The notes below the pieces were generated by a model. That model was not told where the DNA came from. It did not search any database and saw only the letters and a list, made by a program, of their open reading frames with translations. A program made the translations under genes and the position numbers. From the NCBI GenBank assembly GCA_947496605.1, contig CANMDF010000003.1:496001-560000 (forward strand): 64,000 nucleotides of DNA, read 5' to 3'. Positions 1-64,000 of this stretch are shown here, one piece after another; within the stretch, counting starts at the first letter, position 1; each line of letters opens with the position of its first letter. This stretch comes from an uncultured Paracoccaceae bacterium (lineage in GTDB: Bacteria; Pseudomonadota; Alphaproteobacteria; Rhodobacterales; Rhodobacteraceae).

Positions 1-959
1 CCTGAAGGCGTTGTTGCAATGTCATATGTGGCCAGAACGGATGCGGCATGTGCCGCTTCATCTTCATTGACAGTCGCAAAATCATCGGCATCCCGCGCCA
101 AGGTTGCAAGCGCCAACATCGAAGGTGTCTTACAGTCCAAACGCCCCATGCTGGAAACCGGCCCTTGCGTTGTCACCAATGCACCTGCCTTCATGCTTTC
201 AATCAGCGCTGGTGCGGCTTCTGGTTCTACCACAATCATACGCGGTGCATCGCCCCAGTAGTTGCGCAGGCTCTCTGCCAAGGCTGCGGCCAATCCACCC
301 ACACCTGCCTGCAAAAACACATGCGTCGGGACGCCATCATACTGTTCTGCAATCTCGCGGCCCATCTGGGTGTAACCCTCCATCACATGGAAGGGCAGTT
401 TGGTATAACCCGGCCATGATCCATCTGACAAAAGCTGCAAGTCGCTGTTCTCTGCCGCAACCGATGCAGCGGCCATACTTGCTTCATAATTTGCACCAGC
501 ACGCACGACCTCAGCACCTTTCGCACGCAAACGGTCTGCAAACCCTTCGGGTACAGTTTCGGCAAGATAGATCACAGCACGGGCGCCAAACACTGCTGCC
601 CCGGCAGCAAGTGACAATCCATGATTTCCGGCACTTGCGGCCACATAGCTTTTGCCGGTCAAAGCCTGCGACCATTCCACATCCGTTTCGCGCACAACAT
701 CAGCAGCATCGCGGGCAATCACATGGGCCGCACCCAGTGCCTTGAAGCTGCCTAATCCCATCCGGCTGCGTTCATCTTTAAGAAAAACCCGCCCAGCGCC
801 CATCTCTTGCGCGATCCCTGCGCATTCGGTCAGTGGTGTTGCTGCATGGACAGGGCACTGGTCTAACAAAAGGCTGACCGCGTCGGTATCAAAGGCATCG
901 CCGGGTTTTGGGTCAGCTAAACCAATGCCCCGTACCGTGTTATTGATGATTTCTGCCAT
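1..959 (-). CDS. PLP-dependent lyase, diaminopropionate ammonia-lyase/threonine dehydratase type (partial)
   Basis: The reading frame starts with ATG at 959 and stays open to the window edge, giving 319 complete codons; the C-terminus lies outside. The fold-type II PLP enzyme signature is visible: KDERSRMGLGSFKALGA around residues 61-77, with Lys73 as the likely Schiff-base lysine, an SAGNHG segment that would grip the cofactor phosphate, and AGVGGLAAALAE further on. Such enzymes eliminate ammonia from hydroxy- or diamino acids. The RMGLGSFKALG wording is closer to diaminopropionate ammonia-lyases than to IlvA. It is divergent from a DUF1989 gene and a polyamine-type transporter, which suggests nitrogen-compound catabolism; the exact substrate is inference. 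Confidence 0.8.
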   Translation of the reverse strand, partial: MAEIINNTVRGIGLADPKPGDAFDTDAVSLLLDQCPVHAATPLTECAGIAQEMGAGRVFLKDERSRMGLGSFKALGAAHVIARDAADVVRETDVEWSQALTGKSYVAASAGNHGLSLAAGAAVFGARAVIYLAETVPEGFADRLRAKGAEVVRAGANYEASMAAASVAAENSDLQLLSDGSWPGYTKLPFHVMEGYTQMGREIAEQYDGVPTHVFLQAGVGGLAAALAESLRNYWGDAPRMIVVEPEAAPALIESMKAGALVTTQGPVSSMGRLDCKTPSMLALATLARDADDFATVNEDEAAHAASVLATYDIATTPS

Positions 960-1107
960 AAGGTCGCCTATCTTACTTTTGCCGTTTCGATACGACGCTA
1001 ACTTTGGATAGTCGACATGTCTCTAAGAAATCTCTTGATCCTCAACCTATGGTCATTCGCATTCAGACAGCGCTAAGTTTCGGTAAACTCTATTCAGGTC
1101 ATAATCA

Positions 1108-1959
1108 ATGAAACCAGATCAGCCAGCCTTTGCACCACCAGCCGACGCCGATGCCCGCCGCCGCAAGCCTGCTGTGATCTGTTATCCAACGACTTCGCTG
1201 GCCCACCCTAACTTGGACGTAATGCAAGCCAGACGCGATGCCGCCACTCACCGCGATACCTGCATTGTCCCTGCGCGTGACGCGCGGTGCACGACCGTGC
1301 CTGCGGGCAGTTTTTTCCGTATTACCTGCCCGGATGGATCGCAAGTAGGTGACCTGAACCTCTGGGCCGCGGATGATCTGAACGAGCATTTCTATTCCGG
1401 TAAGACCCGCGCCTTGCACGGCACGCACCTCTCGACCGGCGACAGACTTTGGTCGCGGTTCCCGAAAATGCGGCCGATGGCGACGATTACCGAAGACACG
1501 TTAGATTGGTATGGCTGGGATGCGGACGGCGGATCAGTTCACGATGTAATCGGCACACGGTGTGATCCCTATACGGGGCGACTGCTGTCCGGTACGGACT
1601 ATCACTATTGCTGCCATTCGAACCTTACCCGTGCCTTGGCAGACCACATGCAAATGTCGTTAACCGAGGCGGAACCGTTTGTGCATGACGTATTGAACGT
1701 CTTTATGTGTACAGGCTTCACCGCCGACACCCATCAGTACTTTATGAAAGCCAGCCCGGTGCGTGCGGGCGATTATATCGAGTTCATGGCGGAAATTGAT
1801 TTGATCGTTGGTTTGTCTGCATGCCCTGGCGGGGACTGCGGGGATGAACACACATCGGACAAAGCGACTTGCCACCCGCTGGTTATCGATGTGTTTGAGA
1901 ATGACATGTCCTTTGCACGAGCCGAACCCAATGCTTACGATCAAAGCCATGGGCGATGA
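1108..1959 (+). CDS. DUF1989 (urea carboxylase-associated) family protein
   Basis: A 283-residue protein with the conserved features of the DUF1989 family: the CPDGSQVGDLNLW segment near residue 72, TRALHGTHLSTGDRL near 109, and a C-terminal SACPGGDCG followed by CHPL, whose cysteines and histidines could bind metal. Two DUF1989 proteins are known to form carboxyguanidine deiminase in guanidine degradation, but here there is only one copy and no carboxylase or allophanate hydrolase next to it. The substrate is therefore open. Just downstream begins a polyamine-type ABC transporter on the same strand and a PLP lyase diverges upstream, so an amine or guanidino compound is a reasonable guess. 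The start ATG has only a weak AGG element upstream. Confidence 0.8.
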   Translation: MKPDQPAFAPPADADARRRKPAVICYPTTSLAHPNLDVMQARRDAATHRDTCIVPARDARCTTVPAGSFFRITCPDGSQVGDLNLWAADDLNEHFYSGKTRALHGTHLSTGDRLWSRFPKMRPMATITEDTLDWYGWDADGGSVHDVIGTRCDPYTGRLLSGTDYHYCCHSNLTRALADHMQMSLTEAEPFVHDVLNVFMCTGFTADTHQYFMKASPVRAGDYIEFMAEIDLIVGLSACPGGDCGDEHTSDKATCHPLVIDVFENDMSFARAEPNAYDQSHGR

Positions 1960-2151
1960 TCTTCGAATCGATTCTTCGCACTATGCGTAAGAATAGGCCT
2001 TAACTGCGACGAGGTACCGCACAAAAACGGCCTCTGGACGCTTGGTTAACGCTAAACCGGGAAATCTGCTTGCATTACAAGGAACCATCGCCGTTACTGT
2101 GCCGACAACGAGTGGGAAACCCACCGGTATGAGACAATAGGGAGCCAATCT

Positions 2152-3252
2152 TTGGCTGACACACAGAACGACAACTCTTTCGTTGAATTCGAAAGAGTGC
2201 AGAAAAGCTATGATGGCGAAGTCCTCGTCGTTAAAGACCTCAACCTGCAAATGCCAAAAGGCGAGTTTCTGACAATGCTGGGGCCATCAGGGTCAGGCAA
2301 GACGACTTGCCTGATGATGCTCGCCGGTTTTGAGACTGCGACGCATGGTGATATCCGACTGGATGGGAAATCCATCAACGATATCCCGCCGCATAAACGC
2401 GGCATCGGAATGGTGTTCCAAAACTATGCGCTGTTCCCGCATATGACGATTGGTGAAAACCTGTCCTTCCCGCTGGAAGTCCGCAAAATGGGCAAGTCCG
2501 AGCGTGAAGAGAAAGTGAAACGCGCCCTCGACATGGTTGAGATGGGTGCGTTCGGCAATCGACGCCCGGCGCAATTGTCAGGTGGTCAGCAACAGCGTGT
2601 CGCTTTGGCCCGTGCGTTGGTGTTTGAACCCGAACTGGTCTTAATGGACGAACCTTTGGGCGCGCTGGACAAACAGCTGCGCGAAAAGATGCAGTTTGAG
2701 ATCACGCATTTGGCGCACAATCTTGGCATTACGACTGTGTATGTGACCCACGACCAAACCGAAGCGCTGACAATGTCAGACCGCGTTGCCGTGTTCGATG
2801 ATGGGCGCATTCAGCAGCTTGCCCCGCCAGATGAGCTCTATGAAGAACCACAAAACAGTTTTGTGGCGCAATTCATCGGCGAAAATAACACGCTCAGCGG
2901 TGTTGTGACCAAGATGGAAGGCGACAAATGCGTCGTGAAACTGGACAGTGGCGAAGAGATTGATGCCAAGCCAGTGAACGTCTCAAATGTAGGCGACCGC
3001 ACCACGGTGTCTATCCGCCCCGAACGCGTCGAAACTAACAAAGAGCGTTTGTCCAAAGATGCACATACGCTGAAGGCCGAAGTGCTCGAATTCATCTACA
3101 TGGGTGATATTTTTCGGACCCGGCTGCGTGTTGGGGACTCTGACGAATTCATCGTCAAAACCCGCAACGCACCTGACCAGCCACGGCTTCGCCCCGGCGA
3201 AATGATCGAGATTGGTTGGTTACCTGAAGATTGCCGAGCTTTGGACGCCTAG
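2152..3252 (+). CDS. Polyamine-type ABC transporter ATPase (PotA-like)
   Basis: A 366-residue ATPase using a TTG start at 2152, supported by an AGGGAG ribosome-binding site about 7 bases upstream. Walker A is GPSGSGKT at residues 44-51, followed by a Q-loop (FQNYALFPH), the LSGGQQQR signature, Walker B LVLMDEPLGALDK and the switch histidine in THDQTEA. A C-terminal TOBE-like domain (about residues 250-366) matches the PotA/spermidine class. It energises uptake through the two permeases at 4536-7416 with the binding protein at 3343. First gene of a four-gene operon following 192 bp of non-coding DNA after the DUF1989 gene. Substrate specificity cannot be read from the ATPase. Confidence 0.93.
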   Translation: MADTQNDNSFVEFERVQKSYDGEVLVVKDLNLQMPKGEFLTMLGPSGSGKTTCLMMLAGFETATHGDIRLDGKSINDIPPHKRGIGMVFQNYALFPHMTIGENLSFPLEVRKMGKSEREEKVKRALDMVEMGAFGNRRPAQLSGGQQQRVALARALVFEPELVLMDEPLGALDKQLREKMQFEITHLAHNLGITTVYVTHDQTEALTMSDRVAVFDDGRIQQLAPPDELYEEPQNSFVAQFIGENNTLSGVVTKMEGDKCVVKLDSGEEIDAKPVNVSNVGDRTTVSIRPERVETNKERLSKDAHTLKAEVLEFIYMGDIFRTRLRVGDSDEFIVKTRNAPDQPRLRPGEMIEIGWLPEDCRALDA

Positions 3253-3342
3253 CGCGACCAAAGCCTTGTCAAATTGGCGGCGCCAAGCCTGGTACGCGCC
3301 GCTACTCACTGCCAAAAACCAGGTGACAATGGGAGAAATGAA

Positions 3343-4458
3343 ATGAACTTTAAAAAACCAATTCTAGCGACGATGGCACTGGGCCTGTCCGCTGGATCGC
3401 TTGCGGCTGACGGCCACATGGCATCCGACATGACACTTGTCAGCTGGGGCGGTGCTTACCAGCAGTCTCAGATCAACGCCTATTCTGACCCCTATGTGGC
3501 GATGAACCCTGGTGTGACAGTGACTTGGGACGAAAGCTCTGCCGAAGCTGTGGCCAAACTGCGCGCCATGAACGAAGCAGGATCAATCACATGGGACGTG
3601 GTTGATGTTGTGGCAGCTGACGCGCTGCGCCTGTGCGACGAAGGCCTAGCGCTGGAAATCGACGCTGACGAAGTGCTGGCACCAGCACCAGACGGCACAT
3701 CTGCATCTGACGACTTTGGTGATCTTTTGGTTGGCGACTGCTTTATTCCGCAGATCGTTTATTCAACAACATTCGGTTATCGCACAGACATGGTGCCTGC
3801 CGGTGTAGACGCACCAAACGACATCTGTGATGTCTTTGACCTTGCCACGTATCCTGGCATGCGCGCGCTGGAAAAGCGTCCTATCAACAACGTCGAGTGG
3901 GCACTGCTGTGTGACGGCGTTGCAAAAGACGACGTCTATGACGTTCTGGCAACCGAAGAAGGCCAAGAGCAGGCACTTGCCAAGCTCGACACCATCAAAG
4001 ACAGCGTGATCTGGTGGTCCGCTGGTGCAGATACACCGCAGCTGTTGGCTGACGGCGAAATCTTCATGGGCTCTACTTACAACGGTCGTCTGTTTGCAGC
4101 GATCGAAGAGCAGGGCCAGCCAATCGGCATGATGTGGGACGCGCAGGTCTTTGACCTTGACGGCTGGATCATCCCAGAGGGTCTGTCTGATGAGCGTCTT
4201 GCACGCGCGTTGGACTTTGTTCGCTTCGCGACAGACACACAGCGTCTGGCGGATCAGGCCAAGTACATCTCGTACGGTCCTGCACGTTTGTCCTCTGCTC
4301 CACTTGTTGGCAACCACGCCACTTTGGGCATCGACATGGCGCAGCACATGCCAACAGACCCAAACAACGCCGCGAACACGTTCCTTTATAACTACGAGTT
4401 CTGGGCAGACTACCGCGATGACATCGACGGTAAGTTCCAAGCTTGGCTTGCACAGTAA
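3343..4458 (+). CDS. Periplasmic polyamine-type solute-binding protein (PotD-like)
   Basis: A 371-residue extracellular solute-binding protein. I chose the ATG at 3343 because a GGGAGA site lies 6 bases upstream and it opens a normal signal peptide (MNFKKPILATMALGLSAGSL, cleavage near Ala22); a longer in-frame start at 3274 would bury it. The mature part begins MTLVSWGGAYQQSQ, typical of the PotD/spermidine-putrescine family, which captures polyamines or related cations in the periplasm. It sits between the ATPase gene and two permease genes and is followed at once by a perfect stem-loop, which may keep its mRNA level above that of the permeases. The ligand is unproven. Confidence 0.92.
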   Translation: MNFKKPILATMALGLSAGSLAADGHMASDMTLVSWGGAYQQSQINAYSDPYVAMNPGVTVTWDESSAEAVAKLRAMNEAGSITWDVVDVVAADALRLCDEGLALEIDADEVLAPAPDGTSASDDFGDLLVGDCFIPQIVYSTTFGYRTDMVPAGVDAPNDICDVFDLATYPGMRALEKRPINNVEWALLCDGVAKDDVYDVLATEEGQEQALAKLDTIKDSVIWWSAGADTPQLLADGEIFMGSTYNGRLFAAIEEQGQPIGMMWDAQVFDLDGWIIPEGLSDERLARALDFVRFATDTQRLADQAKYISYGPARLSSAPLVGNHATLGIDMAQHMPTDPNNAANTFLYNYEFWADYRDDIDGKFQAWLAQ

Positions 4459-4466
4459 ATACCTTC

Positions 4467-4492
4467 GGAAAGGGGCGGAAACGCCCCTTTCC
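4467..4492 (+). promoter_or_regulatory. Intercistronic stem-loop after the binding-protein gene
   Basis: A perfect 11-bp inverted repeat (GGAAAGGGGCG / CGCCCCTTTCC) with a GAAA tetraloop begins 8 bases after the binding-protein stop codon. No T-run follows, so it does not look like an intrinsic terminator. In binding-protein transporter operons such structures commonly protect the upstream mRNA from 3' exonucleases; that role is inferred here. Confidence 0.75.
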
Positions 4493-4535
4493 ACACCAAT
4501 GAATTCTACGACGACGATGCACGATTGGGGACGAC

Positions 4536-6194
4536 ATGAGTGACACGACCGGTTCGGGACCAATGCTTGCCGCCGATGGCAGACCGCTCAAGGAAAGCCT
4601 CGGACGCGCATTGCGCCGCCAGAAACTTCGCGCACTTGCGCTGATCGCCCCACTTCTACTCTTTGTCCTGCTGACCTTCGTTATCCCGATCGTATCCATG
4701 CTGATCCGGTCGGTTGAGAACGAAATCGTCGAAACGACACTTCCTGGGACCGTACCGGCAATGGCCGCATGGGACAGCAGCACAGGCGAAATCCCACCAG
4801 AGGACGTCTTTCAAAACCTGTTTTTTGATATGTTCAACGCTTCCGAGGCCAAAGAACATACGAAACTTGGCACTCGCCTTAACTATGAAAACACGGGCCT
4901 TGCATCGATGTTCCGGACATCGGGCCGTTCGATCGATGATATTGGTGAGGTCTTTCAGGACGCCATTGAAGACATCGATGAGCGCTGGGAAGAAGGAGCG
5001 TTCTGGTTTGAGGTGATGAACGGCGCGGGGGGAGACGCCCTGGTCGCCGAACGCCGTGCACGTTGGGAAGATCTGACTGACGACAGCATGGCAGGCGACC
5101 TTGGGTTTACGCCGTCACAGGCCATCATCGACCTGCTGCCAAACACAGCCGCCGCCTATACAGATTTCGCAATCTGGACCGTTATCGACGACGAAGATGT
5201 CGTCGCAGAAGAAGACCCATGGGAAGCGGTCTATGCCGCCCTCGCCGTTGATCTGCGCGACCCATCGCGCACTGCTGCAATTGCAGGTTATCAAGGGGCG
5301 GGCGCAGATGCGCTACAGGCGTTGTCTGCCGCAGAACTACCGGGCCTGACATTCACCGAAGCTTTCGCCGAACTGGACGAAGACTGGGGCAAAGTTGATG
5401 TCTGGCAAACCATTGAAGTCTATAGCCCCACCTATACGCCTGGCTATTTTCTGAACTCTGTGGACCGCGAACTGACCATTGACGGTGTGCAAGCGCGGCC
5501 AGAGAACGAACAGCTTTATGTTAAACTGTTTGGCAGAACGCTGTGGATGTCGCTAATTATCACCACAAGTTGCATCATCTTGGGTTATCCGATTGCGTGG
5601 CTGCTGGCAAACCTGCCAGTGCGCACGGCAAACGTGCTGATGATCCTTGTTTTGCTGCCATTCTGGACCTCACTTTTGGTGCGTACCTCGGCTTGGAAAG
5701 TGCTTTTGCAACAACAGGGCGTCATCAACGAACTACTCGTCTGGCTTGGCTTTGTAGATGACGCAAACCGCCTGATCTTGATGAACAACTCAACGGGCAC
5801 GATCATTGCGATGACGCATATCCTGCTGCCGTTCATGATCTTGCCGCTTTATTCAGTGATGAAAACAATCCCGCCGACTTATCTGCGTGCAGCGAAATCG
5901 CTGGGGGCCACCAATTGGACAGCTTTCTGGCGGGTCTACTTTCCGCAGTCTGTGCCGGGCATTGGCGCGGGGTCCATCCTCGTGTTCATCCTTGCGATTG
6001 GCTACTACATCACGCCGGAAATCGTGGGTGGTACGGACGGTGTCTTCATCTCAAACCGGATTGCCTATCACATTTCGCGGTCGCTGAACTGGGGCCTTGC
6101 TGCGGCCTTGGGTACGATCCTTCTGGTTTTGGTGATGGCGCTTTATTGGCTTTATGACCGGATCGTCGGCATTGATAACGTGAAGTTGGGATAA
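4536..6194 (+). CDS. Polyamine-type ABC transporter permease with large periplasmic insertion (PotB-like)
   Basis: A 552-residue permease, roughly twice the usual PotB length of about 290. TM1 lies near residues 33-57, then comes an acidic, soluble stretch of about 265 residues (58-325) before the usual membrane core resumes at LFGRTLWMSLIITT. The core keeps the binding-protein-dependent permease loop (YLRAAKSLGATNWTAFWRVYFP, shown here in part as RAAKSLGATNWTAFWRVYFP) that docks on the ATPase. The insertion should sit in the periplasm between TM1 and TM2 and could contact the binding protein or substrate; I recognise no domain in it. The gene is 4 bases upstream of the second permease, so the two are translationally coupled. 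Confidence 0.88.
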   Translation: MSDTTGSGPMLAADGRPLKESLGRALRRQKLRALALIAPLLLFVLLTFVIPIVSMLIRSVENEIVETTLPGTVPAMAAWDSSTGEIPPEDVFQNLFFDMFNASEAKEHTKLGTRLNYENTGLASMFRTSGRSIDDIGEVFQDAIEDIDERWEEGAFWFEVMNGAGGDALVAERRARWEDLTDDSMAGDLGFTPSQAIIDLLPNTAAAYTDFAIWTVIDDEDVVAEEDPWEAVYAALAVDLRDPSRTAAIAGYQGAGADALQALSAAELPGLTFTEAFAELDEDWGKVDVWQTIEVYSPTYTPGYFLNSVDRELTIDGVQARPENEQLYVKLFGRTLWMSLIITTSCIILGYPIAWLLANLPVRTANVLMILVLLPFWTSLLVRTSAWKVLLQQQGVINELLVWLGFVDDANRLILMNNSTGTIIAMTHILLPFMILPLYSVMKTIPPTYLRAAKSLGATNWTAFWRVYFPQSVPGIGAGSILVFILAIGYYITPEIVGGTDGVFISNRIAYHISRSLNWGLAAALGTILLVLVMALYWLYDRIVGIDNVKLG

Positions 6195-6198
6195 GATC

Positions 6199-7416
6199 AT
6201 GACTGCAACGATATCAACCACATCCCGCCCCGACCTTTTCCGGTTCACCATGCCATTGATGGCTGCCTTCGCCGCGATGTTCGGCTTTGTGGGGGGCAAT
6301 ATGGTGGCCCAACCTTGGCTGGGTGCCTTGGTGGGTGCGATCATTGGCTGCGTTATTGCTTGGGTTGCCGAGACAAACCTAAGCCGCCGGACAACAGTGC
6401 GCTGGGCAATTATTGGCGTCTTGGGTTTGGCCGGGCTTGTTTTCGGGAACGTTGGCACCGCGATATCCGGTGTGATCATCGGCGCAATCCTCAGCTGGGG
6501 GGCCTATTGGCTAGCGACTGGGCAGTACGGAACAAGCGTGCCAATCTATTACACTGCCAAACAAACGCTGTGGCACAACACATTCAAATTCATCTGTGGT
6601 TTGATCTTCTTCTTCCTGATTGCACCGCTTGTTCCCGTCATGTGGCTCAGCTTTAACGCCCAAGATTTCTTTACCTTCACCCCCGAAATGCTGAACTTTG
6701 AGGCGGCCGGCTATAGCCTGAAGCATTACCGCGACTTCCTTGGAACTGATGAATGGATGGTGCCGCTTAAGAATTCGCTGATCATCGCGCCGATTGCGAC
6801 GATCATCTCGGTCACGCTGGGTACCTTGGCGGCTATTGGACTGTCGCAAAGCCACGTACCGGGGCGGCAAGCGATCATGGCCATTCTGATCTCGCCGATG
6901 ATTGTCCCGCTGATTATTTCAGCCACAGGCATGTTCTTTTTCTACGCCCCTCTGGGCAACTGGCTGGAGGCAAGTTTGGGTCTGTCACAGTCGTTCGTAG
7001 GCTTTGTGAAAGTAATCTTGGCACATGCTGTCTTGGGCATCCCATTTGTGATCATCACGGTCACCGCCACGCTTGTTGGCTTTGATCGGTCGCTAACACG
7101 GGCTGCAGCATCCATGGGATCTGATCCAGTGCGCACATTCTTTAAAGTGCAAATGCCGTTGATCCTGCCTGGTGTGATTTCTGGCGGCCTGTTCGCCTTT
7201 ATCACGTCATTTGACGAAGTGGTCGTGGTGCTGTTTGTCGGCTCTGCCCAACAGCAAACGCTGCCGTGGCAAATGTTCACCGGACTGCGCGAACAGATTT
7301 CACCAACGATCCTTGCTGCAGCGACAGTGCTTGTGGTGTTCTCAATCCTGCTGCTGACAACAGTCGAATTGTTACGCCGCCGGTCTGAACGTCTTCGCGG
7401 ACTGACACCAGCCTAA
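6199..7416 (+). CDS. Polyamine-type ABC transporter permease with N-terminal membrane extension (PotC-like)
   Basis: A 405-residue inner-membrane permease; PotC homologues are usually 260-280. About 115 extra N-terminal residues contain several glycine-rich hydrophobic segments (for example LGALVGAIIGCVIAWVA) ahead of the conventional core, which starts around residue 120. The core has the ATPase-docking loop RAAASMGSDPVRTFFKVQMP and the C-terminal TMs of the family. It should pair with the preceding enlarged permease to form the translocation pore. Last gene of the transporter operon; it converges with the UDP-glucose dehydrogenase gene only 13 bp away, with no obvious terminator. Confidence 0.88.
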   Translation: MTATISTTSRPDLFRFTMPLMAAFAAMFGFVGGNMVAQPWLGALVGAIIGCVIAWVAETNLSRRTTVRWAIIGVLGLAGLVFGNVGTAISGVIIGAILSWGAYWLATGQYGTSVPIYYTAKQTLWHNTFKFICGLIFFFLIAPLVPVMWLSFNAQDFFTFTPEMLNFEAAGYSLKHYRDFLGTDEWMVPLKNSLIIAPIATIISVTLGTLAAIGLSQSHVPGRQAIMAILISPMIVPLIISATGMFFFYAPLGNWLEASLGLSQSFVGFVKVILAHAVLGIPFVIITVTATLVGFDRSLTRAAASMGSDPVRTFFKVQMPLILPGVISGGLFAFITSFDEVVVVLFVGSAQQQTLPWQMFTGLREQISPTILAAATVLVVFSILLLTTVELLRRRSERLRGLTPA

Positions 7417-7429
7417 GTCGGTCGGGCGT

Positions 7430-8758
7430 CTAGCTATCATACGGCATGCAAGATTTGCGGCCCATGCTTGCATAGGCCTCAAATCCGGCGTCCAGCGCAT
7501 AGTCACATGAATACATATTGCGCAGATCCGCCATGCGAGGGGTCGCCATGCGCCCTGCCATTGCCCGCAAATCAAGGGCGCGAAACTCATTCCATTCAGT
7601 CAAAAGCACCACTGCTTCCGCACCATCAACCGCCGCATAAGCATCTTCAAACCATGTCACGTTCGGCAACAACTCCTCCGCTTCGCGAAACGCTTGTGGA
7701 TCAACAACGCGAACATTAGCGCCAAGGCCAACAAGAGTGGGCACAATCGTCAGCGCAGGGGCGTCACGCATATCGTCAGTGTCAGGCTTAAATGTCAGAC
7801 CCAGCACTGCGATGGTCTTATTGCGCAGCTTTTCGTCACATAGATCGACGATCTTATCGATCATCAGGCGCTTTACCTCTTCGTTCACTTTGATCACCGT
7901 TTCCACGATCTGTAGCGGAACCGAATGATCTTGGCCAATCCGCGCCAACGCCTTGGTATCTTTAGGGAAACAAGAGCCACCATAGCCGGGGCCAGCTTGC
8001 AAAAACTTGGGGCCAATGCGGCTGTCAAAACCCATGCCATTCGCTACATCTTTCACATCAGCGCCCGTGCGTTCACACAGCATCGCGATCTCATTGATAA
8101 AGGTAACTTTGGTAGCCAGAAATGCGTTGGCCGCATATTTGATCATCTCGGCGGTCTCAAGATCAGTCGTCAGGACGGGGTAGTCGCGCAATGACAAAGG
8201 GCGATAAACCTCTTGCATCGCCTCATTCCCGCGATCCGATTGCACGCCAACGACGACACGGTCGGGGTGCATGAAATCATCAATCGCAGCGCCTTCGCGC
8301 AGGAATTCTGGGTTTGAGACAACATCACAATTCAGATCAGGGCGCACTTCTTTCAGAATATCCGCAACCTGCTGGTTGGTGCCTACAGGCACTGTGGATT
8401 TGATCACGATCACTGTGGGTTTCGTTAAGACAGCAGCCACTTCTTTCACCGCCCCAAATACAAAGCTGAGGTCGGCATGGCCGTCACCGCGACGGCTGGG
8501 TGTACCGACGGCGATAAACACGGCATCGGCGCCTTGGGTAGCTTCCTTGAGGTTATCCGTAAACGAAAGGCGGCCTGCCTTCATGTTGCGGTCCATCAGC
8601 GTATCAAGGCCCGGTTCAAAAATGGGCGTCTGACCTGCACGCAACAGTGTCAGTTTGTCTTGATTCTTGTCGACACAAACGACCTCATGCCCAAAGTCCG
8701 AGAAACACACACCCGAGACCAGACCGACATATCCCGTCCCAATCATTGCAATCTTCAT
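7430..8758 (-). CDS. ugd: UDP-glucose 6-dehydrogenase
   Basis: A 442-residue cytosolic enzyme that oxidises UDP-glucose twice with NAD+ to UDP-glucuronate. The N-terminal Rossmann motif GTGYVGLV is at residues 7-14, and the catalytic cysteine lies in GPGYGGSCFPKDTKAL in the middle of the protein, preceding the dimerisation helix. A C-terminal UDP-binding domain contains GLTFKPDTDDMRDAPA. Length matches the bacterial family. It lies next to a UDP-glucuronate epimerase gene on the same strand, which makes a two-step route to UDP-galacturonate for polysaccharide or LPS synthesis likely. Confidence 0.96.
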   Translation of the reverse strand: MKIAMIGTGYVGLVSGVCFSDFGHEVVCVDKNQDKLTLLRAGQTPIFEPGLDTLMDRNMKAGRLSFTDNLKEATQGADAVFIAVGTPSRRGDGHADLSFVFGAVKEVAAVLTKPTVIVIKSTVPVGTNQQVADILKEVRPDLNCDVVSNPEFLREGAAIDDFMHPDRVVVGVQSDRGNEAMQEVYRPLSLRDYPVLTTDLETAEMIKYAANAFLATKVTFINEIAMLCERTGADVKDVANGMGFDSRIGPKFLQAGPGYGGSCFPKDTKALARIGQDHSVPLQIVETVIKVNEEVKRLMIDKIVDLCDEKLRNKTIAVLGLTFKPDTDDMRDAPALTIVPTLVGLGANVRVVDPQAFREAEELLPNVTWFEDAYAAVDGAEAVVLLTEWNEFRALDLRAMAGRMATPRMADLRNMYSCDYALDAGFEAYASMGRKSCMPYDS

Positions 8759-8825
8759 CTGTGTCTCACTTTTCCTAGCACGACGACCCGCCTAACAAAA
8801 CTTGGTTAACGGAAGGTTGGCATTC

Positions 8826-9839
8826 CTACTTATCGTAATATTCACGGTACCAAGCAACAAATTGCGCTACGCCCTCAGCAACATCGGTTTGCGGTGTGTA
8901 TCCGGTAAGTTGTGTCAGAAGGCTGTTATCAGCCCATGTTTCATGCACATCGCCCTTTTGCATCTCCATGAAATTTTTCTTTAGCGGCACGCCCAGCGCG
9001 TTCTCAATGGCGGCGATGAAGTCCATCAAGGGTACCTTGGTTCCGTTGCCAATGTTGACGACACGAAACGGGGCGGCCGCGCTGAGGCTGTCACCTTCTG
9101 GCACATCATCTGGGCTTTCGGGCTCAATAGGAGCAGCGTCAATCAGCAAGCGGATACCACGCACCAGATCGGTCACATAGGTGAAATCCCGCGCCATTTC
9201 GCCGTTGTTGTAGACATCGATGCTGTCACCATCCAACCCGGCTCTTACGAATTTGAACAACGCCAAATCAGGGCGACCCCAAGGCCCGTATACGGTGAAA
9301 AACCGAAACATTGTTGTCGGAATTTTCCACAGGTGGGCATAGGCGTGACCCATATGCTCATTCGCCCGTTTGGTCGCCGCATAGAGGGTCAGCGGCATAT
9401 CTGTGCGCTGTGTTTCCTCAAACGGCATGTCCGTGTTTGCACCGTAGACCGACGATGTAGATGCCATCAGCAGATGATCGACCTGATGGATGCGCGCGCA
9501 TTCTGTCACGTTGAACGTGCCCATCACGTTCGCTTTCATATAAGATCGCGGGTTTTCCAGCGAGTACCGCACACCGGCCTGCCCGGCCAGATGGACGATA
9601 ACGTCGGGCTTGGCATCATCGCAGGTTTTGGAGAGCAAATCGTAATCTTCCAGATAACCCTCAACGCAACTGAAATGCGGATTTTGCAGCAAAACCTGGT
9701 GACGCCGGCGTTTTAGCTGCACGTCGTAATAATCGGTCATCGCGTCATAGCCGACGACGCGAAAGCCTTCGTCCAGCAGTAACTGCGCAAGATGGAAGCC
9801 AATAAACCCAGCGGTTCCGGTGATAAAGACAGTGCGCAT
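8826..9839 (-). CDS. NAD-dependent epimerase, probable UDP-glucuronate 4-epimerase
   Basis: A 337-residue extended short-chain dehydrogenase. The NAD-binding motif GTAGFIGFHLA is at residues 8-18, the catalytic YAATK lies near residue 153, and YGPWGRPDLALFKF matches UDP-glucuronate epimerases such as Cap1J/LpsL. These interconvert UDP-glucuronate and UDP-galacturonate. It lies 67 bp upstream of the UDP-glucose dehydrogenase gene in the same direction, so the substrate can be supplied by the neighbour. Family assignment is firm; UDP-glucuronate as substrate is inferred from motif similarity and context. Confidence 0.9.
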   Translation of the reverse strand: MRTVFITGTAGFIGFHLAQLLLDEGFRVVGYDAMTDYYDVQLKRRRHQVLLQNPHFSCVEGYLEDYDLLSKTCDDAKPDVIVHLAGQAGVRYSLENPRSYMKANVMGTFNVTECARIHQVDHLLMASTSSVYGANTDMPFEETQRTDMPLTLYAATKRANEHMGHAYAHLWKIPTTMFRFFTVYGPWGRPDLALFKFVRAGLDGDSIDVYNNGEMARDFTYVTDLVRGIRLLIDAAPIEPESPDDVPEGDSLSAAAPFRVVNIGNGTKVPLMDFIAAIENALGVPLKKNFMEMQKGDVHETWADNSLLTQLTGYTPQTDVAEGVAQFVAWYREYYDK

Positions 9840-9853
9840 GTAAGACCCTTGGC

Positions 9854-9878
9854 GAGAACGACAGTGCCTGCCGTTCTC
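9854..9878. terminator. Possible stem-loop between epimerase and BASS transporter genes
   Basis: A 7-bp perfect inverted repeat (GAGAACG / CGTTCTC) with an 11-base loop lies in the 53-bp gap between the two minus-strand genes. There is no T-run, so termination is uncertain; it may only shape the mRNA. Confidence 0.3.
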
Positions 9879-9892
9879 AGCGATGTCTGGCC

Positions 9893-10774
9893 TTAAAGCA
9901 ACCCGTTGGGCAAGGGTTGCTCATTCGCGGTGTTCACGCGGCGGAACCACAGCGTCACCATGGTCGAAGTGATCACGATGAACAGTGAATACAGAACAGG
10001 CACAGCCATGATCGACTGTGCTTCAGTCCCGGCAAAGGTGAAAGCGATGATCGCAATAGCCAATGGACCATTCTGAATACCTGTTTCAAGCGCCACAGTC
10101 CTTGCATTACGCGGGTGCAGCTTAAGCAGGATCGAGAACCCATAGCCCAGCGCAAAGCCAAATAACCCCAGCACAATTGAACCGAAATAGGTGGCCCAAG
10201 TTGTCGTCAGCAGAAATTCCCAGTTGCGTGGAATCCATGACACGATCAGGAACAGAATAAAGAAAATCGCCAACATCGATCCCATGAACTCTGTGACGGC
10301 ACCCACGTTGGCATTCAATTTACGCAGCACCATCCCGATAGCGACAGGCACCAGCAGCAGCACAAGCGTCGCGATGATGTTTTCACGGGGGATATCCAGA
10401 TCAAGTGCGCCGGCATAAAGGACCAACACGACCGGGATCAGGATGACACCAAAGACCGTGGATGTGACCGTCATCAGCACTGACAGCGCCAGATTACCCT
10501 TTGAGAAATAGGTGAAAATATTCGACGTCGTGCCACCCGGCATGCACGCCATGATCAGGATACCGATTTTGATTGGGTCCGATACAGGCAGCGTCGTCGC
10601 CAAGATAAAGCCGATCAGCGGCATAAATCCATATTGCGACACAACGCCAATCATCAGACCGTAAGGGCGCTTAAGCGCAAGTGTAAAATCACGCGGTGTC
10701 AGTGATGCGCCCATGCCCAACATGATCACGAAAATCATCAGCGCCAGAATGGCTTGCTCTAGTGGTCCAACCAT
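9893..10774 (-). CDS. Bile acid:sodium symporter (BASS) family transporter
   Basis: A 293-residue, very hydrophobic protein with about nine or ten predicted membrane segments. Family features are visible: an early MGASLTPRDFTLALKRP stretch, ACMPGGTTSNIFTYFSKG in the first unwound-helix region, and ETGIQNGPLAIAIIAF in the second. BASS members move organic anions with sodium; bacterial ones carry keto acids, pantothenate or sterol-like acids. The start codon overlaps the stop of the acyl-CoA ligase gene (TAATG), so the two are translationally coupled; an organic acid that is then CoA-activated would fit, but this is inference. Confidence 0.9.
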   Translation of the reverse strand: MVGPLEQAILALMIFVIMLGMGASLTPRDFTLALKRPYGLMIGVVSQYGFMPLIGFILATTLPVSDPIKIGILIMACMPGGTTSNIFTYFSKGNLALSVLMTVTSTVFGVILIPVVLVLYAGALDLDIPRENIIATLVLLLVPVAIGMVLRKLNANVGAVTEFMGSMLAIFFILFLIVSWIPRNWEFLLTTTWATYFGSIVLGLFGFALGYGFSILLKLHPRNARTVALETGIQNGPLAIAIIAFTFAGTEAQSIMAVPVLYSLFIVITSTMVTLWFRRVNTANEQPLPNGLL

Positions 10775-12495
10775 TATGCGTTCTCCACTTTCGCTAATTC
10801 TTCGGCGCGCAGGTCCTTGCGCAGGATTTTTCCGACATTCGATTTTGGTAGTTCTTCGCGGAATTCGACCGCCTTGGGTACCTTATAAGCGGTCAGATGT
10901 TCCTTGCAGTAGGCACGGATAGCATCCTTATTGACGGCTTCATTCCGCTTGACGACAAACGCCTTCACTGCCTCTCCCGAAGCGCCGTCTGGAACCCCGA
11001 CCACGGCGACCTCTTCGACATCGGGATGGGCAGCGAGCGTATCTTCGATTTCATTTGGATAGACGTTGAATCCGGACACAAGGATCATGTCCTTCTTACG
11101 GTCCACAACGCGGAAATAGCCGTCTTCGTCCATGACCCCAATATCACCAGTAAGCAGCCAGCCGTTTTGCAACGTCTTGGCGGTCTCTTCGGGTTTGCGC
11201 CAATAGCCTTTCATGACCTGCGGGCCTTTGGCGATCAACTCACCTGCGTCACCAAGCGGGACATCTTTGCCGTCTTCATCTACGCATTTCACGACCGTGG
11301 AAGGCAGGGGGACGCCGATCGAATTTAGGCGGCTTTTACCATACGGGTTAAACGTCAAAATAGGCGAAGACTCCGTCAAACCATAGCCTTCCAGCAATGG
11401 TTTGCCTGTCAGCTCTTCCCAACGCTCGGCCACAACACCTTGGGTGGCCATACCGCCAGAAGACGCGAATTTCAGATGCTTTGGCGGCGTGTCTTGAAAC
11501 CAGATTTCGCCATTCAGACCATTGAACAGGGTGTTTACACCGCTGAGCCACGTGATCTTGTAGTTCTCGAAAGCGCGCTTGAGATTGCTCAGCGGGCGGG
11601 GGTTCGGGATCAGGATGTTATGTGCACCTTGAGAAAACATGCCCAGGAAATTCACGGTAAACGCAAACACGTGATAAAGCGGCAATGCGGTCAGGGCGAC
11701 TTCTTTGCCCTTCTCGAACTGCTCGATCAGCTCCATCGTCTGTTCCATGTTCACCAGGATGTTGGCGTGGGTCAGCATCGCACCCTTCGATACCCCTGTG
11801 GTGCCGCCGGTGTACTGCAAACAAGCCACATCATCGGGTTCAATCGTGTTGCGATAACCGTCAAGTGCGCCTTGCATCTCAGCCTGCTTGGCACGACCGG
11901 CTTTGACAGCCTCGGGCAGACGCATGTGTGGGATGGTTATGGGCGTGATGGTCTTATCCCAGTATTTCTGGACAAGACCCACAATACCCCTTGGCATAGC
12001 AGGTAAGTATTCAGCTACACGTGTGACGATGACATTAGGGATCGGATAGTCTTTGACCGCCTCGGCCAATTTATCGGCGAACATGTCGACGACAACGATG
12101 GCGGCAGGTTCCGCATCAACAAACTGTTTGACCATTTCCTCAGGTGTATAAAGCGGGTTCACGTTGACCAGCACACAGCCCGCCTTGAAGATCGCCATCG
12201 CAGCAATTGGATAGGCCAGACAGTTCGGCACCTGAATGGCAACACGATCACCTGTGTTCAAGCCAGCTACTTCACGCAAATACACCGCCAAAGCATCCGA
12301 CATTTCGTCCGCTTGGCGATAGCTAAGCGTGCCATTCATCCCATTGGGCAGACATGTCGTAAAAGCAGGTTTGTCAGCATAAAGCGCCGCAGTCGCGCTG
12401 ACAAAATCACCAATTGTCCGAAATTCAGGGGCATCAATCGTCTTGCGAACAGACGCGCCGTAAAAGGCCGTCCATGGACGTGTTTGATCTGTCAC
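10774..12495 (-). CDS. fadD: Long-chain fatty acid-CoA ligase
   Basis: A 573-residue adenylate-forming enzyme that activates fatty acids to acyl-CoA using ATP. The AMP-binding P-loop YTGGTTGVSKGAMLTH is present, with GYGLTESSP in the middle and the C-terminal hinge and lysine region (DRKKDMILVSGFNVYPNEIE, PKSNVGKILRK). It uses a GTG start at 12495, chosen because GGGAGGAAG lies just upstream. It is the last chromosomal gene before the integrated element; only about 100 bp separate its start from the left attachment repeat, so its promoter region borders the insertion. Confidence 0.93.
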   Translation of the reverse strand: MTDQTRPWTAFYGASVRKTIDAPEFRTIGDFVSATAALYADKPAFTTCLPNGMNGTLSYRQADEMSDALAVYLREVAGLNTGDRVAIQVPNCLAYPIAAMAIFKAGCVLVNVNPLYTPEEMVKQFVDAEPAAIVVVDMFADKLAEAVKDYPIPNVIVTRVAEYLPAMPRGIVGLVQKYWDKTITPITIPHMRLPEAVKAGRAKQAEMQGALDGYRNTIEPDDVACLQYTGGTTGVSKGAMLTHANILVNMEQTMELIEQFEKGKEVALTALPLYHVFAFTVNFLGMFSQGAHNILIPNPRPLSNLKRAFENYKITWLSGVNTLFNGLNGEIWFQDTPPKHLKFASSGGMATQGVVAERWEELTGKPLLEGYGLTESSPILTFNPYGKSRLNSIGVPLPSTVVKCVDEDGKDVPLGDAGELIAKGPQVMKGYWRKPEETAKTLQNGWLLTGDIGVMDEDGYFRVVDRKKDMILVSGFNVYPNEIEDTLAAHPDVEEVAVVGVPDGASGEAVKAFVVKRNEAVNKDAIRAYCKEHLTAYKVPKAVEFREELPKSNVGKILRKDLRAEELAKVENA

Positions 12496-12596
12496 TTACT
12501 TCCTCCCAAAAGCGTTCAGGCCAGCGTAGCTTGTTTGCAGGCTTTGTGAAGCCTGAACATGCTGGCAAGTGTTGTGACCCTGCGTTCTGTAGGAAA

Positions 12597-12646
12597 GAAA
12601 ATGGTGAGCCGTGATGGGTTCGAACCATCGACCTACTGATTAAAAG
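12597..12646 (-). repeat. Left attachment site (duplicated tRNA-Lys 3' half)
   Basis: Fifty bases identical to 20253-20302. They cover the tRNA from the anticodon loop to the encoded CCA (12602-12604 on the plus strand read TGG) plus 5 bases outside. The 5' half is missing, so this is a remnant, not a gene. Because the tRNA reads leftward, this copy is the chromosome's original 3' half, displaced by the insertion. The rest of the 12496-12828 stretch holds only this site and the arm-like repeat at 12773. Confidence 0.93.
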
Positions 12647-12772
12647 CCCGCACGGTAGCGTTTCGCCGCATTTCTCTGATTTTCGCTAAAACGACAAGAA
12701 GCATTTGAAAACATGCGTTTATGTTGACTTCGCTTGCGCTGTTCACACATGACTGACTCTAAAATTCGCCGT

Positions 12773-12796
12773 CAGTTGCTTCCGTATAGCTTCCGG
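12773..12796 (+). repeat. 24-bp subterminal repeat, possible integrase arm-type site (left)
   Basis: The sequence CAGTTGCTTCCGTATAGCTTCCGG (split: CAGTTGCTTCCG, TATAGCTTCCGG) differs at one base from 20169-20192 and has the same orientation. It contains a GCTTCCG half-site twice. It lies 127 bp inside the left attachment repeat; with its partner 60 bp inside the right one, both would flank the core in the circular form, as arm-type integrase sites do. Confidence 0.6.
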
Positions 12797-12828
12797 CGGC
12801 GAAAACGGTAGCAAGGGGTGTTCTAGTT

Positions 12829-14013
12829 ATGTTCAGGCTTACAAAGCGATCTGTCGAAGGGCTTACAGTCGAGGCTGAGGACTACTTTATCTGGGATCGC
12901 GACGTTCGCGGGTTTGGCCTGCGCACGTATCCGTCCGGCAAGAAGACCTATCTGGTACAATACCGCGCGGGCCGACGCACACGGCGCGTCACCATCGGAC
13001 AACACGGTATTCTCACCGCTGATCAGGCCCGAACAGAAGCAAAGCAGCTCTTAGCAGCGGTCGCGCGTGGGCAAGATCCATCCGCTATCCGTCATGCGAA
13101 ACGCCACGCGCCAACTATCGCGGGATTGTGTGACCGCTTTCTAGAAGAATACGTTGACCAGCACTGCAAACCGACCACTGCACGCGACTACCGCAGCATC
13201 ATCCGGCGGTTCATTCGCCCTCAGCTAGGACCCATTGCCATTGCCGAGGTGAACCGCGCTGACGTAGTGACTTTCCATCATGGCTTGCGGGAAACTCCAT
13301 ATCAGGCCAACCGTGCAGCCAGCATGTTATCCAAGTTGTTCAATCTTGCAGAGGATTGGGGATTGCGCCCTGCCGGATCTAACCCTGCCCGCAGGATTAA
13401 GAAGTTCCGCGAAGAAGAAAAGAAGCGGTATCTGTCTGACGTAGAGCAGATGCGGCTAGGCGAAACGCTTGTCGAGGCGCTGGAAGAGGGATCAGAGTCC
13501 ATCTATGCCGTTTCAGCGATCCTGTTGCTGATCTATACCGGATGCCGTCTCAGAGAGATTCTGACGTTACGCTGGGACTACGTGACCGCCCACCATCTTG
13601 AATTGCCAGACAGCAAAACCGGACGACGTCGCATTCCCCTCCCGCGCGAGGCCTATGACATTCTGTCCGAGTTACCCCGCGAGGAAGCCAACCCTTTTGT
13701 GATTGTGGGTGAAGTGCCAGGTGAACGGCTGATCAATCTGCAAAAGCCTTGGAACCGCATCCGAAGACGCGCTGGTATCTCCGATGTGCGGATGCATGAC
13801 CTGCGCCACACCTATGCGTCAGTCGCGATGAAGGACGGGATCGACCCGTTTACGCTGAAAGAGATTTTGGGGCACAAGAACCTGACCACGACTTTGCGGT
13901 ACGCACACTTGGCAGATGATGCAGTGCAAAGGGCGGCGGGGTCGGTTGCGGCGCGATTGGCGCGGGCGTTAAGATCCAAACCAAGTATTGGGGCTCTTCG
14001 AGCTGTTCGGTAG
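12829..14013 (+). CDS. int: Tyrosine-recombinase integrase (DUF4102/P4-type)
   Basis: A 394-residue site-specific recombinase. The N-terminus (about 1-90, with DRDVRGFGLRTYPSGKKTYL) is the arm-DNA-binding DUF4102 type, followed by a core-binding domain and the catalytic domain. Catalytic residues are all visible: Arg240 in TGCRLREIL, a lysine in DSKTGRRR, His323 and Arg326 in HDLRHTYAS, His349 in LGHKNL and the nucleophile Tyr358 in LRYAHL. It should cut and join at the tRNA-Lys repeats. It points into the element from the left end, the side away from the intact tRNA. Length and motifs suggest it is functional. Confidence 0.96.
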   Translation: MFRLTKRSVEGLTVEAEDYFIWDRDVRGFGLRTYPSGKKTYLVQYRAGRRTRRVTIGQHGILTADQARTEAKQLLAAVARGQDPSAIRHAKRHAPTIAGLCDRFLEEYVDQHCKPTTARDYRSIIRRFIRPQLGPIAIAEVNRADVVTFHHGLRETPYQANRAASMLSKLFNLAEDWGLRPAGSNPARRIKKFREEEKKRYLSDVEQMRLGETLVEALEEGSESIYAVSAILLLIYTGCRLREILTLRWDYVTAHHLELPDSKTGRRRIPLPREAYDILSELPREEANPFVIVGEVPGERLINLQKPWNRIRRRAGISDVRMHDLRHTYASVAMKDGIDPFTLKEILGHKNLTTTLRYAHLADDAVQRAAGSVAARLARALRSKPSIGALRAVR

Positions 14014-14106
14014 TTGCAATCGCACCATCATCGTAGAATTTAAGAAGGCAGGAGGCCCTCCAACAAGTCTCTGAGAATTTAGGATTGAACCGGAGACTGT
14101 AGGGCG

Positions 14107-14799
14107 ATGTCATTACAGAATTATGATAATTTAAGCATAGATGAAGTAAGAGGAGTGATTGAAAGCGATTTGTTCCCGCGCTTGGAACAAATCATCACAA
14201 TACCTGAGTTGCAAGAACATCGGCTTCATCAGCTTGCAAAGGACATTTTTAGATTTGTTGGGAGCACACTTGCGGCCCCCGAAATCGGATTTGTCGCACA
14301 ACAAAGAGAGTTTGATAGTCTACAGAAGTCGATCAGTCGAACGCTATCATCATTGGAAAAAATCAGTGCTGGAAACCGCATAGGTTTGGATCAAGAGGTC
14401 CTATACCGACCGCCTTTCAACGGTCGTTTTTACTTTGCCGAACAGTTGGAATACTGGGCCGCGAATGAGGACTCGGTCAAGAGAACGGAAGATCTACTCA
14501 AGATGCTGTCGTGGGCTGCCCAACGCCTCTCAGCAGAAAATCAGGACACATTGGCTTTGCGACGTGGCTCGAAGAGCAAAGATCTAAACTATTTCATATT
14601 CGATATGTCAGGGCACTTCGAAGAATGGACCGGTGCCAAGGCAAAATCCAAATGCTATTATAGTGCAGCAAGAGAGAACTATTCAGGCGAGTTCTTCGAC
14701 GTAGTTGTCTGTACTCTTCAGATTTTCGCTCCAAATAGTTTTCATAGCGAGGCCGCTCTGGGAAAGAGGATCGTTCGGTTGCTTTCGGAAAGGACTTAG
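14107..14799 (+). CDS. Hypothetical protein of the integrated element
   Basis: A 230-residue soluble protein that I do not recognise. It lacks a signal peptide and membrane segments, is helix-rich in its N-terminal half (IDEVRGVIESDLFPRLEQII), and has aromatic patches such as YRPPFNGRFYFAEQLEYW and CYYSAARENYSGEFFDVVV. It uses AT-rich codons (TTA, ATA, AGA) unlike the chromosomal genes, pointing to foreign origin. It lies 93 bp after int and 102 bp before the AlpA-like gene, the position where small elements often carry cargo. A role in defence or immunity is possible but nothing in the sequence proves it. Confidence 0.65.
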   Translation: MSLQNYDNLSIDEVRGVIESDLFPRLEQIITIPELQEHRLHQLAKDIFRFVGSTLAAPEIGFVAQQREFDSLQKSISRTLSSLEKISAGNRIGLDQEVLYRPPFNGRFYFAEQLEYWAANEDSVKRTEDLLKMLSWAAQRLSAENQDTLALRRGSKSKDLNYFIFDMSGHFEEWTGAKAKSKCYYSAARENYSGEFFDVVVCTLQIFAPNSFHSEAALGKRIVRLLSERT

Positions 14800-14901
14800 T
14801 AGTGCAAAAGGACACCTGAATCCTTTTATCTCAATCAACTGTCCTTTGAGAAAGTTGGGATTACGCCTCATTTTGCCATCATACGCAAAGAGGGAATTGC
14901 C

Positions 14902-15126
14902 ATGAAACATCTTAACTCAACTGACACCATCGACATGCGACTTGTTGACGAACGCGAAGCAGCAAGCATCCTTTGCTACTCCGTCCGCGCCTTGCAGAAC
15001 TGGCGACATCGCGGCGGCGGTCCTGACTTTGTAAAGGTATCCGCCCGGTCTGTCCGCTATCGCCGCACCGATCTGGACAAATGGGTCGCAGACCGCACCG
15101 TGTCCAGCACCTCACAAACCACCTAA
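14902..15126 (+). CDS. AlpA/excisionase-like helix-turn-helix protein
   Basis: A 74-residue DNA-binding protein of the MerR-like/HTH_17 type. The core reads LVDEREAASILCYSVRALQNW, shown in parts as DEREAASIL and SVRALQNWRHRGGGP, followed by SVRYRRTDLDKWVAD, the usual wing and second helix of AlpA and Xis proteins. Such proteins regulate the integrase or direct excision. It is followed by two strong hairpins before the replication-type genes, so it probably ends its own transcript. Small size and position in an integrase element support the call. Confidence 0.85.
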   Translation: MKHLNSTDTIDMRLVDEREAASILCYSVRALQNWRHRGGGPDFVKVSARSVRYRRTDLDKWVADRTVSSTSQTT

Positions 15127-15138
15127 CAATCAGTTTTG

Positions 15139-15172
15139 CCTCAGAGAGCTTGGCGGCACCTCTGAGGATTTT
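15139..15172 (+). terminator. Rho-independent terminator-like hairpin after the AlpA-like gene
   Basis: An 8-bp perfect stem (CCTCAGAG / CTCTGAGG) with a 13-base loop is followed by ATTTT, starting 13 bases after the stop codon of the AlpA-like gene. Structure and position fit an intrinsic terminator. Confidence 0.65.
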
Positions 15173-15195
15173 GGGGCCGGATCGGTCTTCAAACA

Positions 15196-15231
15196 GGGCG
15201 CGCGTTCCAAACGCGAGCGCGCGCCCTTTCT
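15196..15231 (+). terminator. Second strong GC-rich hairpin upstream of the rep module
   Basis: A 9-bp perfect stem (GGGCGCGCG / CGCGCGCCC) with a 13-base loop is followed by TTTCTT. It could be a second terminator. Since the next genes resemble a rolling-circle replication module, it could instead belong to an origin; sequence alone does not decide. Confidence 0.5.
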
Positions 15232-15264
15232 TGTGCCGTCTTCATAAACTGGAAGGAGATCAAG

Positions 15265-15498
15265 ATGAGTAACTCACCTATCAAAAAATTCAGGCTTGGC
15301 CTGATCACAGTCGCGATCTGGGACAATGACGGGTTCTACTCCGTCGATGTGTCGCGGTCCTACAAGGACAAGAACGGGGACTGGCAAAGCACTACCAGCT
15401 TTGCACATGGCGATCTCTTGAACGTCGCTAAATGCGCAGAGCGCGCGGAAATCTGGATTGGACGCCAGACAAATGACCAGCAATCGAAAGGAGCATGA
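15265..15498 (+). CDS. Small conserved mobile-element protein
   Basis: A 77-residue protein with KKFRLGLITVAIWDN near the start, then VDVSRSYKDKNGDWQ and TSFAHGDLLNVAKCAERAE. I know this pattern from small unnamed proteins found beside replication genes in plasmids and integrated elements; no activity is established to my knowledge. A good AAGGAG site precedes the ATG (15256-15261 region). Its stop codon is one base from the start of the Rep-like gene, so the two are expressed together, consistent with a helper role in replication. Confidence 0.75.
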   Translation: MSNSPIKKFRLGLITVAIWDNDGFYSVDVSRSYKDKNGDWQSTTSFAHGDLLNVAKCAERAEIWIGRQTNDQQSKGA

Positions 15499-15499
15499 A

Positions 15500-16861
15500 A
15501 TGAATATAGAAAATAGCCAACCCATTCGGCCCCAAAACCCTAGCCGCCCCGCCGGAGGCGCAAGTGCAGCTAATGACAACCATTCACCAGCAAGTGGCAG
15601 TGGCAAAAGGGGGGTGATTGTAGCACCCCCCTCTGGAAATACAGATAACCCTGATCTGCCCATCGTGCTGCATGTGGGTTTCGACACGCTGGCCTTGGCG
15701 ATTAAGGCCAACATTCCCGATGACCTGTTTGAACAACTGGATGCAGAGCAGAAAACCGCATCCGATGAACGACGCGAAGTTGTTGTGGTCTTGGAAGGCA
15801 TCACCTTCCTTTTGTCGCCGCATGGTGGCGCTGGCTATCGGTTCATCCTGAAAGGTGGGCAGGATGGTGCGACATGGTTTTTCAAGAAACCGAATGCCAA
15901 GGATAAGTGGGGCATCCGCCTGTCATTCGGATCGTTTTTTATGGCGATGCACGGACTAGGCGCAGCCAAGGCGCATGTAGATCACGTCACCGCGAAGCTC
16001 GGTATCAGGTTTGGGCTGGATGATGTCAGCATATCGCGCGCCGATTTCTGCGTCGATGTCTTGGCCCCTGACTTTGTCTTAAACCCAGATCGGTTTGTGA
16101 TGCATAGCAAGACAGGCCGTCGCGATCATATCACCACTGACGACATGGCGGTGCACGGCAAGTCGGGGCGGGTCACGTCCGTGACCATCGGAAGACCGCG
16201 CAATCGGCAGGTTATCGTTTACGATAAACGGGCGGAGGTGATCGCGCACAACAAGTCTTATTGGTGGCTGATCTGGAACCATACGTTACGTACGTACGTA
16301 GAGCGCGGAAACGGTCCAGTCGCCCTATGTAACGTAACGCTCTCACCAGACCCTGCGCACGTACGTGCAAACCGTGTCTGGCGAGTGGAGTTCCGGGCAG
16401 GCAAAGACCTGCTGAAAGATCGTTGGGGCATACGTACGTGGGAACAGTTCTTTGACCGCTTTGGCGATCTTTGCCGCGAGGCGGGCGAAGTCGTACGTTA
16501 CGTAGTACCTGACATGAGCGACCCGAACCGTGCGCGCTGGCCGAACCATGCGATGTGGGACATTGTTTGCGCTGAAATGAATGATGACCTGGTCGAAATG
16601 CGCAGCGGTGCCGATCCTAATCCGATGAAGGAAGTCCACCGTGAAGAACACATAGCGATGTTGTTCCGGAACCTTCTGGGGTCGAGCATTACGCTTGGGG
16701 CGTTGCATGGGTCAGACACGGACGGGTTGGTTGAGGTCTTCGATGATCTTGCGGCCAACATGAACGCAGAGGTCAAGGCCGATCCCGAACGCGCGGCCAA
16801 GCAATTGCAGGACGCAAAGGATAGGTACGTGTTCATCAAAAAGCGAAAGCCGTCTATGTAA
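15500..16861 (+). CDS. Replication initiation protein-like (Rep_trans type)
   Basis: A 453-residue protein. The ATG at 15500 is preferred over 15458 because AAAGGAG lies 7 bases upstream and the earlier start overlaps the preceding gene. A disordered Pro/Asn-rich N-terminus is followed by a domain with SISRADFCVDVL and TIGRPRNRQVIVYDKRAEV, the Asp-rich and YDK features of rolling-circle initiators of plasmids and filamentous phages, which nick one strand at the origin through a tyrosine. This would let the excised element replicate. The gene itself contains an unusual cluster of TACGTA-type palindromes. A relaxase-related role is the main alternative. Confidence 0.72.
   Translation: MNIENSQPIRPQNPSRPAGGASAANDNHSPASGSGKRGVIVAPPSGNTDNPDLPIVLHVGFDTLALAIKANIPDDLFEQLDAEQKTASDERREVVVVLEGITFLLSPHGGAGYRFILKGGQDGATWFFKKPNAKDKWGIRLSFGSFFMAMHGLGAAKAHVDHVTAKLGIRFGLDDVSISRADFCVDVLAPDFVLNPDRFVMHSKTGRRDHITTDDMAVHGKSGRVTSVTIGRPRNRQVIVYDKRAEVIAHNKSYWWLIWNHTLRTYVERGNGPVALCNVTLSPDPAHVRANRVWRVEFRAGKDLLKDRWGIRTWEQFFDRFGDLCREAGEVVRYVVPDMSDPNRARWPNHAMWDIVCAEMNDDLVEMRSGADPNPMKEVHREEHIAMLFRNLLGSSITLGALHGSDTDGLVEVFDDLAANMNAEVKADPERAAKQLQDAKDRYVFIKKRKPSM
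16281..16508. repeat. Cluster of TACGTA-type palindromes inside the rep-like gene
   Basis: Five related motifs lie in 228 bp: ATACGTTACGTACGTACGTA at 16281-16300, TATGTAACGTAACG at 16326-16339, the perfect palindrome GCACGTACGTGC at 16357-16368, TACGTACGTG at 16431-16440 and GTACGTTACGTAGTAC at 16493-16508. TACGTTACGTA occurs twice directly and partly once inverted. The codons used to spell them (CGT, ACG, GTA) are not those favoured in the rest of the gene, which suggests selection on the DNA itself, for example as Rep-binding sites. Confidence 0.6.
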
Positions 16862-16913
16862 TGTAACATAGGCCCGCATCAAACAGCTCAAAGCGCCTTA
16901 CATTATGTAGGGC
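16854..16913. repeat. Two inverted repeats at the end of the rep-like gene
   Basis: CTATGT-AATGTA-ACATAG at 16854-16871 spans the stop codon, and a second imperfect inverted repeat (GCCTTACAT / ATGTAGGGC) lies at 16895-16913. Both contain TAATGTAA or its complement, in opposite orientation. They may end rep transcription or take part in the origin. The remaining DNA to 17110 shows no clear gene. Confidence 0.45.
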
Positions 16914-17110
16914 TCTTTGGTGTGTCAGAGTGGGAGGGAAACCAACTCTTGCCGAGAGTGCAAAGAGGGATGCAAACTATGGTTGAGAGTTCTTGCAGTT
17001 TCTCTGGGCAAGATCTTGATCACTGGAGGGAGAAAATTATCGACAAGACAACCTAAAATTGCTGCGATATGTTTGAAACTCATTGGCGACATGTTGGAAG
17101 ACGAAGCAAA

Positions 17111-18808
17111 ATGCATCTTACCAAAATCGAGATTAGGGACTATCGGAGCATCGACTTCGCAGTGATCGAGAAAATTGATCGCTCAGTCACATTGATTGGT
17201 GCGAATAATGAAGGGAAGACAAACGTATTAAAGGCGATCCGACTAGGCTTGAGTTCTCTTGAAAATGTTCAATACAATCAGGTTTTCCGGCAATCTGGCA
17301 CCTTGCGTATCCGGCGCAGAGCAGATGACGAATCTTACAATTGGCTGTATGACTTCCCAGTAGCAAAGCAAGCTCCAAAGAAGGACCAATCAACGGTCAT
17401 TCGCTTGGAGTTCGATTTAGACAGTGCGGAGATCGAGAGCTTTTATTCTGCATTTGAAATTAAGATAAATGGAAAAATACCAGTAGTTTTAAAGTTTTCC
17501 CAAAGGGGACTTACGCTTGATATTCCAAAGCAGGGCAAGGGTAAGCCAGGCATACAAAAAAAGTTGACCGAAATTGCCGAATGGGTAAGTGAGAGGGTGA
17601 ACTTCACCTACGTACCGGCAATCAGAACAGCCGAGAATGCTCAGCAAATTATTGCGGGTCTGATTGAAAAGGCCATTAGGCAAGCCGAACAACCGATATT
17701 GGAGAAGGTACAGGATGATCTTATTGCCGCTAGGAGCAAAGCGATTTCGAATGCTGAGGATCAACTTGCGGATACGCTTAAGATGTTTGTCCCAGCAGTT
17801 CAGACGATCTCCGTTCGGGATATGTCGCCTAATCGTAGGTATCCAAGTCGTAGCGAGTACCTAATTGAAGTTGACGATGGGATTGCGACGCCGATTTTCC
17901 AAAAGGGTGACGGGATTCAAAGCCTAGCCACACTCGCGTTAATGCGTTCCCAAGCAGGGGATGGCTCTGTGGAGACATCATCAATTGTCGCCATTGAGGA
18001 GCCGGAAGCGCATCTACATTCAGATGCGATTCATCAAGTTAGGACGGTCATTTCGGAGCAACTTCCCAACACACAGGTTTTTGTTGCAACACACTCTCCA
18101 ATTTTTGTTCAAAGACGGAAGCTTGAATCGAACATAATCGTTCGTAGTTCTTCAGCGCAGCCCGCTAAATCACTGAATGAGATACGGAACGTTTTGGGCG
18201 TTCGTGCACCTGATAACTTGCATTCAGCGGCAGCAGTCCTTCTCTTGGAAGGCCAGACGGATTGCGATTTTTTCAGAAGGTACATTTGCAACTTAGATGG
18301 TGCGCTAGCGCAAAAGATTGAATCTGGTGAGTTACTTTTGATCGATATCGACGGCGCAGGGAATACCGAGTTTTATTGCCGCCATTACGCTGGGTTGTCT
18401 TGCGAGGTTTTTGCAATGCTGGACAATGACGCTAGCGGGCGACAATCGGTTGAGAATGCCATAGAAAAAGGGTTCCTTAGCCATTCGAACGCAGCTTTCT
18501 ATACGCATTCTATTCGTGTGTCTGTGGATTTGGAGGATTTGGCGAGCATTGAGCAGCAGCAACTGGCTCTCCAAAAGTTTGGGTTTGCAATCGATGAGGA
18601 ATTTGAGACGGGAAAGGGAAATTTTTCGAGCCGCCTCAAGGCTCTCGCGAAGCGACGCGGAAAAGCATGCGCCAGAACGACGGTTCATCAGGTCAAATTA
18701 GATGTTTGCTCAAGCCTGACAGAAAGTCACATTGTTGAAGATGAGGCATCCAAGGTTAGCCTCGATGCACTATTCGCCAAAATCGAGAAATTCTTCATAA
18801 AGAAATAA
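17111..18808 (+). CDS. OLD-family ATP-dependent endonuclease (ATPase plus Toprim)
   Basis: A 565-residue protein using ATG 17111, where the usual family start MHLTKIEIRDYRSI appears; an upstream ATG at 17069 would add 14 residues. The SMC-like ATPase has Walker A GANNEGKT at residues 30-37, a Walker B region AIEEPEAHLHS near 295 and VATHSP near 326. The C-terminal Toprim nuclease shows LLLEGQTD near 380 and MLDNDASG near 438. OLD nucleases degrade DNA in phage defence (P2 Old, GajA). No UvrD-like helicase adjoins it, so it is not a Gabija pair. AT-rich codon use marks it as acquired cargo. Confidence 0.88.
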   Translation: MHLTKIEIRDYRSIDFAVIEKIDRSVTLIGANNEGKTNVLKAIRLGLSSLENVQYNQVFRQSGTLRIRRRADDESYNWLYDFPVAKQAPKKDQSTVIRLEFDLDSAEIESFYSAFEIKINGKIPVVLKFSQRGLTLDIPKQGKGKPGIQKKLTEIAEWVSERVNFTYVPAIRTAENAQQIIAGLIEKAIRQAEQPILEKVQDDLIAARSKAISNAEDQLADTLKMFVPAVQTISVRDMSPNRRYPSRSEYLIEVDDGIATPIFQKGDGIQSLATLALMRSQAGDGSVETSSIVAIEEPEAHLHSDAIHQVRTVISEQLPNTQVFVATHSPIFVQRRKLESNIIVRSSSAQPAKSLNEIRNVLGVRAPDNLHSAAAVLLLEGQTDCDFFRRYICNLDGALAQKIESGELLLIDIDGAGNTEFYCRHYAGLSCEVFAMLDNDASGRQSVENAIEKGFLSHSNAAFYTHSIRVSVDLEDLASIEQQQLALQKFGFAIDEEFETGKGNFSSRLKALAKRRGKACARTTVHQVKLDVCSSLTESHIVEDEASKVSLDALFAKIEKFFIKK

Positions 18809-19016
18809 AAATCAACCATGCTCTGCGATGGTACGCTAGCCCTATGGAGGTATTCGGCACAATAGCTGCAAGAGGTAGTAGGATACACCTAGTCGGAGCG
18901 CTTGAAACAAGCATGCCGCACAGCAGCGTTTTATCTGAAAGCAAGCTTCCGCTCTAGGCGGTCAGCCGACTTGGGACAAATCAACTGCGCTCCTTCAACA
19001 AGACCCTCAAAAAAAC

Positions 19017-20039
19017 TCAATTGTTCATTCGCGGCCCCACTACGCGCGTTGGCAAACCCCTATCTGCGGTTTGCCCGCGCTTATGCGCCCGAACCCGCAC
19101 CACTTTCCCATTGGAATATCGTCTTTCATATTCGGCCACCCAATGCTCTATCGGGGTGGCTCGGCTTTCAGCTTGTGCCTCCTCAAAACGAAGCCTCGCT
19201 TTTTGTTCGGTCATATGCCGCTCGGCGGCAGGTCCAATTCGAATAGTGACGTGAGACTTAAGCGTATCGGTCATCCAAGATTTGCCGAATTTTCGTGCTG
19301 TCTTGAGCTGAGCGGTTGAGAGGCTTGGTATCTCTTGGGACAGCAGGTCGTCTTCCCGCGCAGCAAGAGCTGCAAAAAGCATAAAGCCTATTACCATCTC
19401 GTATGTGAGATGACCTTTATGCTCCTCGAAATAGTTCCTCACAGCTTCTTTACTGTCCAACAGTCCGAGCCGCATAAGTCCCGCAATTACGGTCCTTTGG
19501 AGTTGCCAACTGGTGTTATCAAAGTTGGGGCGACCATCTTGTGCTTTCGATATCTCAAAAACGAAGGGTGCATCAGCAAACATGGTGCCAGTCACGGCAG
19601 AGAAAAGACGCACGGTCAACTTTTCAGGTAACCGATTGTCAAAGAGGAACCCTCGCTGATGCCGGTTGTTCAATTCTTCCTCGCTAAGGGCTGTTATTCC
19701 TCGCGTTGCGCGATGTTCCCACAATTTCCGATCATCATATTCAATCCAAATGAGGTCACGCGGAAAGTCGACTTCTTTCACATAGCTTTGAATGTCGGAT
19801 TCCGCCCGTTGTTCCCATGGCATTCCTTGAACATCCATTCGCAAAGAATCGAGGTAATTCGCGGCATGATGGTCAAGCAAATAGATCCTCGCCGAGGCGA
19901 GATCGCTGAGAACGCTTTGCCAGTGCTGGCGGATGTCCTCAGACGAGACCAACTGCCCATCAGGGCCGGGCATGTTCCCCGGCTGCTCGTTGTCGAGATA
20001 GCGTCCGAACCTTAGGGCGATTGTCTTATAAAGGATCAT
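19017..20039 (-). CDS. Hypothetical protein of the integrated element, convergent with the OLD gene
   Basis: A 340-residue protein of unknown function. I start it at ATG 20039 (MILYKTIALRFGRYL); an upstream in-frame start at 20153 would add 38 low-quality residues. It has no signal peptide. The N-terminal 150 residues are acidic and helical; the tail is basic (VRVRAHKRG, then GLPTRVVGP), a type of ending also seen in phage-encoded unnamed proteins. It converges with the OLD gene across 208 bp and abuts the right end. Possible roles include a phage-interference factor or an element regulator; none can be shown from sequence. Confidence 0.7.
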   Translation of the reverse strand: MILYKTIALRFGRYLDNEQPGNMPGPDGQLVSSEDIRQHWQSVLSDLASARIYLLDHHAANYLDSLRMDVQGMPWEQRAESDIQSYVKEVDFPRDLIWIEYDDRKLWEHRATRGITALSEEELNNRHQRGFLFDNRLPEKLTVRLFSAVTGTMFADAPFVFEISKAQDGRPNFDNTSWQLQRTVIAGLMRLGLLDSKEAVRNYFEEHKGHLTYEMVIGFMLFAALAAREDDLLSQEIPSLSTAQLKTARKFGKSWMTDTLKSHVTIRIGPAAERHMTEQKARLRFEEAQAESRATPIEHWVAEYERRYSNGKVVRVRAHKRGQTADRGLPTRVVGPRMNN

Positions 20040-20168
20040 AGCCGTTACCCCACGCAGTGACACGAAGATGCCGTCTGCACGCAAAACGTGCAAGCAGTTC
20101 TGGGGGGTGTTTTGACGATTCGGGCGACTCGACTGGTGTTGCCCCAAAGCCACGCGGAAATTGCTATC

Positions 20169-20192
20169 CAGTTGCTTCCGTATTGCTTCCGG
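20169..20192 (+). repeat. 24-bp subterminal repeat, possible integrase arm-type site (right)
   Basis: It matches 12773-12796 at 23 of 24 bases in the same orientation and lies 60 bp inside the right attachment repeat. See the left copy for the reasoning. Confidence 0.6.
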
Positions 20193-20252
20193 ATATCAGG
20201 TCGCACGAAAAATCGCACGCGCCACTTGACGTAATTCATTGATGTAAAAAGT

Positions 20253-20302
20253 GAAAATGGTGAGCCGTGATGGGTTCGAACCATCGACCTACTGATTAAA
20301 AG
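20253..20302 (-). repeat. Right attachment site, inside the intact tRNA-Lys gene
   Basis: Fifty bases identical to 12597-12646. This copy forms the 3' half of the functional tRNA; it was brought by the element and restores the gene after integration. Confidence 0.93.
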
Positions 20303-20333
20303 TCAGTTGCTCTACCAACTGAGCTAACGGCCC
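20258..20333 (-). tRNA. tRNA-Lys (anticodon TTT)
   Basis: Seventy-six bases fold as a complete cloverleaf on the minus strand. The acceptor stem is GGGCCGT with ACGGCTC, the D-loop contains AGCTCAGTTGGTAGAGC, the anticodon arm is ACTGACTTTTAATCAGT with anticodon TTT, and the T-arm is GATGGTTCGAACCATC. CCA is encoded. Its 3' half doubles as the attachment site of the neighbouring element. Confidence 0.97.
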
Positions 20334-20429
20334 ACTAAGCGCGGTACTTAGAAAGGCGCGCCGCCTTGGTCAAGCCCCAAATACCTCTCACTGCTGGATA
20401 ACTTGTCTGCCTTGGCCTATATCGCCGCC

Positions 20430-21248
20430 ATGACCATCAACGACTCATCATTTTTGCCCTTTATGAAGATGCACGGGCTGGGAAACGACTTTGTCGTCGT
20501 CGACGAGCGGGGAATCACCCCGCGTGTAGATGAGGCCGTGGCAGTGGCGATCGCTGATCGTCATCGTGGTGTTGGATTTGATCAGCTGGCTGTGTTGTCA
20601 GAAACGCCAGATGCTGATGTGCGGTTGGTGTTTTGGAACAGTGATGGATCGCAAGCCGGCGCTTGCGGGAACGCCACCCGTTGTATCGCAAGGCATGTCA
20701 TGGACCAGACAGGGGTCAAGTCGCTGACACTGCAGACCGAACGGGGTTTACTGCAGGCGCAGGATGCCGGAAACGGTCTGACATCCGTGAACATGGGGCA
20801 GCCCCAGCTTGACTGGCATGAAGTTCCACTGGCCCGCGCCATGGATACGCTTGAACTGCCGATTGAGGGCACACCCACAGCGACGGGTATGGGCAATCCG
20901 CATTGTACGTTCTTTGTTGATGATGCCGAGGCGGTTGATCTGGCCACCAAAGGCGCAGCACTTGAACATCATTCGCTTTATCCAGAACGCACCAACGTCC
21001 AATTTGCCAGTCTCATCGGACCCGATCACTTGCGCATGCGTGTTTGGGAACGTGGCGTTGGTATTACGCTTGCCTCTGGGTCTTCGTCTTGCGCAACAGC
21101 GGTTGCTGCGGCGCGTCGTGGTTTAACTGCTCGCGATGTCACCATCGACCTTGATGGCGGCACGTTGCAGATCAGCTGGCGCGATGATGGCGTTTGGATG
21201 ACCGGCCCGACCGCCCATGTCTTTGATGGCCAGTGGCGCTTGTCATGA
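20430..21248 (+). CDS. dapF: Diaminopimelate epimerase (variant active site)
   Basis: A 272-residue enzyme of lysine and peptidoglycan synthesis that converts LL- to meso-diaminopimelate with two cysteines. I use ATG 20430 ([20 protein letters not shown]); an upstream TTG would add 9 residues. The first catalytic cysteine is present in [12 protein letters not shown]. At the second site the usual ACGSGAC-type motif reads [15 protein letters not shown], so the catalytic Cys is Ser and the preceding Glu is Ile. The Ser codon is TCT, one base from TGT. Activity may be altered. It overlaps mtaB by 4 bp (ATGA). Confidence 0.92.
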
Positions 21249-22504
21249 CCAAGGTTGCCCCGATCTTTTCAAACCATGGCTGTCGTTTGAACGCCTATGA
21301 GACCGAGGCGATGAAAGAGCTTGCCGCCTCGGCTGGTGTGGACAATGCGATTGTCGTGAACACTTGCGCGGTTACATCTGAGGCAGTGCGCAAGGCCCGC
21401 CAAGACATCCGAAGACTGCGTCGTGACCATCCTGAGGCCAAGCTGATCGTCACTGGTTGTGCCGCCCAGACCGAACCAGATACCTTTGCCAAGATGAACG
21501 AGGTCGATATCGTCCTTGGCAATACTGAAAAAATGAATCCTGCAACTTGGGCTGATCTGGCGCCTGACCTGATCGGTCAGACCGAACCTGTGCAGGTCGA
21601 TGACATCATGTCTGTGACTGAAACAGCAGGCCATCTGATTGACGGGTTTGGCACACGCAGCCGCGCCTATGTTCAGGTTCAAAATGGCTGCGATCATCGC
21701 TGCACCTTTTGCATTATTCCTTATGGTCGCGGCAATTCACGCTCGGTCCCCGCAGGTGTTGTCGTGGATCAGATTAAGCGTCTGGTGGACTCAGGCTATA
21801 ACGAAGTCGTTCTGACAGGTGTTGATCTGACCAGTTGGGGGGCTGACCTACCCGCTACCCCAAAGTTGGGCGATCTAGTCATGCGGATCTTGAAATTGGT
21901 GCCTGACTTGCCGCGTCTGCGGATCAGTTCCATTGACAGCATCGAGGTGGATGACAACTTGCTGTGCGCCATTGCGACTGAACCGCGCTTGATGCCGCAC
22001 CTACATCTGTCCTTGCAACACGGCGACGACATGATCCTGAAACGGATGAAGCGCCGCCACCTGCGCGATGATGCCATCGCGTTCTGCCAAGAGGCGCGTA
22101 AACTGCGCCCTGACATGACCTATGGCGCCGACATTATTGCAGGCTTCCCCACTGAGACTGAGGCGATGTTTGCCAACTCCCTCGCTCTTGTCGAAGAATG
22201 CGATCTGACGTGGCTACATGTCTTTCCTTACTCGCCCCGCCCCGGCACGCCCGCGGCTAAGATGCCAGCGGTGAACGGCAAACTGATTAAACAACGGGCC
22301 GCTGAACTGCGCGCCGCTGGAACCGCGCAAGTCGATCAGCATCTGCAAGCACAGGCAGGCAAGACACATCACATTTTGATGGAAAACACGCGGATGGGTC
22401 GGACCGAACAGTTCACCGAAGTCTTGTTCAACACCGACCAACCCGAAAGCCAGATTGTACGCGCACAGATCACTGGGGTCGCAGGCCAACAGTTGACCGC
22501 ATGA
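21245..22504 (+). CDS. mtaB: tRNA t6A37 methylthiotransferase
   Basis: A 419-residue radical-SAM enzyme that adds a methylthio group to t6A37 in ANN-decoding tRNAs. The ATG at 21245 overlaps the dapF stop. The N-terminal UPF0004 domain has [16 protein letters not shown] and TGCAAQ with its three cluster cysteines; the radical-SAM motif is [15 protein letters not shown] near residue 150; a TRAM-like tail ends the protein. MtaB rather than MiaB or RimO is favoured by the NHGCRLN start. It is coupled to the following GST gene by another ATGA overlap. Confidence 0.93.
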
Positions 22505-23133
22505 CTGCGCTTCCTATCCTTTGGACGTTTCGTCGCTGCCCTTATGCCATGCGTGCCCGGCTGGCAATCCAGTCCAGTGGGCAGCAGGTGCAGCTACAAG
22601 AAATACTACTCAAGGACAAACCACTGCCATTCCTAGCGGCTTCACCCAAAGGCACAGTACCTGTGCTGCAAGACGGCGATACCGTGATTGAGGAAAGCCG
22701 CGATGTGATGCTTTGGGCACTTGAGCGCAATGACCCGGAAGGCTGGCTGGATATGCCGGCAGAGGGGCACTCTTTGATCGATACTTGCGATGGCCCTTTT
22801 AAAGCAGCGCTAGACCATACCAAGTATGCCGTGCGCCATCCTGACCGGAATGAAGCCGAGGAGCGCGCCAAGGCGATGGTGTTTCTGATCGCTCTAAATG
22901 ATCGGCTGGCGCAAAGCACTTTCTTGATGGGTCCAAGCCGTACGCTTGCCGATGTGGCGATCTTGCCGTTCGTACGTCAATTCGTGAACACCGATCGGGC
23001 TTGGTTTGCTTTGCAAAACCTTGGGCCTTTGTCAGTATGGCTGGATGACTTTCTTGCGTCCGACCGCTTTCGCGGGATCATGGTGAAATATCCGCCTTGG
23101 CAAGACGGGCAAGATCAGGTTTTGTTTCCGTAA
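22501..23133 (+). CDS. Glutathione S-transferase family protein
   Basis: A 210-residue cytosolic protein with a thioredoxin-like N-terminal domain containing LWTFRRCPYAMRARLAI, a CxxA-type active-site region, and FLAASPKGTVPVLQDGDTVIEESRD, where the cis-Pro and Glu-Ser glutathione-binding residues sit. A helical C-terminal domain follows. Members conjugate or reduce via glutathione; the Cys in RRCPYA suggests an omega/glutaredoxin-like redox type. It is the third gene of the dapF-mtaB operon; substrate unknown. Confidence 0.88.
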   Translation: MTALPILWTFRRCPYAMRARLAIQSSGQQVQLQEILLKDKPLPFLAASPKGTVPVLQDGDTVIEESRDVMLWALERNDPEGWLDMPAEGHSLIDTCDGPFKAALDHTKYAVRHPDRNEAEERAKAMVFLIALNDRLAQSTFLMGPSRTLADVAILPFVRQFVNTDRAWFALQNLGPLSVWLDDFLASDRFRGIMVKYPPWQDGQDQVLFP

Positions 23134-23155
23134 ACCCAGATAAGGACCGCATGCT

Positions 23156-23758
23156 ATGCAATTGCTGATCTCACCGACATCCCCTTATGTGCGCAAAGCG
23201 CGCGTGATGATCCGCGAAGCAGACCTAATGGATACGGTCGAAGAGGTGAACGTATCAACCTCGCCACTCAATTCTGCACCCGAAGTGGTCGCGGCCAATC
23301 CGATGGGTAAAATCCCCGCGCTGATCCGCGCTGATGGTCCCGGTATTTATGACAGCCGGGTCATCACCCGGTTCCTGGACGATTTTGCGAACGCGAACCT
23401 GTACCCACAAAGCCGGATCTGGGAAATCTTGACGCTTGAGGCGACAGCAGATGCAATTATGGATGCAACAGTGGCAATGTCGTATGAGGTAAAATTGCGC
23501 CCCGCAGAAGAGCAATCGGCCAACTGGATCGAGATACAGTGGGAAAAAGCAGCGCGTGGAATTGCCGCTGTAAACAGCCGCTGGACAAGCCACCTGTCAG
23601 GGCCAATCAATATCGGACAAATCGGCATGGCCTGTGCGCTGTCCTACATAGACCTGCGGCATGATGCGCGCGGGTGGCGGAACGGGAATGAGGCGCTTGC
23701 AAACTGGCACGCTGATTTCGTTCTGCGTGACAGCATGATCGCAACGCAGCCACAATAA
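23156..23758 (+). CDS. Glutathione S-transferase family protein
   Basis: A 200-residue protein with a GST N-terminal domain beginning MQLLISPTSPYVRKARVMI (Ser/Tyr active-site type), NPMGKIPALIRADG as the cis-Pro loop and IYDSRVITRFLD as the Asp-Ser glutathione site. The C-terminal helical domain is complete. It lies 22 bp after the previous GST gene and is probably co-transcribed. The two GSTs are only distantly alike, so this is not a recent duplication. It converges with the outer-membrane protein gene 6 bp away. Confidence 0.88.
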   Translation: MQLLISPTSPYVRKARVMIREADLMDTVEEVNVSTSPLNSAPEVVAANPMGKIPALIRADGPGIYDSRVITRFLDDFANANLYPQSRIWEILTLEATADAIMDATVAMSYEVKLRPAEEQSANWIEIQWEKAARGIAAVNSRWTSHLSGPINIGQIGMACALSYIDLRHDARGWRNGNEALANWHADFVLRDSMIATQPQ

Positions 23759-23764
23759 GAGGTC

Positions 23765-24412
23765 CTAGAAGTTAAAGCTGACGCCAAAATTGACGGCGTT
23801 TGTGATGACATCTGTCTCAAGCGTGCCGCCGCTATCAAGATCTGCGGTATTGGAAGAATAGGTACCTTTATATTCACCAAACACAGACCACTGATCGTTG
23901 ATCGGCATAGAGGCACCCGCAACAACAGTCGCAGCTGGACCGGTCAGCTGATAGCCAATGGTCTCGGACGTGCCATTCGACACTTCGACCCGCGGAACAG
24001 CCACGCCAAGGCCGCCGCCAACGTAAGGCGTCACTTCGCCTATTGCATCGTTCCAGCGGCGATAGGCATTTACGGTTAGTGTGTTCAATCCATCAGAGAA
24101 TTCCAGCGTGCTAAAGCCCGCTGGTAAAGATCCGCTCGGTGGATACGCCTTGTTTCGGGCAAAATCCAAACCAAAGCCAAATGTGGGCGTTTGCCAGTTA
24201 GTGGCACGCAGCCCGTAATAAAGTGGGGCTTCGAATGAACGGCCATCCCAGTCTTGTTCAAAATCAGCAGATCCAATCTGTGGATCACGAATCGAAACAT
24301 CAGATGCAGGGGCCGATTGCGCGCCGCCATAAAAGCTTAGCTGGACATCCGCAGCAACGAATGCCGGTGCAACCAAAGCGATCATGCATGTGGCCAAAAG
24401 GCGTTTCATCAA
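23765..24412 (-). CDS. Outer-membrane beta-barrel protein
   Basis: A 215-residue protein with a signal peptide (MKRLLATCMIALVAPAFVAA, after an initial Met) and mature sequence of alternating polar and hydrophobic residues, ending in NFGVSFNF with a C-terminal phenylalanine that guides BAM-dependent insertion. It resembles small eight-stranded barrel proteins of the OmpA/Omp25/lipid A-modifying barrel types. No catalytic residues can be picked out. It reads opposite to the bc1 operon from a shared 413-bp upstream region. Confidence 0.82.
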   Translation of the reverse strand: MMKRLLATCMIALVAPAFVAADVQLSFYGGAQSAPASDVSIRDPQIGSADFEQDWDGRSFEAPLYYGLRATNWQTPTFGFGLDFARNKAYPPSGSLPAGFSTLEFSDGLNTLTVNAYRRWNDAIGEVTPYVGGGLGVAVPRVEVSNGTSETIGYQLTGPAATVVAGASMPINDQWSVFGEYKGTYSSNTADLDSGGTLETDVITNAVNFGVSFNF

Positions 24413-24825
24413 AGGGCTCGTCCGAAATGAGTGGTTAAATTTGAGGTAGAGCGGTGTCCAAACACTGACAACAAAACACTAAGCCTATCTTACCAAAGTC
24501 CTGCGCGTTGTGGCGCAGCTGTCACAAAACCATTGAAACAAAGAGAAAATCCGCCTGTTTTGGGCTGAAAGTGGCCAAGACTTGTGCGATTAGCAAAAAT
24601 CGATAGCCAAAGAGTGGGGCTTGATCTTCGCCGATTCTGTCATGCCAATTAACGAAGTGTTTTATGTTAGCGCATAACAGATGCGGCATGTCGGCCTACG
24701 CGCGATTGTCTGCTGGACCTCGCACAGAATGATAGTTAAACAACGCCAAAATTGACCGGTGGAAACTTCGGTCTATTTTCTCGTGCGGGCAACTAAGCCC
24801 TTCAAAAGAATCGGAGATGCATCCC
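24413..24825 (+). promoter_or_regulatory. Divergent intergenic region with candidate pet operon promoter
   Basis: No gene is visible in these 413 bp. A candidate sigma-70 promoter for petABC is TTGACC at 24752-24757 and TATTTT at 24774-24779 with a 16-base spacer, placing the start site about 40 bases before the GTG of petA. A RegA/PrrA or oxygen-responsive site might be expected in such a promoter, but I could not define one by eye. Confidence 0.5.
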
Positions 24826-25383
24826 GTGTCACATGCAGATGACCAACAGGGCACACGCCGCGACTTTCTTTACTATGCAACCGCTGGTGCGGGTGTTGTT
24901 GTAACGGGCGCCGCGGTCTGGCCACTGGTAAACCAGATGAACCCTTCCGCCGACGTTCTGGCGCTGGCCTCGATCCGCGTTGATGTAAGCGCGGTTGATC
25001 CCGGCACACAGATTACTGTGCTATGGCAGGGTAAACCCGTCTTTATTCGGGCCCGTACTGAAAAAGAAATCGAAGAAGCGCGTGCTGTTGACGTCAGCAC
25101 CCTTCCAGACGCAGATGCGAACAATGCCAACACTGGCGAGGCACCTGCGACCGACGAAAACCGTGCTTTGACAGAAGACGGTGTTTGGTTGGTCCAAATG
25201 GGCGTCTGTACGCACCTCGGCTGTGTGCCATTGGGCGATTCAGGTGATTTCCACGGTTGGTTCTGCCCATGCCACGGTTCGCACTACGATACATCCGGCC
25301 GGATTCGGAAAGGCCCAGCGCCGCGCAACCTGCCCGTTCCTGTCGCGTCCTTCGTGGACGAAACAACAATTCAACTCGGTTAA
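24826..25383 (+). CDS. petA: Ubiquinol-cytochrome c reductase Rieske iron-sulfur subunit
   Basis: A 185-residue subunit of the bc1 complex. The GTG at 24826 is preferred to ATG 24817: the GGAG at 24813-24816 directly abuts that ATG but has a 9-base spacing to the GTG, and the resulting start, [15 protein letters not shown], matches Rhodobacter homologues. A Tat-type twin-arginine anchor ([11 protein letters not shown]) precedes a membrane helix. The 2Fe-2S ligands are in CTHLGC and CPCHGSHYD. It accepts electrons from ubiquinol and passes them to cytochrome c1. First gene of petABC. Confidence 0.96.
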
Positions 25384-25395
25384 GGAGAGAACGCT

Positions 25396-26745
25396 ATGGC
25401 TGGTATCCCCCACGACCATTACGAACCAAATTCAAAAGGCGAAAAGTGGCTGCACTCGCGCTTGCCCATCGTTGGTTTGATCTACGACACTCTGATGTTG
25501 CCCACACCCAAGAACCTGAACTGGATGTGGATCTGGGGTATCGTTCTTGTATTTACACTCGTGCTGCAAATCATCACCGGCGTTGTTCTGGTGATGCACT
25601 ATGTGCCGCATGTTGATATGGCATTTGCCTCGGTCGAGCATATCATGCGCGACGTGAACGGCGGCCATATGATCCGCTATTTCCACCAGAACGGCGCATC
25701 GCTGTTCTTTGTGGCTGTTTATGCGCACATCTTCCGTTCGCTTTACTATGGTTCATACAAATCACCACGTGAGGTGACATGGATCGTCGGCATGCTGATG
25801 TACGTCCTGATGATGGGCACAGCCTTTATGGGTTATGTGCTGCCATGGGGCCAAATGTCGTTCCACGGTACGGCTGTTATCACCGGCCTGTTTGGTGCGA
25901 TCCCATTCATTGGTGAAAGCGTACAGATTTGGCTGTTGGGTACGCCCAACGGTGCGATCGCCCAGCCTGCTTTGAACCGCTTCTTCTCGCTGCACTATCT
26001 GTTGCCCTTCATCCTGTTGGGTCTAACAATCGTGCATGTTTGGGCGTTCCACACGACAGGCAACAACAACCCAACGGGTGTTGAGGTGCGTCGCACGTCA
26101 AAAGAAGATGCAGCCAAAGATACGCTGCCATTCTGGCCATACTTCGTGATCAAGGACCTGTTCGCACTAGCTGTGATCTTGGCCGTGTTTGTCGCAGTTG
26201 TTGGCTTTATGCCAAACTATCTGGGCCACCCAGACAACTACATCCCGGCGAACCCGCTGGCGACACCATCGCACATCGTGCCTGAATGGTACTTCTTGCC
26301 ATTCTACGCCGTACTGCGTGCGTTCGACCAGGAGGTGTGGTTAGTTATTGCAGTGAACTGGATCACATTCGGCATCATTGACGCCAAGTTCTTTGGTGTT
26401 ATCGCGATGTTCGGAGCGATCGTTGTGATGGCACTGGCGCCATGGCTGGATACATCATCGGTCCGTTCGGGTCGGTACCGTCCAATGTTCAAGTGGTGGT
26501 TCTGGTTGTTCGCTGTGAACTTTATGTTGCTGATGTGGGTTGGTGCCCGTCCGGCTGAGGGGATTTACCCTTACATCGCCCTGATTGGTTCGACTTACTG
26601 GTTTGCTTACTTCTTGGTCATCTTGCCGCTGCTTGGCGTGATTGAGAAACCAAACACACCACCAGCAACCATCGAAGACGACTTCAACGCGCACTACGCG
26701 CCGAAAGGTGACGGCGCTAAGCCTGTCGCCAGCCCGGCCGAGTGA
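25396..26745 (+). CDS. petB: Cytochrome b of the bc1 complex
   Basis: A 449-residue membrane protein with eight helices and two b hemes. The heme-ligand helices include [17 protein letters not shown] and [15 protein letters not shown] in helix B and [17 protein letters not shown] in helix D. The Qo-site PEWY motif is in [15 protein letters not shown]. An AAGGAG site precedes the ATG, 12 bp after petA. The long C-terminus, ending in [13 protein letters not shown] and an acidic tail, is typical of Rhodobacterales. The complex serves respiration and cyclic photosynthetic electron flow, delivering electrons to cytochrome c2. Confidence 0.98.
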
Positions 26746-26761
26746 GAAAGGACCAAGACTT

Positions 26762-27619
26762 ATGTTCCGTAACTTAACTCTCTCAGCTGCAGCCGCACTT
26801 GCCCTAACTACAGGGCAGGTTTCGGCCGCTGGTGCTGAAATTGAAGTCACCGACTACGATTTCTCGTTTGAAGGCGCATTCGGCAGCTATGATCAAATGC
26901 AGCTTCAGCGTGGTCTTCAGGTCTACACAGAAATCTGTGCAGCCTGTCACGGCCTAGAACTGGTCGCATTCCGCAACCTGTCTGATGAGGGCGGCCCAGG
27001 CCTGCCCGAAGATCAGATGCGGGCTTATGCAGAGTTCTATGAAATCTTTGACCAAGCCTTGTTCGATGGCGAAGGCGATTTTCGTGCAGCAACACCTGCT
27101 GACAAGTTCCCATCATCCAGCTTGTCAAACGCACCTGACCTTAGCCTGATGGCGAAAGCCCGCGCTGGCTTCAGTGGACCTTATGGCACGGGCATCAGCC
27201 AGTTCGTCAACGGTATTGGCGGGCCAGAGTACATTGCATCTTTGATGACAGGCTATCACGAAGAGCCTGAGTGCGCGCTGGAAGGCGAGCCAATGGACGG
27301 GTTCTATAACGTCGCATTCGCAGCAGGTGGTTTCCCGGCAAGCTGTATCGATGACAAAGGCAAGCACATGGTGCCCGGTTCATGGATCGCAATGTCTCAG
27401 CCACTTTGGGGCGATGATGTTGACTATGCGGATGGGCACTCGACTGAGCTTGAAGAAGTGGCAAAAGATGTATCTGCATTCCTGATGTGGACTGCTGAGC
27501 CAAAAATGGTCGCACGCAAGGAAGCGGGCCTGACTGGCGTGCTGTTCCTGACGGTTCTGTCTGTGCTGTTGTACCTGACAAACAAGCGTCTGTGGGCACC
27601 ACATAAGCACAAAGACTAA
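26762..27619 (+). CDS. petC: Cytochrome c1
   Basis: A 285-residue bc1 subunit. The ATG at 26762 follows GAAAGGA and opens a signal peptide ([20 protein letters not shown]); a longer frame overlapping petB is spurious. The heme c motif CAACH is at residues 59-63. An axial methionine is likely in the [14 protein letters not shown] region, and a C-terminal helix ([15 protein letters not shown]) anchors the domain in the membrane facing the periplasm. It transfers electrons from the Rieske centre to cytochrome c2. A strong terminator follows. Confidence 0.97.
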
Positions 27620-27650
27620 GTCAAACTGACATCTCACACCTACACACACA

Positions 27651-27677
27651 AAGGCCCGCCGATTTGGCGGGCCTTTT
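27651..27677 (+). terminator. Rho-independent terminator of the petABC operon
   Basis: A 10-bp region AAGGCCCGCC pairs with GGCGGGCCTT around a GATTT loop and runs into TTTT, 31 bases after the petC stop. Its symmetric form could also stop transcription from the minus-strand thiamine operon. Confidence 0.9.
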
Positions 27678-27706
27678 GCATTGTGTAAGGTAGATCTTCA
27701 TCCACT

Positions 27707-28399
27707 CTAACCCAAATAATCTGCGAGCTCCTGTGGTGGGTTATCCAACAAAACATTTGTCGCCACCGGTGGCTGCACTGCACCTTCAGCAACTAATGCT
27801 GACATTTCCGCAATGCGGCGCGCATCAGCCGGATCATGGGTGACCATGATCACCGTCTTGCTTGCTGCAATCAGTTTGGACCGTACCAAGTCAAGCATCT
27901 CATCCTTTAGTGCAGGACCAAGTGCTGCGAATGGCTCATCGAGCAAAACAATTGCGCGGTCAGCCACCAAAACACGTGCCAATGCCACCCGGCTTTGCTG
28001 ACCACCAGATAGGGCACTTGGCTTACGCTCAGAAAATCCATCAAGACCAACGTCTGTCAACGCAGCCGCAACCTTGCTCTTTTGCTGCTCAGACAATCGC
28101 AGGTCAGGCCTTAAACCCAAACCAACGTTCTGCGCGGCACTCAAATGCGGAAATAGATTGTTGTCCTGAAACAGCATACTTACCGGGCGTTTCCCCGGAG
28201 GCAAATTGCTCAGGTCACCTTGGTCCCAAAGCAACCTGCCAGACACGGGGGCCAAGAACCCTGCTATGGCCGCAAGCAGAGTCGACTTTCCAGCGCCCGA
28301 AGGACCGATAAGGGCAGTCGCCTTGCCCTTTGCAAATGCGATATCAGCCTGCAAAGAAAACGACCCTTGCTGCAGCATCAAGCTCTCACATGTCAGCAT
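27707..28399 (-). CDS. thiQ: Thiamine ABC transporter ATPase
   Basis: A 230-residue ATPase starting at ATG 28399, inside the end of thiP by 14 bases. Walker A is GPSGAGKST near residue 31, followed by FQDNNLFPHLSAAQNVGLG, the LSGGQQSRVALAR signature and VLLDEPFAALGP as Walker B. The FQDNNLFPHL wording is characteristic of ThiQ. It drives uptake of thiamine and its phosphates through ThiP. Third gene of thiBPQ and under the TPP riboswitch upstream of thiB. Confidence 0.93.
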   Translation of the reverse strand: MLTCESLMLQQGSFSLQADIAFAKGKATALIGPSGAGKSTLLAAIAGFLAPVSGRLLWDQGDLSNLPPGKRPVSMLFQDNNLFPHLSAAQNVGLGLRPDLRLSEQQKSKVAAALTDVGLDGFSERKPSALSGGQQSRVALARVLVADRAIVLLDEPFAALGPALKDEMLDLVRSKLIAASKTVIMVTHDPADARRIAEMSALVAEGAVQPPVATNVLLDNPPQELADYLG

Positions 28400-29915
28400 C
28401 TGCACGCCCCCCACGATCACATATCCAGAATAATGCTAAACTAAGCGCCACAAGCAGCAAGGCCGCGCTGGCCGCAGCATCCATGCGGTATGCCCCCATC
28501 AACCGGTACATTGCCAAAGGGAGTGTCTCTTCGGATTGCCCTGCAAACAACGCAATCACCCCAAGATCACCCATCGATAAAGCGGCTGCCAGTCCTGCGG
28601 CGAACCCCAAAGGCCTGCGTACCCGCGGCAGTACCACCAATCGCATCCAAGACCACCCGCTCAAATTCAAAGACATCGCCAGCCTGCCATAGTCTGCCTG
28701 AACCTGTCCCACGGCTGGCGCCACTGACCGCAAGGCAAATGGTAGGGCTAATGTCGCGTTCACCAACATCGTTACGAAGAGGGCCACATCAGATGGGCGC
28801 GTAAACGGAAAGACTAACAAGAAAGCGCCTGTTCCAACGACCAAGCCCGAGGCCGCCAATGGCATAACACCAATCACAGACACCATTGCGCCCCCGCGCA
28901 GCGCAAGTGCAAGACACATCACCACACAAAGGGCTGAGGATCCAAGCGCCACAAACACCGAACGCAGCGCCGCCACCCAGATCGTACCGGGCATATCAAA
29001 AATCCCGGGTAAGCCGCGCAAGATGATCATCGCAAGCGGCAACAGAAGGAACAAAGCAGCGCATATGATGATCGCATAGTCGGCCCCCCACCGTGCCACA
29101 TCCCAGCGTTGCACGACACGGTCCATGCCCGAACCCATAGGATCGTTACCCGTCACACGCCATGCCAAGACCGCAGCGACGACGCACAGTCCGAACTGGA
29201 TACATGCCAGTAACGCCGCTCGTCCCAGATCAAAGTCAAAGCGCACCGCCTGATAGATCGCCAACTCAATCGTTGTCGCACGCGGTCCGCCTCCCATCGT
29301 CAACGCGACTGCAAAACTGGTCAGGCAAATCAAAAAGATCACAAGAAACGTACTAGGCACAACAGCACGCAACATTGGCCATTCGAGCAAGCGTCCAACG
29401 GGCGCATTCAACGACGCCGCCAGTCGAAACCGCTCGGCCGGGATAGACAGCCATCCTTGCAAGATGAACCGGACCGCCAACGGCATGTTAAAGAACACAT
29501 GGGCCAGAACAACGCCGTGCAGTCCAAAAATCGAAATAGGTTCCAAACCTAGCCATTCCAAACCTTCGTTCACGATCCCACCACGGCCAAAAATGGCTAG
29601 CAGGCCAAGGACAGCTACAATGACGGGCAAAAGGAATGGCGCACCTAAAAGGGTGATCAACAAGGATCGCCCACGAAACCTGCGCCGCGCCAATGCACGC
29701 GCGACTGGGATTGCTAAAACAACACTAAAAAACGCAGACAAAAGCGCCTGCAGAACGGTGAAACGGATCGCGGCCCAATCAGCTGCCGCCAATCCACCGC
29801 CCCATTCAGCACGCCAGGCAACCGCGCCCAGCGTGCCAAGGGTCAACACAAGCACCAGCGCCGCAGCAGCGACGCCGGGCCAGCGTGATGTTACTGGGAC
29901 AGCGCTGTGCGCCAT
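28386..29915 (-). CDS. thiP: Thiamine ABC transporter permease
   Basis: A 509-residue inner-membrane protein made of two fused permease halves, as usual for ThiP, with about twelve helices. Each half has a docking loop: ASLNAPVGRLLEWPMLRAVV in the first and LNLSGWSWMRLVVLPRVRRP in the second. It forms the whole pore for thiamine. It overlaps thiB by 25 bases and thiQ by 14, showing tight translational coupling. Confidence 0.93.
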   Translation of the reverse strand: MAHSAVPVTSRWPGVAAAALVLVLTLGTLGAVAWRAEWGGGLAAADWAAIRFTVLQALLSAFFSVVLAIPVARALARRRFRGRSLLITLLGAPFLLPVIVAVLGLLAIFGRGGIVNEGLEWLGLEPISIFGLHGVVLAHVFFNMPLAVRFILQGWLSIPAERFRLAASLNAPVGRLLEWPMLRAVVPSTFLVIFLICLTSFAVALTMGGGPRATTIELAIYQAVRFDFDLGRAALLACIQFGLCVVAAVLAWRVTGNDPMGSGMDRVVQRWDVARWGADYAIIICAALFLLLPLAMIILRGLPGIFDMPGTIWVAALRSVFVALGSSALCVVMCLALALRGGAMVSVIGVMPLAASGLVVGTGAFLLVFPFTRPSDVALFVTMLVNATLALPFALRSVAPAVGQVQADYGRLAMSLNLSGWSWMRLVVLPRVRRPLGFAAGLAAALSMGDLGVIALFAGQSEETLPLAMYRLMGAYRMDAAASAALLLVALSLALFWICDRGGRADADM

Positions 29916-30880
29916 GCATCCAGCGCCGCATCGCGTTTTGCTGCAGCGTCTTCTGGGGACAGTAACAGCGATGTTTCAGGCGTCAGCAGCGTCTCAAAGC
30001 CGTCTGGTAATCCGCCTGCAGGTGTCACTGCAGGGTACATCCAGTTTGTGGTTGGGATGACGCTTTGGAACGCATCAGACACCATGAAGGCCATGAATTG
30101 ATCGGCCAGCTCTGGCTGATCTGTGCCAGCAACTTTGCCAGCAACTTCGACCTGCATATAGTGGCCTTCGTCAAAGCCCCACGCGACCTTGCTGTCGTCT
30201 TCTTCAGCGATCAGGTGATAGGCGGGCGACGTGGTGTAGGACAGCACAGCATCTGCTTCGCCTTCCAGGAACATCCCGTAAGCTTCGGACCAACCCGGTG
30301 TAACCGTGATGATATTGTCGGCAAGTTCCGCCCATAGCGCTGGTGCTTCGTCGCCATAAGCGGCTTGAACCCACATCAACAGGCCAAGGCCCGGCGTGGA
30401 AGAACGCGGATCCTGAATGACGATTTTGACATCGCTATCAGCCAAAGCCTGCAAAGAAGTCACAGGCGTCGCGTCTGCATTGGCAACAAAGGCGAAATAG
30501 CCCCAGTCAAATGGCAGGAACTCAGCATCGGTCCAAGCAATCGGCAAGTCCAGATCGGCGTCAACGCCGTGTGGTGCAAACAGCCCAGTTTCACGGGCCG
30601 CTGCCGTCAGGTTGGTATCCAAACCCAACACAACATCCGCATCGGTCCGTGGTCCTTCCAGCTGCAGGCGCGCCAAAAGTGCGGCACCATCGCCAGTGCC
30701 TACGAATTGTAGATCACAGGCACATTCCGCCTCAAAGGCCGCCTCGACCGCAGGGCCGGGGCCCCATTCGGTGACAAAGCTGTCGTAAGTCATAACTTGC
30801 AGCACTGGGGTCTCGGCCATTGCGCCGGTGGCACAAAGGGCAAGTCCCGCAACAGCTGGCAGATAGGTGGTGTTTCTCAT
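29891..30880 (-). CDS. thiB: Thiamine-binding periplasmic protein
   Basis: A 329-residue solute-binding protein. The ATG at 30880 has a perfect GGAGG 5 bases upstream and starts a signal peptide (MRNTTYLPAVAGLALCATGA, cleavage after AMA). The mature protein begins with VLQVMTYDSFVTEWGPGP and has DADVVLGLDTNL, both typical of ThiB. It binds thiamine, TMP or TPP in the periplasm. It is preceded by a TPP riboswitch, which confirms the substrate class better than the protein alone. Confidence 0.95.
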   Translation of the reverse strand: MRNTTYLPAVAGLALCATGAMAETPVLQVMTYDSFVTEWGPGPAVEAAFEAECACDLQFVGTGDGAALLARLQLEGPRTDADVVLGLDTNLTAAARETGLFAPHGVDADLDLPIAWTDAEFLPFDWGYFAFVANADATPVTSLQALADSDVKIVIQDPRSSTPGLGLLMWVQAAYGDEAPALWAELADNIITVTPGWSEAYGMFLEGEADAVLSYTTSPAYHLIAEEDDSKVAWGFDEGHYMQVEVAGKVAGTDQPELADQFMAFMVSDAFQSVIPTTNWMYPAVTPAGGLPDGFETLLTPETSLLLSPEDAAAKRDAALDAWRTALSQ

Positions 30881-30926
30881 CGTATCCTCCAAATGCGACG
30901 GGCGGATTGGGGGATAGCGGGATTGC

Positions 30927-31016
30927 TAAACCTTCCCTCCGCCGGTCTTAACCGGTTCAGGTTCTACGGGTCCGCAAAATTGCATCTCAGCCAGTGATTG
31001 GCCCCCCGAGGTACGC
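30927..31016 (-). ncRNA. TPP riboswitch (THI element)
   Basis: Read on the minus strand, this leader contains the conserved core of the thiamine pyrophosphate aptamer in order: CTCGGGG, GGCTGAGATG, ACCCGTAGAACCTGA, CCGGTTAAGACCGGCG and GAGGGAAGG. The P1 strands (ACCT and AGGT) close it. It ends about 47 bases before the thiB start. Thiamine pyrophosphate binding should switch off thiBPQ. No terminator hairpin with a T-run is seen between aptamer and start, so control is more likely at translation initiation. Confidence 0.95.
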
Positions 31017-31109
31017 CCTAGGTATTGCGGAATAGCAGGGGTGACAAGGGAAACCTCTTGAGCCTGATTGTCGCGCCCGCTAGACCCAAGCGGCAAAGGG
31101 GTACGTTTC

Positions 31110-32213
31110 ATGTCGATCAACAGCTTCGGTCATCTGTTTCGGTTCACAACTTGGGGTGAAAGCCACGGCATCGCATTGGGGGCGACTGTGGATGGCTGCC
31201 CCCCCGGTGTGCCGCTTGAGGCGTCGATGATCCAGCAGTGGATGGACAAGCGCCGTCCGGGACTGAATAAAAATACGACCCAACGAAATGAACCCGATGC
31301 CGTTAGGATCTTGTCAGGTGTCTACGAGGGCAAGACGACAGGTACACCAATCCAGTTGATGATCGAAAATACCGATCAACGGTCAAAGGACTACGGTGAC
31401 ATCCTGAACACCTTCCGTCCCGGTCATGCGGACATCACGTACCACCAAAAATACGGCCTGCGCGATCCGCGCGGTGGCGGACGGTCTTCGGCGCGCGAAA
31501 CCGCGTCGCGCGTTGCGGCTGGTGGTGTGGCGCGCGAAGCGATCCAAGCGATTGCACCCGGTGTGCAGATTAAGGGGTACATGACCCAAATGGGAACAAA
31601 GCAGATCGACCGCGCTAAGGTGGATTGGGACGAGATTGATCAAAACGATTTCTTCTGCCCCGATGCAGAGGCCGCCGCCGAATGGAACGACTATCTTGCT
31701 TGGCTGCGCAAGGATGATCACAACTCGGTCGGTGCGATCATCGAAGTGGTGGCGCGTGGCGTACCAGCAGGCATCGGCGCACCGGTTTATGCCAAGCTAG
31801 ACACTGATTTATCCGCTGCGATGATGTCGATCAATGCTGTCAAAGGTGTAGAAATCGGCAAAGGCATGGCGGCAGCAGCCCTGACCGGACGCGACAACGC
31901 GGATGAGATTTTCATGGGGCCAAACGGGCCGGAATATTCCTCCAACCATGCCGGTGGTATCCTCGGTGGTATCAGCACAGGGCAGGACATTGTCGTACGC
32001 TTCGCGGTTAAACCAACGTCGTCAATTCTATCGCCGCGCAAGTCGATCCGCATGGATGGCACCCCAACCGAAGTGGTCACAAAAGGACGTCACGATCCAT
32101 GCGTCGGCATCCGTGCCGTACCTGTCGGCGAGGCGATGATGGCTTGCGTGATCCTCGATCATCTGCTGCTGGATCGCGGTCAAACGGGTGGTGTCCGCGG
32201 TCAGATCGGTTAA
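31110..32213 (+). CDS. aroC: Chorismate synthase
   Basis: A 367-residue FMN-dependent enzyme making chorismate from EPSP, the last step of the shikimate pathway. I start at ATG 31110, after AAAGGGG; the earlier in-frame start at 31068 adds 14 residues before the canonical [20 protein letters not shown]. Further signatures are [28 protein letters not shown] and the C-terminal [10 protein letters not shown] and [17 protein letters not shown]. It is divergent from the thiamine riboswitch and overlaps the convergent thioredoxin-like gene by 4 bp. Confidence 0.97.
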
Positions 32214-32620
32214 GCGCTGGCCGCCAAAGCTGTGTCCATCAATCCCTGAATGTCGCGACGCGATGTGCGTGCAACCAAACGGCCCAATTCGGCTTCGCCT
32301 TTCATCACAACCAAAGTTGACCGGCGCGGGATGTTCAATTCGCGGGCTAATTGACTGCGGCCATGACGATCCCAGTCTACGTTGATGAATGTTATGGCTT
32401 CATCATAAGCCCCATTTTCAGCCCGCAACGCGCCAATCACGCGCTCCTGCGCCCGACATGTTGTGCACCAGTCAGCTTTGAAATCCAAAAAGACGGTATC
32501 GCCTGCGGCCAAGCGCTCTTTGACCAAACCGGGTGTGTAGTCGAGCGTTTGGCCAGCATGCAAAGCCATTGGGGCCAATGATGCAGCCGCACCGAGTATC
32601 AAGAATTCACGACGTTTCAT
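32210..32620 (-). CDS. Tat-exported thioredoxin-like protein
   Basis: A 136-residue periplasmic thiol protein. ATG 32620 is chosen because AAGGAGA lies 6 bases upstream and it opens a twin-arginine signal ([20 protein letters not shown]). The redox motif is CTTC in [13 protein letters not shown], the DsbD C-terminal domain type rather than CGPC. A cis-Pro region is RRSTLVV. It is 14 bases from the end of the CcdA-like gene, so the two should form an electron relay from cytosolic thioredoxin across the membrane to this protein. Confidence 0.9.
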
Positions 32621-32634
32621 AATCTTCTCCTTCA

Positions 32635-33348
32635 TCAGAACCGAACAGAGAGGTCTTGGAGCCAGAATGGCAAATTATCCAAGAGCCAAATTTCTGCGTA
32701 TTTATGCAGGTTGAACAACAGGGCCAGGCCAACAGCGATGAATATCAATCCCATGATCAACCGTGCCTTGCCTGAAATCTTGCGCAGCATGTCACGTCTG
32801 TTGCGCAGGGCATTTTGTGCGCCATAAGCTAGCACGATGATGATTGTGGAGATGCCCAGCGCAAAGCTGAACATCGTAGCGGCGGCCCACCACAGGTTTT
32901 CGCCCGCAGACGCCAGTGCAATGGCACCACCCAGCGTGGGCCCAACACAGGGCACCCAAACGGCACCCAGCAATGCGCCGCCGATGAACTGACCACCCAG
33001 ACCATCACGTTTGATCCCATCCATCCCGGCATCTGCCCGCGCAGAAAGGCCAGCGGTCGCCGTTGCAAACCCAGCGGAAAACTGCGGGACGACCAAGACA
33101 ACCCCAAACAGCACCATCATCACGGCACCGGCCTGCGCGATCATCACTTCGTCAATGCCCAGTGCTCGGCCAAAGACCGCGACCGTCATGCCCACGATGA
33201 CGAAAGACACGCTCATCCCTGCAGCCAGCGCCAATGGCCCCGCGCGACCAGCCTGCAAAGCAGTCGCCAGAATAATCGGCAAAACCGGCAAAACGCAGGG
33301 GTTAATCAGGGTCAAAAGGCCCGCGAGGTATCCGAAAACCAAATCCAT
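32635..33348 (-). CDS. CcdA/DsbD-type transmembrane thiol transporter
   Basis: A 237-residue protein with six predicted helices. It opens with GYLAGLLTLINPCVLPVLP, the NPC motif of CcdA, and has the second cysteine in LGAVWVPCVGPTLGG. These two cysteines carry reducing equivalents from cytosolic thioredoxin to the periplasm, for cytochrome c maturation or disulfide repair. Its partner is the adjacent exported thioredoxin-like protein. Length agrees with CcdA rather than full DsbD. Cytochromes c1 and c2 encoded nearby are possible beneficiaries. Confidence 0.92.
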   Translation of the reverse strand: MDLVFGYLAGLLTLINPCVLPVLPIILATALQAGRAGPLALAAGMSVSFVIVGMTVAVFGRALGIDEVMIAQAGAVMMVLFGVVLVVPQFSAGFATATAGLSARADAGMDGIKRDGLGGQFIGGALLGAVWVPCVGPTLGGAIALASAGENLWWAAATMFSFALGISTIIIVLAYGAQNALRNRRDMLRKISGKARLIMGLIFIAVGLALLFNLHKYAEIWLLDNLPFWLQDLSVRF

Positions 33349-33405
33349 GCAGCTTTGTGCGACAAGAACAGCTGGTCTGTCAGCCCTGAAAAAGGTGTCA
33401 AACGG

Positions 33406-34278
33406 TCACTTTGGCGTGGGTTGTTTTGATAACTGCACCGCCAAAATGCCGCCTGCAATGATGACAACGCCGATCACATCCAATGCGCCAATCGCCTCGC
33501 CCAATAATGCGGCGGCGATCGCAACGCCTAAGAACGGGTTCAGAAAGTGAAAGGTCGAGGCCTTGACCGCACCGATCCTGCCAACCAGCACGAACCACAC
33601 CCAAGTGGCCATCAAACCCGGCACCAATGTTGTGTAGACAAACGCAACGACTAGCTGCCAATTCCATGTGATCTCCCACACCTCTATGGTTAATGCAGGA
33701 ATCCAAAGCAATGCGCTGCCCACAAGCATTTGCAGACCAACGATCATTAGAACATTGCCCCCAGACGACGCGCCCAAGACGGCTAGGGTCGCGATAGTGA
33801 GTGAGACAACACCAATCACGCACAATACAAGACCAAACACATCCACGCCACCTTGCAAACGCGCACCCATGATCAAAACGACGCCGATGACACCTGCGAT
33901 CAGGCCAATGATCCCCAAGGGGCGCACTTTGTGGCCAAAGATCATCCAACCCGCCAGCGCCACCAACAAGGGCATGGTCGATGCAATGATCGCTGCCAGC
34001 GACGCAGGGATTGTCTGCATAGCCACAAAATTCAGACCCAGATAAAGCGCGTTCTGACAGACCCCAAAGATGACCACGCCAAGCCATTGCTTGCGGCTCA
34101 AACGTGCCGATTGACCAAGAAACCATGCGATTGCCACACCGATCACGCCAGAGATTAGGAACCGTAGCGCCAGCGCGGTCAACGGCGGGGCATATTCCAC
34201 GATGACGCGGGCAGAGGTGAAGGCGGATGACCACATCAGAGCAAATGCAAGGCCCATGAAGATTGCTTTGATGTCCAT
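33406..34278 (-). CDS. EamA/DMT-superfamily exporter
   Basis: A 290-residue membrane protein with two EamA repeats of five helices each. The first repeat begins with AFALMWSSAFTSARVIV and contains LRFLISG; the second contains VFVYTTLVPGLMATWVW and ends in HFLNPFLGVAIAAALLGEAIG, a classic EamA end motif. Such proteins export amino acids or other metabolites. No operon partner points to a substrate. It is separated from the CcdA gene by 57 bp. Confidence 0.9.
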   Translation of the reverse strand: MDIKAIFMGLAFALMWSSAFTSARVIVEYAPPLTALALRFLISGVIGVAIAWFLGQSARLSRKQWLGVVIFGVCQNALYLGLNFVAMQTIPASLAAIIASTMPLLVALAGWMIFGHKVRPLGIIGLIAGVIGVVLIMGARLQGGVDVFGLVLCVIGVVSLTIATLAVLGASSGGNVLMIVGLQMLVGSALLWIPALTIEVWEITWNWQLVVAFVYTTLVPGLMATWVWFVLVGRIGAVKASTFHFLNPFLGVAIAAALLGEAIGALDVIGVVIIAGGILAVQLSKQPTPK

Positions 34279-34316
34279 GTCTGATCCTGTTGTGCGGCGG
34301 TGCTTTGGTCGGAAAC

Positions 34317-34343
34317 AAAAAAGGCCGCCCTTTCAGGCGACCC
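34317..34343 (-). terminator. Rho-independent terminator of the HU gene
   Basis: On the minus strand GGTCGCC pairs with GGCGGCC (one G-T pair) around a short loop and is followed by six T residues. It lies 32 bp beyond the HU stop codon and isolates it from the DMT exporter gene. Confidence 0.8.
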
Positions 34344-34374
34344 TATTCGTTTTCAAACCCGCAGGTTGGAAAAT

Positions 34375-34665
34375 TTAGCCGTTCACGCTGTCTTTCAGCG
34401 CTTTTGCGATTGTCATTTTGACAACCTTGTCAGCGTCTTTCTTGATCTGCTCACCCGTGGCTGGGTTGCGAACCATACGCTCTGGGCGCTCACGGCAATA
34501 GATTTTGCCAACGCCAGGAAGTGTCACGGCGCCGCCGCCGGATACTTCTTTGGTGATGATGCCAGTTACGGCGTCGAGTGCAGCGCCTGCTGCTTTCTTA
34601 TCCATGCCTGTTTCATCGGCCAGTGCAGTTACAAGCTGCGCTTTTGTTAGTGGTTTTGTAGCCAT
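34375..34665 (-). CDS. HU-family DNA-binding protein
   Basis: A 96-residue histone-like protein that bends DNA without strong sequence preference. ATG 34665 follows GGGAGA; a start 6 residues earlier is less likely. The family pattern is clear: LTKAQLVTALADETGMDKKAA, shown in part as LTKAQLVTALADETGMDKKA, then VTLPGVGKIYCRERPERMVRNP (in part GVGKIYCRERPERMVRNP), where RMVRNPATGE is the DNA-intercalating arm with its proline. A cysteine in the beta-saddle (IYC) is unusual but tolerable. Single gene with its own terminator. Confidence 0.94.
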   Translation of the reverse strand: MATKPLTKAQLVTALADETGMDKKAAGAALDAVTGIITKEVSGGGAVTLPGVGKIYCRERPERMVRNPATGEQIKKDADKVVKMTIAKALKDSVNG

Positions 34666-34798
34666 TTTTCTGGTCTCCCTCATTTGCCCCAGCAGTAGGG
34701 CCTGTTACCCGCACATCTAACGGTATGTTGTGTGAAACCACAATGATTAGTGTAGGTTTATAAGGGAAAAAGAGCAGATTTTTGCACTTTTTGGCCGA

Positions 34799-36280
34799 TC
34801 AGAGGAAGGCTGTCTCCTCAAAACTGCGTAATTTCCGGCTGTGAATGCGTTCAAGCGGCATTTCACGCAAGCGTTCCATCGCGCGAATTCCGATCATCAA
34901 ATGCGCGGCAACCTGCGTTTTGTAGAATTCTGACGCCATCCCGGGCAATTTCAGCTCTCCGTGCAAGGGTTTATCGCTAACACAAAGCAAAGTCCCGTAG
35001 GGTACACGGAACCGGAAACCGTTGGCGGCGATCGTGGCACTTTCCATATCCAACGCAATCGCACGTGACTGTGACAGCCGCTGCACAGGCCCCGCCTGTT
35101 CGCGCAATTCCCAGTTGCGGTTGTCGATGGTTGCAACCGTCCCGGTTCGCATGATGCGTTTCAGTTCATAACCCGATAGCTCGGTCACGTCGGCGACAGC
35201 CGTTTCCAACGCGATCTGAATTTCGGCCAAGGCCGGGATCGGCACCCAGACGGGCAGGTCATCATCCAGCACGTGATCTTCGCGCAGGTACGCGTGCGCC
35301 AGAACAAAATCACCCAAGCGTTGCGAATTGCGCAGCCCAGCGCAGTGCCCGACCATTAACCAAGCATGGGGACGCAGGACCGCAATATGGTCAGTCGCCG
35401 TTTTCGCGTTCGACGGGCCGACACCAATATTGACCAAGGTAATCCCACCGCCGTTCGGTCGTTTCAGGTGATAAGTCGGCATTTGCGGCAGTTTACCGGG
35501 GACCGGAATCGGCGCGTCGGCTTGGGTAATTTCAACATTTCCGGTACTGACAAAGCTGGTGTAGCCACTGTCAGGATCGGCCAGCATATGACGGGCATAG
35601 GCTTCAAATTCTTCGACATAGAACTGGTAGTTGGTGAACAGAACATGGTTCTGGAAATGCTCAGCCGCCGTCGCAGTATAATGCGCCAGACGCGCAAGCG
35701 AGTAATCGACACGTTGTGCGGTAAACGGTGCCAAAGGGCGTGCACCATCAGGATAAGTGAACGCTTCGCCATTCACGATGTTATCGTGGGTCGTGCTGAG
35801 GTCGGGCACGTCAAAGTTATCGCGCAGGTTAAATTCCATCGACCCATCCTGAGGCACCGTCAGCCCCGGATCATTGGCCGCCGCGAAATGCACAGGCATC
35901 TCCGTGCAAGACGCTCCGATCACCACAGGCACACCGTGGCTTTTGATCAGCAAACCTATCTGCTGTTCCAGATAGGACGCAAACAGATCAGGCCGCGTGA
36001 CCGTTGTCGCATAGACACCCGGTTCGGCGACATGACCGAAGGACAAACGTGTGTCGGTCTTAGCGTATGTCGTCGTTGTCAGGCGAATTTCGGGATAAAA
36101 CGCACGGACCCGCGTTTCGGGTTGTCCGTTCATCAGCGCTTGTGAAAAATTCTCAGATAGGAATTTCACCGCAGCATCGTAGAGTTCTTGCAACCGCGCG
36201 ACCGCCTTTTTGGCGTCAGTAAAGCTTTCGGGTTCAGGGATATCAGGTGTCCGGATTGACACCTCTTGGGCCATATTCAT
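34799..36280 (-). CDS. amn: AMP nucleosidase
   Basis: A 493-residue enzyme that splits AMP into adenine and ribose 5-phosphate. The N-terminal regulatory domain is followed by a nucleoside-phosphorylase-like catalytic domain with VNIGVGPSNAKTATDHIAVL and VGHCAGLRNSQRLGDFVLAH, and ALDMESATIAANGFRFRVPY, where the Glu-Ser pair contacts the ribose. Length equals the E. coli enzyme. It overlaps the adenine deaminase gene by 4 bp, which makes biochemical sense: released adenine is then deaminated to hypoxanthine. Confidence 0.95.
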   Translation of the reverse strand: MNMAQEVSIRTPDIPEPESFTDAKKAVARLQELYDAAVKFLSENFSQALMNGQPETRVRAFYPEIRLTTTTYAKTDTRLSFGHVAEPGVYATTVTRPDLFASYLEQQIGLLIKSHGVPVVIGASCTEMPVHFAAANDPGLTVPQDGSMEFNLRDNFDVPDLSTTHDNIVNGEAFTYPDGARPLAPFTAQRVDYSLARLAHYTATAAEHFQNHVLFTNYQFYVEEFEAYARHMLADPDSGYTSFVSTGNVEITQADAPIPVPGKLPQMPTYHLKRPNGGGITLVNIGVGPSNAKTATDHIAVLRPHAWLMVGHCAGLRNSQRLGDFVLAHAYLREDHVLDDDLPVWVPIPALAEIQIALETAVADVTELSGYELKRIMRTGTVATIDNRNWELREQAGPVQRLSQSRAIALDMESATIAANGFRFRVPYGTLLCVSDKPLHGELKLPGMASEFYKTQVAAHLMIGIRAMERLREMPLERIHSRKLRSFEETAFL

Positions 36281-38076
36281 GCGTTTTCCTCAAATATATC
36301 GGTAATTTCAAACTTATCGACATCGACCAAGCCCAGATCAGAGATCCGTAACGATGGGATGACAACAAGTGCCAGCAGCGAATGCTGCATGTAAGCATTG
36401 TTCAATGTGCAGCCACATTCGGCCATTGCAGCGACCATCTGGTCGGCCTTGGCGGCAACTTCGGCCGCGGGGCTATCTGACATCAGGCCAGCAATGGGCA
36501 GTTCGACCAGCGACAGTTCTTTGCCGTCTTTCCAAACTGTAACACCTCCGCCAACTTCGCCCAATCGGTTCGCAGCAGCGGCCATCATCGTACGGTCGGT
36601 GCCCACGACAATCATATGATGACTATCGTGTGCGACGGTCGATGCCATCGCCATTTTGCCGGTGTATCCAAACCCAGACACAAAGCCGTTCACGACCTTA
36701 CCTGTCCCTTGGTGCCGTTCGACCAAAGCGATCTGATAAGTGTCACCATCGCCTTCGACCAACCCATCAACCACGGGCAGCTCTGCAGTCAGCGCCTCAG
36801 TCGGGGCTTGGTTTTCGACGACGCCAATGACTTTGGCTTTGACCTTATTCTTGCCCTCAGGCGCATGGATCGCAAAATCTGCATCACCCAGCACCTTACC
36901 CATATGCACTGTCTTACGTGCATCGGTGGGCCAATCGTAATGTGGGCAATCTACGGTGATCTTGCTATCAAGCGCCACGGTCTGACCACGCGCGATGACT
37001 TCTTCAATCGGCAGCGTTGTCAAATCAGAGGTCAGGATGACATCGGCACGGCGACCCGGTGCTATCGACCCAATCTCGCGTTCCAACCCGAAATGTGTGG
37101 CCGTATTGATCGTCGCCATTTGCAAGGCGATCAGCGGATCACACCCACACGCAATCGCATGACGGACCACGCGATTCATATGCCCGTCGTTCACCAGCGT
37201 TCCTGCCATGCAATCGTCAGTGCACAGGATAAAGTTACGCGGGTCGAGCCCCTTTTCGGTGACGGCCGTAATCTGGCTTTCCACATCATACCAGGCCGAC
37301 CCAAGACGCATCATCGACCGCATCCCGTTGCGTACGCGGGCAATCGCATCGGCCTCGGCCGTGCCTTCGTGATCGTCAGCTGCACCGCCCGCAACATAGG
37401 CGGAAAACGCAATACCCTTGTCGGGTGATGCGTAGTGACCACCCACGGTCTTACCTGCATTCATGGTCGCCGCCATTTCAGCCAGCATTTGCGGATCGCC
37501 GTTGATGACGCCGGGGAAATTCATCATCTCGCCCAGTCCGATGATACCCGGCCAAGCCATCGCCTCAGCCACATCTTCTGCTGAAATCTCAAACCCAGTG
37601 GTCTCCAGCCCCGGCGCAGAAGGGGCGCAGGATGGCATTTGGGTGTATATATTGACAGGCTGCATCAGTGCTTCGTCATGCATCATGCGCACGCCGGGCA
37701 GGCCCAGCACATTCGCAATCTCATGCGGATCGGTGAACATGGTCGTTGTGCCATGTGGGATAACAGCGGCGGCGAATTCGGCGGGTGTCAGCATGCCGCT
37801 TTCGATATGCATATGACCATCGCACAAACCGGGGATCAGATAACGGCCATTGGCCTCAATCACCCGCGTGTTTTCACCAATGCAATGCGACGCATCAGGG
37901 CCAACATAAGCAAAGCGCCCTTCGGCCACGGCCACCTGCCACCCATCCAGAATTTCGCGCGTTTGCACGTTGACCAACTTGCCACCGCGAATGACCAAAT
38001 CGGCGGTCTCACGCCCGGCAGCAACGGCCACTAATCGGGGGGCGACGGCGGCCCATGATTTGAAATGCGTTTCCAT
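36277..38076 (-). CDS. ade: Adenine deaminase
   Basis: A 599-residue amidohydrolase that converts adenine to hypoxanthine and ammonia, if started at ATG 38076; a GTG at 38091 would add 5 residues, and neither has a convincing ribosome site. Metal-binding motifs are GLCDGHMHIESGM near residue 90 and PHGTTTMFTDPHEIANVLG. ILCTDDCMAGTLVNDGHMN carries a further metal or catalytic Asp and His. The C-terminal region with VAHDSHHMIVVG is typical for AdeC. It follows tspO by 41 bases on the same strand, so it may receive transcription from the carotenoid operon. Confidence 0.95.
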   Translation of the reverse strand: METHFKSWAAVAPRLVAVAAGRETADLVIRGGKLVNVQTREILDGWQVAVAEGRFAYVGPDASHCIGENTRVIEANGRYLIPGLCDGHMHIESGMLTPAEFAAAVIPHGTTTMFTDPHEIANVLGLPGVRMMHDEALMQPVNIYTQMPSCAPSAPGLETTGFEISAEDVAEAMAWPGIIGLGEMMNFPGVINGDPQMLAEMAATMNAGKTVGGHYASPDKGIAFSAYVAGGAADDHEGTAEADAIARVRNGMRSMMRLGSAWYDVESQITAVTEKGLDPRNFILCTDDCMAGTLVNDGHMNRVVRHAIACGCDPLIALQMATINTATHFGLEREIGSIAPGRRADVILTSDLTTLPIEEVIARGQTVALDSKITVDCPHYDWPTDARKTVHMGKVLGDADFAIHAPEGKNKVKAKVIGVVENQAPTEALTAELPVVDGLVEGDGDTYQIALVERHQGTGKVVNGFVSGFGYTGKMAMASTVAHDSHHMIVVGTDRTMMAAAANRLGEVGGGVTVWKDGKELSLVELPIAGLMSDSPAAEVAAKADQMVAAMAECGCTLNNAYMQHSLLALVVIPSLRISDLGLVDVDKFEITDIFEENA

Positions 38077-38117
38077 CCCCAATGGTTTCACCGATTTAGA
38101 GGACGTTCAAGGGGGTG

Positions 38118-38597
38118 TCAGAGGTTCTGCAATTGTAACGGTTTCTGGTCCGGGTTCAGACGGACCATCGTCACGTTCAGAACTGCGGCAACACTGACCC
38201 ACGCCAGATACGGCACAAAGGCCATGCCTGCCCAGAAATCCAATTGGAAATGTGTAAAGGTGGCACCAGCAACCGAGATCCAAAGGGCGACCATGATTGG
38301 CACGGACCCCCGCAGGTTTCGCAGCCCAAAGAACACCGGCGTCCAAAGGGCGTTAAACGCAATCTGCATCGCCCAGAACGCCATCGCATATCCGCTGCCT
38401 TCCATCATGCCGACGCGCGCGCCTGCAAATGCGCTGAGCAGATAGATCGAGGTCCACGCGACAGGAAACACCCAATCTGGCGGTGTCCAAGTTGGTTTGT
38501 TCAGGGATTTGTACCACTCACCCGTCGGGAACAGGCCACCGGTGGCGCCCGTAGCGCAAGTGGCGGCAAGGAAAAGACAGAAAAGCAGGAAATCCAT
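38118..38597 (-). CDS. tspO: Tryptophan-rich sensory protein (TspO/CrtK)
   Basis: A 159-residue outer-membrane-associated protein with five helices and many Trp residues (KPTWTPPDWVFPVAWTSIYL, ALWISVAG). In Rhodobacter TspO binds porphyrins and dampens expression of photopigment genes in oxygen. Its position right after crtB is the conserved crtI-crtB-tspO arrangement of purple bacteria. Only 30 bp separate it from crtB, so it belongs to that PpsR-controlled operon. Confidence 0.96.
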   Translation of the reverse strand: MDFLLFCLFLAATCATGATGGLFPTGEWYKSLNKPTWTPPDWVFPVAWTSIYLLSAFAGARVGMMEGSGYAMAFWAMQIAFNALWTPVFFGLRNLRGSVPIMVALWISVAGATFTHFQLDFWAGMAFVPYLAWVSVAAVLNVTMVRLNPDQKPLQLQNL

Positions 38598-38627
38598 GGG
38601 CGGGCCCTTTCAAGGTATCAATGCACC

Positions 38628-39650
38628 TTAGGCCAGCGGCCGGTCAGTTCCAATGCCTGCGTCGCGGGCTTTCAGTTCAGCCAGAATTTCCAAAACTGAC
38701 GTTGAACGCCCTTGCTCTGGTTTCGTGCGGCTTGCTGCATCCACTAAGAATGCGACCTCTGTTAGCGGTTTGGCATAAATCACGGCTGATTTTGGCATCA
38801 CCAATGATGTTGCCGTCCGCATGCTGGCCTGTGCCACCCAACCCAATTTCTGACGGCCCGATGTGCGCGCACGCATTGAGATGCTGTCGTACCCTTGGCG
38901 ACGCAATTGTTTGCCGATACCTGCGTAAATCAAACGGGCCGCCCAAATGCCGGTACGTGCTTGCAGCGGCAGCACATCAATCCCGGCCTCGGACCGCAGA
39001 TAAAGCCGGTTCGCCTCGGCCAACAGCCGTTTCACCATGCGTCGGACGTCATCTGTTGGTAGCGGCTCGCGTACGAAATTGATCGGATCAATTCCTGCCT
39101 CGGCCAGCCAATCCAACGGTAGGTAAATCCGCCCCATACGGGCATCTTCGCCCACATCGCGGGCAATATTGGTCAGCTGCATCGCCACGCCAAGGTCGCA
39201 GGCACGGGCCAACGCATCGGGGTCGCGCACGCGCATGAGCACACACATCATCGCACCCACGGCACTGGCGACACGGGCAGAATAGTCTCTCACACCGCTT
39301 AACGTATCATAACGATGCTCTGCCGCGTCCCAAGCAAGGCCTTCTAACAAAGCTTCGGGCAAAGCGCGCGGCATCTCAAAGTCTTCGACGATTGCCGCAA
39401 AGGCCCGGTCTTCGGGTGCGTTCTTGGGCGTACCCGCATAGGCTGCATCCAACCTTTCTTGCAAACGCAACACAGCGCTTGCTTGATGGTCGCCTTCATC
39501 CACTTCATCATCTGCCAAGCGGCAGAATGCATAAAGCGCGAGCGCGGGATCGCGGACCTTGGCGGGCAGTAATTTAGACGCTGCATGAAACGACAACGAA
39601 CCATGACGGATCGCCTCGCGGCAGTGTTCAAGGTCATCAGGGCGGATCAT
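38628..39650 (-). CDS. crtB: Phytoene synthase
   Basis: A 340-residue enzyme that joins two geranylgeranyl diphosphates head-to-head to phytoene. The aspartate-rich motifs that bind Mg-diphosphate are visible as YAFCRLADDEVDE near residue 47 and NIARDVGEDARMGRIYLP in the middle. Its ATG overlaps the crtI stop by 4 bp (ATGA), so translation is coupled. Pathway context: CrtB, then CrtI, then (not encoded here) CrtC, CrtD and CrtF, then CrtA. Confidence 0.97.
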   Translation of the reverse strand: MIRPDDLEHCREAIRHGSLSFHAASKLLPAKVRDPALALYAFCRLADDEVDEGDHQASAVLRLQERLDAAYAGTPKNAPEDRAFAAIVEDFEMPRALPEALLEGLAWDAAEHRYDTLSGVRDYSARVASAVGAMMCVLMRVRDPDALARACDLGVAMQLTNIARDVGEDARMGRIYLPLDWLAEAGIDPINFVREPLPTDDVRRMVKRLLAEANRLYLRSEAGIDVLPLQARTGIWAARLIYAGIGKQLRRQGYDSISMRARTSGRQKLGWVAQASMRTATSLVMPKSAVIYAKPLTEVAFLVDAASRTKPEQGRSTSVLEILAELKARDAGIGTDRPLA

Positions 39651-41173
39651 TCAGCAGCTACTTTCATTTCAGGCACCACAGGCGCATCAGGCACCATCTT
39701 GGCCAACACTTCTGCACTGGAAATCACACCGGGCACGCCTGCGCCGGGGTGTGTGCCAGCACCCGCCAGAAACAGGCCTTTGACCTCTTCACTGACGTTA
39801 TGTGGCCGGAACCACGCAGATTGCAGGATGCGTGGTTCGATTGAGAAACCAGAGCCATTAGGCGACAGATAGCGGTCGCGGAAGTCCTCAGGTGTCAGCA
39901 CCATTTCGGTGCTGATATGGTCTGCAAAACCTGGCAAGGTCTTGTCAACTTCGGCTTGTACCTTGGCCTTGTAAATCTCGGCCTCTTTTTGCCAATCAAC
40001 CGGATCGTCAAAACCCAAATGCGGGACAGGGGACAGGATATAGAACGTGTCATCACCCGCCGGGGCAACGCTTGGGTCAGTCTTGGCGGGGCGGTGGATA
40101 TAAAGGCTCATGTCGTCAGACAACTTGCCTTTGATGAAGATATCTTTCAGCAGACCCTCATAACGAGGCGCGTTTGTAATGGTGTGGTGACCCACATCCG
40201 GCCACATCTGCGCGGTGCCTTTCGTCCCGAAATACCAGACGAACAAGCCCATCGACCAACGGCGCGATTTGAGCTTTTTATCCGTCCAGCGTTTCTTAGG
40301 CTGCTTGCGCAAGAGGCGCTGATAGGTATGGCCCGCATCAGCATTACTGACGACCAAATCCGCATGAATAGACTCTGAATTGGTCAATTTCACACCCTTG
40401 GCAGCGCCATCTTCAATCAGGATCTCATCGACCTCGACACCTTGCCGAACCTGCCCACCTTGCGACCGGATCACAGATGTCATCGCCTGCGCAATCGCCT
40501 GCACACCGCCCATCGCATAGTGCACACCGAATTCCTTTTCCAGATAGGCCACCAGCGCGTACATCGATGTGACATGACGCGGGTCACCGCCGATAAAGAG
40601 CGGATGAAAGGACAAAGCCATCTGCAAACGCGGATCTTTCACGCGTGCTTTGGCCAGCCCAAGGATAGAACGGTCGGCACGCAACATCGCAAATAGCGGC
40701 AACACTTTGATGGTTTCCCATGCGCGGTGCATCGGCTTGGCAACCATACCTTCAAAGCCCACAACATAGCGTTTCTCGCTGTCTTTCAGGAACCGCTTGT
40801 ATCCTTTGACATCGCCGGGACTGAGCCTTGCGACCTCTGCCAACATCGCATCGGTGTCTTGGCGGGCCGTGAAGGTTGATCCGTCCTGCCAACGGACCTC
40901 GTAGAACGGGTCCATCGGGCGCAGATCGATATCTTTGTGAAAATCACGCCCGCAAGCGGCCCATAATTCTTCGTACACTTGCGGGACCGTAATAATCGTC
41001 GGCCCAAGGTCGAATCGGTGTCCATCTTGCGTGACAGACGACCCACGACCACCAGGTTTATCCAGCCGGTCCAAGACGGTTACGGCATAGCCCTTGGCCC
41101 CTAAACGCATAGCTGCAGCAAGGCCACCTAGCCCTGCGCCTATGACGATTGCGGCGTTTGAATCATTTTTCAT
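39647..41173 (-). CDS. crtI: Phytoene desaturase
   Basis: A 508-residue FAD enzyme that desaturates phytoene to neurosporene or lycopene. ATG 41173 gives MKNDSNAAIVIGAGLGGLA with the dinucleotide-binding GAGLGG at once; a start at 41263 would run through the promoter and PpsR boxes and is rejected. The C-terminal carotenoid-oxidoreductase motif LFLAGAGTHPGAGVPGVISS is present. It is the first gene of crtI-crtB-tspO, divergent from crtA. A GAGG element precedes the ATG. Confidence 0.97.
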   Translation of the reverse strand: MKNDSNAAIVIGAGLGGLAAAMRLGAKGYAVTVLDRLDKPGGRGSSVTQDGHRFDLGPTIITVPQVYEELWAACGRDFHKDIDLRPMDPFYEVRWQDGSTFTARQDTDAMLAEVARLSPGDVKGYKRFLKDSEKRYVVGFEGMVAKPMHRAWETIKVLPLFAMLRADRSILGLAKARVKDPRLQMALSFHPLFIGGDPRHVTSMYALVAYLEKEFGVHYAMGGVQAIAQAMTSVIRSQGGQVRQGVEVDEILIEDGAAKGVKLTNSESIHADLVVSNADAGHTYQRLLRKQPKKRWTDKKLKSRRWSMGLFVWYFGTKGTAQMWPDVGHHTITNAPRYEGLLKDIFIKGKLSDDMSLYIHRPAKTDPSVAPAGDDTFYILSPVPHLGFDDPVDWQKEAEIYKAKVQAEVDKTLPGFADHISTEMVLTPEDFRDRYLSPNGSGFSIEPRILQSAWFRPHNVSEEVKGLFLAGAGTHPGAGVPGVISSAEVLAKMVPDAPVVPEMKVAAE

Positions 41174-41189
41174 GGCCTCACAGTAGTAG

Positions 41190-41207
41190 TGTAAGGTTAA
41201 GTTGACA
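41190..41207. promoter_or_regulatory. PpsR/CrtJ operator (crtI-proximal)
   Basis: TGTAAGGTTAAGTTGACA fits the consensus TGT-N12-ACA exactly. It lies 17 bases upstream of the crtI ATG and overlaps where its -10 region should be (TTGACA on the minus strand at 41220-41215). PpsR bound here would repress crtIB-tspO in oxygen. Its cognate gene, ppsR, is in this window. Confidence 0.88.
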
Positions 41208-41221
41208 ATTATTATGTCAAC
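41201..41221. repeat. Perfect inverted repeat between the PpsR boxes
   Basis: GTTGACA and TGTCAAC face each other across ATTATTA. It supplies a consensus -35 hexamer (TTGACA) on either strand and overlaps the first PpsR box. It may be part of the divergent promoters or bind a second regulator. Confidence 0.6.
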
Positions 41222-41239
41222 ATCTTCCCAAGTCAGGTG

Positions 41240-41269
41240 CATTATGTCAGGATAAGTTGACACTATAAT
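41240..41269 (+). promoter_or_regulatory. PpsR/CrtJ operator and -10 box of crtA
   Basis: TGTCAGGATAAGTTGACA at 41245-41262 again matches TGT-N12-ACA, 37 bp from the first box. A perfect TATAAT lies just after it at 41264-41269. The operator thus covers the spacer and -35 region of the crtA promoter. The upstream -35 is poor (ATTATG or TTATGT), as in activator-dependent promoters. Because TATAAT overlaps the ATG at 41268, that ATG is probably not the start codon. Confidence 0.8.
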
Positions 41270-41279
41270 GGGGCCAGTT

Positions 41280-41981
41280 GTGACTCAGACCGTCAGCCTA
41301 TCTTTTTTCCGCTTCGCCGGGCCGCTTGCCCGCGCGTGGGCGTTGACGATGATGGGCGGGGCACGGTTGCCACTGGCACGCACCCCCAACATTGGATTTT
41401 GGAAGTTATGTGGGTCTGGCACGGGCGAAGGGTTCACCCCTGTACCAAATACCGCTGTCTATGCCATCCTTGCCACTTGGCCCGACGCCGAGACAGCCCG
41501 CTCACGGACACAGTCGGGCATCTTTGCGACTTATCAGAAACGCGCAGCTGAGAGTTGGACCGTGTTTCTGCAGACCCAGACAGCACGTGGGGAATGGTCG
41601 GGACAGACGCCTTTTGAGCCGACAACAGCCGAAACCTCAGGCCCTTTAGCCGCTCTCACCCGCGCCACGATCAAACCCAGCATTCTGACGCGGTTCTGGG
41701 GGCGTGTGCCAAATATCTCGGCGATGATCGGTAAAGACCCCAATGTCGCCTTCAAAATCGGTATCGGCGAAGTGCCTATGCTGCACCAAGTCACTTTTTC
41801 CATCTGGCCGTCAGAAAAAGCGATGGCCGGGTTTGCCCGCACCGGGCCACATGCCGAAGCCATCCGCGCTGTGCGCGACGAAGGCTGGTTTCGCGAAGAA
41901 CTTTACGCCCGTTTCGCCGTCCATTCAGACCGCGGCACATGGAACGGCACCTCACCCTTAGCCAAACTTGAGGTCACATAA
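41280..41981 (+). CDS. crtA: Spheroidene monooxygenase
   Basis: A 233-residue enzyme that adds the C-2 keto group, turning spheroidene into spheroidenone in the presence of oxygen. I use GTG 41280 (MTQTVSLSFFRFAG), which aligns with family N-termini; ATG 41268 would add 4 residues but falls in the TATAAT box. Family motifs are GFWKLCGSGTGEGFTPVPN and IGIGEVPMLHQVTFSIWPS, a histidine-bearing segment. It leads crtA-bchI-bchD-bchO, an arrangement conserved in Rhodobacter. It implies spheroidenone as a main carotenoid. Confidence 0.92.
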   Translation: MTQTVSLSFFRFAGPLARAWALTMMGGARLPLARTPNIGFWKLCGSGTGEGFTPVPNTAVYAILATWPDAETARSRTQSGIFATYQKRAAESWTVFLQTQTARGEWSGQTPFEPTTAETSGPLAALTRATIKPSILTRFWGRVPNISAMIGKDPNVAFKIGIGEVPMLHQVTFSIWPSEKAMAGFARTGPHAEAIRAVRDEGWFREELYARFAVHSDRGTWNGTSPLAKLEVT

Positions 41982-41982
41982 G

Positions 41983-42984
41983 ATGCAACCTTTCCCCTTC
42001 TCCGCCATCGTCGGCCAGGACGAGATGAAACAAGCGATGATCCTGACAGCCATTGACGCCAGCATCGGCGGCGTTCTGGTGTTCGGGGATCGAGGCACTG
42101 GTAAATCGACCGCAGTTCGCGCCTTGGCCGCATTGTTGCCACCGATCAAAGCCGTCAAAGGCTGCCCGATCAACAGCGCAAAGGCAAAAAACGTGCCTGA
42201 TTGGGCTCAGGTTTCGGCCAAACGCGCTCAGGACATGCCGACACCGGTTGTCGATCTGCCATTGGGCGCAACCGAGGATCGGGTGACCGGCGCTTTGGAT
42301 ATCGAAAAAGCGCTGACAAAGGGCGAGAAGGCGTTTCAGCCCGGTTTGCTGGCGCGTGCGAACCGTGGCTACCTTTACATCGACGAAGTGAACCTGTTGG
42401 AAGATCATATCGTCGATCTGCTGCTGGACGTCGCCCAATCCGGAGAAAACGTGGTCGAGCGCGAAGGCCTGTCTATTCGTCACCCCGCACGGTTTGTATT
42501 AGTCGGATCAGGAAACCCCGAAGAGGGCGAATTGCGCCCGCAACTGCTGGACCGTTTCGGTTTGTCCGTAGAAGTGGCCTCGCCCAAAGAGGTGGAAACC
42601 CGTGTCGAAGTCATCAAACGCCGCGATGCGTTTGAGAATGACAACGCAGCCTTCATGCTGCGCTGGCAGGCGGAAGATGCCGCTATTCGTGACCGAATTT
42701 TGAAGGCGCGAAAGGCTCTGACAAAGCTGAAAACGTCTGAGAAGACGCTGATTGATGTGGCTGAGCTTTGCCTCGCGCTTGGCTCTGATGGCTTGCGTGG
42801 CGAACTGACTTTGCTGAAAGCCGCCCGCGCCTATGCTGCTTGGCGTGACGACACCGCACTGACCCGTGCGCATGTCCGCGAAGTTGCACCAATGGCGCTA
42901 CGCCACCGCCTACGCCGCGATCCGTTGGATGAGGCCGGCAGCGGCACACGCGTCGCCCGCACCGTGGAAGAAGTCCTTGGCTAA
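41983..42984 (+). CDS. bchI: Magnesium chelatase ATPase subunit I
   Basis: A 333-residue AAA+ protein starting at ATG 41983, one base after the crtA stop, with GAGG upstream. Walker A is GDRGTGKST near residue 37 and Walker B LYIDEVNLLEDHIVD near 130; an arginine finger is likely in NPEEGELRPQLLDRFGL. BchI hexamers power insertion of Mg2+ into protoporphyrin IX together with BchD and BchH, all encoded in this window. This is the committed step to bacteriochlorophyll. Confidence 0.98.
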   Translation: MQPFPFSAIVGQDEMKQAMILTAIDASIGGVLVFGDRGTGKSTAVRALAALLPPIKAVKGCPINSAKAKNVPDWAQVSAKRAQDMPTPVVDLPLGATEDRVTGALDIEKALTKGEKAFQPGLLARANRGYLYIDEVNLLEDHIVDLLLDVAQSGENVVEREGLSIRHPARFVLVGSGNPEEGELRPQLLDRFGLSVEVASPKEVETRVEVIKRRDAFENDNAAFMLRWQAEDAAIRDRILKARKALTKLKTSEKTLIDVAELCLALGSDGLRGELTLLKAARAYAAWRDDTALTRAHVREVAPMALRHRLRRDPLDEAGSGTRVARTVEEVLG

Positions 42985-44602
42985 TCAATGCTGGACACAT
43001 GCAACGCTGGCGTTGCAATTGCTACGGATAGATCCGGGACTAGGGGGCGTTTGCATCCGTGCGCGGTCTGGTCCGGTGCGTGACCGGTTGATGACAATGG
43101 TCGATGCGACAGCGCGGCGGTTACATCCTGCGATTTCTGATGAAGCCCTATTTGGCGGTTTAGACCTGTCTGCGACATTGGCCACAGGTCAATTGGTGCA
43201 GGAAAAGGGTCTGTTGGCGGTGCCGGGTCCGTTGGTTCTGGCGATGGCCGAACGCGCGACAACAGGGCTGGCTGCCCGATTGGCCGTTGCATTGGATAAG
43301 AACAACGACCACACATTGATCGCCTTAGACGAAGGGGCCGAGCCCGATGAATGCTTGAACCCAAAGCTAGCTGAACGGTTGGCGTTCCACGTTGATCTGT
43401 CAGATTGCCGTTTGGCTGATCTGGCGGATAAGGCTGGCGGCAAAGCAAGCGTACTTCAATCGGTCACGATACCACACGACGTGACCACTCAGATCATACG
43501 GATTGCAAATGATCTTGGCATCGACAGCATGCGTGCGCCTTTGTTTGCAATTCGTGCCGCGCGGGCCCATGCGGCACTGCATGGGCGTGGTCAGGTCACC
43601 TCTGAGGATCTTGAGATCGCCTGCGCACTAACCCTCGCGCATCGCGCCACGCGTATTCCCGAACCGGAAACGCAAGAAGAACCACCCGCGCCTCCACCTG
43701 ATCAAGAGAGCCAGAACAACACCGAAGACAACTTCGATCTGCCCGATGAATTGCTTTTGGATGCTGTCCGCGCCCTGTTGCCCGACAATTTGCTGGATAA
43801 ACTGACCGCGCAGAAGGCCCGCGCTGGACGCGGCAATGGCACAGGTGCGGCACGCAAAGGCAATCGGCGTGGTCGTCCGCTGCCGTCACGTGCCGGACGC
43901 ATCAGCGATGGAGCGCGAATTGACATTATCGGGACCTTGCGGGCAGCCGCCCCTTGGCAAACGATCCGGCGCAATGCGTCCGGGCGCGATGGTTTGCAAA
44001 TCAGGCCTGCGGACATTCGGATCAAACGGTTTGAGGAAAAATCTGATAGGCTGCTGATCTTTACCGTCGATGCATCGGGGTCTTCTGCGCTGACACGGTT
44101 GGCCGAGGCGAAAGGGGCAGTTGAACTGCTGCTGGCCCAAGCCTATGCACGGCGCGATCACGTCGCCTTGGTGGCGTTTCGCGGGACCGAAGCCGAACTG
44201 TTGCTACCGCCCACACGCTCACTTGTGCAAACAAAACGCCGCCTTGCAGAACTGCCCGGCGGTGGCGGCACACCTTTGGCGGCCGGCATGATGGAAGCCT
44301 TCGCGCAAGCGACCCAAGCCACGCGACGGGGCCTGACGCCTACGATTGCGATCCTCACGGATGGACGGGCAAATATCGCGCTGGATGGCCGGGCAGATCG
44401 CAAGCAGGCTGCGACTGATGCACAGCAAATTGCACGCGTTTTGCGTGCACATGGCACAGACACGATCGTCATCGACACTGGCAACCGTCCAGAGCCAGCC
44501 TTGCGTCATCTGGCCCAGACGCTGGATGCCGCATATTTGCCGCTCCCTCGTGCCGACGCTGAACGGCTATCGAAATCCGTTGCAACTGCGTTGGGCGATT
44601 GA
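42977..44602 (+). CDS. bchD: Magnesium chelatase subunit D
   Basis: A 541-residue protein. The best start is TTG 42977, which overlaps bchI by 8 bases and has GGAAGAAG upstream; a much earlier frame opening at 42866 lies inside bchI. The N-terminal AAA-like domain lacks a full Walker A. A proline/acid linker (EEPPAPPPDQE) near 235 leads to the integrin-I (VWA) domain with the MIDAS motif VDASGSSAL near 364 and ILTDGRANI. It links BchI to BchH in the chelatase. Confidence 0.95.
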   Translation: MANQCWTHATLALQLLRIDPGLGGVCIRARSGPVRDRLMTMVDATARRLHPAISDEALFGGLDLSATLATGQLVQEKGLLAVPGPLVLAMAERATTGLAARLAVALDKNNDHTLIALDEGAEPDECLNPKLAERLAFHVDLSDCRLADLADKAGGKASVLQSVTIPHDVTTQIIRIANDLGIDSMRAPLFAIRAARAHAALHGRGQVTSEDLEIACALTLAHRATRIPEPETQEEPPAPPPDQESQNNTEDNFDLPDELLLDAVRALLPDNLLDKLTAQKARAGRGNGTGAARKGNRRGRPLPSRAGRISDGARIDIIGTLRAAAPWQTIRRNASGRDGLQIRPADIRIKRFEEKSDRLLIFTVDASGSSALTRLAEAKGAVELLLAQAYARRDHVALVAFRGTEAELLLPPTRSLVQTKRRLAELPGGGGTPLAAGMMEAFAQATQATRRGLTPTIAILTDGRANIALDGRADRKQAATDAQQIARVLRAHGTDTIVIDTGNRPEPALRHLAQTLDAAYLPLPRADAERLSKSVATALGD

Positions 44603-45447
44603 TGCGTTGGCCAGATGACGCCAAAGATTGGCCTCTCGCCGCCTATTCTCGACAACTGCTTCATCGTCCGCATCGCTGGCATATTCAGGAACATGGACAA
44701 GGGCCACTGATCTTGCTGATCCATGGTGCAGGTGGCGCAACGCAAAGCTTTCGTGGTCTGTTCCCTATTCTTGCAAAGACCCATCGGGTGATCACAGTCG
44801 ACCTTCCCGGTCAGGGTTTTACGCAACTTGGTGCGCAACAGCGCTGCGGTTTGGATCATATGTCCGAGGACCTCTTGGCGCTTTGCCGCAACCAAGGATG
44901 GGTGCCTGACTTGGTTGTTGGGCACTCGGCGGGCGCGGCAATTGCATTGCGCATGTGGGAACTGGGGATGCAGCCGACCCGCGGCATTGTTGGTATCAAT
45001 GCAGCCCTCGGGAACTTTAAAGGCGTCGCTGGTTGGCTATTTCCAATGATGGCCAAGGCGCTGGCGGCAACGCCCTTTAGCGCTGGCATTTTTGCAAATA
45101 CGACGACGCGCAGCAGCGTCAGGAACCTCGTGCAAGGGACGGGCTCTCAACTCGATCAGGAAGGGTTAGAGCTTTATTATCGGCTTGCGACCGACAAGGC
45201 GCATGTCGACGCAACACTATCGATGATGGCGCAGTGGTCATTAGACAGCCTACTGGCACGTCTTGGAAAGGTTGATGTGCCAGTACATCTGATCGTTGGA
45301 CTGGCGGATAAGGCGGTGCCGCCACAGGTCAGCCGTGATGCTGCGCAAAAGATCCCTCATGCAAAGCTAACTGAACTTCCCAATTTGGGGCATCTCGCAC
45401 ATGAAGAGGACCCACAATGCATCGCCGAACTAGTCCTGCAAATGTAA
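44602..45447 (+). CDS. bchO: Alpha/beta-hydrolase BchO
   Basis: A 281-residue alpha/beta hydrolase. ATG 44602 overlaps the bchD stop (TGATG). The oxyanion loop HGAGGATQSF, nucleophile elbow VGHSAGAAIAL and a C-terminal NLGHLAHEEDP with the catalytic histidine are present. BchO always follows bchID in purple bacteria and is thought to assist magnesium chelation or act on a magnesium-porphyrin intermediate; its substrate is not firmly known. Last gene of the crtA operon. Confidence 0.95.
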   Translation: MRWPDDAKDWPLAAYSRQLLHRPHRWHIQEHGQGPLILLIHGAGGATQSFRGLFPILAKTHRVITVDLPGQGFTQLGAQQRCGLDHMSEDLLALCRNQGWVPDLVVGHSAGAAIALRMWELGMQPTRGIVGINAALGNFKGVAGWLFPMMAKALAATPFSAGIFANTTTRSSVRNLVQGTGSQLDQEGLELYYRLATDKAHVDATLSMMAQWSLDSLLARLGKVDVPVHLIVGLADKAVPPQVSRDAAQKIPHAKLTELPNLGHLAHEEDPQCIAELVLQM

Positions 45448-45475
45448 AAGGCCGCCAGAGTTCCCTTTGACGGCC
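45446..45475 (-). terminator. Rho-independent terminator of the bchF-cycA superoperon
   Basis: On the minus strand GGCCGTC pairs with GGCGGCC (one G-T pair) around a 12-base loop and is followed by TTTT, 25 bases past the cycA stop. On the plus strand the same hairpin has a C-A mismatch, so it serves cycA better than bchO. Confidence 0.75.
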
Positions 45476-45499
45476 AATGTTTGTTTAAGAAGCGGCAGC

Positions 45500-45949
45500 T
45501 TACTCGGCCGGTGCTTCGAATGTCGCAAGGTAGGCATATAGGTCAAACGCCTGCTCTTCTTGACGGACCTGATAGGCCATCTTGCCGCGTGCGCGACGGT
45601 TCTCGAGCGTTTCACGCAACCAACCTGTCGGGTCCTGAACGTAGCCAACGAAGGATTCTTCGGTCCAAGGTGTGCCAGCTTCGCCAAGTTCGATCAAAGC
45701 ATCGCTGTAACGAAAGCCTTCGACAGATCCCATTGTGCGGCCAGCAAGACCGTAAAGGTTTGGACCTGTGCGTGCGTTGCGACCAGCAAGGACATCACCG
45801 GATGCGTCAGCAATAACGTGGCATGCCACGCATTGGCGGTTAAATTGCTCTTCACCAGCGGCTGCGTCACCAACGGTGGCTGCATGACCGTCTGCGAATG
45901 CAGGAGCAGAGAGAACTGCAAAAGCAGCTGCGATTGTAAACTTTTTCAT
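45500..45949 (-). CDS. cycA: Cytochrome c2
   Basis: A 149-residue periplasmic class I cytochrome. ATG 45949, preceded by AGAGGAA, opens a signal peptide (MKKFTIAAAFAVLSAPAFA). The heme motif CVACH is at residues 40-44, GPNLYGLAGRTMGS is the conserved proline loop and the axial Met is in RGKMAYQVR near 125. It carries electrons from cytochrome c1 to the photo-oxidised reaction centre. It lies 112 bp after hemA and closes the long minus-strand cluster. Confidence 0.92.
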   Translation of the reverse strand: MKKFTIAAAFAVLSAPAFADGHAATVGDAAAGEEQFNRQCVACHVIADASGDVLAGRNARTGPNLYGLAGRTMGSVEGFRYSDALIELGEAGTPWTEESFVGYVQDPTGWLRETLENRRARGKMAYQVRQEEQAFDLYAYLATFEAPAE

Positions 45950-46061
45950 GATCGTATTCCTCTTCGATCTAGTTCTGTGACCGTTTGCCCCAGTCGGTGT
46001 GCAATGTAATGCAAGAAACCGGACGGTCCACCCCTGTATGCAAAAGATTGCGTGATGGGCG

Positions 46062-47276
46062 TTACGCCACCGCGTGCGCAAGCGCACATTGTTTCCATAA
46101 AACACGTAACGCATTGATAAGATGATCAATATCAGCATCTGTATGCAATGGCGAAGGTGTGAACCGCAACCGCTCGGTTCCTTTGGGAACGGTCGGATAG
46201 TTGATCGGCTGCACATAAATGTCCCATTCGCGCATCAAATAATCGGCCAACATGCGAGTCTTAATAGGGTCACCAATCATCACCGGAATGATGTGGCTGT
46301 CGTTCAGCATATGCGGAATGCCCTCGCGATCGAGGGCCGCACGCATCCGCGCGACCTGGCGCTTTTGTTGGGCGCGTTCGAACTCAGATTCCTTAAGATA
46401 GGCGATAGACGTTCGGGCTGCTGCTGCTACTGCTGGCGGCAAAGCTGTGGTAAAGATAAACCCGGATGCGAAGCTGCGGATAAAGTCGCACAGCGCCACA
46501 GATCCTGTGATGTATCCACCTACAACGCCGTATGCTTTGCCTAATGTACCTTCGATCAGCGTGATCCGATCCGCCAAACCTTCGCGTTCACTGACACCAC
46601 CACCGCGCGGTCCATACATCCCTACAGCATGCACTTCGTCCAGATAGGTCATGGCGCCGTATTTTTCAGCGACTTCAACAATCTCTTTGATCGGTGCAAT
46701 GTCCCCGTCCATTGAATAGACGCTCTCAAATGCGACAATCTTGGGCACATCGGCTGGCAAGGTGCGCAGCTTCATTTCCAAATCATGCACATCGTTGTGC
46801 TTCCAGATCACCTTGGTCGCACGGCTATGCCGGATACCTTCAATCATCGATGCGTGGTTGCCCGCATCAGACAAGATCACACAGTTTTCCAAACGACTGC
46901 CCAAGGTCGAAAGCGCTGCCCAGTTCGAAACATAACCAGAGGTAAAAAGAAGTGCCGCTTCTTTTCCATGCAGGTCTGCCAACTCGCGCTCTAACAAAAG
47001 GTGGTCATGGTTCGTGCCCGAGATATTGCGCGTGCCACCAGCACCTGTGCCGGTGCGTTCAACCGCCTCACACATCGCTTCAATCACCTTTGGATGCTGG
47101 CCCATGCCAAGATAGTCGTTGGAACACCAAACTGTGACATCCCGCACGCCTTCTTCGGCGTGATTGGCCGCTCGTGGGAACTTGCCGCATTTACGCTCAA
47201 GCTCGGCAAAATAGCGATAGTTTCCGTCGTCTTTCAACTGGGTCAACTGGGCATTGAATAGGGCGTCAAAATCCAT
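46062..47276 (-). CDS. hemA: 5-aminolevulinate synthase
   Basis: A 404-residue PLP enzyme that condenses glycine and succinyl-CoA (Shemin pathway), the first tetrapyrrole step in alphaproteobacteria. ATG 47276 begins [15 protein letters not shown]; an upstream start overlapping puhE is less likely. [12 protein letters not shown] is the substrate-binding motif and [13 protein letters not shown] holds the PLP lysine. It is only 5 bp from puhE, so precursor supply is tied to photosystem expression. A second hemA copy elsewhere is possible. Confidence 0.97.
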
Positions 47277-47281
47277 TGATC

Positions 47282-48067
47282 TTATCTTTCTTCTTTTGTC
47301 ATCGTTTTGGGCGCAGGTAACATCCAACGCCAGAGTTTCGCGTCAGGCAGCGGCACTACCATCAGCCAGTGTTCAAGCAGGGCAAGGCCCGCCATCGAAG
47401 TCAGTAAAGCAAAGCCCACGACCGTTACGTCGGAACCCGCGGTCCATAATCTTTCGGCACAAACGGCCAAAAGTGCCGTCAAAATGGTGATCGCAATAGG
47501 AAAAGCGAGGGTCACCGGACCGCGTCGGAAGTATGATTTCAAATGGGCCAACTGATCTGGCACAAATTCCGTATTGATCCGCGGCACACCGTAAAACAGG
47601 TTCAACTTGGCTGAGATACGGGCAAGGAACAGCACCAGATACGTGGCCATCGCGATCCGGTTCGGCGCCCCGTCCGAGGCAATCACCAATCCCCAAAGCC
47701 CCAAAACAAGGGCCAGTTCATGATATGCCACAGCCTGAAACGCGCGAAAGAACCGGTCGCGCCCAGATAAGCCCGGCGGGCATTCGTCCCGCATTGGGCC
47801 AGTGATCACACCGGCCAAAAAGGCGAGCTCAATCCAGCCCCAGATGGCCAAAGCGCCCGCAAACCCAAGGTAAGCGCCAGAAACCGTCGCGTCATTCAAT
47901 GATGTTGCAACAGCCAAAATGCCCAGCGCCAGCAAAGGTAGCGCCGCAAACGTTGTCATCTTATGCGTGCCCAAACGATCGGCCCGGCGCACCGCCACCA
48001 AAATCGCCCCGGTGGAAAACCACCAGACGAAAATAGCGATCAGCGATGCGATCCAGGGCGACGTCAT
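47282..48067 (-). CDS. puhE: Photosynthetic complex assembly protein PuhE
   Basis: A 261-residue membrane protein with about seven helices. Features of the family include [19 protein letters not shown] near the start, [20 protein letters not shown] and [19 protein letters not shown] (a conserved segment), plus a C-terminal [17 protein letters not shown]. PuhE modulates reaction-centre and light-harvesting complex levels in Rhodobacter; its mechanism is unknown. Its start overlaps the acsF stop by one base. Confidence 0.94.
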
Positions 48068-49185
48068 CAGTAAGCAGGCTCCAACCGTGGGCTGGCGGGA
48101 ACAGCATTTTTCTCAACCGGGATTGTCAGCAAGGATACAAAGGCGAAACCCGCCTTGGCTGATCCTGCCATCCGCTTGACCCAACCGCTCACACCGCCTT
48201 GCTTGCGGCCAGCAGCAATCTGCACATTGGCCGCTTCCATGCGATTCAATGTCGGCACCCAGCGTGGGTGGTCGATGTCCAGCGTCATCGGGAACACCTG
48301 TTTGGTGATCTCTGATGTCTTGCGGAATACTTCTTGGCCGTACCATTTAGGATCAACGCCCAGCGCTTTGTGGAATTCGGGGCGCTGGTGATCGCGAACC
48401 CACATGGTGGAAAAGACCGCTGTCAGGAAGAACTTGATCCACATCTTGTTCATGCGGCTTTCGGTCAACTTTGGGTCAGTTTTCAACAACAGGGCAAAGG
48501 CCTCACCATGTGAAAACTCATCATTGCACCATTCGCGGAACCATTTGAAAATCGGGTGGAACCGCATTTCTGGGTTCTCTTCCAGATGACGGAAGATCGT
48601 GATGTAGCGCGCATAACCGATCTTTTCGGACAGATATGTCGCGTAGTAGATGAACTTTGGACGGAAATACGTGTACTTCTTGGCTTGGGTCAGGAACCCA
48701 AGGTTCACCGCAATGCCCGCTTCGCGCAGCGCATCATTGATAAAGCCCGCATGGCGGGCCTCATCACGGGCCATAAGTTGGAATAGCTCGGTGATATCTT
48801 TGTTGGATCCACGACGCTTCATTTCTTTATACAGCACACAGCCAGAAAATTCGGCGGTACAGCTCGAAATCAAGAAATCGATGAACTCTGCCTTCAACGC
48901 AGGCTCCATCCCGTCCCAATCGACATCATCCCAATCTTCGTTCTTTTTGAAGTGGCCCTTGTTAGGATCTGCCTTCATCTGGCCGATTAACACGTCCCAT
49001 TCTTCACGGACCGAGGACACATCAATCGCGTCCATCTCATCAAAATCAGTGGTGTAAAAGCGCGGCGTCAGCAGCGTGTTCGACATCGCAACTTGAGTTG
49101 CTTCTTCGTTCGTCAGCGGCGGCAAAGCCTCTTGCGCAGCAATGGCTTCTTCTGCTGTCGCAGCTGTGGATGAGTGCATGTTCAT
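48067..49185 (-). CDS. acsF: Aerobic Mg-protoporphyrin IX monomethyl ester cyclase
   Basis: A 372-residue di-iron oxygenase that closes the isocyclic ring E using O2. Iron-ligand helices are visible: TAEFSGCVLYKEMKRR, MARDEARHAGFIND with the ExxRH motif near residue 145, and EWCNDEFSHGEAFAL near 230. The O2-dependent enzyme rather than BchE in this cluster fits an aerobic lifestyle. It overlaps orf98 upstream (ATGA) and puhE downstream (TGATG). Confidence 0.97.
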   Translation of the reverse strand: MNMHSSTAATAEEAIAAQEALPPLTNEEATQVAMSNTLLTPRFYTTDFDEMDAIDVSSVREEWDVLIGQMKADPNKGHFKKNEDWDDVDWDGMEPALKAEFIDFLISSCTAEFSGCVLYKEMKRRGSNKDITELFQLMARDEARHAGFINDALREAGIAVNLGFLTQAKKYTYFRPKFIYYATYLSEKIGYARYITIFRHLEENPEMRFHPIFKWFREWCNDEFSHGEAFALLLKTDPKLTESRMNKMWIKFFLTAVFSTMWVRDHQRPEFHKALGVDPKWYGQEVFRKTSEITKQVFPMTLDIDHPRWVPTLNRMEAANVQIAAGRKQGGVSGWVKRMAGSAKAGFAFVSLLTIPVEKNAVPASPRLEPAY

Positions 49186-49478
49186 GACATCACCTCTTCG
49201 CTAAATGAAAACTCGCAAAGTTCCATGAATTCAAAATCTCCGGTCGCGCGGGTCCAAAGTTGTTCGATCTTGGACGCGCGGGTGATAACCGCTGTGCGCT
49301 GTTCTTCGATCATCTCGCCAAAGGCGGCCATGATTTCTGGCCCTTGCACTTGCACAGTGTCGCCCGGATAGATCACAGCGCCATTATCTAGACGCACATG
49401 CGCCGACAGTTCTTCAAACCGATGCGAGATCGTGACCGTGCATGGCGCGGTTTCTTTCTCTCTCAAAAATAGTCCCAT
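49182..49478 (-). CDS. Small conserved protein of the photosynthesis cluster (orf98)
   Basis: A 98-residue soluble protein encoded between puhC and acsF. It has no signal, helix anchor or motif I can name; it includes RLDNGAVIYPGDTVQVQGPE, resembling a small beta-barrel or sandwich, and EMIEEQRTAVITRASKIEQL as a helix. Unnamed short genes occur at this position in other Rhodobacterales. The 4-bp overlap with acsF suggests that it works with the cyclase; AcsF in some bacteria needs a small partner (Ycf54 or BciE), so a cyclase-assembly role is worth testing but unproven. Confidence 0.8.
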   Translation of the reverse strand: MGLFLREKETAPCTVTISHRFEELSAHVRLDNGAVIYPGDTVQVQGPEIMAAFGEMIEEQRTAVITRASKIEQLWTRATGDFEFMELCEFSFSEEVMS

Positions 49479-49527
49479 GTGAGTTCCCTTTCACAAATGG
49501 TGCCGGGGGGCTAACCCGTGCACAGTT

Positions 49528-49986
49528 TCAGTCCAGCAGCTTGGCAAAAGCTGCCACGTTATCTTTGCCGTATCCGATCAGCTCCACCCGCAAATTGGTG
49601 GTGTCATCAATGATTGCGATATTGCCGTTCTCGCGGCGCACGACGGTCACCGGAACGGTGCTGACAGCGTTATTCTTAAAACGCTCACGATCAACGACCC
49701 GGCCAATAACCCCTATAAAGCCCGCCTTCTCATCTGTGGATGCGGCGATCAACGTGCCGTCTGGTGTCGTCACCTCATAGATGCCGTTGCGATCACCGGT
49801 CATGACGATCTCTAGTGATTGCACGACAGGCGCCTCGACCAACACGCCCCGGTTGGGGACATCAAACCATTGGGCATAAGCCACAATAGCAAGGGTAACG
49901 GCCATCAAGGCAAACATGCCTTGTACCAACAGCCGTGGTACCATTTCACGGTCGCGGTGGCGCATTTGCTGTTCAAGTTGTGACAT
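49528..49986 (-). CDS. puhC: Photosynthetic complex assembly protein PuhC
   Basis: A 152-residue protein with one membrane helix (FALMAVTLAIVAYAQWF) near residues 25-42 and a periplasmic domain, the PuhC pattern. The cytoplasmic N-terminus is charged (RHRDREMVP). In Rhodobacter it helps arrange reaction-centre and light-harvesting 1 core complexes. It is 5 bases from puhB and 49 from orf98, in the conserved puhABC order. Confidence 0.93.
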   Translation of the reverse strand: MSQLEQQMRHRDREMVPRLLVQGMFALMAVTLAIVAYAQWFDVPNRGVLVEAPVVQSLEIVMTGDRNGIYEVTTPDGTLIAASTDEKAGFIGVIGRVVDRERFKNNAVSTVPVTVVRRENGNIAIIDDTTNLRVELIGYGKDNVAAFAKLLD

Positions 49987-49991
49987 AATGC

Positions 49992-50630
49992 CTACTCCGC
50001 TGCGACGGCATTGCCGTCTGTTTGGCTGATGCGTTCAATGCGCGGCTCGGAAATGCGTGTTTCAGCAGCATCTGCAAAGATGCGGGCGACACTTTCGGCA
50101 TCCGGGATGCAGCGCAGCGCGGGCTGGGTCCGCGCAATGCGCCAAGGCCTTACATGTGGCCATGACATCAGATAAGAAATCCGGGTTTCGCCGATCAGTT
50201 CAAACGCCAATGTGCCGTGCCCGGATGGTTTCAGGTCCAATTTCGCGGTCCCGATCCATGTATAAGGCAGGTTCAGCGTCATCGTCAGTGCTGCCCCAAT
50301 ACGCATCGCCACGCGCTTGTTCGTCAGCGTATAGACGGTTGAGCGGGCTTGAACGTAAGCGATACCGTAGAGGATCGCACAAGCGACAATGCCAGACACG
50401 ATGAATGGCAAGCCATGCATCAACGCGATCCCAAAAGGTGCCTCTGCCGAAGATACACCAATGCGCCAGAACGCAAGCAACGCGAAATACGCCATGACCC
50501 AACGCACGCCCAAGGCTTCGCGGGCAAGACGACGTGGATCAGGGGCACCCTGCCACAAGATATGTTCCCCTTCGGGCAACTGTTCTGGCAAACCCCTGAT
50601 GGGTTCAAAGTTAAAGTCGTCATGGCTCAT
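49992..50630 (-). CDS. puhB: Photosynthetic complex assembly protein PuhB
   Basis: A 212-residue protein with three predicted helices and a bacterial PH-like domain. Diagnostic segments are LPEGEHILWQGAPDPRRLA near residue 20 and YTLTNKRVAMRIGAAL near 105. PuhB assists assembly of the reaction centre in purple bacteria. It follows puhA after 71 bp that contain a strong stem-loop, and precedes puhC by 5 bp. Confidence 0.95.
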   Translation of the reverse strand: MSHDDFNFEPIRGLPEQLPEGEHILWQGAPDPRRLAREALGVRWVMAYFALLAFWRIGVSSAEAPFGIALMHGLPFIVSGIVACAILYGIAYVQARSTVYTLTNKRVAMRIGAALTMTLNLPYTWIGTAKLDLKPSGHGTLAFELIGETRISYLMSWPHVRPWRIARTQPALRCIPDAESVARIFADAAETRISEPRIERISQTDGNAVAAE

Positions 50631-50654
50631 AGCGCGTTCCCTCGCATCAATCGT

Positions 50655-50683
50655 GGTGGCCCCGGTGGCTGACCGGGATCACC
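50655..50683 (-). promoter_or_regulatory. Stem-loop between puhA and puhB
   Basis: GGTG-at-CCCGGT and ACCGGG-gc-CACC pair around a 5-base loop, leaving only a 2x2 internal loop. No T-run follows. It lies 19 bases after the puhA stop and could raise puhA mRNA stability relative to puhB, so the structural H subunit is made in excess over its assembly factors (inference). Confidence 0.65.
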
Positions 50684-50701
50684 TGTTCGTTCATCTTTGG
50701 A

Positions 50702-51460
50702 TCAAGAGGCGTACATCGTGCCGCCGGCGTAATACGCCATGATCTTGTCTTCCTCGAGCAGGGTGACCTGCTCCATGCTTTTGGTGGTTGGTACACCGTC
50801 CCAGTTGCTGGCCATCAAAGACCGCACAACCACACGGTTTGACGCGATCTTAGCCATGTTCATGGGGATCAGGCGCGTCTTACCGGAGCCTTCTGGGTTC
50901 AGATCAACGGTCAAAAAGCGTACCATTTGTTCAGGGATGTCGACCCACATGTCTGTGACACGGCCAACGACTTCGCCGTCACGACCCACAACAGGCAATC
51001 CGCGTGGATCACGACCGGCTGAGACTTTAAAGTCTTCCAGACCAGCCATTGGTTTGATCTTGACGTGACCATGCGCATCCAGCTCAGGCTCATCACGGCG
51101 TGGCGCCCAAGCAGCAGGACCAACACCGTCAGCCATCGGATCACCGGTTGGAATCCAAGGTGAACCTGTAGAAGGCGAAGACTGCGCCAGCGCCAAATCT
51201 GTGCGCATCTTGCTGTCTTCAAATGCGCGCGAAGGCACTGTCAGCTCACCGCGGCCATCGCGTAGTTTAAACGTCTTTTCCTTTGGCAAAGGAAACAGGC
51301 TCTCGTTGGCAGGCACGCCATCGTCGTCATCGCGCAAAGGGTACCCTTCGCGCATGTTCTCGGTCTGCAGGTAATAAACAAGCCCCGCAAAGAAGATCCA
51401 GAAAAGCCAGATTGCTGCGCTCGCCAGATCGAAGTCTCCAAAAAATTCTACACCAACCAT
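50702..51460 (-). CDS. puhA: Photosynthetic reaction centre H subunit
   Basis: A 252-residue subunit with one N-terminal helix ([17 protein letters not shown], about residues 15-31) and a cytoplasmic PRC-barrel domain ([18 protein letters not shown] near 160). ATG 51460 follows AAAGGA. It caps the L/M core and channels protons to the secondary quinone. Its presence proves a type II reaction centre, although the L and M genes (puf) are outside this window. It lies 19 bp after lhaA. Confidence 0.97.
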
Positions 51461-51479
51461 CGTGGTATCCTTTCGGTCG

Positions 51480-52910
51480 TTAGGTCGGGAAATCTGCCAA
51501 TCCCAGCTTGGCAGACCCCCGCGTATTGATTGGCCGCAACCGCACAAGCGGCCCCAGCACAATGAGGGTTAGGAATAAAAGGCCAATTTCGGTGTGATAA
51601 ACGACCGAATAGCCGGTGGCAGGCGTGGCGAGCGCCTCTCCCAAGGTGCCGTTCCCAGCGGCATGGTTCACAAGGTCACGCACGGTGCCCCCGATAAAGA
51701 TAGACAGCCCAGCGCCGGTGGCTTGTGCAGCCCCCCAAGCACCAAGAGCCAAACCACGTCCGGCGCGGCCGAGCGTGGGCATTGTCATGGCGGCAGTCAG
51801 GGTTGAGACACCAAAAAGGCCGCCTCCGAAACCGATCAAAGCTGCACCAAGATAGAAGAGCGCGGGTGACCCCATAGGGGCCGAAAAGATAACGGCGCAG
51901 AAGGCGAGGATACCCGCCAGAATACCGCGTGCGCACATGCGGTAAGGGTCAACACCATTCGCCAACCAACGCGCGGCAAAGCCAAATGCAATGAGAGCCC
52001 CGCCTGCCCACATCGCCGTTAGCAATGTTGTGGCTGACACGGACAGTCCCAGAATTTCACCGCCATAAGGCTCTAACAAAACGTCCTGCATGTTGAAGGC
52101 CATCGTTCCGATAAAGACAACTGCAAGCAGACGGCCCGCGTCACCACCGGCCGCCAGATCGTTCCAGGCATCGCGGAAAGTAGGGCTGGCCTCAGCACGC
52201 TGGGCCTTGGTCATCGGTTTGACCTTTTCCTGTTTCCACAGGGCAATCAGGTTCAGCAGAAGCGTGACAACAGCCGTGCCTTGGACAACCTGCACCAAAC
52301 GCAGCGCAGAGTAATCACGCAGCAAAGCGCCAATCAGAATGGCAGCAACCGCCATACCGACAAGGTTCATCACATAAAGCAAGGCCACGACCTTTGGCCG
52401 CGTTTCTTCAGTCGCGCGGTCCGCCGCAAGCGCCAGACCTGCTGTCTGCGTCATGTGCATCCCGAAACCTGTCATCAGGAACGCAAGTGCAGCACCAACA
52501 TAACCCGCGATGGGCCAATCCAGCGTACGATCACCGGACAGGACCAAAAGGGCCATCGGCATGATGGCCAGACCACCGAACTGCCACATCGTACCCAGCC
52601 AAAGGTAAGGAATACGTTTCCAACCAATCGCCGATTTGTAGTTGTCGGATTTATACCCGACCAAAGCGCGCAAAGGCGCGACCAACACTGGCAACGCAAT
52701 CATCGTAGCGACCAGCATCGCGCCGATATCCAGCTCAACAATCATCACGCGATTCAGCGTACCCAACAGCATCACAGCCGCCATGCCGACAGATACCTGG
52801 AAAAGCGACAAGCGGAGCAGCTGGCTCAGCGGCAAGTCTTCACTGACCGCATCGCTGAACGGCAGGAAATTTGCTGAAACGCGTTTCAGGGCTGAGGCCT
52901 TGAAGATCAT
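51480..52910 (-). CDS. lhaA: Light-harvesting complex assembly protein LhaA (PucC family)
   Basis: A 476-residue membrane protein with about twelve helices, of the PucC/LhaA branch of the major facilitator superfamily. Typical segments are [38 protein letters not shown] and [20 protein letters not shown]. LhaA is needed for insertion of light-harvesting 1 polypeptides, perhaps by handing over bacteriochlorophyll. It overlaps bchM by 4 bp and precedes puhA, the order found in Rhodobacter, where puhA is also transcribed from a promoter inside this gene. Confidence 0.96.
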
Positions 52911-53598
52911 GCTGTCTTCCCCTCAAACACCAAAGCGTTGGAAATGTAGAAACCGGACTTGATCCGATCAACCTCGATCAAACGGCCCTTCACGCCTGCG
53001 TTGCGGAGTTCATTGGCCACACCAGCAGTCGTTTGCGGGATCATCGTTGGGCTGCGATCCGCACGCGGGAACAGTTTGCCCACACGCCACATCGCCATCA
53101 AGGCAGGTGTGCGAGGTGGCAGGGTAAAGACGAACTTGCCATTGATACGCGGACTGGCTTTGCCAAGCAGGGCCGCGATATCAGGGGCACTGTAATATAT
53201 CATCGAATCCATCGCCAACGCGTGGTCAAAACCGCCGCTGGTCGCATCCAGCATATCGCCGGCAACCCAAGTAATGTGACCCGCCAAATTCGCAGGCATC
53301 CGCTTTTCCGCGATCCCCACCAATGCAGGCGAGATATCAACGGCCACGACATCAGCGCCGCGCTGGGCCAGTTCCACGGCCATCGCACCTGTGCCGCAAC
53401 CTGCATCCAAAATCCGCGCGCCGCGTAGGTCCTCGGGCAGTTGCGCCAACATCAACGCACGCATCTTATCACGCCCCGCACGCACCGTTGCCCGCACACC
53501 AGAAACGGGCGCGTCTGATGTCAGACGCTCCCATGTTTTGGTCGCAGAGCGGTCGAAATAGTCTTCGACCCTGTCGCGTGTGGCGGCGTAGTCAGGCA

Positions 53599-53599
<1 letters not shown>
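52907..53599 (-). CDS. bchM: Mg-protoporphyrin IX methyltransferase
   Basis: A 230-residue SAM-dependent enzyme that methylates the C13 propionate of Mg-protoporphyrin IX, preparing it for AcsF. The SAM-binding motif ILDAGCGTGAMAVELA is near residues 63-78, with DVVAVDIS as the second strand. ATG 53599 overlaps the bchL stop by one base (TGATG). Downstream lhaA overlaps by 4 bp. Confidence 0.97.
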
Positions 53600-54513
<914 letters not shown>

Positions 54514-54532
54514 TTATTCATTGTAAAACGGG

Positions 54533-57500
54533 TCATTCTGCTGCGACCCCTTCCATTTTGTCTTCCAGCGCATCCGCTGCATCTTGCAGCGCGGCCAGTG
54601 TCTCTTCGTCTGGTGCCCAGTATTCGCGATCCGACGCTTCAAGCAGTCGGTTCGCCATCCGCATTGAGGCTTGTGGGTTCAGATCGGCCAGGCGGTTGCG
54701 CATCTCTTCGTCCAAAACGAATGTCTCGGACAGGCGCTGGTAGACCCAAGGTTCGACTTCGCCAGTCGTCGCAGACCACCCCATTGTGTTGGTCACATGC
54801 GCCTCAATCTGGCGCACACCTTCATGGCCGTGATTCAATAAGGCTTCATAGAATTTCGGGTTCAGGCTGCGGCTGCGGGTCTCTAGCGCGACCTGATCTT
54901 GCAGGGTGCGGACCTTTGCGGCACCGCGCGTCTGATCACCAATGTAAACCGGGGCGCTCACACCACCTTTGGCGCGTTTCACAGCACGCGAAATTCCACC
55001 CAGCGTATCAAAGTAGTGGTCAACAGTTGTGACACCCAGTTCGACCGATTCCAAGTTTTGATAGGCCAGATCAACATCTTTTAGCGCCTTTTGCAGCAAC
55101 GCTGGGTTCTGTGCGGCCTTACCATCCACACCATAAGCAAAGGACTTACGGGCCTCATAGGCATCTGCCAGTTCGTCCTCATCCCCAAAGGCCGAACTGT
55201 CGACCAATTGGTTCACGTTAGACCCATACGCGCCCTCAGCATTTGAGAAGACCCGCAACGCAGCCGTCTCAAGATCGCAATCCATCTCTTCGGCATAGGC
55301 CAGCGCGTGGGCGCGGACAAAATTCTGGGCCAACGGTTCATCCGCCATCGCACATTTCAGCGCGGCCTCAGCCAACATGCGGGTCTGCAACGGCAGCAAA
55401 TCGCGGAAAATGCCCGACAGGGTCATCACCACATCAATGCGCGGGCGACCCAATTGTTCCAACGGGATCAAATCCGCACCACTCAAGCGCCCAAAAGCGT
55501 CAAAGCGCGGGATCGCACCCATCAAAGACAGCGCTTGCCCGATTGGACCGCCATCAGACTTAATATTATCCGACCCCCACAACACCAACGCCACAGTACG
55601 CGGCAGGCTGGCATGAGTTTCTATCAGTAGATCAGATTGTTTTTTACCTTCCGACATCGCAAACGCCGTTGGCATGCGGAACGGATCAAAGGCGTGAATA
55701 TTACGGCCCGTCGGTACAATTTCCGGCGACCGTATCAAATCACCACCCGGAACAGGCGCGATAAAGTGACCAGACAATGCACGCATCAGCGCGGGCAATT
55801 CGTGATCTTCTTTCAGCAGTTCTGCCGCAGCATCAGCCGCTTCACCCTCAGGCATCAGACGGATCATATCGGCACGGGCCGCATCTGACAGGGGCTTGCC
55901 AACGATGTGCAAACCTTCAGTAATCAGCGACCCTTCGGTTTCCAGCAACTTTAGCCACAGCTTATCAATATCGCGGGCGTTCATATCAACGGCGTTCGCC
56001 TGATCGCGGATCAGCTGTTCCAGATCAGCCCGCTGATCATCAACGGCAGGCATTTCGCGCCAACGGGTCAGGCTGTCTTTCAACTCAGCCAGACCTTTAT
56101 ACAGACCAGCGGTCGTCAATGGCGGCGTCAAATGCGTGATCGTCACCGCATTGGACCGGCGCTTAGCCAGCGTCGCCTCGGACGGGTTGTTGGCGGCGTA
56201 CAGATACACATTTGGCATCTCACCGATCAGGCGATCAGGCCAATCCTGCGCACCCAAACCGGCCTGTTTGCCCGGCATGAATTCCAGAGCACCATGCATA
56301 CCGAAATGCAACACGACATCAGCGGCGAACGTGTCGCGCATCCACTGGTAGAACGCGGCAAAGGCATGGGTCGGGGCAAAGCCCTTTTCAAACAGCAACC
56401 GCATCGGGTCGCCCTCATACCCAAAGGCAGGCTGCACACCGACAAAGACATTGCCAAAGTGATGACCCAGCACAAACACACCGCGACCGTCCGATTGAAC
56501 CTTACCAGGTGCAGGGCCCCAAGCGGCTTCAATCTCGGCCAGATGGGGCGACGTACGCACAATGGTATCAGCATCAACATGGGCGGCTACATTGGCCTGT
56601 TGCCCGTATTGCGCAGCGTTACCTTGCAGGATGAGGGCACGCAGATCATCAACAGTTTCAGGGACATCCAACGTATAGCCGTCGGCCTTCATCCGCGTCA
56701 GCGTATTGAAGAGGCTTTCAAACACGCTTAGGTACGCAGCGGTTCCAACAGCGCCCGCATTGGGCGGGAAACCAAACAGAACAACGCCCACTTTCTTATC
56801 CGCATTCTGCTTGCGGCGCAGCAAGGCCAGACGCTTGGTCTTTTCGGTCAGAACGGCAATCCGCTCAACACAAGGAGCCATTGCTTTGCAATCAGATGCA
56901 TTAGGGCTGTCCAAACCATGACGTCCCGCAAAGACTGTCGGGTTCGTCGCACCATCCAATTCAGGCAGCGCAATCAACATCGTTGTTTCAATCGGGCCAA
57001 GACCTTGGGCGCTGGCCTCCCATTGTTCAATAGTCTGAAACTCAAGCGGTTGGGCGGCAATATAAGGCACGTCCAACTGAGACAGCAGAGCAATCGCTTT
57101 GTCGCTGTCATTGTATGCTGGGCCGCCAATTAGAGAAAAACCCGTCAGAGACACAAGCGCATCAACGCGTCCCATGAAATAGGCATCAACCGCAGGCTTA
57201 CCATCAAGACCACCCGCGAAGGCAGGGATCACGCGCAAGCCTTGCGCCTCAAACGACCGGATGACCGCATCATAATGGGCACAATCAGAGGCAAGCACAT
57301 AAGAACGCAGCATCAGCACACCAATCGTCGCAACAGGGGCAGCTGGCGCTGGCAGTTCGGCAAGATCAGTTGTGATGTGATGATCAGGCAAATCAGGGTG
57401 ATAAAGACCCACATCGGGGTATTCGATCGGGGCATTCGCCGCAGCACCCTGCCAATCAGCGCGGGTCGCATAACGGCCAATCAAGAAACGGATCAGGTGT

Positions 57501-58043
57501 TCAACATTATCGTCAGAACCACCCAGCCAGTATTGCATCGACAAAAACCAAGCCCGCAGGTCCTGCGCTTTGCCGGGGATCATGCGCAAAATCTTAGGCA
57601 GACGGCGCAGCATGCGCATCTTCTTGGCACCAGATTCAGTTGATGGCTTGCCAGAGCCACGCAGCTTTTTCAGCAAGGCCATCGCGCCGCTGGCAGGCTT
57701 CGCCATATCCAGATCACCCATGCGTGTCAGCTTGACGACCTGGGCATCGGCAATCATGCCAAGCATTGCATCACAGGCGTCACGGCGCGCAAACAAGGCG
57801 GGCATGATCGCGTTGATATGTTCTTCAAGGAACAGCAAATTGGCGATGATGATATCGCCATCGGCAATGGCCGCTTTCGCTTCATCCAACGCCTTAGGGC
57901 ACTCACCCCATTCGGCGGCCGCCAAAACCTGCACGTCCAAACCCGGAAAATCAGGCGCCAAACGCTCTGACACACGCGCAGCAGGACCTGCAGCATGGGC
58001 ATCCAGCGTGACAATCACCACGCGGTAAGGTTTATGGATCACC

Positions 58044-58054
<11 letters not shown>
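54533..58054 (-). CDS. bchH: Magnesium chelatase subunit H
   Basis: A 1173-residue porphyrin-binding subunit. ATG 58054 is chosen ([20 protein letters not shown]); it overlaps bchB by 11 bases, and an earlier ATG at 58072 lies deeper within bchB. CobN-type segments are [14 protein letters not shown] and [17 protein letters not shown], and the C-terminal part has [20 protein letters not shown]. It carries protoporphyrin IX for metal insertion by BchI-BchD. Length is as usual for the family. It also links to BchM, which follows after bchL. Confidence 0.98.
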
Positions 58055-61361
<3,307 letters not shown>

Positions 61362-61362
<1 letters not shown>

Positions 61363-61379
61363 GTAAAGGGTCCCTGACA
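61362..61379. promoter_or_regulatory. PpsR/CrtJ operator at the bchF start codon
   Basis: TGTAAAGGGTCCCTGACA matches TGT-N12-ACA and begins on the A of the bchF start codon (minus strand). A degenerate half-match (TGT-N12-TCA) lies at 61388-61405 between this box and the next. Position downstream of the start site would block early elongation or form a loop with the -35 box. Confidence 0.8.
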
Positions 61380-61392
61380 GTTTCTTATGTCA

Positions 61393-61434
61393 AGAATAGG
61401 TGTCAAATGGGCCATGTGTCAACTTTAAGTTACA
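61393..61434 (-). promoter_or_regulatory. bchF promoter with overlapping PpsR operator
   Basis: On the minus strand TTGACA (61422-61417) and TATTCT (61398-61393) are separated by 18 bases. The box TGTCAACTTTAAGTTACA at 61417-61434 matches TGT-N12-ACA and contains the -35 hexamer, so bound PpsR would exclude RNA polymerase from the superoperon promoter. Confidence 0.82.
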
Positions 61435-61542
61435 CTAAGGTTAGATGTCATTGTCATGATCTATACATTGCGCATGACACGTCTAAATACCAATTTTTAA
61501 AGGATAAATATCAGGAAACTGATAATTGCGATCTTGCGCAAT

Positions 61543-61556
61543 TTGATCTATGTCAA
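61543..61556. promoter_or_regulatory. FNR/FnrL-like box
   Basis: TTGAT-CTAT-GTCAA differs at one position from the FNR consensus TTGAT-N4-ATCAA. It overlaps the PpsR box at 61551 and lies upstream of the ppaA promoter. An FnrL input would add oxygen-dependent control; a chance match is possible. Confidence 0.45.
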
Positions 61557-61591
61557 TTTTCTTTGACATTCATGGGTTGGCACCTGACAAT
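61551..61591 (+). promoter_or_regulatory. ppaA promoter with overlapping PpsR operator
   Basis: TGTCAATTTTCTTTGACA at 61551-61568 is an exact TGT-N12-ACA box. Its last six bases are a perfect -35 (TTGACA, 61563-61568), and GACAAT follows 17 bases later at 61586-61591 as a -10. This suggests that PpsR represses ppaA and, through readthrough, its own gene. Confidence 0.78.
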
Positions 61592-61648
61592 GCCAGAATA
61601 GCTGTGTCGTGCGCGTTTGCGCGTTGAATTCAGCCAAAGGACAAACGA

Positions 61649-62446
61649 ATGGCCGATAGTCGTAGCTCTGACGCCAAGAACGAACCTGTTGGGGCTGTGA
61701 CTCAACTGGCATCCAAAGTGCGGCCAATAAACGACGCCAAGTCAGATGAGATTTGCGAAAAAATCGATCCTAAACTCTATGAATTGCTGCGCGACTCGGC
61801 GCTCAGCAAAGATCCTGATGCTTGTAAGCGAGAAGTTAGCAAGGCGTTACAAGCTGGAACGCGACCAGAAGATCTTGCCGATTTTTATGTCCCTGCGCTC
61901 GCAAGGGACATGGGCGATCAATGGTGCGTTGATCAACTTAGCTTTGCCGGCGTTACAATTGGTGTTTCCCGTCTGCAGGCGATGATGCGCGAGCTGGGTC
62001 CAAGCTGGACCAGCGACAATGCCATGAACCCCACATCAAACACGGTCTTATTGCTTGTCCCGCGAGAGGTTTATCACACCCTCGGTGCCATTGTTCTCAG
62101 CAGCCAACTGCGCCGGATGGGCGTTTCAGTGAAACTTATCTTAGGTGGTAAACCAGAAGATATTGCCCAGCGATTAAATCGTACTAACTATCAAGCCGTC
62201 TTTATATCGGCTTCCTGTGGCGAAACGCTTGAATCGCTGCGCCGGATTGTTCATTCAATAAAGACCTCGGCGAAAACACCGTTACCCGTTGTGATTGGTG
62301 GTTCCATTCTGGATGTCGAGACAAGAGAGAATGTAACGGCGCTCACAGGGGCGGACTATGCCACAAAAATACCAGACGAGGCCCTAAGACTTTGCGGGCT
62401 ACAAGTAAAAACACATCACCAAATGAACGCCAAGGGTGGGACCTGA
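61649..62446 (+). CDS. ppaA: PpsR antirepressor PpaA/AerR (B12-binding)
   Basis: A 265-residue regulator of the SCHIC/cobalamin-binding type. The C-terminal half has VYHTLGAIVLSSQLRRMGVS with the His that ligates cobalamin, VFISASCGETLESLRRIV and PVVIGGSILDVE, a Rossmann-like B12 fold. The N-terminus is helical. In Rhodobacter the homologue binds B12 and light and counteracts PpsR/CrtJ. AAAGGA precedes the ATG. It sits directly upstream of ppsR, 35 bp apart, as in related phototrophs. Confidence 0.94.
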   Translation: MADSRSSDAKNEPVGAVTQLASKVRPINDAKSDEICEKIDPKLYELLRDSALSKDPDACKREVSKALQAGTRPEDLADFYVPALARDMGDQWCVDQLSFAGVTIGVSRLQAMMRELGPSWTSDNAMNPTSNTVLLLVPREVYHTLGAIVLSSQLRRMGVSVKLILGGKPEDIAQRLNRTNYQAVFISASCGETLESLRRIVHSIKTSAKTPLPVVIGGSILDVETRENVTALTGADYATKIPDEALRLCGLQVKTHHQMNAKGGT

Positions 62447-62481
62447 ACCATGAAAACGGTCTATCCCAACAGGCGTCTTCC

Positions 62482-63909
62482 ATGACGTCGCGTGGAACCA
62501 AATACTGGAATAGCGGTGCTATCCCGTTGATCGCACCAGAGATACTTGGTGATATTATTGCCGAAGTGGCCGACGTTGGTGTCGTTATTTCGGAAACCGG
62601 GACGATCCTTTCCATCATCGTAAATCCAAACAATGATGCATTTCGTCGTCTGGAACACTGGGAAAAAAAAGACCTGCGCACAACGCTGACAATTGAAAGC
62701 GTGTCAAAGTTTGAGAACCGGCTGGCTGAGTTTCTTGGTGAGAATCCATTGGTGCGTCCGGTTGAGTTAAACCACACTGACGGTAGCGACCGCTGGGAAG
62801 CGCCAGTGCGCTACAGCTTCCATCGCATTGGCCCCGACGGTGCAATCTTGCTCTTGGGTCGCGATCTCCGGCCTATTGCCGAAATGCAGCAACAGCTTGT
62901 TGAGGCGCAGCTTGCGTTAGAACGCGATTATGAAACGCAACGTGAATACGACACCCGCTTTCGTGTGCTCATGGAAAGCTCATCTGAGGCAATGCTGTTT
63001 GTATCCGTTGCGACGGGTGAAATTACCGAAGCAAACTCTGCCGCGGTTGCGCTGATCGACAGGCCGATCGAGAATTTGATCAACAATCAGCTGTCCGGCT
63101 GTTTTGAAGGTCGCAAACGTGGCGACATGGTCGATGTGCTCGCATCGCAAGCTATTTCTGACATCAACAAAAAGATGACAGTGGAATTGCGCGGTAACGG
63201 CCAAACAGTAGAGGTCTTCCCAACGGTCTTTCGTGCTGCAGGCGAGCGTATTTTGCTTTGCCGCCTCGTACCGGAAAACGGGAAAGGGATGCGCCCTGAC
63301 GATATCAATCAGAACCTGCAATCCCTTTACGCAGATGGACCCGAAGCAATCGTCTTTACATCTGATGATGGCGATGTGCTGTCTGCCAATGACGCGTTTC
63401 TTGATTTGATCGATGTCGCCCATGACATCAACGTCCGTGGCCGTAGTTTTGCGGACTACCTTCAGCGTGGCAGTGTTGATTTCAAAGTGCTGACCGAAAA
63501 TGCCAGTCGCGCTGGGCGGATGCGTAACTACGCGACCAAGCTCGCTGGTGAATACGGAAGCCCACGTGCTGTCGAAGTTTCTGTGACCAAAGTGATGGCG
63601 GGTCAACGCACGGTGTTTGCATTTGTTCTGCGGGATACGAACCGCGCAGAAATGGCGCAGGCCCGTCCACATCCAAGCAGTGATGAAAACATGCGATCTG
63701 TTGCAGAACTGGTTGGAAGCGCCACATTGAAAGACATTGTCGCAGAAACAACCAATGTGGTTGAGAAAATGTGTATTGAGACCGCGGTCGAATTAACCAT
63801 GAATAACCGGGTCGCAGCTGCAGAGATGCTCGGGCTTTCACGCCAGTCGCTATACGTAAAATTGCGCAAGTTTGATCTGCTGAGCCGTGATGGCGAAACC
63901 GACAAATAA
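62482..63909 (+). CDS. ppsR: Photosynthesis gene repressor PpsR/CrtJ
   Basis: A 475-residue redox-sensing repressor if started at ATG 62482; R. sphaeroides PpsR has 464. The upstream frame to 62392 overlaps ppaA. Order: N-domain, PAS1, glutamine-rich linker helix (EMQQQLVEAQLALERDY, coiled coil), PAS2, and a C-terminal FIS-type HTH (NNRVAAAEMLGLSRQSLYVK). Cys260 (LLCRLV) and Cys431 (EKMCIETAVEL), 171 apart, correspond to the redox pair Cys251/Cys424 of Rhodobacter. It should bind the TGT-N12-ACA boxes listed here in oxygen. Confidence 0.96.
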   Translation: MTSRGTKYWNSGAIPLIAPEILGDIIAEVADVGVVISETGTILSIIVNPNNDAFRRLEHWEKKDLRTTLTIESVSKFENRLAEFLGENPLVRPVELNHTDGSDRWEAPVRYSFHRIGPDGAILLLGRDLRPIAEMQQQLVEAQLALERDYETQREYDTRFRVLMESSSEAMLFVSVATGEITEANSAAVALIDRPIENLINNQLSGCFEGRKRGDMVDVLASQAISDINKKMTVELRGNGQTVEVFPTVFRAAGERILLCRLVPENGKGMRPDDINQNLQSLYADGPEAIVFTSDDGDVLSANDAFLDLIDVAHDINVRGRSFADYLQRGSVDFKVLTENASRAGRMRNYATKLAGEYGSPRAVEVSVTKVMAGQRTVFAFVLRDTNRAEMAQARPHPSSDENMRSVAELVGSATLKDIVAETTNVVEKMCIETAVELTMNNRVAAAEMLGLSRQSLYVKLRKFDLLSRDGETDK

Positions 63910-63934
63910 TACCGCTAATTCGCTGAAATTTAGC

Positions 63935-64000
63935 CTACCGCGGGCTTCTTTTCGCTAGAATCCGCTGCAACGTCCGACGGTGCATGGACAGCCGTCGCGC
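63935..64000 (-). CDS. regA: Response regulator RegA/PrrA/ActR, 3' end (partial)
   Basis: Only the last 21 codons and the stop are in the window. They read ARRLSMHRRTLQRILAKRSP plus a final Arg, the nearly invariant C-terminal recognition helix of the global redox response regulator RegA/PrrA/ActR. In Rhodobacter, RegB-RegA activates photosynthesis, bc1 and other genes at low oxygen. It converges with ppsR across 25 bp. The identification rests on this short but very characteristic tail. Confidence 0.85.
   Translation of the reverse strand, partial: ARRLSMHRRTLQRILAKRSPR

Follow-up and report, generated by a model that had tools for sequence, protein, structure and literature searches.

The question raised by this locus is what kind of mobile element occupies the tRNA-Lys gene of an uncultured Paracoccaceae bacterium, and how it is copied and spread. 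The window, i.e., the whole stretch of DNA analysed, is 64,000 nucleotides long. An earlier note, made from the sequence alone, had placed a precise 7.66-kb element with both attachment sites intact in this gene, and a repeat search of the window bears this out: the terminal repeats are identical at 50 of 50 positions, and their start-to-start spacing gives an element of 7,656 bp (12597-20252). ARAGORN detected a single tRNA in the window, the tRNA-Lys(ttt) on the minus strand. From its placement, the right repeat corresponds to the 3' half of the tRNA plus 5 nt and the left repeat to a tRNA fragment, so that one repeat completes the gene and the other is a remnant, as had been proposed. Searched against the whole genome, the right end (81 bp) has one perfect match, its first 50 bp recur only at the left end, and three further matches are at 76-81%. 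The duplicated tRNA 3' half at the far end and the integrase inside are those of a tRNA-targeting tyrosine-integrase element. The tyrosine integrase itself was verified by its Pfam match (Table 1), and the reported lack of capsid genes also holds, as none was recognisable among the element proteins in Pfam, PADLOC, PHROGs, and NCBIfam. Features that the earlier note did not list are the AlpA-like helix-turn-helix (HTH) protein, the 77-aa protein (s77), the OLD-type ATPase-TOPRIM gene, the 378-aa gene, the arm-type repeats, and two conserved hairpins.

Table 1 Features of the element, with positions in the window.
Feature	Position	Strand	Evidence
attL: fragment of tRNA-Lys 3' half, outer left end	12597-12646		50/50 identical to 20253-20302
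Left putative arm-type site, two GCTTCCG units 11 bp apart	12773-12796		24-nt repeat
Tyrosine integrase, 394 aa	12829-14013	+	PF00589 2.2e-21; Arm-DNA-bind_3 1.1e-15
X230, variable-slot protein	14107-14799	+	No family match
AlpA-like HTH protein, 74 aa	14902-15126	+	HTH_17 1.6e-07; phrog_66 (excisionase and transcriptional regulator) 6.6e-09
Structured 48-nt hairpin preceding s77, with a covarying stem of 8-9 bp, a conserved loop, and TTTTGGGGCCG as 3' tail	15132-15179	+	Covariation
s77, strongly conserved small protein, 77 aa	15265-15498	+	62-96% identity to 17 relatives
Rep, Rep_trans-like rolling-circle initiator	15500-16861	+	PF02486 matches of relatives; conserved residues
Conserved block beginning CGGCCCCAAAA	15527-15559		Alignments; inverted-repeat search; model match
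GC-rich hairpin, candidate for a nick site and double-strand origin (or oriT); a 7-8 bp G/C stem and a loop are followed by TCTGGAAATAC	15609-15642	+	Conservation
OLD-type AAA ATPase with TOPRIM domain, putative anti-phage nuclease	17069-18808	+	Pfam; PADLOC
378-aa cargo protein	19017-20153	-	No meaningful family match (Pfam, PADLOC, PHROGs, NCBIfam)
Right putative arm-type site	20169-20192		24-nt repeat of 12773-12796
attR: tRNA-Lys 3' half + 5 nt	20253-20302		Repeat of 12597-12646
tRNA-Lys(ttt), intact	20258-20333	-	ARAGORN; Rfam RF00005 74.8 bits

The element has relatives, chiefly in Rhodobacterales, and together they form a family in which 37 of 57 loci were delineated by duplicated tRNA 3' ends. 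The delineated members use five targets (tRNA-Thr, Met, Lys, Arg, and Asn), and the members have a common backbone order of integrase, variable gene, AlpA-like protein, 77-aa protein, Rep, cargo, and tRNA. The core size is fairly narrow (mean 8,140 bp, SD 602, for 24 core elements of 29). The plan had been described as unusual and minimal; since it is standard across a family, this description is not supported. The integrase tree follows the tRNA target (6 changes vs 15.5 in shuffled data, 0 of 200 shuffles as low), while the Rep tree hardly does so (13 changes vs 15.3, 18 of 200 as low). Relatives of Rep were present in five plasmid records, all of 0.3-1.25 Mb, and no free plasmid form was seen among them. 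A literature search retrieved no published description of the family, which does not by itself prove that none exists. Two candidates were set aside on the accessible parts of their descriptions: the Charybdis elements (PMC12324425) are archaeal, have no recognised replication gene, and differ from the family, and the Sulfitobacter mobile elements (PMC13386836) include nothing comparable. The family is widespread and, apparently, undescribed; its members combine a common mobility and copying machinery with different, often defence-type genes.

The two arm-type repeats of the window share 96% identity over 24 nt. In 19 of the 21 tRNA-Lys/Thr elements (the exceptions are L118 and L119), a GCTTCCG pair is located 129-151 nt inward of attL, and the right end carries at least one unit in 18 of the 21. 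Across all 37 delineated elements, units were found at 27 left and 21 right ends, compared with 3 in a mid-element control. The tRNA-Arg elements L053 and L057 have none, though their integrases group with the Lys/Thr ones. We infer that the repeats act as arm-type sites of the integrase. The AlpA-like HTH protein is probably an excisionase/regulator. X230, without a family match in Pfam, PADLOC, PHROGs, and NCBIfam, has relatives in the gap between the integrase and AlpA-like genes of several loci.

The window Rep gave no match in Pfam, PADLOC, PHROGs, or NCBIfam, and a PDB profile search returned nothing credible by which to name it (best E 0.14, fibrinogen). Among its relatives, 5 of the 26 aligned members and 7 of 10 that are more divergent match PF02486 (Rep_trans) at sub-cut-off level (scores listed for the divergent ones, 16.1-24.1 bits; cut-off 29.6). 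Asp182, Tyr241, Lys243, and Glu297 are conserved in 26 of 26 aligned members, Asp62 in all 24 members with a letter at that position, and Glu246 in 25 of 26. Rep contains the catalytic Y-x-K-x2-E motif and three acidic residues in order, by a correspondence made by eye rather than with an aligner. This order is that of the Rep_trans/MobT residues, whose catalytic roles and arrangement are described in the accessible text of PMC6499999 and PMC4797284. The position two before the catalytic tyrosine (Arg189 in RepDE) is Ile in 24 and Thr in 2 of 26 Reps. Pfam detected no N-terminal HTH family in Rep, and the MobT combination of such a domain with PF02486 is not seen. Rep thus resembles a Rep_trans-type rolling-circle initiator, and the proposal of a rolling-circle-like Rep is upheld by way of its relatives. 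The Rep frame is open from a TTG at 15458, and the GTG at 15665, after the hairpin, is a candidate start. The start codon follows the hairpin in several relatives, and in many a start codon directly precedes the catalytic region.

The GC-rich hairpin near the start of the Rep frame is near-invariant and lies beside Rep in 38 of 40 non-redundant loci, kept there although Rep identity drops to 28%. Its pattern matches once in the window, with 0 expected. In the genomes of the order, 21 sites were found in 20 of 390 genomes (12 of 139 genera) and none with the backward control; all 21 adjoin a Rep relative, one of them truncated. No plasmid copy was detected by blastn, whose low-complexity filter may hide such letters. 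In ICESt3, the arms of an inverted repeat of 7 bp, rich in GC, enclose the MobT nick, according to the accessible text of PMC9371924. MobT/Rep_trans nick sites contain CT'AA, which the loop here lacks. The hairpin is a candidate nick site.

The 48-nt hairpin was present in all 29 loci with a tblastn match to s77, 26 of which (19 distinct sequences) entered the covariation alignment. All 152 stem cells are paired, and stem covariation is 0.885 vs 0.236 (SD 0.041) for shuffled alignments, with 0 of 500 shuffles as high. Of the measures compared, four exceed the shuffles; the remaining one, the number of stem pairs changed on both sides (six), does not (317 of 500 shuffles reach 6). Rfam gave no match at 15132-15179. 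A search of 10 other loci, which lack s77, did not find the hairpin, and it is therefore dispensable for some members. It occurs in 32 of 390 genomes of the order and 18 of 139 genera. The conserved CGGCCCCAAAA is an exact inverted copy of TTTTGGGGCCG (15169-15179), and the pair flanks s77; the hairpin model also has a weak minus-strand match at 15527-15565. Searches with s77 yielded nothing in the PDB and nothing meaningful in Pfam. From its position, we propose that s77 is a DNA-processing helper of Rep, and our impression is of a likeness to PC4/OB-fold ssDNA binders.

In the OLD-type cargo gene, AAA_15 (PF13175) matches at 3.2e-25, above the cut-off, and OLD-like_TOPRIM (PF20469) at 1.2e-4 with 23.0 bits, just below the cut-off of 23.2; PADLOC gave Old (4.9e-29) and GajA (3.5e-25). 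This gene has the combination of ABC-type ATPase and TOPRIM that marks OLD-type nucleases. Among 27 elements whose chosen cargo was scanned with PADLOC, 21 have a defence-type gene at E<=1e-8 and 6 gave no match. Some cargo is of a non-defence kind (an AcrB-like pump and a thermolysin-like protease), and a Pfam scan found autotransporters in two elements.

The earlier note took the perfect repeats as a sign of recent insertion. Terminal repeats of up to 67 nt are perfect in 32 of the 37 delineated members, including that of the window, so that their identity is uninformative on age, and dating by this means was abandoned. Flank pieces and joined flanks, searched in one genome per species, revealed no clean empty site. 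Three congeners (G018, G008, and G005) have an intact tRNA-Lys and no second copy within 7.9 kb, and their left-flank gene is about 5 kb away across other genes. For L055, the joined flanks gave a match in G793 that spans the junction but takes in just 41 nt of left flank, with several mismatches among these, and the L115 (= L057) junction has no match in 19 congeners. A duplicated tRNA half without int and rep, which was named as an observation against the element, does occur: in the congeners G003 and G024, a second tRNA-Lys 3' half lies about 1.5 kb from the tRNA, without full int or rep. In G024, 26 residues of a related integrase survive, so that at least this case is accounted for by a decayed element.

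Taken together, the locus is probably an integrative element that copies itself by rolling-circle replication when excised and carries anti-phage cargo. Judging from the anatomy, the integrase and the AlpA-like directionality factor would recombine attL and attR via the arm sites inside both ends, releasing a 7.66-kb circle and leaving the tRNA whole. Tyr241 of Rep would nick one strand in the loop of the conserved GC-rich hairpin and start rolling-circle replication. MobT proteins, Rep_trans-related proteins of Firmicutes elements, act as relaxases, so that the lack of mobilisation genes proposed in the earlier note may not hold; s77 may assist Rep as OB-fold helpers assist MobT. The structured 48-nt hairpin may act on the displaced strand as its single-strand origin, or it may be a leader RNA that controls s77/rep, and the inverted pair around s77 would suit either role. 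For transfer, our guess is that a helper conjugation system, with Rep serving as the relaxase, most likely mobilises the circle or its single strand into new cells, where it inserts in the same tRNA. The variety of cargo indicates that the cargo slots are exchanged, and the OLD-type protein would defend the host and hence the element. More tentatively, and with rather less than even confidence, we suggest an undescribed class of defence-distributing elements of Alphaproteobacteria. In this class, one Rep_trans-like replicase-relaxase would nick an almost invariant hairpin, the cycle would be run by the covarying 48-nt hairpin, acting as single-strand origin or as copy-control RNA that pairs across s77, and tRNA-retargeting integrase cassettes and Zorya-, DRT-, retron-, and Dsr1-type cargo would be swapped on a common replication core.

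Three other readings were weighed. The element is somewhat unlikely to be only an integrative plasmid, whose Rep maintains the circle and which spreads by transformation, vesicles, or generalised transduction. Such a plasmid would agree with the absence of coupling-protein and T4SS families from the element proteins in Pfam, PADLOC, PHROGs, and NCBIfam, and with the undetected N-terminal HTH, which most MobT relaxases of ICEs possess according to the accessible text of PMC6499999 and PMC9371924; however, the number of genera reached by the two hairpins suggests an efficient transfer route. A phage satellite of PICI-like or RS1-like type, packaged by a helper phage, is improbable; it would lack structural genes and use Rep and the AlpA-like protein for replication and excision. 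The int-AlpA-Rep layout and defence cargo are in its favour, and the fairly narrow size would fit packaging. On the other hand, no relative of Rep or s77 and no hairpin was found in IMG/VR, nor any relative in 50,697 phage records, absence from collections being weak evidence, and the window proteins show no packaging family except in the AlpA-like HTH protein, which weakly matches phrog_57 (terminase small subunit; 2.5e-4). A stranded, immobile island with integrase and Rep as relics is about as improbable: decayed relatives do exist (G024; G030; L103, with only a short Rep piece; and L061, of 4.6 kb and without the hairpin before Rep), but the window retains open backbone frames, two intact att copies, and conserved arm sites and hairpins.

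Discussion of anti-phage carriers in Proteobacteria centres mostly on prophages, satellites, and conjugative islands. P4-like and PICI satellites, which carry defence hotspots, have an integrase, an AlpA-like regulator, and swappable anti-phage cargo like the present element, whereas packaging genes and virome presence were not found for the latter. The actinomycete integrative elements of the pSAM2/SLP1 type likewise have int, a small excision factor, Rep, and a tRNA target; their FtsK-like transfer protein has no counterpart among the seven element proteins in Pfam. As far as the accessible text of PMC5704250 and PMC7563843 describes them, streptococcal Rep_trans/MobT integrative and mobilizable elements are also small, with a tyrosine integrase, one Rep_trans/MobT-related initiator, and variable cargo. 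They differ in their Firmicutes hosts from the alphaproteobacterial element, with its tRNA targets, AlpA-like factor, and s77, its Rep below the PF02486 cut-off, and its putative transfer. In ICESt3, Tn916, and ICEBs1, the nick falls in the loop of a short inverted repeat, rich in GC and close to the initiator gene (a candidate here), and MobT has OB-fold helpers where the element has s77 as a putative helper; in contrast to them, the element has no T4SS, coupling protein, N-terminal HTH in Rep, or CT'AA in the loop (accessible parts of PMC9371924, PMC6499999, and PMC12614216). The pT181 family shares Y-x-K-x2-E, three acidic residues in the same order, and a hairpin origin, but consists of free staphylococcal plasmids, while the element is integrated, has an integrase, and does not conserve Arg189 (PMC4797284, in its accessible part).

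If correct, these assignments add a compact defence carrier with its own rolling-circle initiator. The invariant and the covarying hairpin serve as two sequence handles that find such elements in draft genomes without annotation, and how an 8-kb element without a recognised transfer gene moves becomes testable. Uncharacterised genes in the cargo slots, e.g., that of the 378-aa protein, become defence candidates; pieces of a relative of this protein lie beside tRNA-Lys in G030 (L083).

The element is delimited by identical 50-bp repeats, one of them completing tRNA-Lys, as the earlier note had claimed; the two copies agree at 50/50 positions, and a whole-genome search listed no further perfect match to the tRNA-Lys 3′ half. 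The tyrosine integrase claimed in the same note was also borne out, being named by profile. The G+C content is slightly below that of the surroundings in places, chiefly over the gene of the 230-aa protein (X230) and the ATPase gene. The gap between the integrase and AlpA-like genes holds one uncharacterised protein of roughly 210–370 aa in most elements viewed; these proteins, perhaps the products of a regulator or immunity gene, form several families that are dissimilar in appearance and occupy the same place.

Features of the integrated element in the window
Feature	Position	Strand or order	Remark
Left repeat (attL)	12597–12646		second copy of the tRNA-Lys 3′ half plus five bases
Left GCTTCCG pair	12773–12796		units 11 bp apart
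Tyrosine integrase		first gene	named by profile
X230, 230 aa	14107–14799	second gene	without meaningful family match
AlpA-like HTH protein, 74 aa		third gene	named by profile
Covarying hairpin	15132–15179		upstream of s77
s77, 77 aa		fourth gene	without meaningful family match
CGGCCCCAAAA	15527–15537		inverse of the hairpin 3′ tail
Candidate nick-site hairpin	15609–15642		GGGGGGTGATTGTAGCACCCCCCTCTGGAAATAC, between s77 and the Rep core
Rep, 453 aa		fifth gene	without meaningful family match
ATPase-TOPRIM protein, 579 aa		sixth gene	named by profile
378-aa protein		seventh gene	opposite to the other six; without meaningful family match
Right GCTTCCG pair	20169–20192		units 11 bp apart
tRNA-Lys(ttt)	20258–20333	minus	sole tRNA of the window

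A genome scan with Rep as the query gave 28 loci, which by their titles belong mostly to Rhodobacterales and, more distantly, to sphingomonads. One record labelled as the cyanobacterium Tolypothrix campylonemoides (L062) contains a Rep and hairpin of alphaproteobacterial type, probably through contamination. Together, the Rep scan and the nick-site hairpin pattern yielded 40 non-redundant loci including the window; L113, L115, and L125 were dropped, their genomes being those of L045, L057, and L055, respectively. For 29 of the 40, the limits were given by copies of a tRNA 3′ end flanking Rep, and 17 more loci found through the covarying hairpin added eight delineated elements. The resulting 37 of 57 loci are inserted in tRNA-Thr (11), Met (11), Lys (10), Arg (4), and Asn (1); among the 20 others, some run into the end of a contig, some lie in stretches devoid of tRNAs, and some look decayed. 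The core element size is 8,140 bp on average (SD 602) for 24 of the first 29 delineated elements, excluding L060, L061, L118, L119, and L120 as remote. Two genomes (G211, L161–L163; G272, L164–L166) contain three elements each, and two of those in G211 are 97% identical over 3.2 kb. In L045, a second, distant integrase/Rep pair (574–3462), equipped with a hairpin variant of its own, lies a few kb away from the main element.

The window Rep was not recognised by Pfam. Among 26 aligned members, the Rep_trans profile PF02486 matched 5 (best 3.1e-5). Of 10 divergent Reps, four of these ten being also in the alignment, it matched 7, in roughly the same region and all under the cut-off. Asp182, Tyr241, Lys243, and Glu297 are invariant in the alignment (26/26 each), Asp62 is present in all 24 sequences with a letter there, and Glu246 in 25/26. 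MobT/Rep_trans proteins are described with three metal-binding acids and a catalytic tyrosine with Lys and Glu neighbours (PMC6499999, PMC4797284), and the conserved residues of Rep follow the same order, a correspondence judged by eye. The basic residue two positions before the tyrosine of RepDE is not kept in this family. Small integrative elements whose initiators are of the Rep_trans type are already known in Firmicutes; the present family is a variant of this kind, its two conserved nucleic-acid elements seem new, and no published description of it was found in the literature searched.

The candidate nick-site hairpin, for which no chance match is expected in the window, is found close to Rep in 38 of 40 loci when up to six mismatches are allowed; the exceptions are L061 and L058, and the Rep of L058 begins at the end of its contig. 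A stop in the Rep frame occurs within or after it in 12 of the 38 loci (in one, L122, this may be due to a broken Rep), and its distance to the Rep core represents all three phases; conservation is therefore at the DNA level, not that of protein. With at most one mismatch, the pattern gave 21 sites when 390 genomes of the order were searched; they are spread over 20 genomes and all adjoin a Rep relative (one a short piece), and the backward control gave none. When 385 genomes drawn from the whole class were searched with a looser pattern allowing no mismatch, the only genomes to match were that of the window and that of one congener, a member of the same genus. Variants are present in the sphingomonad loci L059 and L060. 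In 14/14 loci where Rep is 29–35% identical to that of the window, the same place is taken by a corresponding inverted repeat, likewise GC-rich and with a related loop; a strict search did not detect it in L175 (L159), where the hairpin is imperfect. In ICESt3, a 7-bp inverted repeat rich in G+C is described as the target of MobT, the nick falling between its arms (PMC9371924); the loop of the hairpin here differs in lacking CT'AA.

As for transfer, phage collections and viromes showed no presence of the family. No free plasmid form was found: among 72,556 plasmid records, Rep relatives occur in 5, which measure 0.3–1.25 Mb. Mobilisation with Rep acting as the relaxase is our favoured route, held with less than even confidence and by analogy with streptococcal integrative elements (PMC5704250, PMC7563843).

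The hairpin upstream of s77 is present in all 29 loci with a tblastn match to s77 and also in L053; in the 10 remaining loci, which lack s77, no credible match to the covariance model was obtained. Covariation was evaluated on the 26 of 29 sequences sharing one length (19 distinct), excluding L050, L051, and L124 (49 nt). All 152 base-pair cells were paired, and the covariation score was 0.885 versus 0.236 (SD 0.041) after shuffling, with none of 500 shuffles as high. Changes on both sides were seen in 6 of 8 pairs, which is no excess over shuffles (317/500), and pairing dropped to about 55% or less when the partners were slid. The G-U pairs favour RNA or the plus single strand as the folded form, and Rfam had no match to this interval. 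Of 390 genomes searched with the model, 32 have sites, 37 in all, and the one in G213 is weak (29.9 bits); the 30 sites examined were accompanied by relatives of AlpA (30), s77 (28), and Rep (29). The 3′ tail, TTTTGGGGCCG, reappears exactly, in inverted orientation, as CGGCCCCAAAA, so that the inverted pair flanks s77.

GCTTCCG pairs lie just inside both ends of the element. Among 21 tRNA-Lys/Thr elements, the left pair is found 129–151 nt inside attL in 19, while the right end has a pair in 16, one unit in two, and none in three; L118 and L119 have units at neither end. Across the 37 elements, at least one unit was counted in the left end of 27 and in the right end of 21, against 3 for the mid-element control. 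The simplest reading of the units is as integrase arm sites. The tRNA-Arg elements L053 and L057 lack them, even though their integrases cluster with those of the Lys/Thr elements. For 29 elements, the integrase tree accounts for the tRNA target with 6 changes (15.5 on average after shuffling; 0/200 as low) and the Rep tree with 13 (15.3 after shuffling; 18/200 as low). Celeribacter neptunius has elements in tRNA-Arg (L053) and tRNA-Lys (L054) with almost the same Rep and different integrases.

The 998-bp tRNA-dapF region was matched nearly whole in 33 of 35 congeners and weakly in G001 and G025, and at least five (G003, G011, G014, G024, and G035) have a second copy of the tRNA 3′ half. In L084 (G003, 1016–2610) and L088 (G024, 9333–10914) this copy is ~1.5 kb from the tRNA, and L088 retains a 26-residue piece of a related integrase. 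L083 (G030:C6, 12613–13219) has, beside tRNA-Lys, a remnant of the 378-aa gene that has lost its central part; integrase, Rep, and a second tRNA half were not detected in the fetched 14.3 kb, and the locus is a decayed related element. The earlier note had called for a comparison of the tRNA-Lys locus in related genomes to find empty sites. In the stretch fetched from each of G005, G008, and G018, the tRNA is whole and has no second copy. A clean empty site was not seen: the gene to the left of the window's element lies ~5 kb from the tRNA with other genes between, which, judged from just the starts of their proteins, form a putative sugar-transporter operon. This arrangement is compatible with insertion at this site. 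A joined-flank test in 54 genomes gave one weak junction match (G793), and another in 20 genomes, including the element's own, gave none. The recent insertion proposed from the perfect repeats does not follow, because such repeats give no date.

Cargo was scanned with PADLOC in 27 of the 37 delineated elements (all but L038, L044, L053, L054, L055, L061, L122, L163, L169, and L175), using all seven proteins of the window and elsewhere one or two chosen, large or recognisable proteins each, a biased sample. Matches at E ≤ 1e-8 were obtained in 21 of 27 (three weak: L052, L165, and L173); since many models are broad ATPase or methyltransferase profiles, single matches are hints rather than systems. 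No match at this threshold was found in L039, L043, L116, L170, L063, and L042. In the window, the match was to the OLD type. Relatives matched type IIG/ISP, type I, and other methyltransferases, a retron II-A reverse transcriptase with its partner, AriA/PtuA-like, PDC-S06, PDC-S46, PDC-M30/M41, Dsr1, ZorA, ZorB, NsnB-like, DRT, AbiU, and IetS models. L042 carries an AcrB-like pump, L063 a thermolysin-like protease, and L044 and L054, by Pfam scan only, autotransporters.
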